DNA of 41,505 bases from an uncultured Planctomycetota bacterium (GTDB taxonomy: Bacteria > Planctomycetota > Planctomycetia > Pirellulales > Thermoguttaceae), in assembly GCA_902772705.1 (NCBI GenBank), contig CACYBR010000200.1, forward strand, positions 1-41,505, read 5' to 3'. The translations under genes were made by a program, and so were the position numbers. Of the stretch, positions 1 to 41,505 are shown piece after piece. How positions within the stretch are numbered: the first letter of the stretch is position 1; each line of letters begins with the position of its first letter. The notes under the pieces are model-generated. The model did no database searches. It saw nothing but the letters and a program-made list of their open reading frames with translations, and was not told the origin of the DNA.

Positions 1-1864
1 TCTGAAGGGTTGAGTTCGGAACGCCAGGAACGCTTTGCGTCGTAGCCGGAGGGTTCGATACGACGTCGCACAGCGCCGACGCGACGGCGTTAACGTCGTG
101 CGTCAGTTCGTGAGTATCTTCTTTTTTGGCGTTGAGAGAACGGTAGAAATCGGCGTTATGAGCATTCTGTCCAAGTTCGTGAACTGAATCGATCATTTCG
201 TCGAGTTCGTTTTTGAGCCACCGTAATCGATCGTTCGGATCAGGGAGCGCCTTTGAGCGAAGGTCGATTTCCCGCGCGCGTTCCTGTTCGTGAAGTTGCG
301 ACGTCCACCGAGAGACGGCTTCCGCGTCCTCACGCGACGTCTTGCCGACTTTTTTGCTTTGTGAAGCATGGAAGAAATTTTGAGCGGCGTCGTGGGCGGT
401 TGTCTCGATGATGTTGCGTTTCTCCTCGCGCATTTCACGAGCCTTATTGTATTCTTCAACGGCGTCTTTGGCCTTTTGCCTGGCGTCTTCAGGAGCCGAA
501 TCATCAGCAGCGTCTTCGCGCGGCATGGTTGGAACGGCGTTTGTTTCGTCAGGAACGGCGAGTTCCTTTGCCGCTTTTTGAGCCGAATCAAGTCTGGCGA
601 CGCCAAGGTTGTAATTTGCGCGACTTGCGACCTCAGAATTGGCGGAAGACGCGAGTTCGGTCTGTTTTTTTTGGAATTCCTCCTTGTCGGTTTGAGCGAG
701 CTTCAGCGATTCATTGTACGCTTTAACCTCCTGACGTTTGCTCAGCTTTAGCGTCGCAGGTTGTTCCGAATTAAGCGAGTTTTCCCGCGCCGTTGCTTCC
801 GAACCCGAAAACGGGGGCGTCAACGCGACGACGAACAGAGCCGCCGTTATGGTTTTCGAGCGTTTCATACGTGGAAAATGCGTTGGGAAAAAGTAGTAAA
901 TTGTGAAAAAGAGGAGTCCGCAAGCCAGAAATGGTTGATAACGGTCTTTGATTACGACACGGACATTTTCGGCGATCTCCGCTCTTTCCTGGAGCTCGAC
1001 GCTGGCTTTATAAACGTTGGCGAGGTCGAGACGCGAATCCGCGTAGAAGAAACGGCCTCCTGAAATATTAGCGATTTCCTTCAGGGTTTCGACGTCGGGT
1101 TTACTGAGAGCTTCCTTGCCGTCAAACATTTTATAGCCGACGCGCTCGCCGTTGACGTTAAAGACCGGAATTTTGGCGCCATCCGGAGAACCAATGGCAA
1201 TCGTAACGACGGGGATTTTCATTTCAGCGGCGTTTTTGGCCGCTTCAAGGGGGAGCGAGTCATGGTCTTCGCCGTCGGTAATCAGGAGAATCAGACGCTT
1301 GCGACTGGGGTCATGCCCAAAGCGCTTTAACGCCAGTCTGATAGCGTCGCCGATGGCCGTGCCGCCCAGACGAACCGTGTTCGTATCGACTTTGCGTAAT
1401 AGCTCGCGGAAAAAACCATAATCAGTCGTCAGAGGAATTTCGACTTGCGACGAACCCGCGAAGGCAATGAGTCCGATCCTGTCGCCAACCGCGGCGTCGA
1501 GGAGATCTTCAACGTCGAGTTTTGCGACGGTCAAACGGTTGGGCGCGACGTCTTCGGCGAGCATCGAGTCGGAGACGTCAAAAAGGACGAAGACGTCGCG
1601 ACCTAGCGTCTTATGGGGCTCCGTTTCCCGGCCGAAGCGAGGACTCGCGAAAACGCAGATAAAGGCGACGAGCGCGAGAAACAGGAAGACGTGCTTTATG
1701 AACGAAAACGAGCGCGATTCAGTAACAAAGAGTCTCGCGCGCATCTCTTCCGAAAAGAGCGTCTCGACCTCTTTGTTGCGCCGTCTGATCGAACGAGCGA
1801 CAAGAAAGAAGATTACCGGCAGAGCGACGAGCGCGAGGAACGCTGACGGATGGTTCCAGATCAT
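1..1864 (-). CDS. batB: BatB-like von Willebrand protein fused to a TPR-like C-terminal region (3' end outside window)
   Basis: The reading frame is open from ATG 1864 to the window edge, at least 621 codons. Residues 8-23 and 58-74 are hydrophobic. A VWA domain follows with the MIDAS motif DVSDS at 96-100 and a second acidic motif, LLITDGEDHD, as in BatA/BatB aerotolerance proteins. A further membrane segment ends the VWA part near residue 328. At residue 333 an MKR sequence opens another signal-like hydrophobic stretch, followed by a helical, Lys/Glu-rich region with a TPR-like ASRANYNLGVARLDSA. The protein therefore looks like BatB joined to a BatC-type TPR part. The internal ATG at 868 is in the same frame, so no separate gene is needed, although an internal start cannot be excluded. 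It is last in an operon, 66 bases after batA. The inferred role is an envelope-anchored VWA scaffold served by the MoxR ATPase. The C-terminus is not visible. Confidence 0.88.
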   Translation of the reverse strand, partial: MIWNHPSAFLALVALPVIFFLVARSIRRRNKEVETLFSEEMRARLFVTESRSFSFIKHVFLFLALVAFICVFASPRFGRETEPHKTLGRDVFVLFDVSDSMLAEDVAPNRLTVAKLDVEDLLDAAVGDRIGLIAFAGSSQVEIPLTTDYGFFRELLRKVDTNTVRLGGTAIGDAIRLALKRFGHDPSRKRLILLITDGEDHDSLPLEAAKNAAEMKIPVVTIAIGSPDGAKIPVFNVNGERVGYKMFDGKEALSKPDVETLKEIANISGGRFFYADSRLDLANVYKASVELQERAEIAENVRVVIKDRYQPFLACGLLFFTIYYFFPTHFPRMKRSKTITAALFVVALTPPFSGSEATARENSLNSEQPATLKLSKRQEVKAYNESLKLAQTDKEEFQKKQTELASSANSEVASRANYNLGVARLDSAQKAAKELAVPDETNAVPTMPREDAADDSAPEDARQKAKDAVEEYNKAREMREEKRNIIETTAHDAAQNFFHASQSKKVGKTSREDAEAVSRWTSQLHEQERAREIDLRSKALPDPNDRLRWLKNELDEMIDSVHELGQNAHNADFYRSLNAKKEDTHELTHDVNAVASALCDVVSNPPATTQSVPGVPNSTLQ

Positions 1865-1930
1865 CTGCGTAATTCCTGTTTTTAAATCGATGGTTGAGAA
1901 CGAGCGTCGACAAAACGTTTCGGAGATGGG

Positions 1931-3007
1931 TTACGGGAACGTCCGGAATCGCGTGGCCACGAGCGCCGCGTTGAGCGTTAACACAACGACGCCCAGCGCC
2001 ATGAACGGCCAATAGAGATCCCGGTATTCCGCGAAGGAGCCCGAGTCAAATTTAGTGCGTTCGAGGCGGTCGATTTCTTCATACACCTGCTTGAGCTTTT
2101 CCAGATCGCTCGCGTAGAAGTAGCGTCCTCCCGTTGCGTCGGCAATAGTTTGAAGCGTCGAGGGATCAAAATCGAGCCGCTGGAGCGTCATGATTTGTTC
2201 GCCGGATGGGAGGTAGGTAGGAAAAGGCGCGGGTTCGGAGCTTCCCACGCCAATGGTATAAACTTTAACGCCGTAAGCGCGAGCGACTTTGACGCCTTCC
2301 TCGGGCGAGAGCTCGCCGGCGGTCTGCATACCGTCAGAGAGGAGCACGACGATTTTGGTTTTGTTGGTCGAGTCTTTGACGCGGTCGACGGCGGTAGCCA
2401 GAGCGTCGCCAATCGCAGTGCCGGACTCTTCGTCGAGGACCTGAGTTCGGATCATATTGCCGCGGCGGTCGAAGAGGGGAACGGGGGTTTCAATCGAGTT
2501 CAGAAGTTCGACGAGAGACGCGTGATCGAGCGTGAGGGGACAACATGAATCGACGAATCCGCCGAACGCGATCAATCCGACAAGGTCGTCCGTTCGACCG
2601 TGAAAGACGTCGGATCCTTCGACGAAATCGCGAAAGACTTTTTTGACCGCTTCCAGACGCGAGACCGGAACACCGTCGAGTTTGAAGTCTTCCGCCGCCA
2701 TCGAGCCGCTTCGGTCGACGCACATAACGATCGAAATACCGTTGCCGACGACGCGCGATTCTTTTACGCCGCTTTGAGGACGCGCAAGCGCAAAGATCAA
2801 CAGAGCGGCGCCGAGGTAAAAGAGAGCGGGCATGAAACGTTTAAACGACGCCGCAACGCCTTTGGGAATCGTTTCGAGTCCCAGAGTTGACGAAAAGAGC
2901 GTCGTCGCCTTTTTTTTGCGCACGACAGTCGCGTCGAGAATCGCGCAGCATACGAGGGGCGCAAGGAGCGCCAGCCATCCGGGCGAGGCAAATCGAAAAA
3001 GGTTCAT
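1931..3007 (-). CDS. batA: BatA-like von Willebrand factor A membrane protein
   Basis: This 358-residue protein has the BatA plan. An N-terminal membrane segment (about 10-27, opening with MNLFRFASPGWLALL) and a second one (about 58-75) precede a VWA domain with a complete MIDAS motif DRSGS at 98-102 and the later LLSDGMQTAGE motif. A C-terminal membrane helix (FMALGVVVLTLNAALVA) closes it, so the VWA domain probably faces the periplasm between anchors. ATG 3007 lies 40 bases after the preceding membrane-protein gene. In Bacteroidetes and spirochaetes BatA and BatB work with a MoxR ATPase and are linked to stress or aerotolerance; that role is inferred here from family and context. The length is normal for the family. 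Confidence 0.9.
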   Translation of the reverse strand: MNLFRFASPGWLALLAPLVCCAILDATVVRKKKATTLFSSTLGLETIPKGVAASFKRFMPALFYLGAALLIFALARPQSGVKESRVVGNGISIVMCVDRSGSMAAEDFKLDGVPVSRLEAVKKVFRDFVEGSDVFHGRTDDLVGLIAFGGFVDSCCPLTLDHASLVELLNSIETPVPLFDRRGNMIRTQVLDEESGTAIGDALATAVDRVKDSTNKTKIVVLLSDGMQTAGELSPEEGVKVARAYGVKVYTIGVGSSEPAPFPTYLPSGEQIMTLQRLDFDPSTLQTIADATGGRYFYASDLEKLKQVYEEIDRLERTKFDSGSFAEYRDLYWPFMALGVVVLTLNAALVATRFRTFP

Positions 3008-3047
3008 GTTGGATTCGAACGGAAATAGATGGCGAGTTCTGTCATGT

Positions 3048-4319
3048 TTAACGGACGTTCAGCGCGTCATGTTCCTCCTTCGAGGAAGGGAGGGACGCGG
3101 TCGCGTTCTGTGCGACGACCTCCGTCACAATACGTTCAGCCAGTTCCTTTCGTCGCTCGTCAATGCGAGCGGCGTAGCGTTTGAACGATAGCTCAACGAC
3201 GTCGCGGACGTCATTGTAAATTTGACTTGCGTCAACGAAGGAAGTCGAGCGCTTTGCGAACTTAACAAGGTCGAGCGTCGTTAACGCGGACTCCATACGA
3301 GCGCGGATTTCAGGTTCCCTTAAGACGCTAACGGCAATATCCGCTTTTTCTGTTTCCGAGGGTTCCGTCGCGAGTTCGTCCACCGACGTTTGACAATCGA
3401 GCATGTTTGAATCGGAGATCGCGGAAAGAGCGTGTGCGTCGACAGACCTGAGAATTTCCTGCGTTGTTTTTTCCTGAGCGTTTATAGGAAACACGCCGGC
3501 GACATATTCCCTCAGAATAGAGTCGACGTCGGTATAGAACTGCGGCGTGTTTTCAAGATAGGTTCTCGAATTCTTCAGTTCGTTCAACCTTCTGATCGCC
3601 CTGTCGTAAGGCGATTCCGCCGAGCGTTCAGACACGGCGGAGTCAACGACGTTCTTTGGGAAAACAACCTTTCGGAACGCGAACGCCGCCGCGATAATCA
3701 CGAGAGCGACGACGACGATCGTCAGAATAGAAGTCTGGCGAATCGGTTCCAGGGTCGGCTTAATGTCGTCAATCGATTTCGGAGGAACGTCTGTTTCCGG
3801 AATCGAGAATATTTGTCGGGGTATCAGCACGACGACGGATTGAGCGTCTTCCGTTTCGCTTTCCGGAGGCGCCGTCACCGCGATGGGAATGGGCGGCGTC
3901 TCAAGATCGCCGCGTTTTTGAGGGTAAAGCCTCCAACTCCGCGTGACGACGTTTGACGCTTCGTCAAGGTTCCTTTCCTTATCTCCGAGGAATTCGACGT
4001 TGAAATCGCCGTAGACGCCGGCAAGGTCGTCCGGCGCCAGCGTCGCGTACTTTGGTTTTTGAATCTCGACGGTCAGAACGAACGGCTCGAAGGACGTCGC
4101 CATTTCAGGTTCGATTCTTTTTTTCACCGTGATCTGTCCCAGCCGGGTATCGACGCTTTGGACCGTTTGAAAGGATTCCTCGTTGTTTGTCTTGGCAGAA
4201 AAGGACGATTCGGCGAAAACGCAGAGTCCGAAGAGCGCCGCGAGTATCGACAAACAGCGAAGAAGCGCGTTTTCTGAACGTCGGCGCGCCGTCGAGCGAT
4301 TTTCGGTTCTAAACGTCAT
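3048..4319 (-). CDS. BatD-like single-pass membrane protein of the Bat/MoxR operon
   Basis: This 423-residue protein has a signal or anchor (about 22-38) and an extracytoplasmic beta-rich part (about 50-190) with the phrases EPFVLTVEIQKP and RSWRLYPQKRGDLETPPI, reminiscent of BatD oxygen-tolerance proteins. One clear membrane helix follows (about 198-217, TSILTIVVVALVIIAAAFAF), then a cytoplasmic tail of about 200 residues. The tail resembles the DUF4381-type tails found in this operon position, with phrases such as YDRAIRRLNELK and FYTDVDSILREYVAG. I cannot assign it firmly to BatD or DUF4381; it combines features of both. It sits between the DUF58 gene (48-base gap) and batA (40-base gap), which supports membership of the complex. 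The ribosome-binding site is weak. Confidence 0.75.
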   Translation of the reverse strand: MTFRTENRSTARRRSENALLRCLSILAALFGLCVFAESSFSAKTNNEESFQTVQSVDTRLGQITVKKRIEPEMATSFEPFVLTVEIQKPKYATLAPDDLAGVYGDFNVEFLGDKERNLDEASNVVTRSWRLYPQKRGDLETPPIPIAVTAPPESETEDAQSVVVLIPRQIFSIPETDVPPKSIDDIKPTLEPIRQTSILTIVVVALVIIAAAFAFRKVVFPKNVVDSAVSERSAESPYDRAIRRLNELKNSRTYLENTPQFYTDVDSILREYVAGVFPINAQEKTTQEILRSVDAHALSAISDSNMLDCQTSVDELATEPSETEKADIAVSVLREPEIRARMESALTTLDLVKFAKRSTSFVDASQIYNDVRDVVELSFKRYAARIDERRKELAERIVTEVVAQNATASLPSSKEEHDALNVR

Positions 4320-4366
4320 TTTTTGTGACTCTCAGGGCCGTCTAAAAAGGAAAAACTAATTAATTA

Positions 4367-5323
4367 TCACCGACGTTGTCGTTTGTGAAAAAACGCGCGG
4401 AGCGGTTTAACGTAATCGCCTCCGTTTTCGACGGAGATTAGATCGACATGGGCTTCTTTCAGTCTGGCGGCGATCTCCGCCTGTTTTTGATTCAGCTTTT
4501 CGGCAATCGCCTGACGAACTTTTTTGGAGCCGGAATCCAATTCTACAACGGCGCCGGTTTCAGGGTCGCGGAGCGAAACGAACCCGAGATTGGGAAAGGA
4601 TTTTTCGAGCGGCTCTGAAATCGAGAGCGCAACGACGTCGTGCCGGCGCTTGCAGTAACTCAGATTCTCTGAAAGCTGGTTGACGTAAAAATCGCTGATG
4701 ATGAAAACCACCGCGCGACGTTTGAGCGTCTTATTCACGAATTCGAGCGCGTCGTTGAGGTTCGTTTCTTCGTTTGCCGGCTTAGCGAGCAGCATTTCGC
4801 GGACGAGGCGCAGGGTGTAATTGCGCCCCTTACGGGGAGGAAAGAATCGACGCACGCCGTTGGCGAAGGTAAGGAGTCCCACTTTGTCGTTGTTTTTGAG
4901 CGCAGAAAACATGAGGGACGCGGCAATTTCAGTCGCCGTTTCCAATCGGGACGATCTGGACCCAAACAGGCTGGACGCGGAGACGTCGAGCATGAAGAGG
5001 AGCGAGCGTTCGCGTTCCTCGGAGAATCGTTTGACATACGGCTTGTTGGAACGCGCGGTGACGTTCCAGTCGATAGCGCGCACGTCGTCCCCTTCGGCGT
5101 ATTCCCGCACCTCGTCGAACTCGATTCCCTGGCCGCGAAACGCGCTTCGATATTGACCGCTGAACATGTCGTTGGCAATACGATTGGAAACGACGTCGAT
5201 CCGCTTGATCTTGTGGAGCAACGTTTTAATATCGGGACGCTCGTCGAGAGTGTGAACGAGGCGCTCCTTTGACGTGTTTCTACGGGAAAGGAACGAGTTC
5301 AAGAGCGATCGTTTATGAGGCAT
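4367..5323 (-). CDS. DUF58 domain protein (VWA-like, MoxR partner)
   Basis: This is a soluble 318-residue protein. The DUF58 signature is plain: GIEFDEVREYAEGDDVR followed by AIDWNVTAR around residues 68-93. A VWA-like strand follows with the MIDAS-type motif DVSAS (LLFMLDVSASSLFG). Later segments FIISDFY and DVVALSISEP fit the rest of the fold. Genes of this family almost always follow a MoxR ATPase gene, as here (50-base gap). It is probably a cytoplasmic or membrane-peripheral adaptor for the ATPase. Its substrate is unknown. Confidence 0.93.
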   Translation of the reverse strand: MPHKRSLLNSFLSRRNTSKERLVHTLDERPDIKTLLHKIKRIDVVSNRIANDMFSGQYRSAFRGQGIEFDEVREYAEGDDVRAIDWNVTARSNKPYVKRFSEERERSLLFMLDVSASSLFGSRSSRLETATEIAASLMFSALKNNDKVGLLTFANGVRRFFPPRKGRNYTLRLVREMLLAKPANEETNLNDALEFVNKTLKRRAVVFIISDFYVNQLSENLSYCKRRHDVVALSISEPLEKSFPNLGFVSLRDPETGAVVELDSGSKKVRQAIAEKLNQKQAEIAARLKEAHVDLISVENGGDYVKPLRAFFHKRQRR

Positions 5324-5373
5324 GACTTAGTTTTCCGGACCTCTGATCTCAGACGGCAACCTGAGGAGGGTAA

Positions 5374-6363
5374 TTACGGAACGGGAACAACGTCAAGGAT
5401 CTTGCCGATAACGTCCTCGACGGTAATTTCGTCCGCTTCCGCTTCATAGGTGAGAACAAGCCGGTGACGTAGCGCGTCAGGCGCGACGTCTTTTACGTCT
5501 TGAGGCGTGACATACCCGCGACCTGAGAGGAGCGCGAGCGCCTTCGCGCCTTTGCCGATACACAGCGAGGCGCGGGGGGAAGCTCCGAATTCAACGACGC
5601 GTTTGAGTTCTGGCAGTCGAAAATTCTCAGGCGCGCGAGTTGCCCTGACGACGCTGAGAATGTAATCGCGAACGCTGGGATCAAGATAGATCTGCTCGAC
5701 AACGCGTTGCATTTCAACGATATCCTGCGCTTTGAGAACGGGCTGAGGACGATCGACAAAGTTCTTCATGCCTCGGTCGAAAACGAGCTTTTCCTCGTCG
5801 AACGACGGATAATCAATTTTGACCTTCAGCATGAAGCGGTCGACCTGGGCTTCCGGCAGCGGATAGGTTCCTTCCTGTTCGATCGGGTTTTGCGTCGCCA
5901 TAACGAGGAACGGCTCGTCGAGTTTCCAGGTCTTCTCGCCGATGGTAACCTGACGTTCCTGCATTGCTTCGAGCAGCGCCGATTGAACTTTGGACGGCGC
6001 TCTGTTGATTTCGTCCGCAAGGACAAAATTGGCAAAGATAGGACCCTTTCGCGTTTGAAACGTTCCCTGAGACGGAACGTAGATCATCGTTCCGATAAGG
6101 TCGGCCGGGAGAATATCGGGCGTGAACTGCACGCGCTGGAAGCGAGCGTCAAGCGCGTCGGCCAGCGATTTGATGGCGGTCGTTTTGGCTAATCCCGGAA
6201 CGCCTTCCAGGAGGATATGCCCCCCCGAAAGAACGCCGACAAGGAGTCGCGATATCATTTTTTCCTGACCGACGACGACGCGTCCAATTTCCGCTCTCAA
6301 ACGATTGATTTGTTCGGTACGAGCGGCCACGACTTCCGTGGAAACCGGCGATTCCTGAGACAT
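5374..6363 (-). CDS. moxR: MoxR-family AAA+ ATPase
   Basis: This 329-residue AAA+ ATPase has Walker A GVPGLAKT (54-61), Walker B FVLADEINRAP (113-123), sensor 1 ATQNP (156-160) and a conserved QVDRF segment (173-177). The C-terminal lid includes SGRGYVTPQDV. I chose ATG 6363 because AGGA lies just upstream; an in-frame TTG at 6393 would add ten residues but has no ribosome-binding site. The gene heads the operon moxR, DUF58, BatD-like, batA, batB, a well-known chaperone-like arrangement in which MoxR is thought to remodel or activate VWA proteins. I see no convincing promoter in the upstream 150 bases. Confidence 0.95.
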   Translation of the reverse strand: MSQESPVSTEVVAARTEQINRLRAEIGRVVVGQEKMISRLLVGVLSGGHILLEGVPGLAKTTAIKSLADALDARFQRVQFTPDILPADLIGTMIYVPSQGTFQTRKGPIFANFVLADEINRAPSKVQSALLEAMQERQVTIGEKTWKLDEPFLVMATQNPIEQEGTYPLPEAQVDRFMLKVKIDYPSFDEEKLVFDRGMKNFVDRPQPVLKAQDIVEMQRVVEQIYLDPSVRDYILSVVRATRAPENFRLPELKRVVEFGASPRASLCIGKGAKALALLSGRGYVTPQDVKDVAPDALRHRLVLTYEAEADEITVEDVIGKILDVVPVP

Positions 6364-6510
6364 GATTAATCCTGTTAAAAAAGACGACGACAATGAATCG
6401 ACGAGCAGATCGTCGACGCGGGGCGCGTCCGAATCGATCCGCAGACGTTTACGCGAAGGTTGCCGTCATGTGTGGAATCTTGCGCAAAAAATAGAGAATT
6501 ATCCTTTTAA

Positions 6511-6540
6511 AGGCGCGCTCGTCGAAGAGGAGACGCGCCT
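6511..6540 (-). terminator. possible terminator of the response regulator/SET unit
   Basis: A 7-bp stem (AGGCGCG with CGCGCCT) lies 30-60 bases beyond the SET gene stop. On the minus strand it is followed only by TTTAAAA, so the U-tract is weak. It may be a rho-independent terminator or only a stabilising hairpin. Confidence 0.4.
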
Positions 6541-6569
6541 GAGAACGAAGCGATTGAGGGCGTCGCGCC

Positions 6570-7127
6570 CTATGATTCCCGATCAGCGTCTTCGCGGTAT
6601 GAGGCGGGCGCGCCGCGCTGACGACGGCAGATTTCCAACTCGTCCATTTTGCAGATCCAGCCGCGGCAATCAGGGGCGCCGCATTGACAGGGAATCGCAG
6701 ATTGCCAATCCCATGCGTAATCGATCGTCAGTTCTTCGCCTTTCTGGATATCGCGAAGCGCGTGAACCCAAAGCTCGTAAATCTTCTCGACTTCGGCTCC
6801 TTCGTCTTCGTTTTGGATTTCCCATTCGACGAATTCGCAGTTGGGACGGCAGCTGTGATTTAGAAATCGATAGGGCGGCTCCGGCTCCAGAACAGCGCCG
6901 GCAAAACCGACGCAATAGCGCGAACGGTAATCGCCGGGCATAACGTTCCCGTGGACCTGACCAACGGCGTGACCAGCGAGGATTGGCGCGTCGGAAAAGA
7001 CGCCAAGTCCACAGTTTGGCGTTTCCGCAACGTGGACGCGATCAAAGCGTGGACGGCGAGAAGAGAAGGGAGGAACTGGCTCGGCCGGAGGACGACGAGA
7101 CGGCGTTTGGGCATGATCATTCGTCAT
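6570..7127 (-). CDS. SET-domain protein (lysine methyltransferase-like) with post-SET cysteines
   Basis: From ATG 7127 this gives 185 residues. The SET domain shows an N-terminal NCGLGVFSDAPI segment (38-49), the AdoMet and pseudoknot motif FLNHSCRPN (88-96) and GEELTIDYAWD (130-140). A post-SET cysteine group, CQCGAPDCRG (147-156), is a zinc site typical of true SET methyltransferases. There is no pre-SET domain. The product should be a soluble AdoMet-dependent protein-lysine methyltransferase with an unknown target. The gene overlaps the end of the response regulator gene by 11 bases. An alternative ATG at 7145 has GGAGG three bases upstream, rather close, and would lengthen the overlap to 29 bases. 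Co-translation with a sigma-54 activator is unusual and suggests a linked function. A frame extending further upstream reads through the regulator gene and is not credible. Confidence 0.88.
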   Translation of the reverse strand: MTNDHAQTPSRRPPAEPVPPFSSRRPRFDRVHVAETPNCGLGVFSDAPILAGHAVGQVHGNVMPGDYRSRYCVGFAGAVLEPEPPYRFLNHSCRPNCEFVEWEIQNEDEGAEVEKIYELWVHALRDIQKGEELTIDYAWDWQSAIPCQCGAPDCRGWICKMDELEICRRQRGAPASYREDADRES

Positions 7128-8655
7128 GATGAACGCTCTTTTCATTCTCCTCCGAGAATTGCTTGAGTCGGCGGTAAAGCGTTCGCTCGCCCACTCCAAG
7201 GATTTTGGCCGTTTCTTCTCGATTTCCGCCGGTCGAACGCAGGGTTTCCTGAATGAAGAGACGCTCAAGCGTGCCGAGCGTAAGACCGACAAACGGTTTG
7301 AGCGATTTTTCCTTGTCCGGGGACGGACTGACGATGACGCCCGCGTGTGTTTCGGGCTTTTCTTCTTCCTCGAGAACGCCGAATTCGCTGTTTGAATCTT
7401 CGGAATCGGGCTTGCCGTCCTCGAGCGCCAGATCGGCAGGAGCTCCCTCAAGAATCTCGTCGGGCAGGTCGTCCACGTCAAGCGTTCCGTCAAAATCGAC
7501 GACAACCATGCTTTCGACGACGTTTCGCAACTGCCGGACGTTTCCCGGCCAATCGTAGTTGAGCAGGCGACGGCGCGCGGATGAGGAGACCCCGCGAATT
7601 GTCTTGTCGTACCTCTTCATGAAGATCTTCATGAAGTGATCGAAAAGGATAGGAAGATCCTCCCTTCGTTCTTTCAGGCTTGGAAGCCGAAGCGTAACGA
7701 CCTTGAGACGATGATAAAGGTCTCTGCGAAAGCTGCCGTTTTCGACCGCCTCTTCGAGATTGCGGTTTGTAGCGGAGACAAGCCGAACGTTGACTTTGAT
7801 CGTCTTATTGGAGCCGACCGGCGTGATTTCGCCGCTTTCCAGAACGCGCAGAAGCTTGACCTGAGTCGACATTGGCATATCGCCGACTTCGTCCAGAAAG
7901 ATTGTTCCGCCGCTGGCGTATTCAAACTTTCCGACGTGGTCGCCGGTAGCGTCTGTGAAAGCGCCTTTGACGTGGCCGAAAAGCTCGCTTTCAAGGAGGT
8001 TCTCGCTCAAAGCCGCGCAGTTGAGCGCGACAAAGGGCTTGTTTTTTCGAGGACTGTTATGGTGCAGCGCCTGTGCGAATAGTTCCTTGCCGACGCCGGT
8101 GTCGCCAAGGATCAGAACGGTCGCGTCGGTGGGCGCGATCCTTTTGAGTCGCTCGATCGCCTTTAGCATTGCGGGACTGCTGCCGATAACGCCGTCAAAC
8201 CCGAATTTTTCGTCAAGCCGCGCCTTGAGCTGAAGATTGTCGCGCCGAAGCCGCGCGGCGTCCCCCGCCTTCTGAACGATTGAACGAAGTTGTTTGAGAT
8301 CGAGCGGTTTCTGAAGATAATTAAAAGCGCCCTGGAGCATCGCCTCGACGGCGTTTTCGACGCCGTTGGAGGCGGTCATGAGAACAACCTCGACGTCGGG
8401 CGTCTCCTGTTTGACGGTTCGGAGAAGATTGAGTCCTCCCTCGTTCGTTTCAAGCATGAGGTCGGTCACGACAACGTCGAAAGGCTGCCGTTTAATAATC
8501 TCATTTGCCTCTTTCTCTGAATGAGCGACGACGCACTGAGCGTTAATGCGTTCAAGACTGGCGGCCACGACTTCCGCGTGAGCCGGTTCGTCGTCGACGA
8601 CCAGAACCCTCAAAGGTTCTTCCGTCGCTGTGTTTTCCTCTTTAGCCTTTGCCAA
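7117..8655 (-). CDS. NtrC-type sigma-54-dependent response regulator (receiver-AAA+-Fis)
   Basis: The protein has 512 residues. The receiver domain has the acidic pair D21-D22, phospho-acceptor D65 (VVVTDLML), T94 and K116 (QKPLDL). The AAA+ domain has Walker A GDTGVGKE (184-191), the sigma-54 contact loop written GAFTDA (231-236) instead of GAFTGA, and Walker B FLDEVGDM (253-260). The C-terminus is a Fis-type helix-turn-helix, [21 protein letters not shown] start it at TTG 8655 because AGGGAGG sits five bases upstream; a TTG at 8685 lacks a site. No histidine kinase is nearby, so it is an orphan regulator. It should drive transcription from -24/-12 promoters with RpoN, part of whose gene is at the right edge of the window. 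Confidence 0.95.
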
Positions 8656-8739
8656 TCCTGCCTCCCTGGAATTGTCTTGGAACAACTCCGTCGAACTTGT
8701 TGTTCACGTCATTATCAAAGTGGACGTTCTTTGCATCCT

Positions 8740-8768
8740 ATTGTAACGTCGTTTCTGATTACGTCTAA
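8740..8768 (-). promoter_or_regulatory. possible sigma-70 promoter for the response regulator gene
   Basis: On the minus strand TTAGAC, 17 bases, then TACAAT, about 85 bases before the TTG start. The -10 is good and the -35 poor. Confidence 0.3.
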
Positions 8769-8852
8769 CCCGGGACGCCACGACGTTGCGACCGATTCGG
8801 AACGGACGCGGAATCCAACGTTTCTAAATCGTCTGATATACTCATTTCGCGG

Positions 8853-8880
8853 TTGACCCTTCAAAATAAAGCGCTAAAAT
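8853..8880 (+). promoter_or_regulatory. probable sigma-70 promoter for the CBS-domain gene
   Basis: TTGACC, 16 bases, then TAAAAT. Transcription would begin near 8887, which makes the TTG at 8890 an unlikely start and favours ATG 8962. An extended -10 sequence, TGATATACT, lies slightly upstream (8834-8842) and may be an alternative. Confidence 0.5.
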
Positions 8881-8961
8881 TACGAGGAGTTGGCGTCTGA
8901 GGAAATTCGCCAATTTTGTTTTTCGGACCTTTTTGGCGCTTTTCCACCCGCTTCCCCCGCG

Positions 8962-10416
8962 ATGTTAGTCGTTTTTATAGTAAGTTTTTCCGTAGCGCTC
9001 ATCGTTTCGTCGATGTGCTCTATTGCCGAATCCGTTCTCTTGAGTCTTTCAACGGCCCAACTTGTAGAGATTTCCAAAAAGAATCCTAAGGTAGGAAAAA
9101 TATGGGAGGAGTTCAAGAAGGACGTCAACGCGCCAGTTACGGCAATTCTTACGCTGAACACGGCGGCGCACACGATAGGCGCTTCTTTCGCCGGCGCGTC
9201 CTTCGCCGATCTGACGGGCGACAATTGGGTCGGCGCGTTTTCGCTCGTCTTTACGTTTATAATGTTGCAGTTTACCGAGATACTGCCGAAGACGCTGGGG
9301 GTGCGTTTTAATCGCAGTTTGGCGCTGGTCATTGCCCGGCCGTTAAGCTGGCTGACGTATCTGTCTCAGCCGCTTTTCTACCTTTTTCGTATTTTGAATC
9401 GTCCCTTTGAGCCGAAGACGGTGGTTTCAGAACCGCCTCTTGGCGCGGTTCAGGAAATCATGCTCCTCACTTCGCTGGCGCGCAGCCGTTCCCAGTTGGA
9501 CGTTGAGCAGGAAAAGATCATTTTGGCGACGTTACGACTTTCCAGCACTCTGGCGTCCGACGTTATGGTTCCCATTTCCGACGTTTCCATGTTCTCGGAC
9601 GGCATGTCCGTCGCCGAGGCGCTTGAGATTGGCAAAAGCGATTCTCACACGCGTTTTCCCGTGTATTACAGGAACGACCGCTCGCTGATTATCGGTTATG
9701 TCAACGTCAAGGAACTCATTGGACGCGACGTTTGGGGGACGAAAGAAGACGGTAATTCCGACCAGAACGCCTGCGGAATTGTGAGCTGTATGCGGAAGAT
9801 TATTCGCGTCGAGCCCACGGCGAAGGCCTCCGACGTCCTTAATATTCTCGTGAAGCAACATGAGCACATCGCGCTGGTCGTGAGCTCGATCGACCAGAAG
9901 AATCTCGGCGTGTTGACGCTTGAAGATCTTGTCGAGGAGCTTGTCGGCGAGATTGAAGACGAATTTGATCGTTTGCCTGATTCTGTTCATCTTTCTCCAG
10001 TTTACGTTCGCGTGGGGGGCGGCGCGCCGCTGCGTACGGTCGCCGAGAGCGTGATGAAGACCTTTCCCAACGATTCGAAAGAATTGCTGGACGATTTTGC
10101 AAGGTTCGATCAGAACTCCCGTTTTACCAATTGGTTTGAGGAAAGACGTCCTGGCGGAGTCGTAAGAAACGACCGTCTTGACGTAGGGGCGTTAACGATC
10201 TGGATTCGCCGCGCTCGTCGTGATCAGGTCTTTGACGCTCAGATCCAAAAAAGCGTTACGATGGTTCCTCGAATCAACGCGTTTCCAGTTCTTGCACGAC
10301 CGGAAAACGTTGAAGCGAAGGGAATCGGCTCCGAGGTTTGCAAGACAGACGCGGAGCAAGACGTCGCGCTCAATGGAACGGACGCCGATTCGAACGAGAC
10401 AGTCGTTGGGTTTTGA
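8962..10416 (+). CDS. CNNM/CorC-family membrane protein with paired CBS domains
   Basis: An N-terminal DUF21 (CNNM transmembrane) domain begins LVVFIVSFSVALIVSSMCSI with the family's AES motif directly after. It is followed by two CBS modules (MVPISDVSMF... and RVEPTAKASDVLNILV...) and a C-terminal CorC/HlyC domain ending near VGALTIWIRRARR. Proteins of this class act at the membrane and are linked to Mg2+ or Co2+ homeostasis. From ATG 8962 the protein has 484 residues; a TTG at 8890 would add 24 residues, but GAGGAG touches that codon directly and a promoter ends just before it. A tail of about 60 polar residues after the CorC domain is not conserved in the family as I know it. The TauE-like gene follows 54 bases downstream. 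Confidence 0.88.
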   Translation: MLVVFIVSFSVALIVSSMCSIAESVLLSLSTAQLVEISKKNPKVGKIWEEFKKDVNAPVTAILTLNTAAHTIGASFAGASFADLTGDNWVGAFSLVFTFIMLQFTEILPKTLGVRFNRSLALVIARPLSWLTYLSQPLFYLFRILNRPFEPKTVVSEPPLGAVQEIMLLTSLARSRSQLDVEQEKIILATLRLSSTLASDVMVPISDVSMFSDGMSVAEALEIGKSDSHTRFPVYYRNDRSLIIGYVNVKELIGRDVWGTKEDGNSDQNACGIVSCMRKIIRVEPTAKASDVLNILVKQHEHIALVVSSIDQKNLGVLTLEDLVEELVGEIEDEFDRLPDSVHLSPVYVRVGGGAPLRTVAESVMKTFPNDSKELLDDFARFDQNSRFTNWFEERRPGGVVRNDRLDVGALTIWIRRARRDQVFDAQIQKSVTMVPRINAFPVLARPENVEAKGIGSEVCKTDAEQDVALNGTDADSNETVVGF

Positions 10417-10470
10417 GCGATAATCCTGGCGAGCGGACATTTTGCGTGATAAACGGCGGAGCAGAGCAAC

Positions 10471-11418
10471 GTGGAAGGCTTTTCCTGGGTAGAGTGGATC
10501 GTTCTGGCGCTCTTGTCTCCTCTTGTCGGCTTTGTCGGGATGTTCTCGGGCGGTTTTTGGGGCGTTGGATGCGGGTGGCTGGTTGTTCCGTCGATGCTTG
10601 TCTTTTTTGACTGCACCCCCATGCAGGCGGCGGGCGTTGGACTCCTTCAAATGGCGCCGTCAATATTAGGACCCGTGATCAAAGAGGCTCCGAAAATAGG
10701 CTGGGGAAAGCCCTCGATAGGACGTAATCTCGTCATGCCAATGGCGCTTGGCGCGTTCGTTACGTCGTTTTGCGGACGGCCGATCAATATTTTCTTCAAT
10801 GAACTCTGTGGCAATAAAGCGATCTTTACCTTCTTTGGAATCTTTATGTTCGTCGTTGGATATCAGACGCTCTTTGGCAAGACGCGCAAGTACAACGATA
10901 CGAGTCCGATGAAGTTTACCAGAATGACGACGGTCTGGGCGTTAATAGGCGGGTTTGCGGCAGGCGTCTTCAGCTCCGTCCTTGGAGTAGGCGGCGCGAT
11001 GGTCTTCCGGCCAACGCTGGCGTCGGGATTTAAAACGTCCGAAGAGGATACGGCGCGTGCGACGCGCTTTCTGCTTTTGTCCACGACAATAACGGGAGGG
11101 GCGACGTATTTGCTCGCGTCGGACCAGGGAATTGACGCTAAAATACTCGTTTTGGCCGCCGCGATTGCCGTTGGCGGCGCGATTGGCTTTCCTCTTGGCG
11201 TCCAAGCCCATAACGTCGTTCTCAAAGCGGGTTACGCGAATATTGCTCAGCGGAGCTTTGCCGTTATCTGCGCTATCGTTATGATCAACGCCGCTTTTTC
11301 CGTGCTGGGATTGGAAGAGATAAGCCGCTATGTTATGTTTGGAGCGGCTGTTTTGCTGATGGCTTTTCTCCTTTTGTTCGTCTGGGTCGCCAAACGCCGT
11401 CTGAGAAATCCACTATGA
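10471..11418 (+). CDS. TauE/SafE-family anion exporter-like membrane protein
   Basis: This 315-residue protein has about eight or nine hydrophobic segments. The two family half-repeats are visible: LVGFVGMFSGGFWGVGCGWLVVPS in the first (about 18-40) and GGFAAGVFSSVLGVGGAMVFRP in the second (about 160-181), each a glycine-rich inverted-repeat motif of TauE/SafE transporters. The family exports sulfite, sulfoacetate or other organosulfur anions. Nothing around the gene reveals the substrate. The start is GTG 10471 with GGAG upstream. It is probably in one transcript with the CBS-domain gene. Confidence 0.87.
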   Translation: MEGFSWVEWIVLALLSPLVGFVGMFSGGFWGVGCGWLVVPSMLVFFDCTPMQAAGVGLLQMAPSILGPVIKEAPKIGWGKPSIGRNLVMPMALGAFVTSFCGRPINIFFNELCGNKAIFTFFGIFMFVVGYQTLFGKTRKYNDTSPMKFTRMTTVWALIGGFAAGVFSSVLGVGGAMVFRPTLASGFKTSEEDTARATRFLLLSTTITGGATYLLASDQGIDAKILVLAAAIAVGGAIGFPLGVQAHNVVLKAGYANIAQRSFAVICAIVMINAAFSVLGLEEISRYVMFGAAVLLMAFLLLFVWVAKRRLRNPL

Positions 11419-11860
11419 CGCAACCGCAGGGGAGCGGCGAACGTTTGATAGCGCCGTGTCGTTATTTGACTTTTTGAGAGGGCTGATTTTCCTGTCGGGC
11501 ATAAGGGAGAAAGGAATTTGTCTCCAGATTAACTAGGATTAACTCTTCCGTGTTTATTTTGTAACTTCAAGGACGGGACCCGTCAAACGTTTTATCGTTA
11601 TAACGGTTTATTTGACGTTGTCTCCACGCAATCTGCTCGATTCCTTTTTACGGCATTAGAACACGAAAAGCTTCATAAGCAGATTCAGCGTCCTTGAACG
11701 AACGCTTTCGAACGCGGATGACAGAGAAAGAGAATTTTTCGCAAATTGATCTTTCGGTTAAGAATGGTTGCGATAGCCAAGGCTTTTCTTTGCGTTATAT
11801 TGCTGTAAAGTCATCCGTTCTTCGAGTATTGGTTTGAATTTTGATTTTTAAAATTCGTTC
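11419..11860. other. gene-free stretch after the TauE-like gene
   Basis: I see no credible reading frame on either strand. It is AT-richer than the flanking genes. A possible -10 (TATATT, about 11806) has no convincing -35. It may be the long 3' untranslated region of the TauE transcript or the upstream part of the structured element that follows. Confidence 0.5.
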
Positions 11861-12005
11861 GTCCTGAGCGTCTCGACGCATGAGAGGCTCTTCTGAAATC
11901 AGAATTCCTGCGGTAACAGGCGTGGCGAAGGAAACGCTGACACAACCGCTCTAACTTCCCATTTGTCGTCAGGACATGTTGCCCTGATGACGTAATGGGT
12001 TTTCT
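11861..12005 (+). ncRNA. candidate structured RNA or attenuator ending in a terminator
   Basis: GTCCTGA (11861-11867) is perfectly complementary to TCAGGAC (11969-11975), enclosing several small hairpins: GCGT/ACGC with loop CTCG, TTCTG/CAGAA, CCTG/CAGG and GCGT/ACGC. The TCAGG arm is also the 5' arm of the terminator hairpin at 11958-11999. The two pairings exclude each other, as in riboswitches and attenuators. I do not recognise it as a known RNA class (no cobalamin, SRP, tmRNA or RNase P signature). No gene lies directly downstream, so an independent small RNA is equally possible. Confidence 0.4.
11958..12005 (+). terminator. rho-independent terminator
   Basis: A long slightly bulged stem: CCCATT...GTCAGG pairs with CCTGATGAC...AATGGG, followed by TTTTCT. 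It lies more than 500 bases beyond the nearest upstream gene, so it ends either a long 3' tail or a small RNA. Confidence 0.65.
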
Positions 12006-12070
12006 CTAAAGTAATTTACACATATATCCGGACTGGTCCGGGTTTAAAGCGTTTAAATTCGAGAGCTGTT

Positions 12071-12100
12071 TCTTCCGGAAGGAAGACTTTTTTCTTTTTT
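12071..12100 (+). terminator. rho-independent terminator
   Basis: A compact stem TCTTCC, loop GGAA, GGAAGA, then a T-rich run (CTTTTTTCTTTTTT). It ends 20 bases before the next promoter, insulating the downstream unit from read-through. Confidence 0.7.
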
Positions 12101-12120
12101 AACGATTTTTTTCATAAAAG

Positions 12121-12148
12121 TTGCAATGGCGTTTTTCAGACCTATAAT
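12121..12148 (+). promoter_or_regulatory. sigma-70-type promoter of leader copy A
   Basis: TTGCAA, 16 bases, then TATAAT (12143-12148). Predicted transcription start is near 12155, giving a leader of about 147 bases, nearly the same as in copy B. Confidence 0.65.
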
Positions 12149-12194
12149 GCTATTAGCAGGGTCGTCAGGCGTTATTCAGACAACTTTTGGGAAG

Positions 12195-12301
12195 GGATTT
12201 TCCCGGAGCTGGATTGGGTCTGCGATTCGTTGATTCCTAAGGATGGCGTATCGCCTCAGGGCGGTACTCGGCAGTAATGTTGAGAGTTAACGGGGGTTGC
12301 G
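12195..12301 (+). promoter_or_regulatory. conserved leader element, copy A
   Basis: The 79 bases before ATG 12302 match 68 of the 79 bases before ATG 14623, with no gaps. An 8-bp hairpin at 12248-12267 (GTATCGCC, loop TCAG, GGCGGTAC) is kept in both copies; two pairs differ but still pair (A-U to G-U, U-G to U-A). TCCCG at 12201-12205 can pair with CGGGG at 12291-12295, which overlaps the ribosome-binding site. I infer a cis-regulatory RNA controlling translation. It matches no riboswitch class I know. Confidence 0.6.
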
Positions 12302-12525
12302 ATGCTTGCTTTGCCAGTGGTCTCAGGGTTCATTTTGAGCCTTTTGTTTGCGGGCGCGTTGATTTTTTTCCGGATATTTTCATCTCTCTGCATGAAACGA
12401 CCTGGCGCGCCGTACGTATTTCTTCATGGTTTCCACCTGTTGTGGGAGCGGCGTTTTTGTACGCCGGCATTGTTGAAAACGATCGCGTATTGATTCGAGG
12501 CGCGAGGTCGTTATCAACACGATAG
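12302..12525 (+). pseudogene. probably frameshifted copy of the small two-TM protein
   Basis: The frame from ATG 12302 codes 63 residues (stop at 12488-12490). Its start, MLALPVVSGFILSLLFAG, aligns with the small protein at 14623 (MHSLPAIPGIVLFLLFAI) across the first membrane segment. The second membrane segment is not in this frame. It appears in the frame of ATG 12277 as FPPVVGAAFLYAGIV, similar to YVVGAFVSGLAFG of the protease at 15271, up to a stop at 12523-12525. A frameshift between about 12370 and 12430 would join the two. It could instead be a real 63-residue one-TM protein. GGGGG upstream of ATG 12302 is a usable ribosome-binding site. Confidence 0.45.
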
Positions 12526-12771
12526 CCGACCCGCGCGTTTGATTAATTCTCATGAGATAATCCGCCTTCGGGAGAACGAGCGTTTCCTGAGGTTAGCGCC
12601 GTCCAGACGAAACGGAAGAAGCGTTCTGAGACGTTCTTTAGTCGGCGGCGTTCCAGAGGGAAGCAGTCGCCGATGACGACCTGTATTCGAGCGCTTCTTT
12701 CGTCTGAAACGTTCCGGATTTTTATCGTACGAAATGATTCTTTTCGAACTCATTTTAAAGGAGTATTGGCA

Positions 12772-14301
12772 ATGAAGAAACCATTGATCTTCCTTTTAAG
12801 TTGTTTTGTCCTTTCGGCGACCATTGCGTGTCTCGTATGGTCGTTCAGGCATTTCCAGCCGCAGTTTAACAACGGCGCATCCTCCGAGGCGTCTTTCGAT
12901 CTTCCGGCAGAGCGTCCCATGCTTGCTTCCGACATGCAGAATTATGTCAGTCGTGAAGAAGTCGCGAAGATTCAGGAGGCGATCCAGAAGCTTAGCGACA
13001 ATAGTAAAGAAATTGCCCTGCGCTTCGGCATTCTTGCCGACGACGTCAGAATGTTGAAAGAGAAACAGATTGAGCCCAAACCAGAGCTTTTGGTTTTAAC
13101 GGGCGACAACGGCGTCTTGGCGGCGCCTCTTGACGCTTTCTCCGACAAGTCTGACGTCCTGGCGCCCAGTACCGCGTACTTCGCCAATGCTGCCGCCAGT
13201 TCCGAATCCCGGGAGTCGACGTCGTTCTCGGACCTTTCTCATACCAACGCGCTTCAAACGCCGCAGTCGGAGGACTCTGAAAATTTGGTCGAGCTTGCGT
13301 CGGCTCTTGAGCCTAAACTTGAAGAGCCTAAACTTGAAGCGCCCAATTGGGAGAAGATCCATGACGCCGTCTATGGAGGCGTTTTGTTGATTCGATGTGA
13401 AAGCTACGAATCGCCGAACGTCCATGAAGGAAAAAGAACCAATTATGGCTCTGGTTTTATTGTCAAACTCTTTGATCGATACTTCATTGTGACTGTCGAA
13501 CACTTGATTAGAGGGTTCCAACCTCACGAAATCACGATCAAGACTGTCAGAAAGAATCATATAACAAACTACGAGTATTTCGCTTGTTTTCCGTGGATTG
13601 ACACGGTTGTCTTCGAGATAAGTCGCGAAGAAATCGAAAAGTTTCCAGAAATAACCGTTTTCAAGCCCGGTGAAAGCGAGAAACTTGGGCTTTATGAAAA
13701 TATTATCGCGATCGGCAATCCTCCCGGTTTTCCGGGACATACGCTTATGGGTTCGGTAAGCAATAAGAACTTTTTCCTGGATAGCGACGATGAGCTTCCT
13801 TCCTGTCGTTATCTTGAGCTGAACGCCTCCTTGACCGCCGGAATGAGCGGAGGTCCAATTATCGACAGTCGGGGAAATGTCGTTTCGATGGTTAAGGCGA
13901 CGCTTGACAACTTTGTTCATAGGAACGGTTACGAGATCAGTTTCCCGATTGGCGTCTCTTACGGGATCAGAATGGAGGACATTGTCTCCGCGATAGCCAA
14001 TCGTATCAATAACAGCTCCTGGGGGTATACGCAACTGGGGGTCGAACTTAAGGACGTTCTCAACGAAACGTACGGAGTTTCTGGCGTGGCGGTGACCCGA
14101 GTCGTTCCTAATTCGCCGGCCGCCGCCGCTGGATTGCTCGAAGGCGATCAGATTGTACAATTCAAAGGGAAAAGCCCAACGGATTATCATGAACTGGAGT
14201 ATCTTATCGCGATATCTGAGCCCGGAGAAGCGCAAATCGAGCTCCTTCGCAGAGGAGAACCTATAACGAGGACCGTGAAGTTGACTTACTTGAAACAGTG
14301 A
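12772..14301 (+). CDS. membrane-anchored trypsin-like serine protease with C-terminal PDZ domain
   Basis: This 509-residue protein starts at ATG 12772, eight bases after AAAGGAG; a longer frame from 12673 lacks such a site. Residues 4-24 form a signal anchor. A coiled-coil-like segment follows (about 60-100, REEVAKIQEAIQKLSDN). A Ser/Thr-rich linker ends with the short repeat EPKLEEPKLEAP. The trypsin-like domain keeps all three catalytic sites: His in VTVEHLIRG, Asp in WIDTVVFEIS and Ser in GMSGGP. A PDZ domain at the end contains VVPNSPAAAAGLLEGDQIV. It resembles HtrA/Deg proteases, acting outside the inner membrane. The usual TNxHV around the histidine is VEHL here. It lies between two small two-TM genes with related leaders. 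Confidence 0.88.
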   Translation: MKKPLIFLLSCFVLSATIACLVWSFRHFQPQFNNGASSEASFDLPAERPMLASDMQNYVSREEVAKIQEAIQKLSDNSKEIALRFGILADDVRMLKEKQIEPKPELLVLTGDNGVLAAPLDAFSDKSDVLAPSTAYFANAAASSESRESTSFSDLSHTNALQTPQSEDSENLVELASALEPKLEEPKLEAPNWEKIHDAVYGGVLLIRCESYESPNVHEGKRTNYGSGFIVKLFDRYFIVTVEHLIRGFQPHEITIKTVRKNHITNYEYFACFPWIDTVVFEISREEIEKFPEITVFKPGESEKLGLYENIIAIGNPPGFPGHTLMGSVSNKNFFLDSDDELPSCRYLELNASLTAGMSGGPIIDSRGNVVSMVKATLDNFVHRNGYEISFPIGVSYGIRMEDIVSAIANRINNSSWGYTQLGVELKDVLNETYGVSGVAVTRVVPNSPAAAAGLLEGDQIVQFKGKSPTDYHELEYLIAISEPGEAQIELLRRGEPITRTVKLTYLKQ

Positions 14302-14437
14302 ATCGGCTTCGCTGGGTCGCGGCGTTTTAATGACCGTTAGTTTTTGTTCGAGTTCACGGGCCGATTATTTGAAGATCGACCATAAAACGACTTAGTAGAG
14401 AATTTTCCGGATATAACATTTTTTTCTTGAAATAATG

Positions 14438-14466
14438 TTGTATCGGTTTCTCTTTGGAGGTATAAT
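14438..14466 (+). promoter_or_regulatory. sigma-70-type promoter of leader copy B
   Basis: TTGTAT, 17 bases, then TATAAT (14461-14466). Distance from the -10 to the start codon is almost the same as in copy A, so promoter and leader appear to have been duplicated together. Confidence 0.6.
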
Positions 14467-14513
14467 CCCGAAGCAAACGAATCGTCAGACGTCGGTAAAG
14501 CGACGTCGGGGAT

Positions 14514-14622
14514 ACGGATTTTTCCCGGGGTGGATTTCACCCACGATTCGTTGACGACTAAGGATGGCGTGTCGCCTCAGGGCGATACTCGGCAATTATG
14601 TTGAGAATTAACGGGGCTTGTA
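14514..14622 (+). promoter_or_regulatory. conserved leader element, copy B
   Basis: This is the second copy of the leader block. The hairpin GTGTCGCC, loop TCAG, GGCGATAC lies at 14569-14588. A further hairpin GGGTG/CACCC (14527-14541) is seen only here. TCCCG (14523-14527) can pair with CGGGG (14612-14616) at the ribosome-binding site, as in copy A. Confidence 0.6.
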
Positions 14623-15054
14623 ATGCACTCTTTACCAGCGATCCCAGGAATAGTCTTGTTTCTCTTGTTTGCGATCTGCGCGTGTGGATTTCTATCGAAC
14701 CTTTCTAAGTATCGAAGGCTGGTCGCGTCGCGAACTCTTTGCGCGTCGCGGGCGCGCAGGCGCGTCCGCGTTCGACTCTGCGTTTGTTTTGTCGGCGTTT
14801 TGCTGTTTGGCGGAAGCTTTGTTTTCGCCATGATGAATCCCGTGGCGTCATCCTTTGCGGCTCAAAAGCCGCAGGGGGACGTCGTCGAGTCTGAAACTCA
14901 GACTGAGGGTTTCCGTTTTATGACAGTTAACGCGTCGACCTCAGAATCGTCCGCCGCGACGACGTCCTCTTCCGAAGAGTCGACCGGTTCTTCAGAGACG
15001 CGTGGTTACGTTTCATTTATGCCTTTAATTCCCGCTCGAGTTTCTGATTTCTGA
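14623..15054 (+). CDS. small two-TM protein with Ser/Thr/Glu-rich exported tail
   Basis: This 143-residue protein has a first membrane segment at about 6-24, then a very basic loop (YRRLVASRTLCASRARRR), a second membrane segment at about 49-68 (VCFVGVLLFGGSFVFAMM) and a low-complexity tail rich in Ser, Thr and Glu. The positive-inside rule puts the loop in the cytoplasm and the tail outside. I recognise no family. Its N-terminal plan recurs at the start of the protease encoded at 15271 and, broken, at 12302. A weak hairpin terminator lies 30 bases downstream. A role as partner or sensor for the neighbouring proteases is a guess from context. Confidence 0.65.
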   Translation: MHSLPAIPGIVLFLLFAICACGFLSNLSKYRRLVASRTLCASRARRRVRVRLCVCFVGVLLFGGSFVFAMMNPVASSFAAQKPQGDVVESETQTEGFRFMTVNASTSESSAATTSSSEESTGSSETRGYVSFMPLIPARVSDF

Positions 15055-15081
15055 CGTTCCTGCTCGCCAGAACGAGCGAAG

Positions 15082-15100
15082 CGCTCTGAAAGAGCGTTTT
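15082..15100 (+). terminator. weak terminator-like hairpin
   Basis: CGCTCT, loop GAA, AGAGCG, then TTTT. The stem is short, so read-through into the downstream protease gene is likely. Confidence 0.35.
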
Positions 15101-15119
15101 CCGGCGTGTCGTTTTCCAC

Positions 15120-15148
15120 TTGACTAGGAACGTCTTTTTGGGTAGGGT
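15120..15148 (+). promoter_or_regulatory. possible sigma-70 promoter for the second protease gene
   Basis: TTGACT, 17 bases, then TAGGGT. The -10 is poor. It would give a leader of about 115 bases. Confidence 0.35.
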
Positions 15149-15219
15149 GCTCCGAACGGTTACGGCTGTTCATTGATAAAAGTTGAAAGAGGGCGTGAGG
15201 CAAGCTATGCCTTTCGACT

Positions 15220-15270
15220 CTGGAATCCAGCGTCATGGTCGACGCTGGAAAAGCGCTAGCGGAGGGTTTC
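15220..15270 (+). promoter_or_regulatory. leader hairpin before the second protease
   Basis: CCAGCGTC (15227-15234) pairs perfectly with GACGCTGG (15241-15248) around a 6-base loop. A competing hairpin, CTGG (15220-15223) with CCAG (15227-15230), uses the same arm. The ribosome-binding site GGAGG is at 15261-15265. An in-frame ATG at 15235 lies inside the loop and is unlikely to be the start. Confidence 0.45.
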
Positions 15271-17190
15271 ATGTCTTATTCGAGTATCAATTCGGTCTTG
15301 AGCGTGCTTTCGACGATTTCAGGACATGATTCTGAGAGCGTTTTAGCCGTTTTACATTTCGCGCTTGCGTCTGCGTGCATGATCGTTGCGGTTTCTGTTG
15401 GCAGACCACGACGACTCCCTGAGACGTCTTCTTTGAATGTTTCAAAATCGAGCGTGAGTCTGCTTTTTTATGTTGTCGGAGCGTTTGTTTCCGGTCTGGC
15501 GTTCGGCGCGACGTATTCCGGCGGTTCGACTGGGAAAGCGGGGGCTGATTCAGTCGTCGCCGACAACGTTAACATTATTAGCGGCGCGTCTTTTGAGAAC
15601 GCCGCAACCACGAGGGTCGTTTACGCTCCTAACGAGCGCGAAGGGATCAGAGTCACGCAAACCGCCTATACGGTTCCCGGAGGTTTTTCTGAAAGCAGAG
15701 CGTATGGACCGGACTCCTCGGCCGCGCCGAAGGCTCTTTTTGTCGCACCCGTTAAGGACGAGACGACGATTCCCGCGCCGTTGAAGGCGCCGACGTCCGA
15801 AGAAGTTGCGCCGACGCCCCTTTCGTCGGCGAACGTCGCTCACGACGAGCTCGCCAACTCGCGCCTTTCTGCGTCTAATAGAAGCGCCGCCTCGCGCGCA
15901 TATGGTCCGGAACCCAACGTTGACTCTTCGAGCGTCGCCGTTCCCGTTATGACGTCGGAGCACGAGCCAGACTTTTCATCAGACGTTTTGAAAGCGTTTC
16001 AACCGGAAAACGCGTTGTTGCCGCGGTGTTTTGCCGGCGCCAATGCGGCGAACCCGATTAGTTCGACCGGATTTGCCTCGTCTCGCGCCGTAACGTCAGG
16101 CGCGACTCAGATCGGCGTTTCCGAACTGAGCGGCGGCGAGCCGCGCGATAATTCTCTGTTGACCAGATTGGACGAAGAAAAAGCGAGAGTCAGCAGAGAG
16201 GTGCGCCCCGCTGTTCTGACCATAAACGCTAAAAGAATCGTCGCCGGCAAACCGGAAGAAACCCATGGCAGCGGTTTTGCCGTGCAGTACAAGGGTCGGA
16301 TTGTCGTCGTTACGAACAGTCATGTAATCGAAGGCGCCGAAAGTTGCCGTGATATCGCGATTTCAACCTACGACGGCCAGACTTTTTCACCGATCAGAGT
16401 TTTACCTTGCGAGGACTTTGATATTGCCGCGCTTGAGATTGATCTCCAGACGGTCGCGAGCCTTTCCAGTCTTCGTCTTTGTCGTCTCGCGAACAGTAGC
16501 GAACTGGAAGCCGGGTTTGGCGTCTTCACGATCGGCGCGCCCCTTTTCATGGACTGGACTATGACTTATTGTCATGTCGGCAAGGTTTACAGGAACACCG
16601 CGGAACTTAAGGAAGCGCGTATCATCAAGGAGACTTCTGAAAACGGCGACAAGGATCTGGTTCGCTATATTCAGATCAGCGGCATCATTCTTGAGGGGAA
16701 CTCAGGCGGACCGCTTTTTAACGCGTGCGGCGACGTCGTCGGTATCGTGACCGCCACGATCCAGAAGGACTCTACCGCAACGGGCATCGGATTTGCGATT
16801 CCGATAGAAGACGCGCTTAGCGTCGTTCGTAATATGGTCGATTCCGGCGCGTGGCGCCGCTCCTATCTTGGAGTCGTGCTCGACGGTTCGCGTTCCAGCG
16901 AATACGTTCTTGAGCACGGCGTTGGTCTGAGCGAGGTCAAACAGAACTCACCCGCCGAACTTGCCGGCGTCAGGGTCGGGGATCACGTCCGAACGTTCAA
17001 CGGCGAACGCGTCAGGAATAAGTTTGACCTTGCGCGCATGATCGCACTGACGAAGCCGGGCGAGAAGGGGAGCATGGAAATTGTGCGAGACGGCCGCCCC
17101 ATCACGATCACATTCTCCACTTGTTCCGGCGTGAGCACAGTCGACGCTAAAACGAACTCCAGACAGAACGGGACGACCATTCGTCGCTGA
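15271..17190 (+). CDS. trypsin-like serine protease with two-TM N-terminus and C-terminal PDZ domain
   Basis: This 639-residue protein starts at ATG 15271 (GGAGG six bases upstream). Residues about 20-44 and 62-82 are membrane segments separated by a loop with RPRRL, the same plan as the small protein at 14623. A Ser/Ala/Pro-rich linker of roughly 220 residues follows. The trypsin-like domain has the full triad: His in VTNSHVIEG, Asp in DFDIAALEID and Ser in LEGNSGGP. The PDZ domain carries VKQNSPAELAGVRVGDHV. It belongs to the HtrA/Deg type with the protease on the outer side of the membrane. Two linker segments (ESRAYGPDSSA and ASRAYGPEPN) repeat a RAYGP motif. It is the second such protease within 5 kb, but the two differ widely outside the catalytic and PDZ parts. 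Confidence 0.88.
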   Translation: MSYSSINSVLSVLSTISGHDSESVLAVLHFALASACMIVAVSVGRPRRLPETSSLNVSKSSVSLLFYVVGAFVSGLAFGATYSGGSTGKAGADSVVADNVNIISGASFENAATTRVVYAPNEREGIRVTQTAYTVPGGFSESRAYGPDSSAAPKALFVAPVKDETTIPAPLKAPTSEEVAPTPLSSANVAHDELANSRLSASNRSAASRAYGPEPNVDSSSVAVPVMTSEHEPDFSSDVLKAFQPENALLPRCFAGANAANPISSTGFASSRAVTSGATQIGVSELSGGEPRDNSLLTRLDEEKARVSREVRPAVLTINAKRIVAGKPEETHGSGFAVQYKGRIVVVTNSHVIEGAESCRDIAISTYDGQTFSPIRVLPCEDFDIAALEIDLQTVASLSSLRLCRLANSSELEAGFGVFTIGAPLFMDWTMTYCHVGKVYRNTAELKEARIIKETSENGDKDLVRYIQISGIILEGNSGGPLFNACGDVVGIVTATIQKDSTATGIGFAIPIEDALSVVRNMVDSGAWRRSYLGVVLDGSRSSEYVLEHGVGLSEVKQNSPAELAGVRVGDHVRTFNGERVRNKFDLARMIALTKPGEKGSMEIVRDGRPITITFSTCSGVSTVDAKTNSRQNGTTIRR

Positions 17191-17282
17191 GCGCGCTCCG
17201 CAGGGCGTCGGACACTATAATCGGACGCTTTTGACGGCGCATGACGAGGAAGAACCAGAGCGAACGGTCGATGGGAGCTGGG

Positions 17283-18074
17283 ATGGAACTGACGTCGTTT
17301 TTTACGCTTCGCCTTTTTCTTCTGACCTTTGCAAGGTGCGCAGGCACGGTATGGTTCGCGCCCGTATTTGGCGGCGTTGAGATTTCACGCCTCAATAAAT
17401 TGACCTGCGCTCTTCTACTTTCGTTCCTTGTCTTTCCATCCGTCGCGGCGGGAAGCGATCCTTCCGTCTCCCGCGCGTTCGTTTTTAACGCGGGTAATTG
17501 CGTTCTACTCGCACTTTCTCTGTCATTCGAGCTCTTGCTCGGGGCGGGGACGGGATTATTCCTGAAAATATTTTTTCAGGGCGTCTATTTGGCAGGCGAG
17601 ACGATTTCACGAATAGGAGGCGTTTCGGTCGCGGAAAGCTTCGATCCTTCGTTGGGGGGCGAGACGACCGCTCCCGCTTCTTTTCTGTTTTGGGCTATGC
17701 TTGCGACGTTTGTCGCTTGCGGCGGTTTCGAGGCGTTTCTGGACGGCTTTCTTCATTACTTCTCGGTCGTGGCGCCGGGCGCCGGCCTATCCCCGTCCGA
17801 ACTTGTCGTTAATCTTACGGGCGCGTTATCGAGCGCATTCGTTCTCGGACTTCGTCTTAGCGCTCCCGTGATTATCGCGACAGCTCTTGTTTATTTATGC
17901 GTTGGAATGAGCGGACGTCTTTTCTCTCAACTGAATCTTTACGCGATTAGCTTTAACGTCAACGCAATCCTGACGCTTGTCCTTCTTTTCCTTTGCATTG
18001 GTGTTTTTTGTCAGGTTTTTCAATCGGAGCTCGCGTCCGTCGTAGAAAAGTTCTTTGGCGCGCGGGTCGCTTGA
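17283..18074 (+). CDS. fliR: FliR/SctT-family export apparatus protein
   Basis: This 263-residue protein has about six membrane segments and matches the FliR pattern: an Arg-containing TFARCAGTVWFAPVFGG start, GTGLFLKIFFQGVYLAGETISRIGG with the Phe/Gln-AGE-G core, a FDPSLGG segment, LFWAMLATFVACGGFEAFLDGF, and a late VGMSGRLFSQLNLYAISFNV. FliR and its type III relatives (SctT) form the export gate with FliP and FliQ at the inner membrane. I chose ATG 17283 (GGGAG upstream); ATG 17241 would add 14 charged residues. The 263-residue length equals that of usual FliR. No other flagellar or type III secretion gene is in the window, so it is isolated here. Confidence 0.87.
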   Translation: MELTSFFTLRLFLLTFARCAGTVWFAPVFGGVEISRLNKLTCALLLSFLVFPSVAAGSDPSVSRAFVFNAGNCVLLALSLSFELLLGAGTGLFLKIFFQGVYLAGETISRIGGVSVAESFDPSLGGETTAPASFLFWAMLATFVACGGFEAFLDGFLHYFSVVAPGAGLSPSELVVNLTGALSSAFVLGLRLSAPVIIATALVYLCVGMSGRLFSQLNLYAISFNVNAILTLVLLFLCIGVFCQVFQSELASVVEKFFGARVA

Positions 18075-18379
18075 ACGCAAGCCGACGCGTATTTTTCTGT
18101 CGTCGCATTGTCGCGGCGCCTGTGAACGCTTTTCATATCTTAAAGGACTGTAGAATAGGAAAGAAACATTGGCTTTTAAAAATGGATCGACGTTGACGAA
18201 TAATGCGTTTGGTTGTTGAAAGATTCCGCTTTTTGAAGACTTCTGCGCTTCCGAGACGCCCTGATTTCATTTTTTGCGCTATATTACTATACGGCTTGCC
18301 AGCTTCAACGGAGATTATTCCAGGGAGAGCGTCGTTCCTAATTGGGAAGCGTGGACGATTCTCGCCCTTTCACTTGGTA
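18075..18379. other. gene-free stretch between fliR and rsmH
   Basis: I see no convincing gene. A 63-codon frame at 18203 has no ribosome-binding site or family resemblance. Confidence 0.5.
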
Positions 18380-18408
18380 TTGGCACGACGTTAAAAAGAA
18401 CGTATACT
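18380..18408 (+). promoter_or_regulatory. sigma-70 promoter of the rsmH operon
   Basis: TTGGCA, 17 bases, then TATACT (18403-18408), about 80 bases before the rsmH start. TTGGCACG resembles a sigma-54 -24 box, but no -12 TTGC follows. Confidence 0.65.
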
Positions 18409-18489
18409 TACCCGTCGCCAGCTTCGGCAAGTTTCGTTTTTTGACGCGACGTCGTAGCGCGGCGTGAAGAAGGCAGGTAAGACAGAGTT

Positions 18490-19407
18490 ATGGTTAAAGA
18501 GACAACGCCGACCGTTCATGTTCCGGTTCTCTATCAAGAGACGCTTGACGCGCTCAATTTGAGTCCTGGTAAGATTATAGTCGACGGCACGCTTGGCGGA
18601 GGCGGACATTCCATCGCGATTGCGCGCGCCGTCGCGCCGACAGGTCTTGTCATAGGCATAGATCGGGACCCTGCGGCGCTGGATCGCGTCGACGCAAGAA
18701 TGGCCGAATTAAACGAACCGCCGCCATTCAAGTCTTATTTTGCCAACTACTGTGATTTTGACGCCGTGTTGGAACGCGCCGGCGTTGAAAAAGTCGACGG
18801 TTTTTTGCTGGACCTTGGGCTGTCCAGCGATCAGTTAGCGGACCGTTCACGAGGCTTCAGTTTCGAGTCGGACGGAGACCTTGATCTTCGATTCGATCCG
18901 ACGGAAGGGACGCCGGCCTATGAGGCGCTCAATCGTTGGCGCGCTGAGAAGATCGCGGACGTTGTCTTTAAATACGGCGAGGAACGCAACAGTCGCCGAA
19001 TAGCGCGAGCGATTGTCGAGCGAAGAACGGAGAAGCCGATCCGAACCGCTCGTGAGCTTGCGGAAATCTGTCGGCGTTGCGATCCAACACCTCCCTGGAG
19101 CAAAAAACGAATAGACCCTGCGACGCGCACCTTCCAGGCTCTGCGCATCGCTGTTAATGACGAGCTTGGTTCTCTTGAAACTTTTTTGAAGAAATTCATC
19201 GATTACCTTAATCCAGGCGGCAGAGTCGCGATCATAAGCTTTCACTCGCTTGAAGACCGGTTGGTTAAAAACGCCTTTCGCGAGACGCCGGGCTTGAAGG
19301 CGATAACGCGTAAGCCGATTGTCGCAACTGACGAGGAGATCGAAAACAATCCGCGGTCCAGAAGCGCCAAGTTAAGAGTTGCTGAAAAGATTACGGAGCG
19401 AGAGTAG
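18490..19407 (+). CDS. rsmH: 16S rRNA (cytosine-1402-N4)-methyltransferase RsmH
   Basis: This 305-residue protein is a full-length RsmH (MraW). HVPVLYQETLDAL is at the N-terminus and the AdoMet-binding GTLGGGGHS at about 34-42. IDRDPAALDR, FLLDLGLSSDQL and DLDLRFDPTEGTPA follow. C-terminal motifs are TFQALRIAVNDEL and IISFHSLEDRLVK. It methylates N4 of C1402 in the decoding centre, using AdoMet. In most bacteria the gene opens the division and cell-wall cluster and is followed by ftsL and a penicillin-binding protein gene. Here it is followed after 12 bases by a giant LysM protein gene. Confidence 0.97.
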   Translation: MVKETTPTVHVPVLYQETLDALNLSPGKIIVDGTLGGGGHSIAIARAVAPTGLVIGIDRDPAALDRVDARMAELNEPPPFKSYFANYCDFDAVLERAGVEKVDGFLLDLGLSSDQLADRSRGFSFESDGDLDLRFDPTEGTPAYEALNRWRAEKIADVVFKYGEERNSRRIARAIVERRTEKPIRTARELAEICRRCDPTPPWSKKRIDPATRTFQALRIAVNDELGSLETFLKKFIDYLNPGGRVAIISFHSLEDRLVKNAFRETPGLKAITRKPIVATDEEIENNPRSRSAKLRVAEKITERE

Positions 19408-19419
19408 GGGGACGACGAA

Positions 19420-22400
19420 ATGGGTAAGAATAAGAAAAAAGGGAGCAAGAACAGAGGCGGTCTTGGCGAAGGCTTCGAAGAATCTTACGAGTATGAAGTC
19501 GACGGCGACGAGGACTATGGCAGATCGCAGAAGAACAAATTCAGGAATCGTTCTCGGGGCTACGACGGCTACGGCGCGGACGGCGGCTACAGCGAGGAAT
19601 ATGAAGACGATTCGAACTATGACGCCGACGACGAAGACGACGCTTACGACGGCCAGAATTACTATGGCGACGAGGAAGACGCTTCTTCGAACGCCGGGTC
19701 GCAGTATAGCGTTTCGTCTGATTCAAACTTTTCCGGCGTCGGAGTGAATTCGTCTTCATTATCCGGGCAAGCGAACAGCGGATTTAAAGAGAACAAACCG
19801 TCGCCGTTGGGCTCGCTTCATCGCGCGACGCCGACTCCGTACGATACCGGGTCCGAGAAGAGTCGTACGGGAACGACGAGCGCTTATACGAGCGGAGTGT
19901 CGTTTCGACCTGTCAAGGCGGTCGCGGAGCCTCAGACGAGCGCAAAATCGCAATCCGGTAGGGCGTATGACGCCAGCGTCTCTCAAGGGGGCGTTTCGGA
20001 CGACGTGGAAGACGAGTCTGGGACCGAGGAAGTGGAGTCCCGACGTGAACGCAAGGCGCGTGAGAAGAGCGCGAGACAGGCAGAGAAGGAATCTCGCCGG
20101 GTAGAAATTGAAGATCTCAGAAGACGCGTCGCCGATCTTGACGAGAAGATTCATGAATACTGCCAGCTTCGCGACGATGAAAGCTCCTCTCAGGAAGATC
20201 GAGATTCGTGCGAGGAGAAGATCTCGGAGCTCAACGCGGAGAAGGAGAGTCTTCAGGGACAGTTGCGAGAACTGGGAGTAGGGCGCTTGTCTTCTCTTCT
20301 GTCAGGTATTAACCTCTCGGTTGCGACGTCGTCAGTCAAGGCGGCGAGTAAGAAAATAACGAATTCCTTCGCGGCTTTGGGACGGCGTAAAGAGGACGAG
20401 GCTGAAGACGCGGAAGAGGACGGCAAGAAATCGTCGAAAGCCGAGCGAGACGAGGAACGTCTTATCGCGCGTCAGGAACGTCGTGAACGGAAGAAGGCGC
20501 GCCGCGAGGAGAAGAAACGTTCTCGTTTGGGCAGAGGTTTCGCGGAGAATTCCGACGATTCCGGTCTGAATCATGACGAGGAGGACGGCGACGAACCGAG
20601 TTCGAGCAAAATCGATTGGACTCGCATCGGGGTTCAAACGGCTAAGGTTACGGTTATTGCCTCGATATTGCTCGTAGCAGGGTACACAGGGTATATGTTC
20701 CTTGGCCCCAACCGTCCTGCGACGGAGGGCGATAACGTTGCTTCTGTTCAAGGGAAGGAGGATGGAAAGGGGGAGAGTTCTGACTCCGCCAAATCGTGGT
20801 TGAGCGGACTTAAGAGCAAGTTCCAATCCAATAAGGAAGGCTCGTCGAACGATTCGAAAAAGACGGCGTCTTCAGCCCCCGCGTCTTCGCCTGCCAAAGA
20901 AGGCGCTTCAGACGACGAAAAGGGCGAAAAGAAGGGGTGGTGGAACAGGCTTGTCAGCAAGTTCAGAAAGGGCGAATCGTCGGACGACGCCAAGAGTGGC
21001 GAAAAGCTGGAGAGCAAGCTCGCAAAAGCTGAGAAAGACGCTTCTGATTTGTCTCAAAAGACAAAGGACGGCGTCAAGAGTAAGCTTGATGAGTTTAATC
21101 AATCCCTGATGGAGCAGACGGATTCCCTTAAGAACGACCTTGAAGAAGGGATTTCAGTTGCGTCTCAAAAAGCGAACGAGCTTGGCGAACGTCTTTCGGG
21201 CGCGTTCAGCGACGCTTCTGACGAACTGAGCCGCAACGCGAGCGGACTTGAAGACGATCTCTCCGGGCTCGTGGACTCCGGAAACGAAGCGCTTGGAAAT
21301 TTGAACGATTCGCTTCAAGACGTCGGGGACGAGCTTGCCGGCGCGGCTTCGAACGCGAAGGACTCTCTCAACGCTTCCGTTAATGAGCTTGGAAACAATC
21401 TTGACGACGCCGTTTCCAACGCAGTTGCAGATTTTGACGCCGAGAAAGGAACGCATGGCGATTTGACGGACAACGACGCGTCGACGACCGCGACGGTCGC
21501 GGCGTCTTACGGCGACGATTCTTTGCTTGACAGCGACGAGCTGGAGACGGTTGACGTTGATCCTGCCGAAGCTGATTTCAACTTTGGAAATACGCCGGTA
21601 AGGAATCCATCGACGAACGCCTCAACGCTTGAGTTAGACGTTCCTGACGAGCAGGTTGGCGAGGTCGCCGCCTCGATAGATCCTTTACCGACGGACGAAG
21701 ACGCGCTGACGACGGTCGCGCCGTCCGTCCAGGATGAAACGGACGCGACTTCCGGCGCCGATTGGGGCGCCGCCGAATCTTCGGAGCCCAGTTTGGCCGT
21801 CGAATCCGTTTTAAACAGTAGAGCGACGGAACCAGTTGACGACGGCGCAGGTTTAACCTTTGCCGAGGACGAGCTTACCGCCGACGCGTCTGTTCCGACC
21901 GAGAGCGCGACGAATGTTCCGCAGCCGACGTCACAGCCCTCTGGGAACGCGTCGTCTCTGGCGGGGTTGTCGAACGCCGGTTCCTTGAATGCAAACGCTG
22001 TTAACGATAATTCTTTGAACGCAGGAGCTACGCAAGAGACTCCGAGTCTGTTAAATCCTCGAACAACGGCTTCGAGCGATTCGGGGATGGATTTGCAGGT
22101 TGGAGGGACTTCTAACGCTGTTCTGGAACTGAACGACGATTCTGACATGAACGCTCTCAGCGGCGCGAACAACGTGGTCGCAGACGATTTTGATTCATGG
22201 AATTCCAGTCCCTCTCTGTTGAATTCTCAGAGGACCTCCAACGCTGGAAACCAGCTGTCTGAGTCTTTGAACAGTCTGAATTCTCAGGTCGATAATTTGG
22301 CCGGTAAAGTTGCCGACGCTTCGCAGAATTTCCAAGCGGGAATTCAGGAACATGTCGATTCGTTCAACGAAGGCGTGTCAAGTCTTAGAGAAAGGGGAGA

Positions 22401-23700
22401 ACAGGCGTCGGAAGCCTTGAATAATTCGCTTTCAACCGTGTCGAATTCACTTGAACAAGCACGAGATTCGCTCAGAGAGGGCTATGACAATCTGTCCAAT
22501 TCCCTGGGCAGCGCTTATCAGTCTGCGGCGGATTCGATTCAGAACGTGGGCGATAATATCAACAACAATTTCCAGAAGCTTCAGGATTCTTTCACGAATC
22601 TCAATGAGCTCGGCGCTCCGAGTAATAACGCGAATGGTTTGACAACCACGTCTCCTCTGGCGAGTTCCGGGACGCCGAACAACTCGCTCGCTGGCGCGGC
22701 CAATAGCAGTTTGGCGGCGAACGGTGGGAGTAGTTTGGCGGCGACCGGAAGCAGTTTGGCGGCGAACGGAAACAGTTTGGCGGCGAACGGTGGGAGTAGT
22801 TTGGCGGCGAACGGGGGAAGCAGTTTGGCGGCAAACGGAAACAGTTTGGCGGCAAACGGGGGACAGAGAGCGGCTACGAACGCCTCGCCGCTGACGTCTA
22901 CGCCGGTCGCGAACGGCGCGAATTCGTTGACGAACGCGCAGACGAACGGCGTTCCGACCAGCAGTAACGCGGCGACCTCGACGCCTTCGGCGCTACAAGC
23001 TCCGTCGAATACGACAATGACAAATTCGTTGGTTCAAACGCCGTTGAATTCTGGAACCGGCTCTAACGTTGCCAATACCGGAGGCAATAACGCATTGTCT
23101 AACAACAGGGTTCCGGCCAATAATGGCGGTATGGTCAACGGATTGGCGACGCCAGTCAATTCTGCCAATAGCGCCGTCGCGAACGTGTCGCCGTCGAGTT
23201 CAGACGCAGGCGATCTCATGCCTTCGGCAGTGGATTATTCGTATTCCATGTCGCCTCTTGGCCAATTGAGTTCACGCGACAGGATAGACGCCTCGATGCT
23301 TGCAACTCCGAACGCGTCAACAGTTTCCGGTTCGGCGTCTCCCACGACGGTCGTTGCGTCGAACAACGTTCCCCTCGGAACAGCTTCGACGGGAGCGGCG
23401 CCTTCGGGCGTTTCCCAGTACGTTTTAGCGAATCAAAACGCGCCGGCCAACCAGAGCCTCTCTCCCAATATGGTTCAGCAGGGCGCCGCGCCAGGCGTGG
23501 CGACAGGGGTCGCGTCCGGCTATCGTCAGTATGTGACGAAGGAAGGAGACAACCTTTTGACAATCGCGGAAAATGAGCTTGGCAGCAGTTCCCGGTGGGG
23601 CGAAATTAAACGGCTCAACAATCTGCGTTCTGGCGCCGCGTATTTCGAAGTCGGAACGATGTTGCTTCTGCCGGCGACAGGCGCGACTCCCGGAAATTGA
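19420..23700 (+). CDS. giant low-complexity membrane protein with C-terminal LysM domain
   Basis: This 1426-residue protein has in order: an acidic Tyr/Asp/Gly-rich N-terminus (1-100); a Lys/Glu/Arg-rich coiled-coil-like part (about 205-285 and 320-375); one membrane helix (about 411-431, KVTVIASILLVAGYTGYMFL); a first amphipathic helical part with repeats like LSQKTKDGVKSKLDEFNQ (about 540-680); an acidic linker; a second helical part of the same kind (about 935-1065); an Asn/Ser/Ala-rich stretch with seven SLAANG-type repeats (about 1096-1150); and a LysM domain at the very end (YVTKEGDNLLTIAENEL, then NNLRSGAAYFEVGTMLLLP). The LysM should bind peptidoglycan or another glycan outside while the N-terminus stays in the cytoplasm, so the protein may span the envelope. 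It takes the place of ftsL after rsmH, with AGGGGG before its ATG. The exact function is unknown. Confidence 0.85.
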   Translation: MGKNKKKGSKNRGGLGEGFEESYEYEVDGDEDYGRSQKNKFRNRSRGYDGYGADGGYSEEYEDDSNYDADDEDDAYDGQNYYGDEEDASSNAGSQYSVSSDSNFSGVGVNSSSLSGQANSGFKENKPSPLGSLHRATPTPYDTGSEKSRTGTTSAYTSGVSFRPVKAVAEPQTSAKSQSGRAYDASVSQGGVSDDVEDESGTEEVESRRERKAREKSARQAEKESRRVEIEDLRRRVADLDEKIHEYCQLRDDESSSQEDRDSCEEKISELNAEKESLQGQLRELGVGRLSSLLSGINLSVATSSVKAASKKITNSFAALGRRKEDEAEDAEEDGKKSSKAERDEERLIARQERRERKKARREEKKRSRLGRGFAENSDDSGLNHDEEDGDEPSSSKIDWTRIGVQTAKVTVIASILLVAGYTGYMFLGPNRPATEGDNVASVQGKEDGKGESSDSAKSWLSGLKSKFQSNKEGSSNDSKKTASSAPASSPAKEGASDDEKGEKKGWWNRLVSKFRKGESSDDAKSGEKLESKLAKAEKDASDLSQKTKDGVKSKLDEFNQSLMEQTDSLKNDLEEGISVASQKANELGERLSGAFSDASDELSRNASGLEDDLSGLVDSGNEALGNLNDSLQDVGDELAGAASNAKDSLNASVNELGNNLDDAVSNAVADFDAEKGTHGDLTDNDASTTATVAASYGDDSLLDSDELETVDVDPAEADFNFGNTPVRNPSTNASTLELDVPDEQVGEVAASIDPLPTDEDALTTVAPSVQDETDATSGADWGAAESSEPSLAVESVLNSRATEPVDDGAGLTFAEDELTADASVPTESATNVPQPTSQPSGNASSLAGLSNAGSLNANAVNDNSLNAGATQETPSLLNPRTTASSDSGMDLQVGGTSNAVLELNDDSDMNALSGANNVVADDFDSWNSSPSLLNSQRTSNAGNQLSESLNSLNSQVDNLAGKVADASQNFQAGIQEHVDSFNEGVSSLRERGEQASEALNNSLSTVSNSLEQARDSLREGYDNLSNSLGSAYQSAADSIQNVGDNINNNFQKLQDSFTNLNELGAPSNNANGLTTTSPLASSGTPNNSLAGAANSSLAANGGSSLAATGSSLAANGNSLAANGGSSLAANGGSSLAANGNSLAANGGQRAATNASPLTSTPVANGANSLTNAQTNGVPTSSNAATSTPSALQAPSNTTMTNSLVQTPLNSGTGSNVANTGGNNALSNNRVPANNGGMVNGLATPVNSANSAVANVSPSSSDAGDLMPSAVDYSYSMSPLGQLSSRDRIDASMLATPNASTVSGSASPTTVVASNNVPLGTASTGAAPSGVSQYVLANQNAPANQSLSPNMVQQGAAPGVATGVASGYRQYVTKEGDNLLTIAENELGSSSRWGEIKRLNNLRSGAAYFEVGTMLLLPATGATPGN
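22711..22863 (+). repeat. in-frame tandem repeats coding SLAANG units
   Basis: Seven imperfect units of about 18-24 bases, most containing AGTTTGGCGGCGAACGG, code SSLAANGG, SSLAATG, SSLAANG, NSLAANGG, SSLAANGG, SSLAANG and NSLAANGG. Near-identity at DNA level suggests recent expansion and likely length variation between strains. Confidence 0.9.
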
Positions 23701-23726
23701 CGACGTCTCGAACAATCTGTTTCGTG

Positions 23727-23762
23727 ATCCCGGGGCGACTTAACCGCTCCGGGATTTTTTGT
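23727..23762 (+). terminator. rho-independent terminator of the rsmH operon
   Basis: ATCCCGGGGC pairs with GCTCCGGGAT (one G-U pair, 9-base loop) and runs into TTTTTTG, 26 bases after the LysM-protein stop. Confidence 0.9.
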
Positions 23763-24049
23763 TTGACGGCGTTTAAGCGCGTTTGAAACACAGGCTTTGC
23801 GACGTTTTTTTTAACCCCTCTTGCAGATATTGGAAAAAATGGACAATTGTCATAAAGACATTGTTCCATTTCAGAGTTCCGGTTTGTTTTTCGCCAGTAT
23901 AAACGTCTGACTTTGGAACCCTTTGTGGAAAGTATCGTATCAGACGTGCTTTGGGCGGCGCCGACGACGTTGAGAGGTCTTAGACTTTGGGCCGGATAAT
24001 GCCGGTTGTGAAGTTTGTTTGGCCGACAATTCGCGTTATAGTCTGAACC
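23763..24049. other. intergenic stretch with an imperfect hairpin
   Basis: I see no gene. At 23840-23868 TGGACAATTGTC faces GACATTGTTCCA around ATAAA, an imperfect hairpin that contains the 10-base palindrome GACAATTGTC (23842-23851). It could be an operator or an RNA hairpin. Confidence 0.4.
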
Positions 24050-24076
24050 TTGGCTTCCGGCTATGGATTTTATAAT
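24050..24076 (+). promoter_or_regulatory. possible promoter for the epimerase-like gene
   Basis: TTGGCT, only 15 bases, then TATAAT (24071-24076). The -10 is perfect and the spacing short. Confidence 0.35.
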
Positions 24077-24184
24077 AGATAGTTGTTAAAATTCGGTTAG
24101 TCGCCCATATGGTTTGTGGAGACGTGCGTTAAGACTGGAACGAATCAGCGCGGCGTTTTTTTGTGAGCGTTTTGAAGACATCAG

Positions 24185-25207
24185 ATGAGACTTAAAATCA
24201 TTCGAAGGGATCTCCCTCTCAAACATGTTATGACCGTTTTCCGCGGGACGATTAGCCGTATTCGGACGGTGGTCGTCGAACTGGAACAAGACGGTTTGAG
24301 AGGGTACGGCGAAACATATGAGGATCCTCATTGGGGCGTTTCCATCGAAGATATGACGCTCGCTCTTGAGGGATGTCGCGAGTTGGCGGCAGGCCATGCG
24401 CTCGCCGATCCTCATGCCTTTATTCGTCATCTGGAACCCTCGTTGAAGGGTAATAAAGCCGCGACGACTGCGATCGAAATGGCTGCCTGCGATCTTTGGG
24501 GAAAGCTTCGTAACGCGCCGCTGTGGCGTATTTGGAGCTACGACGCCCATCGTCCTCTTCCACTTTCCAGCTATACTTTGGGGTTGGATTCCCTTTTTCG
24601 TATTCTCGAAAAGTATAACGAGCAACCGGACTGGCCCATCTACAGAGTTAAGCTCGGTTCGCGCGACGATATGGAGATTTTGCGCGAGCTCCGTAAACGA
24701 ACCGCCGCTCCTTTTCGTCTGGACGTTAACGGGTGTTGGACTTATCAGCAAGCGATCGATTATCTTCCCGAACTCAACGAGCTTAACATTGAACTGATTG
24801 AGCAGCCCTTACATCCTGACGATCTGGAAGGAATGAAGAAATTCAAAGCGGCTTGTTCGATTCCTCTGATTGCCGACGAGAGTTGTCGTTGCGAGGAGGA
24901 TATTTCTAAATGCGTAGGGCTTTTTGACGGCGTTAACTTGAAACCAGTCAAGTTTGGCGGTCTCAATCCGACGCGAAAGGCGATTGATCGCGCCGTTTCG
25001 CTGGGGCTTAAGACAATGATCGGCAACACGATTGAATCGACGATTGCGGCGAGCGCCATGTCCCAGTTTGCGCGTAAGGTCGACTATATCTACATTGACG
25101 GCCCTCTCCTTATCGATCGCAAGATCGGTTCCGGCGTTTCTCTCGATCATGGCAGAATTCTGATGTCGCGCGAATGTGGAACCGGCGTCGTGATGCAGGT
25201 TCGTTGA
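24185..25207 (+). CDS. dipeptide epimerase-like enolase-superfamily enzyme
   Basis: This 340-residue protein belongs to the muconate-lactonizing/dipeptide epimerase branch. The barrel carries RVK at 154-156 where relatives have Lys-x-Lys, the metal ligands Asp180 (RLDVNGCW), Glu206 (IEQPL) and Asp231 (IADES), and the second catalytic lysine, Lys256, in NLKPVKFGG. The C-terminal DGPLLI is typical of L-Ala-D/L-Glu epimerases. These act in the cytoplasm on dipeptides from peptidoglycan turnover, swapping the stereochemistry at the C-terminal residue. The first lysine of the motif is Arg here, while the second, the actual base, is kept. Substrate specificity cannot be read from sequence alone. 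The gene stands alone. Confidence 0.87.
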   Translation: MRLKIIRRDLPLKHVMTVFRGTISRIRTVVVELEQDGLRGYGETYEDPHWGVSIEDMTLALEGCRELAAGHALADPHAFIRHLEPSLKGNKAATTAIEMAACDLWGKLRNAPLWRIWSYDAHRPLPLSSYTLGLDSLFRILEKYNEQPDWPIYRVKLGSRDDMEILRELRKRTAAPFRLDVNGCWTYQQAIDYLPELNELNIELIEQPLHPDDLEGMKKFKAACSIPLIADESCRCEEDISKCVGLFDGVNLKPVKFGGLNPTRKAIDRAVSLGLKTMIGNTIESTIAASAMSQFARKVDYIYIDGPLLIDRKIGSGVSLDHGRILMSRECGTGVVMQVR

Positions 25208-25387
25208 ACGCTTGTTTTAATCGAATCAGGGGAACGAAAACTGAGTTTCTCGAAACGCCGAACCACGTCTGAACCTCATAACGCCAAGTCGACTTTCATT
25301 CCGAAACAGTCGATCCGTCCTTGTTTCAACGTTCAGATTTTCAGCAACCGTCTTTACGAGCGGAGATTCTGTTCAGTTTCTGAACCT

Positions 25388-28192
25388 TTATGAAAAGGGG
25401 CGGGAGAGTTTCGCCCCTGAGGTTTTCTGTAGTCGGCTTGATTTGTTTCGTCGACGTCTTAAATGGATCGCCGCCAACATGAGAAGCGCCGTCCAGCCCG
25501 CTCCTGATATGGCGGCGCCTGCGTACAGTTTTCTGGGGCGATACCTCATGACCGCGCAGTAACGTCCCGGAGGAATCGACGCTTTCCTGAGAAAACCAAA
25601 AACCGGTTCGACACGCTGATTTGAAACCTCGGCGCCCCTGACGCGCTGAAGCTCGTCGGAAAGAACGCAATGTTGTTTTATGTTTTTAAGCTTTTCGCAG
25701 ACCTCGTTAGAGACTGGAAGCAACTCCAAACTCCAGTCCGGCCAGTATTGCTCTGACACGACGAGCTCCGCCGAATCTGACGATTTCAGGAGGAAAATAA
25801 TCTCATTATTCCTATACGACAGAATTGTTACGTCGTCTTGCGGACTGGTTTCGACGGGCTGTCCGTTTCGAAACAGTCTCGCTCGAGAAGGAGGCGTTTC
25901 AAGCTTCTTAAAGAAGACGCTCCAGTCGCTGTTTACGACCTGATTGGAGTTGGTCCCGGACGGCGATATCCGCTCGGTCCAGAATCGAGGTCCGAGTATA
26001 TATCGAACGTCAAGGAAGGCAAGATCCGCGTCAAGGTTGACGCCAGTAAAAGCCTCGTCGATGAATTTTGCGTATTCTTTTTCCATGACGGCGCCGCGTA
26101 CGTCGACGATCGCCGCGCCCCGAGCAAAGGGATACATCGGATAAAGAGTTTCAACGTCCCACACGACGCGTTCGGTAACGCGACGAGGAGACGACTTTGT
26201 CTGAAATACCGCCGGAAACCAGATGGGATAGCGGTAAACTCGCGTTGGCGGGTTTGAGCGAATCGCGCCGGCTAAATCGTTTTTAAATTCGTCTGAAACG
26301 ATTTCAGAGGAACGCTCGAAGAGACGCGACGGAGCGACGGTTATCAACCAGCGATTCGCAAAAAACAGGTCCCCCGCGACGATTAAAAGAACGAGTCCTG
26401 AGAGCCAGACGCGTTCTCTCTTGCCTGTCAAGCGTCTCAATATGTCGGGCGCCGCGAGAGTAACGCCGAGCACAATCGCGGTTTGAACGAGAGAACAGAG
26501 AACGATCTTACAGGAAAGTTGCGGCTGGAACGGTCCAAACAGCGGATTGGTTGGAATCTGAAGGGAGGAAAAAAAGAATCGTCCCCAGATCAGCAGGACG
26601 ACGACGCCTGTGATAGCCAATGTAAAAGCTGTCCACATTAGGACTTTGAATTTTCTGGCGCTTCTTTCATAGTCCCATCCAATTCCCGCAAGCGTTGAAA
26701 ATCCAATAGCGGCGACGGTTAATAGCTTTGCGGGATATCGAAATTCAACGAATTTGGGTAAGACAAGGTTGAGAAGCCAGTAGAGACCGCCGACGGGATC
26801 GCCGTCGACGAAGGTCATGTTAGGCGTGGTTCCGTTGACGACGTCCTTAAGGAAACGAATCAGCCATACCAATCCAAAACCTCCCAGCGCGCCCAGCAAT
26901 CCGAATAAGACGAGCCAGGTTGCGGCGGCTGATATGAACGCTCTCGGTTGGTCTGAAGCTGGACCGGAAGCGCCACGTCTTAGTCTCATCGACGCGAGCG
27001 CCAGTAAAAATGGAATAATCCCAAAATAGAGCGTTGGGGTCCAGACGGAGAGTTCTTCTGGAAACGCTTCAAACCATCTGGCGGATTGAGGAAACTGTTT
27101 TCCACCGGCGTTAGGGAAAAGGTATTCAAGCCAACGCCATGGGCCTACGCTAAAGCGGTAGATTGACCGACTTCTGCCATTTTGCGAGAAGTCCTGACAT
27201 AGAAGCCCCTGACAGATTTCCTTGTGAAGCGTCGGACGCTCCATTCCTGCAGCCCGGGCTGCGTTGAAGGCCGACGGAAACTCCCATATCGAACGAACGC
27301 CATTGTCGTCAGATCGTGTTGAACGTTCAACCGCTTCGAGACTGGGAAGAATTTGAATTGAGGCTAAAAGACCTGTTAATACGCACGTCCCGAGGAGGAA
27401 ACACAGCGACGCTGTAATTCTCCCTTTAAAACGTTCAGGCTTGACGATATGGGCTTCCTGGATTGGACGCGCCCAAAACAAGGAAACGACGGTCGACGTC
27501 AGGAGCGTTAGGTAGACGATCTGAGGCTCTCCACCCAGTATCGTTATCGCAAGAATTGCGCTCAATTTACATAACGCCGTTATTTTGCGACGCGCTGTTC
27601 GTTCTTTAAAAAAAACAAGCGCATACGCAAAGTGCAACGGCGCCCAGGCTGAGCCCACGAGATAGATAACGTTCGTATATTGGAATAAAACCTGTCCGGA
27701 AAACGCGTACGACACGCCTGCGAGCGTCGAGCCTATCCTGCTGGCGCCAATGCAACGCAAAAGTCGGAAGGCCGAATAAAAAGCAAGAATAACATGAAGC
27801 CAAAGGTATATTTTAAAGCAGAGCGCGTAAGAACAGATTTGGAGACTCGACAGAAAGAAGATAACCTTGCCCGGATAAAAAACGCTCGACGTAGGATCTC
27901 CCGCAAGCGGCTGTCCGAGGTTGACGTATGGATTCCACAATGGGAGCTGTCCTGATTCCCAACAGCTTTGTATTTGTTCAAAAAGGGGATAATAGTAGTA
28001 AGCGACGTCGCGATAAGAGCACCTGACGCCAGAGTCCGCCGTCGGTAAGAAGAAAGCTGTGAAAAGAGCGAGAGGAACAAGCGTTAGCAAGATCCCGGGG
28101 AGGAGCGCTTCGTCCTTCATAGAATGTTTCGGACGCGACGCTTCCGGCAAAGACAAACCGACTTCGACGTTGGAAATGACGGCCTTCTTCAT
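25388..28192 (-). CDS. YfhO-like polytopic membrane protein
   Basis: This protein has 934 residues and about a dozen membrane segments. The first extracytoplasmic loop carries YYYYPLFEQIQSCWESGQLP and WNPYVNLGQPLAGDP, the signature of the YfhO family (GT-C-like fold, polyprenyl-linked sugar transfer to cell-wall polymers). After a membrane-rich part (about residues 20-630) comes an extracytoplasmic domain with SRARLFRNG and VVSEQYWPDW, typical of YfhO C-terminal domains, and a last membrane helix. ATG 28192 overlaps the tsaE stop as ATGA, which points to coupled translation; an ATG at 28222 would extend it by ten residues. The transferred sugar and acceptor are unknown. Confidence 0.85.
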   Translation of the reverse strand: MKKAVISNVEVGLSLPEASRPKHSMKDEALLPGILLTLVPLALFTAFFLPTADSGVRCSYRDVAYYYYPLFEQIQSCWESGQLPLWNPYVNLGQPLAGDPTSSVFYPGKVIFFLSSLQICSYALCFKIYLWLHVILAFYSAFRLLRCIGASRIGSTLAGVSYAFSGQVLFQYTNVIYLVGSAWAPLHFAYALVFFKERTARRKITALCKLSAILAITILGGEPQIVYLTLLTSTVVSLFWARPIQEAHIVKPERFKGRITASLCFLLGTCVLTGLLASIQILPSLEAVERSTRSDDNGVRSIWEFPSAFNAARAAGMERPTLHKEICQGLLCQDFSQNGRSRSIYRFSVGPWRWLEYLFPNAGGKQFPQSARWFEAFPEELSVWTPTLYFGIIPFLLALASMRLRRGASGPASDQPRAFISAAATWLVLFGLLGALGGFGLVWLIRFLKDVVNGTTPNMTFVDGDPVGGLYWLLNLVLPKFVEFRYPAKLLTVAAIGFSTLAGIGWDYERSARKFKVLMWTAFTLAITGVVVLLIWGRFFFSSLQIPTNPLFGPFQPQLSCKIVLCSLVQTAIVLGVTLAAPDILRRLTGKRERVWLSGLVLLIVAGDLFFANRWLITVAPSRLFERSSEIVSDEFKNDLAGAIRSNPPTRVYRYPIWFPAVFQTKSSPRRVTERVVWDVETLYPMYPFARGAAIVDVRGAVMEKEYAKFIDEAFTGVNLDADLAFLDVRYILGPRFWTERISPSGTNSNQVVNSDWSVFFKKLETPPSRARLFRNGQPVETSPQDDVTILSYRNNEIIFLLKSSDSAELVVSEQYWPDWSLELLPVSNEVCEKLKNIKQHCVLSDELQRVRGAEVSNQRVEPVFGFLRKASIPPGRYCAVMRYRPRKLYAGAAISGAGWTALLMLAAIHLRRRRNKSSRLQKTSGAKLSRPFS

Positions 28193-28686
28193 TTCAGGCG
28201 TGGGGAAGACGCGCGACCCCATCGTTCAAGAACGTTCTTTTCAAAGTCCGGATCAAAACTCCCCATGGCGGTTATAACAATCCGCCTTGCCGTTTCTTCA
28301 AGAGGATAGATGGAAATTTCAAGACGGTCTTCCGGAATCGCGTCTTCGACTTTATCGGCCCATTCGACGAAAGAAACCCCGTCGCTGTCAAAATATTCGC
28401 TCACCCCCAGTTCGAGAAAATCGTCTGAGTCCTTCAAGCGATAAGCGTCAAAGTGATAGAACTTTCTTACGTCGCCCTGATATTCTTTGATCAGCACAAA
28501 CGTCGGGCTGCCGACCTCGTTCTGCGGAACTCCTGACGCCTGAGCGATTGCCTGAACCAAACGAGTTTTGCCCGCGCCAAGCGTCCCCACGAGCGACACG
28601 ACCGTCCCGTCGGGAATGGAGCGTGCTAGAACTCGTCCGAGAATATCGGTTTCCTGTTCGTTTTTGACAATGATCTCAATGGACAT
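28189..28686 (-). CDS. tsaE: tRNA threonylcarbamoyladenosine biosynthesis ATPase TsaE
   Basis: This 165-residue P-loop protein has Walker A GTLGAGKT (34-41), the family motifs GSPTFVLIKEY and FYHFDAYRL, and VSFVEWADKV. TsaE works with TsaB and TsaD to put the t6A modification on position 37 of ANN-decoding tRNAs, in the cytoplasm. The length is normal. It is the upstream partner of the YfhO-like gene in a two-gene unit. Confidence 0.96.
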   Translation of the reverse strand: MSIEIIVKNEQETDILGRVLARSIPDGTVVSLVGTLGAGKTRLVQAIAQASGVPQNEVGSPTFVLIKEYQGDVRKFYHFDAYRLKDSDDFLELGVSEYFDSDGVSFVEWADKVEDAIPEDRLEISIYPLEETARRIVITAMGSFDPDFEKNVLERWGRASSPRLK

Positions 28687-28773
28687 GGTTTCACCGCGAT
28701 AAAGACGTCTGTGACTGGCAAAGCTCTGTCATTCTATCGATTTGACTTGATTTTACAAGAGCGTATAAAGAGG

Positions 28774-28814
28774 GAGCCGAATTCGGAAAGGTCGATTCTT
28801 TCCTGATTCGGCTC
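28774..28814 (-). terminator. hairpin terminator after the DUF11 gene
   Basis: A long stem (GAGCCGAAT with ATTCGGCTC and an inner GGAAAG with CTTTCC) lies about 45 bases past the DUF11 stop. On the minus strand the tail is CCTCTTTATA, so the U-run is weak. Confidence 0.55.
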
Positions 28815-28858
28815 TCATTTGCGTATACGAACAAAACGTCGTTCTAACGTCTGTCTGA

Positions 28859-31138
28859 TTATTCGTACACTCTGGTGTTGGTTTCCTTGACGAGCGGATC
28901 GAGGTCGTCGGAGCTCAACTGGAAGCCGATGCGGCAGTCGCCCGCCTGATTTGCGGAAGCTTTGACCTTATAAGTCGTCGAAGATTTCGCGCCAATTTCA
29001 GGGATTCGATCGAAGACAACGACGCCATTACGGTTTGTCGCCTGCGTCGGACCGTCTGTCGCCAGAATCGAGATCGCTTCGGGCGCGAGGATTTGAAGAA
29101 CGACGTTTGAGGAGGCTTTCGTTCCATTGTTCACAATTGTGATCGTGTATTCCAATTCATTTCCAACTTCAACCAGATCGGCGCTGGACGTCACATTGAA
29201 GGAGAGCGCGGCAAGCCCGTCGATCGAAATTGTTTTAGAAGTTTGAACCGACAGGTTATTGGGACCAGACGCGCTGAAAACCAATTCGACTTTATCCGGC
29301 TTCGTCGACTTGACAGTGAGTTCGATCTCGCCGTTGGCCTGAACTGGCAGATCGGCCAGATCCCAATAGACGGAATGTTCGTCCTCTTTGTATGCTCCAA
29401 GATTGTTGGCCTTGACAAAAGCGACGCTTTCAGGAAGTTGAGCGACAAGCTTGACGTCATGAGCAGGCGCGTCGCCGACGTTTTTAACCGTCAGTTTGTA
29501 AACTGTCGATTGTTCAAGATACGCGTTCGTCACTCCCTTGATGCCGAGTTCAAGTTGCGGCGACGTGACGTTGACGATTGTTTCGACCTCCTCGGGTTCG
29601 CAATCGTCGGCGGACACGGAGAGTTTGTTGACGCTTTGTCCTTGAGCGACTGTCTTGAGCGTTAGAGGGAGACGTTTAGATTCGCCAGCCTTAAGCGTTC
29701 CAAGTTTGTTGTCCAGAACCGAACCGTTCGGATGAAAAAGTCCTTCCGGGATCGTTTCCAGAAGAGCGACATTATATGCGGAACCCGTTCCAACGTTCGT
29801 AACGACGATGTCAAAGCTAACGTTTTCACCGAGTTCGACAGATTCTGCGGCAGTGACCTCCACCTTGAGCTTCGGACGTGAACATTTGGTTTTAAAGGTC
29901 GCTTCGATTGGAAGCAGAACCGTGGCGACGCTACCAAAATCCCCTTCTTCAGAAGGAACAATGGAATAATCGAACCTTTTCTCGCGCTGCGATTCAAGAT
30001 CAAACGCGGGCCAGAACAGGTCGCCTTGAGGCGTTGGCGAGATGTTAGCGTCTGCGGAGACGAATTGAGCGCCCTGCGGCAACGTTTCGTGAAGAAGGAT
30101 GTGACGCACCGTCTTATTTCCCGTGTTTTTCACTCTGATTGTAATCGTTGCAGGTTTGTTCGTCTGCACTTCTTCAGGAGCGATTTTCTCGACGATGATC
30201 TGCGTCGTTTGAGGACCTTCGAGTTCAGAATTGCCGGGCGTCGCCTGATTGGAAATGATGGAATCCACAAAGCTTGCGATGGTTTTCCTCTCGTTCCCAG
30301 CAAGAAATCCGTCTTTATTCTGGCGATCTGAATTGATTTGAGGGAGCTGTTGCGTAGAGGTTCCCGACGATCCCTGAGGTAGGGCAGGCGCTGGTTCGCT
30401 AATCGGAAGAGGACTTGGCAAAGCGCGTGGTTCTTCTTCCAGCGCGCTTGTTTCGTCGCCTTCAAGGGACGTAGCGAGAGGACCTTCTGGTTGCAACGGT
30501 TGCGGAAAATCTTCCTCAACTTCCTGAAGGGAAAGACTCGAACCGCTCGGCGGAAGGGGAGTTTGCGCCATCGGCTCGCTGTCGGGTAAAACGCTTTCGT
30601 TTTCGAGCGGAAGAGCGGTTGGCGACGCGGGAAGGGCAGGGAAAGAGCCGTTTTCGAGTTCGTCTTCGTCTGACATGAGATTCAGACTTCCCACAGGGCG
30701 CGACGCAGCGAGAGGATCGCTTTGAGCGAACTCGACGTCCGGGGCAGTTCCCAGGTCGTTGGCGAGGATAGAACCCTCGCCGCTGAACGGATCGGGCTCA
30801 TGAACAATCGGAGACGTCTCGACCGCAGGAAGTTGCGAAGGTCCCTTCGTTGCTGATTCGGGATCGACGACCGATAGACTGAGCTCAGAAGCGGTCGAGG
30901 TAGAACGGATCTTTTTCGACGGTAGCGTTCGGGCCGTCGGTTTTTTAGGGGCAGGAGTAGACGTTTGGGCAGTTCCCTTTTGAGGCAGGGAAAAACGCGC
31001 AAGTCCAGAATCTTTCGTTCCCTGGGCTGCGTTGAGTTGAGTCGGCGAACTTAACTGACGGCAAGTCCAAACAACTCCGACCACGATAAGCGTCGCGCCG
31101 ACAAAGCCTGCGACGCATTGAAGCGCTGAACGTTTCAT
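28859..31138 (-). CDS. membrane-anchored protein with four DUF11-type repeats
   Basis: This 759-residue protein starts at ATG 31138 (AGGG seven bases upstream); a longer frame to 31258 has no site. An N-terminal anchor (about 8-25) is followed by a Pro/Ser/Glu-rich disordered region of some 280 residues, then four immunoglobulin-like DUF11 repeats (beginning near VEKIAPEEVQTNKPATI, LKVEVTAAESVELGENVSF, LGIKGVTNAYLEQSTVY and FNVTSSADLVEVGNELEY). Each repeat has the family's N-x-G-x-x-x-x-x-V pattern (VKNTGNKTVRHILL, VTNVGTGSAYNVALL and so on). Such proteins are common in the planctomycete envelope and are probably structural. It is a single-gene unit on the minus strand. Confidence 0.87.
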   Translation of the reverse strand: MKRSALQCVAGFVGATLIVVGVVWTCRQLSSPTQLNAAQGTKDSGLARFSLPQKGTAQTSTPAPKKPTARTLPSKKIRSTSTASELSLSVVDPESATKGPSQLPAVETSPIVHEPDPFSGEGSILANDLGTAPDVEFAQSDPLAASRPVGSLNLMSDEDELENGSFPALPASPTALPLENESVLPDSEPMAQTPLPPSGSSLSLQEVEEDFPQPLQPEGPLATSLEGDETSALEEEPRALPSPLPISEPAPALPQGSSGTSTQQLPQINSDRQNKDGFLAGNERKTIASFVDSIISNQATPGNSELEGPQTTQIIVEKIAPEEVQTNKPATITIRVKNTGNKTVRHILLHETLPQGAQFVSADANISPTPQGDLFWPAFDLESQREKRFDYSIVPSEEGDFGSVATVLLPIEATFKTKCSRPKLKVEVTAAESVELGENVSFDIVVTNVGTGSAYNVALLETIPEGLFHPNGSVLDNKLGTLKAGESKRLPLTLKTVAQGQSVNKLSVSADDCEPEEVETIVNVTSPQLELGIKGVTNAYLEQSTVYKLTVKNVGDAPAHDVKLVAQLPESVAFVKANNLGAYKEDEHSVYWDLADLPVQANGEIELTVKSTKPDKVELVFSASGPNNLSVQTSKTISIDGLAALSFNVTSSADLVEVGNELEYTITIVNNGTKASSNVVLQILAPEAISILATDGPTQATNRNGVVVFDRIPEIGAKSSTTYKVKASANQAGDCRIGFQLSSDDLDPLVKETNTRVYE

Positions 31139-31822
31139 TGATAACCCTACGCGAGTGACTCCACGCCTGCTTCCGCAGTTAACGTTAACAGACGCCGTCC
31201 GATGGTGAATACTTAAATGAGGAAGCGCTTCTGGCGAGACGCGGGTATTATTAAGCAAATAATAATTTCCCGTGTCGGAGAGGCGACTTGACGTCGTGCG
31301 TAAACGCTATTACGCAAAGTCCACGCCCGAAGCGACTGATATTTTGGGATTATTAACAATTTTTCCCCCCTTAGAAAAGGTCAATTTCAAAATAACTTGC
31401 GACGCGTTGTAATTAAGGGCGCGTCCGCGTCGCTCATGAAGAATGTCGCCGTTGTTCGAAATCAAACGCTCGTTTCGGTAGCTTCTGCGAATGAGAATGG
31501 TTGCAGTTGTCTTTAAGAAATCTGAGTTCCGCCACTGCGAAATCGTTCGAGAATCAATCCACGAGGGGACTATATGCTTTGAGACGTCATGAATCGCGCC
31601 CGGCGGGCGTCCTTTTTACGCGTCATACGTCTGACCAGAAACGCTTAAATTTTCTGACGGCGATTTCGTTTCATTATGTGGAGGAAAAGAAAACCAGTCT
31701 GCGTTCGTATCGGTTCCAAGACGTTTTTATGAGTCAGGAGCGCACAGAGAACGCGCCGAACGAGGACGTTTTCTTCGTCTGTTATGGAGGAAGAAGGATT
31801 GCGATACCGTTAGCGGAGGAAC
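31139..31822. other. gene-poor stretch upstream of the DUF11 gene
   Basis: A 119-codon plus-strand frame (31501-31860) starts with TTG, has no family resemblance and runs through the terminator stem of the opposite gene, so I do not call it. The AT-rich part near 31240-31400 probably holds the promoter of the DUF11 gene, but I cannot point to clear boxes. Confidence 0.4.
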
Positions 31823-31858
31823 AAAAAAAGACGCAGCTCCGCTTGGAAACTGCGTCTT
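31823..31858 (-). terminator. rho-independent terminator of the DUF1573 gene
   Basis: AAGACGCAG pairs perfectly with CTGCGTCTT, and the minus-strand transcript then runs into a run of T, 30 bases after the stop. Confidence 0.88.
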
Positions 31859-31887
31859 GAACGCGTCATTTCGTTTTCATCGAGAGG

Positions 31888-33390
31888 CTATTTCACAATC
31901 GATTCTGAGGGCGTCTCGGAAATAAATTCTGGCATGTCGGCCTTTCTAACCTGTTTCCAGTTGCTGGTCCACTCTCCCTGTTTATCCAGGGAGGAAGAAG
32001 ATTTGGTCAACTCCTCTTTTCCTGCATTCTCCTTCTTGACCGGTTTCCAGACAAACTCCTGACGTTCTTCAATCTCCACGTGAACGCCTGCGTCTTGCGT
32101 TCCCTGGCGTTCACGTTCGTTCGAAAGTTTTTCCATTTCGACGTCGTCCTCGGACGCTTCTGGACGGACGTTCGTATTGGTTTTGGCCTTAGGAGTTTTT
32201 CCCGTCTCTAGGGGCGTTGGTTCCAGACCTTCTGTCGCTTGGGGGATTCCCCGGTTTGTGGGCGCAATTCTTGCAGGCGAATTCAACTTGCTCTGGAGAG
32301 AATCCGGAATAGCGGCCGACGAATCCGGCGCAGAATATTCTCCCTTTTTGACAACCATTCCCGTCATTGGGAGTAAGAGTTTTTGACGTCCTCCGTCCTC
32401 GTCATGAAGACTGGTGACGATTTCGATCTCTCCAGCGACAGGTCCGACGTTTTCGTCGGCGTTGAATTCGATTTGGATAACGTGTACGGAACGTTTTAAA
32501 TCCGTCTTTGCGCCGGAAACTCTCCTGTCGTTGGATTTTACTTCAAGAATTTTGAACGGTTCCGAACCAGAGACGACGACGTTTCGCGTGATTCCCTTGT
32601 CTTGTTCGATAACGCCCAGTTGAAGGAAGGACGGTTTGGCGCTAAGCGGTTCGACGACAAGTCCCTGAATAGGCAGGAAAACGGTCGAGGTTGCCGGATC
32701 CGGCTCGTTTGTTCGTAGTTTCAAAAGATCGTGCAGATAGCCGGGCGACGCTTCCGATTTAAGTTCAACGAGGATTTCATAGACGACGCTGCCTCCCTGA
32801 CGACGAACTTCGCGCGCTTCTGCTCGAATACCGGGATTATTCTTCTGAATATCCGTTAGCGCCCAGCCTGCTCGCCCCTCGTATTGAAGGAAAGCCTTCT
32901 TCACGCTCTTGACGCCGTGCTGGACGGTTCCAAATTCAATTACGCCGGGATCAAAGCCAATATCGGGGCGGATGTAGGTCTTGACTTGAAGTTGAACTTC
33001 CGCTGTTGTTGGCTTGCTAAAGACGACACGGATCGTCGCCTTACGCTGCTTCGTATGTTCACGCCCGGAGGTGTCGACTCTCGCAATGACTTCTCCAATC
33101 TCGCCCGGATGAACGACCTGCTTGCTCACCGACGCTTTGGTGCATCCGCAGTTGGACGAGACCGACGCGATGACAACGTCTTCATTGTAGATGTTCTTAA
33201 ACTGGAACCTCTTCTCAACGTCGGCATGCAACGCGACGCTTCCAAAGTTATGCAGACGTTCCGTACCCATCTCGCTGAACATTTTAACGGCCCACTGGCT
33301 TGTCTGGGCAAAGAGTGGCGAGACGTTTGACAGGAGTAAAACGGCTACAAACGCAGCCGAAAACATCTTCATGTGATTGATTTTCCTCAT
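31888..33390 (-). CDS. DUF1573 exported protein
   Basis: This 500-residue protein has a signal peptide (residues 1 to about 29, ending SPLFAQ) and a DUF1573 domain at about 40-135 with the hallmark IASVSSNCGCTKASVSK followed by PGEIGEVIARVDTS. Further beta-rich immunoglobulin-like segments extend to about 340, with a low-complexity charged tail after that. DUF1573 proteins are secreted and frequent in planctomycetes; the Cys-x-Cys pair may bind metal or form a disulfide. The function is unknown. Its own ribosome-binding site (AAGGAG) is good, and it forms a one-gene unit with a strong terminator. Confidence 0.87.
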   Translation of the reverse strand: MRKINHMKMFSAAFVAVLLLSNVSPLFAQTSQWAVKMFSEMGTERLHNFGSVALHADVEKRFQFKNIYNEDVVIASVSSNCGCTKASVSKQVVHPGEIGEVIARVDTSGREHTKQRKATIRVVFSKPTTAEVQLQVKTYIRPDIGFDPGVIEFGTVQHGVKSVKKAFLQYEGRAGWALTDIQKNNPGIRAEAREVRRQGGSVVYEILVELKSEASPGYLHDLLKLRTNEPDPATSTVFLPIQGLVVEPLSAKPSFLQLGVIEQDKGITRNVVVSGSEPFKILEVKSNDRRVSGAKTDLKRSVHVIQIEFNADENVGPVAGEIEIVTSLHDEDGGRQKLLLPMTGMVVKKGEYSAPDSSAAIPDSLQSKLNSPARIAPTNRGIPQATEGLEPTPLETGKTPKAKTNTNVRPEASEDDVEMEKLSNERERQGTQDAGVHVEIEERQEFVWKPVKKENAGKEELTKSSSSLDKQGEWTSNWKQVRKADMPEFISETPSESIVK

Positions 33391-33813
33391 TGTCGTTCAC
33401 TCCTTCTACCCTGTCAGGAAACCATTCGGCGAGAATGGTCGAACGTCTTTGACAAAACGTCTTAACGTTGTTCCTGCAAATGGACGATTCAGAGGAAGAA
33501 CCGGGTCGTTGGTTCAACATCCTGTCGGTTTCCCTATTTAACAACGGCGCAATACATGCGACATGACGCCTTTGCAGGAATCGCCCTCTTTCTTATCGAC
33601 GTGTTATTGTCGTCTTCTTTATTGAAATCGTTATTTCAGTAAAAAATTTTTTAACTGTTATAGTTCAGGTATTTTTACTGGTTTAAATAAACGGAATATC
33701 AAGAATGCCTTATGAAAACGGCTTTCCATGGTCGCCAACTATATCAGAGAGCAAAAGCGAGGAACACGGTTTGTTTCATCAATCCGACGGAATATAGCAA
33801 AGTCTGTGAATTT
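33391..33813. other. AT-rich divergent intergenic region
   Basis: This region separates two divergent genes and is the most AT-rich part nearby (about 33590-33720). It probably holds both promoters, but I see no clean pair of boxes for the minus-strand gene. Confidence 0.4.
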
Positions 33814-33851
33814 TTGGAACTATTTGAAGATAATTTAGGGTAAAATAATAT
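33814..33851 (+). promoter_or_regulatory. possible promoter for the transglutaminase/TPR gene
   Basis: Two overlapping readings: TTGGAA, 16 bases, TAGGGT, or TTGAAG, 16 bases, TAATAT. The first puts the start near 33848 and leaves the GGAGG at 33856 in the transcript. Confidence 0.35.
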
Positions 33852-34013
33852 GGTCGGAGGTTTTCATGCGTAGTTCATTGGGGTAGAATACCCGAACCTG
33901 CTTATTCCCGTCTTCAGATGGTTGCCGCTTCGTCCGGACGACGTTTTGAAGACTGAGTAGCGAACTGCTTTTGTATTTCGGGCTGAATAGATCCGAAGCG
34001 TTGTAGTATTGGC
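33852..34013 (+). promoter_or_regulatory. leader with a six-codon upstream reading frame and long-range stem
   Basis: GGAGG (33856-33860) stands five bases before ATG 33866, which opens a six-codon frame coding MRSSLG and stopping at 33884-33886. This is a better ribosome-binding site than that of the main gene. Downstream, GTCTTCA (33910-33916) pairs with TGAAGAC (33947-33953) around the palindrome CGTCCGGACG (33931-33940). This could be a leader-peptide control region. It could also be chance. Confidence 0.35.
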
Positions 34014-35966
34014 GTGAGTATGTTTTATTTCCGAATCCTCGATCGTCGTTTTCGACCTTTTGAAGTTCCCGACATGTTTCATTGGGGCCTTCGCATCATG
34101 GTCGCGGCGGCTGTTCTGACTTTGACGGCGGTCTCTTATGGACAGGGTGGCGCTCGCTTTCGGTCTCTGGGCGGCGAACGTTTTCGCGACGTCCGCGCTG
34201 TTGATCGACAGAATTGGGGGACGGTTCAGAATTCGCAGTTTCAGAACGTTCCTCGCGCTGGGTATGCTCCTAATGGCGTCGTTATTCGAGAAAGCGCGCC
34301 TCTGACGGAAAACCCCTCTCGTTTGGTTTCTCGGCCCAACGCCGTTTCTCAGAACGAAGGCGTCGGTTTCTCGACCCCGCGTTCTTCGAGTCGGGGCACG
34401 GTCCATTCGAAACGCGACGGCGTCCAAAACGTCAATTCTGCCCAGTACGAAAAGGATTCTTTACAACCCCGTGGGATTGACGCCTCGATCGGATCCAAGC
34501 GCGAGGTTTCACGAGCCGCGGATACGGGAGGTTTCAGCGTCTCTGGCGTAAAGAAAGTCGTCGACTCCCAAGCGTCGAACGGCCTCCTCGACAAACACGA
34601 AGGAAAGTTTGACTTTATCAGGGCGGTCAAAGAAGACGATTTAACCGCTTTCGTCAACGAATCTCAGGGGTTGTGCGTTGTTATTCCCCATAAGAATTTC
34701 ATTATTCCCGCGTCTGGGAACGACGAGATCGGCGATAAGACGTCGCCGTCCGTCGCTTCCGGCACGGTCGCTGAAAGAGGTCAGGAATCGGAAGTTGTTT
34801 CTGTCGGGTTCGAGGGGGATTCAATCGGAGACCAACCTCTTACGGCTTCGTCCGCCTTTTACAACGATTATATTGTTTTCACGTTGACCAACCTTGACCC
34901 GCAGGAAACCAGTCTTCTTAAGGATTCATACGACGGACGGTGGGATGAGTTTGATCTGTTGAACGCGTCTTTGATCGCAGAAGGTCTGACGTCTCTTGAG
35001 AGCAGACTTCACTACCGTTCCCGGTTTAACAGCCTACTGGCCAATCTCCTTCAACAAACAGACGGCTTGCAGGATCAGTTGCAGAAAACGGAAAAGGTGT
35101 ATAACTTTCTCCACAGTCGCGCTCTTTACTCCAAATACGATCTTAATTGTTCCAGCGTTGCGGCGTCCCTCGATTCTGGCGTTTTTAACTGTGTCAGCGC
35201 GACGATTCTCTTTAATTGTTTCGCCTCCCGCGCTGGTTTGGAAGTCGCGGCGCTTGAAACGACCGGTCATGCGAAGAGTCGCGTTAAATTCGAAGAGTCG
35301 TTCCTTGATATTGAGACGACCTGTTCGAGCTGGAATCGACTTCCCGATCGTATGCGTCCTTACCGCCGTTCTCGCGCCGACTCCGACGAAAGCGTCGCTC
35401 GCGGTGGAATTCCCGCTGCTCTGGAGCGTTCTGACGCGTCCGAGACTACCAACGCGGCAGACGTATCCTTAAATTTTGTCGCTGTCAAATCGCCTTCCAA
35501 CGCCATAGCGGAGGAGGGTTCGACGACCTTCAGCATTGACGAAGAAGCGCCCCTTGGGTACTCTTTTACTCGTTCACGTCGTCCCATGCGCGAGATTTCC
35601 GACGTTGAATTGGTCGCGACCATTTATTACAACGTTGGCGTTGATTATTCTCAGGCAGGCGATTATGAACGTTCGATTGCTTCATATATCAAGGCGGTTC
35701 AACTGGCGCCGGAGAATAAAACGATTCTCGGCAACCTGAAAGCCACGATCAACAACTGGGCCATCGACGTTGCGATGAAGGACAAGGATTACGAGACGGC
35801 GATTCTTCTCACCGATCTTGGCTTGCGTATTGATCCTGATTTTAGAGAATTCAATTTGAATCTGCCGATCTTTTATCACGACTGGATTGAGCTTCTTGTC
35901 AAAGCTAAGAAATGGGACGACGTTGAGCGCGTTCAGAACGAGTATCGGAAACGTTTTCCAGAGTAA
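34014..35966 (+). CDS. exported transglutaminase-like protein with C-terminal TPRs
   Basis: From GTG 34014 this gives 650 residues. ATG 34020 and ATG 34074 are alternatives; the last would put a typical signal peptide (MFHWGLRIMVAAAVLTLTAV) at the very N-terminus and may be right. A long Ser/Arg-rich region precedes a transglutaminase-like core with plausible Cys-His-Asp residues: SGVFNCVSATILFNCFA (Cys), TTGHAKSRV (His) and SFLDIETT (Asp). The C-terminus has two or three TPR units, for example VATIYYNVGVDYSQAGDYE. SirB1-type transglutaminase-TPR proteins share this plan. It probably acts outside the cytoplasm; the reaction (peptidase, amidase or transglutaminase) cannot be told from sequence. 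It ends at a bidirectional terminator. Confidence 0.78.
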   Translation: MSMFYFRILDRRFRPFEVPDMFHWGLRIMVAAAVLTLTAVSYGQGGARFRSLGGERFRDVRAVDRQNWGTVQNSQFQNVPRAGYAPNGVVIRESAPLTENPSRLVSRPNAVSQNEGVGFSTPRSSSRGTVHSKRDGVQNVNSAQYEKDSLQPRGIDASIGSKREVSRAADTGGFSVSGVKKVVDSQASNGLLDKHEGKFDFIRAVKEDDLTAFVNESQGLCVVIPHKNFIIPASGNDEIGDKTSPSVASGTVAERGQESEVVSVGFEGDSIGDQPLTASSAFYNDYIVFTLTNLDPQETSLLKDSYDGRWDEFDLLNASLIAEGLTSLESRLHYRSRFNSLLANLLQQTDGLQDQLQKTEKVYNFLHSRALYSKYDLNCSSVAASLDSGVFNCVSATILFNCFASRAGLEVAALETTGHAKSRVKFEESFLDIETTCSSWNRLPDRMRPYRRSRADSDESVARGGIPAALERSDASETTNAADVSLNFVAVKSPSNAIAEEGSTTFSIDEEAPLGYSFTRSRRPMREISDVELVATIYYNVGVDYSQAGDYERSIASYIKAVQLAPENKTILGNLKATINNWAIDVAMKDKDYETAILLTDLGLRIDPDFREFNLNLPIFYHDWIELLVKAKKWDDVERVQNEYRKRFPE

Positions 35967-35983
35967 AAATATCGTGAGAAATT

Positions 35984-36018
35984 AAAAAAGGCGGCGCTCC
36001 TAAAGAACGTCGCCTTTT
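35984..36018. terminator. bidirectional rho-independent terminator
   Basis: AAAAGGCGGCG pairs with CGTCGCCTTTT (one G-U pair). It lies between two converging genes. The minus-strand product has a full run of six T after the stem; the plus-strand one has four within it. Confidence 0.85.
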
Positions 36019-36045
36019 GCTTGCGCTGAGAGAGAAGAGACGGAA

Positions 36046-36951
36046 TTATTTCTTCTCCTCTTCTTCGGCTTTTTCTTCGCCTTCTTCTGTGTCGAGCGCT
36101 TCTTCTGGCTCGTCTTCTTCGATCGCTTTGGCGAGCCCCTCTTCACGAATCTTCTGCAAGCGTTCGATGGCCTTTTCGTCGAGCTCTTGATATGCCGCTT
36201 CAGCAGCTACCGACGTCTTCTCGTCTTCGATTTCTCCATTGTTGAAAGTCTTTGGAATCGCCTGATCGCCGCCCAAACGAACGCCTGCGTTGTCGTAAGT
36301 GGCCGTGGTAAAAGGACCGGCGCCGAAGATCCAGCGATCGCGAATCTGCGAGGATTTCGTGTTGATTCCTGACTGCCAGATGATTGCCCCTGTCGACTTG
36401 TTATACGCCCACATGCGAAGCTTGATCTGAGCTTTCTGGTCGGTTCGTTTGATGAGCGCGAACTCGGGAATTGAAGTTGCCGTGGTTAAAGAGCCGATTG
36501 CCGGAATCGTTGTCTCAGGAATACCGTACATTAACTCGTAACGATTGGTGCCCACAGCGCCCGGCGCGACTTCAACGACGTATTCCGCAGCGGCTTCATC
36601 ATCCTTAACAAACGCCCCGTTTGCGGCAAGCTGCTGACGGATGAGACTCTTGAGATAATCGCCGTCCGTCGTGGTATTGGCCGTCTTAACAAACACCTTG
36701 AGTCCAGCCAGGCGAGAGTAGTCGTACTGGTCGACAAGATCCTCCATTGCGCTGGAGATGAGCAATTGTTCCGTCGCCGTTCGGCTGGTGTCGGAAAATT
36801 TTGTCGTGCCGCAACCTGTGGTCAAACCCAGCGTCAGAATCATTGTCAGCGCTACGCGTGTTCTCGCGGAAAATTGCGCCTTTTGCGGCCTTGAACAACA
36901 AGCTTCGACCTTTGTCGAATCGGCTGACAAGGCGCGAACAGAAAGCGTCAT
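36046..36951 (-). CDS. lipoprotein of a planctomycete-type hypothetical family
   Basis: This 301-residue protein starts at ATG 36951 because AAGGAG stands nine bases upstream; the frame from 37011 lacks a site. A signal ends in the lipobox LTTGC (TLGLTTGCGTTKFSDTSRT), so it should be a lipid-anchored envelope protein. The region after the cysteine (ATEQLLISSAMEDLVDQYDYSRLAGLKVFV) resembles what I remember as DUF6655, but that name needs a search. The middle part has YELMYGIPETTIPAIG and KLRMWAYNKSTGAIIWQSG. The tail is almost all Glu and Lys (EEALDTEEGEEKAEEEEKK). The long charged stretch ahead of the signal hydrophobic core (about 30 residues) is unusual for a lipoprotein. Confidence 0.75.
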   Translation of the reverse strand: MTLSVRALSADSTKVEACCSRPQKAQFSARTRVALTMILTLGLTTGCGTTKFSDTSRTATEQLLISSAMEDLVDQYDYSRLAGLKVFVKTANTTTDGDYLKSLIRQQLAANGAFVKDDEAAAEYVVEVAPGAVGTNRYELMYGIPETTIPAIGSLTTATSIPEFALIKRTDQKAQIKLRMWAYNKSTGAIIWQSGINTKSSQIRDRWIFGAGPFTTATYDNAGVRLGGDQAIPKTFNNGEIEDEKTSVAAEAAYQELDEKAIERLQKIREEGLAKAIEEDEPEEALDTEEGEEKAEEEEKK

Positions 36952-37131
36952 TTTGGTAAACTCCTTTTTTGCTTGCGCCGACGTTCCGTTTTTCACTTGG
37001 AGAACTAACAATCCTGACGGGTCGTCGTCCGGTCTGATCCCTCAATACCGTTAGCGCGCCGTCCACTCTAATCAATTTCATTATTCGGTGGAATAGCGAT
37101 TTTACCGCTCGAAGAGTCGCGTCAAACGTGA

Positions 37132-37171
37132 AAGAAAAAGGGTCGACGTCAGCGGCGACGTCGACCCTTTA
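37132..37171 (-). terminator. rho-independent terminator of the lplT-aas unit
   Basis: A perfect 14-bp stem: AAAGGGTCGACGTC with GACGTCGACCCTTT, six-base loop, then TTCTTTC on the minus strand, 20 bases past the aas stop. Confidence 0.9.
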
Positions 37172-37192
37172 GAACTCGTTATCCGTTGTTTT

Positions 37193-39556
37193 TCAAAGAT
37201 CCGAGGTTGCTCCGTATATGTCGAGAGCCAGCTTCTTAACCCCCTTGAGATCCAGTTTGCCCGTTCCAAGGACGGGAATCGAAGAAACCTGCTTGAAATT
37301 GACGGGAGAGGGAATCCAAAGCTGCGGCAAGACGCCTCCCTGAGCCGCTTGTTTACAAATCTCTTCCGGCGTAAAAGGAAGTTCCTCATAGAGAACGACG
37401 AGCTTTTCGCCTTTTCTTTCATCTGGAACAGCGGTAACGACGAGAGAAATAGCCGATTCTTCGGAGGAATCAGAATTGCCGTCGGAATTTTGTCGGGCTA
37501 ATTTGAGTTCTTTGACCGCGTCGATAAGCTTTTCCTCGATGAGGCCGTGAGGCGCCATTTCTCCGCCGATCTTGGAAATACGACTTTCGCGACCAGTAAT
37601 GGCGACAAAGTTGTCCTCGTCGATCATTGCGATATCGCCGGTGATATACCAGCCGTCCTTGAAGATTTCCTTTGAACGTTCCGGGTCTTTATAGTAGCCG
37701 TTCACGACCGAATTACCTTTGACGAGCATCATTCCCGGCGTGTTGGGCGGAAGTTCCTCTCCAGTTTCCATGTCGACAATTTTCGCGACGAAGTTGGGAC
37801 CGGGACAGCCGACAGTGTAGTCTTTGTGATATGGAGTGATCTTGTCCGGCGCGTCTTCCAGCGGAATGTTATGAGACATAACGGGCGACAGTTCCGTCGC
37901 GCCATAACCCTCGTTGAAGTTGAATCCGAATTTTTCCTTCCAACCCTGATACAAAGCTTTCGGGGCCTTTTCGGCGCCGACAATCGGAAAGTAAACAGAC
38001 GCGAAATGCTCGGGAGGACACTTCTTCAGATATGTCCTCATAAAGGTAGGGGTGGCAACCATTAGGTTTGGTTTAAACTTATATGCGATTTCACCAACGC
38101 CCTTATAATCCAAAGGGTTGTAGTGATAATAGCATTGATACGGATGGTACAGAGGAAACCAAATGGAAACGGTATAACCGAACGAATGGAAGAAAGGTAG
38201 AACAGCGTAAAGGCTAAGCTTTGAGGCGGGCATTGCGCTTTGCGCAAAGCTGTGGGCGTTGGCGGCGATGTTCAGGTTAGTGAGAACCGTGCCTTTGGGC
38301 AGACCTGTGGAGCCGCTGGTGAAGATGATAGTGTTAATGTCGGAGAGTTTTTCTTTTGTCAGGCCGAGAACACGTTCCAGAATGCATGTTGGAAGGAACG
38401 ACTGTAGCGCCCCCACAATTTTATCAATTGGCTTGACCTTTGTTTTCGCCAAATCTTCCATCGAAAGCATTTCTGCGTTGATGTTGAGTCTGGGCAATTT
38501 TTTGAGCAGTTGCGACGAAGCCAACACTTTCTTAAGGCCGACTTTCTCGATGCAGTAGTTATTAACGTCGTTTGTGAACGTATAGTTCAGATTGATAGGA
38601 ATCCGATGATCAAACGCAAGCGCCGCGTTAACAAGAACAGCGGCGACTGACGTCGGAAGTAAAACGCCGACGTATTTTTCTTTGCCAAGAATGCGATGGA
38701 AAGCATGACGCAAAACCAGAATCGAGACAAGGACCATTTTGGGACTCAGTTCCTTGCCGGTCGCGTCTCCAAAGTGACGCTTCTGATGAAGTTTGTGCTG
38801 GGCAATGCGAAGACCTCGGATCGCGCCGCGCGCTGGAGTGTAGAGCCAAACGTTTTCAGGATGTTTGCGATAATCGCACATATCGACGTTGAGCTCCTGA
38901 ACGATGTGAAGGAGCTTTTGAGTTATATGAGCGTCCGAGTTCCCTTTGGCTCGTTCGTTGGCGACGCTGAAAGGTTTGCCGTAAATGACGCCTGGTCGAT
39001 AGGGCGCCTTGCGCTTGAAATCCTTGAAATGCGCGTAGCCAAAACGAGAGCCGTAAAAGCCGGTAATTGCAAAGGGAAGAACCGGCACGTCAGGAGTGCG
39101 ACGCAGAAGCGTCAGATAACCGGGCTTAAACGCGCGAACCTGACCGTTCCGTGTAAGACCGCCCTCAGGAAAGATACAAACGACTTCGCCGTTTAAAAGA
39201 GCCTTCTGCGCTTCGAGGACCATGCGAACGACCGATTTACGGTCTTCCGGATCAAATTCGATGGTATTGAGCGATTTGACGACGTATTTAGCAAGTCGAT
39301 TTTTATGCGGCAACGTCTTACTATCGGCGATGAAACGCACCGGACGATTGGACGTGCAGTAGACGATCATCGCGTCAAGGAACGTGACATGACTTCCAAG
39401 CATGAGAACGGCGCCCTCTTTGGGCATGTTTTCAGGGCCGCAGACGTTGAGGCGATAGACGATCTTCAACCAGCAAAGAACGCAAATCCGAAGAAACGAA
39501 AGGACGAGCGCCTGAAACGGGGTGTTGTAACGTGCTTGGGGAGAGCGTGGCGTCAT
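37193..39556 (-). CDS. aas: bifunctional acyltransferase / acyl-ACP synthetase (Aas-type)
   Basis: This 787-residue fusion has an N-terminal PlsC acyltransferase domain with HVTFLD (His56-x4-Asp61), FPEGGLTRNG (129-138) and VPVLPFAITGFYG. A C-terminal ANL adenylation domain has the P-loop IIFTSGSTGLPKG (about 408-420), GYGATELSPV, the ITGD hinge segment and KIGGEMAPHGLIEE. The order and length match Aas, which re-acylates lysophosphatidylethanolamine at the inner membrane by way of an acyl-ACP intermediate. I prefer ATG 39556 to a TTG at 39604; neither has a strong ribosome-binding site. It lies 77 bases after the LplT-like transporter gene. The gene pair matches the known lysophospholipid repair couple. 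Confidence 0.92.
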   Translation of the reverse strand: MTPRSPQARYNTPFQALVLSFLRICVLCWLKIVYRLNVCGPENMPKEGAVLMLGSHVTFLDAMIVYCTSNRPVRFIADSKTLPHKNRLAKYVVKSLNTIEFDPEDRKSVVRMVLEAQKALLNGEVVCIFPEGGLTRNGQVRAFKPGYLTLLRRTPDVPVLPFAITGFYGSRFGYAHFKDFKRKAPYRPGVIYGKPFSVANERAKGNSDAHITQKLLHIVQELNVDMCDYRKHPENVWLYTPARGAIRGLRIAQHKLHQKRHFGDATGKELSPKMVLVSILVLRHAFHRILGKEKYVGVLLPTSVAAVLVNAALAFDHRIPINLNYTFTNDVNNYCIEKVGLKKVLASSQLLKKLPRLNINAEMLSMEDLAKTKVKPIDKIVGALQSFLPTCILERVLGLTKEKLSDINTIIFTSGSTGLPKGTVLTNLNIAANAHSFAQSAMPASKLSLYAVLPFFHSFGYTVSIWFPLYHPYQCYYHYNPLDYKGVGEIAYKFKPNLMVATPTFMRTYLKKCPPEHFASVYFPIVGAEKAPKALYQGWKEKFGFNFNEGYGATELSPVMSHNIPLEDAPDKITPYHKDYTVGCPGPNFVAKIVDMETGEELPPNTPGMMLVKGNSVVNGYYKDPERSKEIFKDGWYITGDIAMIDEDNFVAITGRESRISKIGGEMAPHGLIEEKLIDAVKELKLARQNSDGNSDSSEESAISLVVTAVPDERKGEKLVVLYEELPFTPEEICKQAAQGGVLPQLWIPSPVNFKQVSSIPVLGTGKLDLKGVKKLALDIYGATSDL

Positions 39557-39633
39557 AGTTATGTCTGTTTTGATATCGGGGTACTGGAAATCGCTAAACG
39601 ACAAACGTTAGGTTTTGGCTGGAACTGATAAGG

Positions 39634-41049
39634 TCAATCGTGGACGGAGTCAGCGCGTCGACCTTTGGGAATAAACGCACGAAGCGTTAAGATAAAGACA
39701 GGGAGCGTTATGAGAGCGCAAACAAACCAAATGTTGGCGCCATTAAGCCCTGTTTTGACCACTTCTTCGGAACCGGTTGCAATTCTCGTTTCTCCGATAG
39801 GCGCGGATGCGAGCGCCATCTGGACGATAGCGGCGAGCGCCATGGCGGTAAAGGAAAAGAAATTGTATGCAGCGAGAATACGACCTCGGCTTTCTTGAGG
39901 ACTGTCCATCTGGAGCGTGGCGACGAGCGGAATGTCGTACATGCCCGCCGAAAGCCCCATGAGAAACAGGACGGCGGCGCCAAAGACGAAACCAAACGAA
40001 GCGGGAGACGCCGCTTTCATTCCTGCAGGAATGGATTCGTAAGGCGTGAAGCCGAGAATCAAGCAGAACAACATGATCAGAAACGCTCCAATTGGAACGA
40101 GCTTGAGATCAATCTTGCCGCGGGAAAGCCTGCCGGGAAGCAGTGCGCCGAGCGCGAGTCCCGCAGAGAGCGCGACGAGAAGCGCCATCGCCCAGTCCTG
40201 ACGAACGTTGAGGTACTCCGTCGCGTACTTGTCAATATTAATCTGGGCGAGCGCGCCAAGTCCCCAGAAAAAGGAACTTGCCATCGCGATCCAGAAGAGG
40301 CGCCTGTGCTTAATGAGAGATCCCAGATCCTTGATTGTCTGTTCAAACGGATTGATAGGGAATTTTGCTTTCGGATCCGCCGCGTCAATTGAGGGAATGA
40401 AAAAGCTGGAGATCAGACCGAGAATTGAAACGCCAATAATGACGGCAGACCAAAGGAACCAGCCGTTCATTCCCCCTGTGCCTTCTGAGGGCGCTTCGGG
40501 ATGAAGCGTCGTCAAAACGAAGAGAACGCCGCCGAGCACCTGGCCGCCAAGGCAGGCGACCATTGTCGTCATTGAGACGTAGCCGTTTGCGTCAGAGATT
40601 CGTTCAGCCGGAACGAGATTCGGGAGGCTCCCGTATTTTGCGGGACTGAAGAACGCGCTCTGCGACGCCATTAAAAAGAGGGTGAGCAACATGAAAGGAA
40701 CAGATTGGGAAACGATTGCGATCGTCCCAAGAATCATGATGATCAATTCTGCGACCTTACACCAGATAAGAACGTGACGGCGGTTGTAACGGTCGCATAC
40801 GAAGCCGGCATACGTCGCAAGCAGGAGGAACGGAACCAAAAACGCAAGGGAACCGATTGTACGAATCGCGTCCTGCTTGTCGCTCCAACCAATGGCGCAT
40901 TTGCCAATCGGGATGATCAGCCAACGAAAGATATTGTCGTTCAACGCCACCATAAACTGGGTAATCAGCAGTGCGATAAATCCCTTTGTCCAGAGTGGAG
41001 GGAGAGAGGGTTTCGTTGAGGAAACAGGAGGTTGGGATGTGGCTTGCAT
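39634..41049 (-). CDS. lplT: LplT-like lysophospholipid transporter (MFS)
   Basis: This is a 471-residue MFS protein with about twelve membrane segments. The family signature is clear: ALNDNIFRWLIIPI near the N-terminus, the MFS loop motif AGFVCDRYNRRHVLI and FFSPAKYGSLPNLVPAERI. LplT flips lysophosphatidylethanolamine across the inner membrane for re-acylation by Aas, whose gene follows. Members are normally about 400 residues; this one has extra residues between helices 6 and 7 (around DAADPKAKFPINPFEQTIKD). ATG 41049 has only a weak ribosome-binding site. Confidence 0.9.
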   Translation of the reverse strand: MQATSQPPVSSTKPSLPPLWTKGFIALLITQFMVALNDNIFRWLIIPIGKCAIGWSDKQDAIRTIGSLAFLVPFLLLATYAGFVCDRYNRRHVLIWCKVAELIIMILGTIAIVSQSVPFMLLTLFLMASQSAFFSPAKYGSLPNLVPAERISDANGYVSMTTMVACLGGQVLGGVLFVLTTLHPEAPSEGTGGMNGWFLWSAVIIGVSILGLISSFFIPSIDAADPKAKFPINPFEQTIKDLGSLIKHRRLFWIAMASSFFWGLGALAQINIDKYATEYLNVRQDWAMALLVALSAGLALGALLPGRLSRGKIDLKLVPIGAFLIMLFCLILGFTPYESIPAGMKAASPASFGFVFGAAVLFLMGLSAGMYDIPLVATLQMDSPQESRGRILAAYNFFSFTAMALAAIVQMALASAPIGETRIATGSEEVVKTGLNGANIWFVCALITLPVFILTLRAFIPKGRRADSVHD

Positions 41050-41417
41050 TACGGACGCTATCCATTAAATATGCGAACTGACGTGACAAATCCGGTCGTT
41101 TTAACTCGTTATTGATTGAGCTACGCGAGGTTGTTCCTCAAACAGCTACGCCTAACGAGAGACTGACGATTTGGAATTGTCAACTCTGGACGAAAAGAGC
41201 GTTTTCGCTCAAAACGACCCTAAATCTAACTCGTAATAATAATGTCAACTGTCAAGTCTGACAAGAGAAGAAAACATTTAAAATGACATTTTTGGGATTT
41301 TTGTCATTTTGAAATGGCAAACATAACGTCGCCCTTAAAGATATCGACTGTAGAAAAGATATCCCGAGAACTCCTACACGAAGCGCTTCCAAGTCTTAAT
41401 CGGACGCTTGTTCAAGT
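41050..41417. other. intergenic stretch between rpoN and lplT
   Basis: I see no gene. GAGCG, loop TTTT, CGCTC with flanking A and T runs (41203-41224) is a weak terminator-like hairpin on either strand. AAAATGACA (41280-41288) and TGTCATTTT (41302-41310) form a 9-base inverted repeat 14 bases apart, a possible operator. Confidence 0.4.
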
Positions 41418-41505
41418 CATTTGGGGGCGGACTTTATTCTTTTTCTGATTCGACTGTTGGGAATCTGTAGCTGATCTCTGTGTTCCTGGACCGTTTTGCG
41501 GCTAA
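41418..41505 (-). CDS. rpoN: C-terminal end of RNA polymerase sigma-54 factor (partial)
   Basis: Only 28 residues and a TGA stop lie in the window; the gene continues beyond the right edge. They read SRKTVQEHRDQLQIPNS then RIRKR and a short Lys-rich tail. This matches the RpoN box (consensus ARRTVxKYRE, then IPSSxxRR), which reads the -24 promoter element. The match is position by position through KTV, R, L, IP, S and the Arg-rich end, so I trust it despite the short length. It supplies the sigma factor that the NtrC-type regulator at 7117-8655 would need. Confidence 0.85.

Follow-up and report, generated by a model that had tools for sequence, protein, structure and literature searches.

An orphan leader, probably under constraint, in a tandemly duplicated protease unit of an uncultured Planctomycetota bacterium

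The window analyzed here, a stretch of 41,505 nucleotides from an uncultured Planctomycetota bacterium, holds a real orphan leader in a duplicated protease unit, and comparison of its two copies indicates that this leader is probably constrained. The leader repeat is part of a tandem duplication of a larger unit (promoter, leader, small membrane ORF, and HtrA-like protease), and the tandem protease duplication is a point that the initial annotation had missed. The leader, known from this genome only, probably serves to switch protein production, perhaps via the regulator CsrA.

A duplicated unit between the TauE and fliR genes

The two units, A and B, comprise the following features.

12121..12148, forward strand: sigma-70-like promoter, copy A (TTGCAA, 16 nt, TATAAT at 12143-12148; scan, 10/12 match)
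14438..14466, forward strand: promoter-like site, copy B (TTGTAT, 17 nt, TATAAT at 14461-14466; sequence reading)
12198..12352, forward strand: duplicated segment, copy A (5' leader part, core, and first 17 codons; BLASTN)
14520..14673, forward strand: duplicated segment, copy B (BLASTN)
12237..12295, forward strand: conserved leader core A, 92% identical to core B (region-wise identity)
14558..14616, forward strand: conserved leader core B (region-wise identity)
12302..12493, forward strand: small ORF A, 63 aa, one TM-like segment
14623..15054, forward strand: small ORF B, 143 aa, TM, basic stretch, TM, and Ser-rich linker
12772..14301, forward strand: HtrA-like protease A (Trypsin_2 and PDZ), the fast-evolving copy
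15271..17190, forward strand: HtrA-like protease B (Trypsin_2 and PDZ), adjoining fliR

Promoter, leader, small ORF, and protease follow each other in the same order and at similar spacing in both units. A -35/TATAAT promoter had been claimed at a similar distance before each leader; this holds for the TATAAT -10 boxes, which lie 154 (A) and 157 nt (B) upstream of the ATGs, and for the -35 element of copy A, but the -35 element of copy B is weak (TTGTAT matches at 3/6 positions by eye, and the promoter scan raised no flag there). The predicted transcription starts lie near 12155 (A) and 14472 (B).

The duplicated unit sits between the TauE and fliR genes, a position that is syntenic in congeners, where the gene order is CNNM, TauE, a single such protease, fliR, and mraW (neighbors were assigned by ORF position and N-terminal sequence, and fliR was confirmed separately). 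Searching five congeners for TauE gave no match, a negative that does not amount to absence of the gene. In the tree, proteases A and B form a sister pair (83/85 support), with A on a long branch. Since they share only 28% identity, the unit was either duplicated long ago or has evolved very fast; among the sampled genomes, the duplication is lineage-specific. A second congener (L066, G014:C158) also has two tandem proteases before fliR, whose leaders are mutually dissimilar and whose extra protease groups apart from protease A.

The genes after the leaders resemble those of HtrA/DegP-like S1 proteases with PDZ domains in encoding Trypsin_2 and PDZ, yet their N-terminus extends into a long TM module and linker, and one module of this kind is a separate ORF (14623-15054). 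No family match was found for small ORF A or B. The topology of ORF B is that of the N-terminal module of the congener proteases, minus the protease domain, and we infer from its sequence that it is such a module encoded separately. The description of A and B as two related small-protein genes stands for their first 17 codons (9/17 aa identical, E 0.004, with eight non-synonymous and three synonymous codon changes) and fails beyond codon 17.

Elsewhere in the window, two adjacent minus-strand genes (37193-39604 and 39634-41049) match separately the two halves, acyltransferase/ligase and MFS, of NF006386, a fused acyl-[ACP]--phospholipid O-acyltransferase, both below the cut-off. A 1426-aa protein encoded directly after mraW (19420-23700) has only weak apolipoprotein or coiled-coil-like matches, and a minus-strand gene (31888-33390) partially matches the OS_HP2 family (seleno)protein model below its cut-off.

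Uneven conservation and predicted structure of the leader

We recovered the ungapped 68/79 match first noted before ATG 12302 and ATG 14623: positions 12223-12301 and 14544-14622 are identical at 68/79, and the second-best placement anywhere in the window reaches 37/79. With BLASTN (within 11301-17300) the match widens to 12198-12352 and 14520-14673 (155 bp, 77%, E = 7.6e-29). The 59-nt core is 92% identical, compared with 72% for the 5' part, 69% for the first 17 codons, and 61% for the stretch between the -10 box and the leader; identity tapers along the 155-bp segment with no sharp edge, and little is alignable beyond the first 17 codons. The core differs at 5/59 positions, the 5' part at 10/36, and the first 17 codons at 16/51 (p = 0.0007), which bears out the view that the leader is better conserved than the coding sequence behind it and argues that the core is probably constrained. 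Such uneven identity would be expected from an old duplication with a constrained core, unlike a uniform recent copy.

A conserved core between diverged flanks, together with 28% protease identity, suggests either constraint or some local copying at a later date. The copying explanation would require no regulation: a short segment would have passed from one unit to the other, by copying or gene conversion, in the fairly recent past, and the identity would reflect no more than recent shared ancestry. The initial annotation had proposed that similarity confined to one locus would mean a recent duplication, and the similarity is indeed found at this locus only; the segment is also short (155 bp), and constraint is read from two copies with no independent third sequence. 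Against this, the divergence of the proteases, the contrast between the core and its sides, the fading of identity without a sharp stop, and the order and similar spacing kept by both units, as an old duplication would leave them, make us regard recent copying of the segment as unlikely. Recent conversion of the core alone, or other local copying, is a possible source of the high leader identity.

The core also contains a short upstream ORF in each copy.

12243..12290, forward strand: 15-codon upstream ORF A (MAYRLRAVLGSNVES), start inside AAGGATG
14564..14611, forward strand: 15-codon upstream ORF B (MACRLRAILGNYVEN)

We rejected a coding role for the core: although the frame is open in A and B alike, each of the five codons that differ is non-synonymous (5/5), and thus there is no sign of peptide conservation.

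Folding of the leaders predicts two tandem hairpins and a possible closing helix.

12248..12267, forward strand: P2 hairpin A, 8 bp, loop UCAG (pair probabilities 0.84-0.94)
14569..14588, forward strand: P2 hairpin B, 8 bp, loop UCAG (pair probabilities 0.74-1.0)
12268..12283, forward strand: P3 hairpin A, directly after P2, 5-6 bp, copy differences in the loop (fold)
14589..14604, forward strand: P3 hairpin B (fold)
12228..12292, forward strand: possible closing helix P1 A, 12228-12233 with 12287-12292 (two-copy consensus fold)
14549..14613, forward strand: possible closing helix P1 B, 14549-14554 with 14608-14613 (the same positions can pair)

In the ensemble predictions for the full leaders, the pairs of P2 and P3 are highly probable in both copies. 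P1 reaches a probability of only 0.3-0.44 in full leader A and of 0 in full leader B. The arms of P2 are GTATCGCC-TCAG-GGCGGTAC in copy A and GTGTCGCC-TCAG-GGCGATAC in copy B, with the common form GTRTCGCC-UCAG-GGCGRTAC. As initially described, the hairpin stays paired in both copies despite its differences, but the two changes (A-U to G-U and U-G to U-A) are one-sided wobble changes, neither of them compensatory, and two paralogous copies from one genome offer no independent covariation. Under the three-helix model, nine of the 11 leader differences fall at unpaired positions and two keep pairing (p = 0.05, post hoc). The two-copy consensus energy lies below that of 92-96% of simulated mutants (same substitutions, random placement), and the folds score modestly (z = -1.1 to -2.1). 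Structural support is modest. The CUAAGGAUGGC stretch is a predicted single-stranded junction that is invariant between the copies.

The proposed pairing of a TCCCG with the ribosome-binding site (RBS) was not borne out, as it has probability 0 in the ensembles of both full leaders. The predicted mean unpaired probability of the RBS at 25, 37, and 50 °C is 0.31, 0.38, and 0.40 in leader A and 0.25, 0.32, and 0.42 in leader B; neither shows the clear step between 25 and 50 °C that melting of an RNA thermometer would give.

These predictions bear on an alternative in which a P2/P3 element, with or without P1, senses a ligand, protein, or temperature and controls RBS access with no part for CsrA. 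We consider it possible though doubtful. The robustness of P2/P3 in both copies, the consensus fold relative to randomly mutated copies, the invariant single-stranded junction, and the lack of an Rfam match would all suit such an element; the modest z-scores and the small effect of warming on predicted RBS access speak against it, as does the lack of any match in 119 family genomes, including congeners with the same gene neighborhood, whereas known riboswitch classes recur widely.

The P2 sequence could also be read at the DNA level, with the inverted repeat GTRTCGCC-TCAG-GGCGRTAC and its surroundings binding a transcription factor downstream of the promoter. In each copy, one half site is a perfect GTATCGCC and the other has a single mismatch, which would suit an operator. 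This reading is very unlikely: ~95-115 nt downstream of where transcription is predicted to start, the repeat is distant for an operator, and conservation is not limited to the palindrome but takes in P3, the junction, and the rest of the 59-nt core.

Searches for further copies and the leaders of congener proteases

The leaders hold the position of a cis-regulatory element, like the cis-regulatory families of Rfam 15, but unlike these they match no family, neither above the gathering threshold nor at E <= 5; the initial annotation likewise recognized no riboswitch class with this sequence. A covariance model built from the two copies (R1) recovered only these two among 60 relatives, 119 family genomes, and 20 genus genomes, and, with filters off, no further copy at seven congener loci; weak matches (bits <= 22) were at chance level. 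We found no third leader copy in the bacterium's own genome, no match to one degenerate pattern across the GTDB species representatives, no leader copy in the phage and plasmid collections, and no relative in a related-locus search with a FliR-type protein. Three pattern matches in the viral collection were not matched by R1. The check that the initial annotation had suggested, a covariance model run on relatives and compared with Rfam, thus yielded neither a third copy nor a family. The searched set comprises many incomplete genomes and no metagenomes, and in the nearest congener by FliR (G012) the contig ends at fliR, which places the leader region outside the readable sequence.

The leaders of the syntenic protease in congeners have no sequence similarity to the window leader. 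Four of them (L064, L067, L068, and L074) resemble it in preceding the same gene before fliR, in being long and structured, and, in three, in carrying AAGGAY; they differ in having a distinct arm with its own compensatory changes and in placing AAGGAY near -24 and not at -63. This common arm is of the type GGCGC-GAR-GGCC-AAGAA-GGCC-GAAAAA-GCGYC. Across the four species, three of its pairs are changed on both sides and all counted cells are paired, a result from four related sequences that 21/500 shuffles reach. In three of the four, a hairpin of the CUUC[AAGGAY]GAAG type follows the arm. A weak match to the arm also occurs in L126 (G003:C383, minus strand, ~4020-4123) before a gene for a different, apparently secreted protein, and is followed by an 8-bp hairpin, CUUUUC[AAGGAU]GAAAAG. 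Matches of a model of the arm (R2) in G012 and G006 were discarded: both are one and the same sequence, which lies within long ORFs of a different gene, and so they are not leaders.

CsrA as a candidate regulator of the leader

Control of the leader by CsrA is our preferred reading and the most likely single mechanism, although we put it forward tentatively, and the leader is a candidate target on the strength of the following sites.

12239..12245, forward strand: candidate CsrA site A, AAGGATG, -63 from ATG
14560..14566, forward strand: candidate CsrA site B, AAGGATG, -63 from ATG

CsrA sites typically present GGA in a hexaloop and have the SELEX consensus RUACARGGAUGU (PMC7652899), the core of which, ARGGAUG, is contained in the CUAAGGAUGGC junction. 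Both AAGGATG at -63 and an ANGGA at -109, the latter in weak hairpins, lie at identical distances in the two copies. The genome encodes three CsrA genes above the Pfam cut-off (contigs C230, C248, and C282), all of which retain the RNA-binding residue Arg44, and each of the 20 genus genomes has 2-7 CsrA genes. The system thereby resembles those controlled by CsrA/RsmA (glgC, iraD, and B. subtilis hag), both in the GGA sites of a long 5' leader before the RBS and in the several CsrA genes of the genome. As in iraD, the candidate site overlaps the start of a short upstream ORF (PMC5574718), but here that ORF stops before the downstream start and does not overlap it.

In this reading, a unit of promoter, ~150-nt leader, membrane-module ORF, and HtrA-like protease was tandem-duplicated in this lineage, and the 59-nt core present in both copies would be a constrained cis-acting element for translation of the downstream ORF. 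CsrA would bind single-stranded GGA sites, chiefly AAGGAUG at -63 and possibly ANGGA at -109, with the rigid tandem hairpins P2 and P3 placed between the -63 site and the G-rich RBS. Bound CsrA would then block initiation, perhaps by way of the 15-codon upstream ORF that the site overlaps, much as in E. coli iraD, or may instead change RBS access. Of this scheme, the analysis establishes the duplication, the uneven conservation, the P2/P3 prediction, the GGA motifs, and the CsrA genes; we infer the transcription start, the function of the RNA, CsrA binding, and the direction of regulation.

The window sites depart from known CsrA/RsmA leaders in several respects. The AAGGAUG is without the ACA that precedes this motif in the SELEX consensus, at most 2 bp (<=2) surround its hexaloop and form no proper hairpin, and in copy B it is unpaired with a probability of only 0.42. 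The RBS of the small ORFs is CGGGG(G), with no GGA, and a CsrA site overlapping the Shine-Dalgarno sequence, which is common but not obligatory (cf. iraD, PMC5574718), is therefore absent. In the two window leaders alone, GGA occurs in loops five times versus 2.8 expected, which is no clear enrichment. AAGGATG is found in three of eight roughly independent leaders versus 0.07 expected, for a motif chosen after seeing the data, and AAGGA is also Shine-Dalgarno-like. The missing hairpin at the window site, the RBS without GGA, and the post hoc motif are the reasons for our caution about this candidate.

Several of the congener leaders carry CsrA-type hexaloop hairpins: L067 and L068 have CUUC[AAGGAY]GAAG, L074 has a variant of it with a G-U pair, and L070 has GGAG[AAGGAU]UUCC. 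Hairpins of this type are rare, with 19 occurrences in 505 kb of strand. Across 12 leaders, three of the twelve being close relatives, GGA lies in hairpin loops 21 times versus 11.1 expected (3/1000 shuffles). A broader scenario, which we think rather improbable, combines these observations: a lineage-restricted structured leader (AAGGAUG junction with P2/P3) would control the membrane-module and protease genes by fliR, as one instance of genus-wide CsrA-binding leaders whose sequences were replaced between species.

A limited literature search found no described CsrA target in this bacterial group. Should the leader prove to be a CsrA target, the reach of this regulator would come to include, in genomes that carry several CsrA paralogues, a membrane protease of HtrA type with a link to fliR, a flagellar/type III export gene; as an element of some other kind, it would be an orphan leader worth probing. 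The case amounts to a footprint between paralogues, in which non-coding sequence was retained while the duplicated genes diverged.
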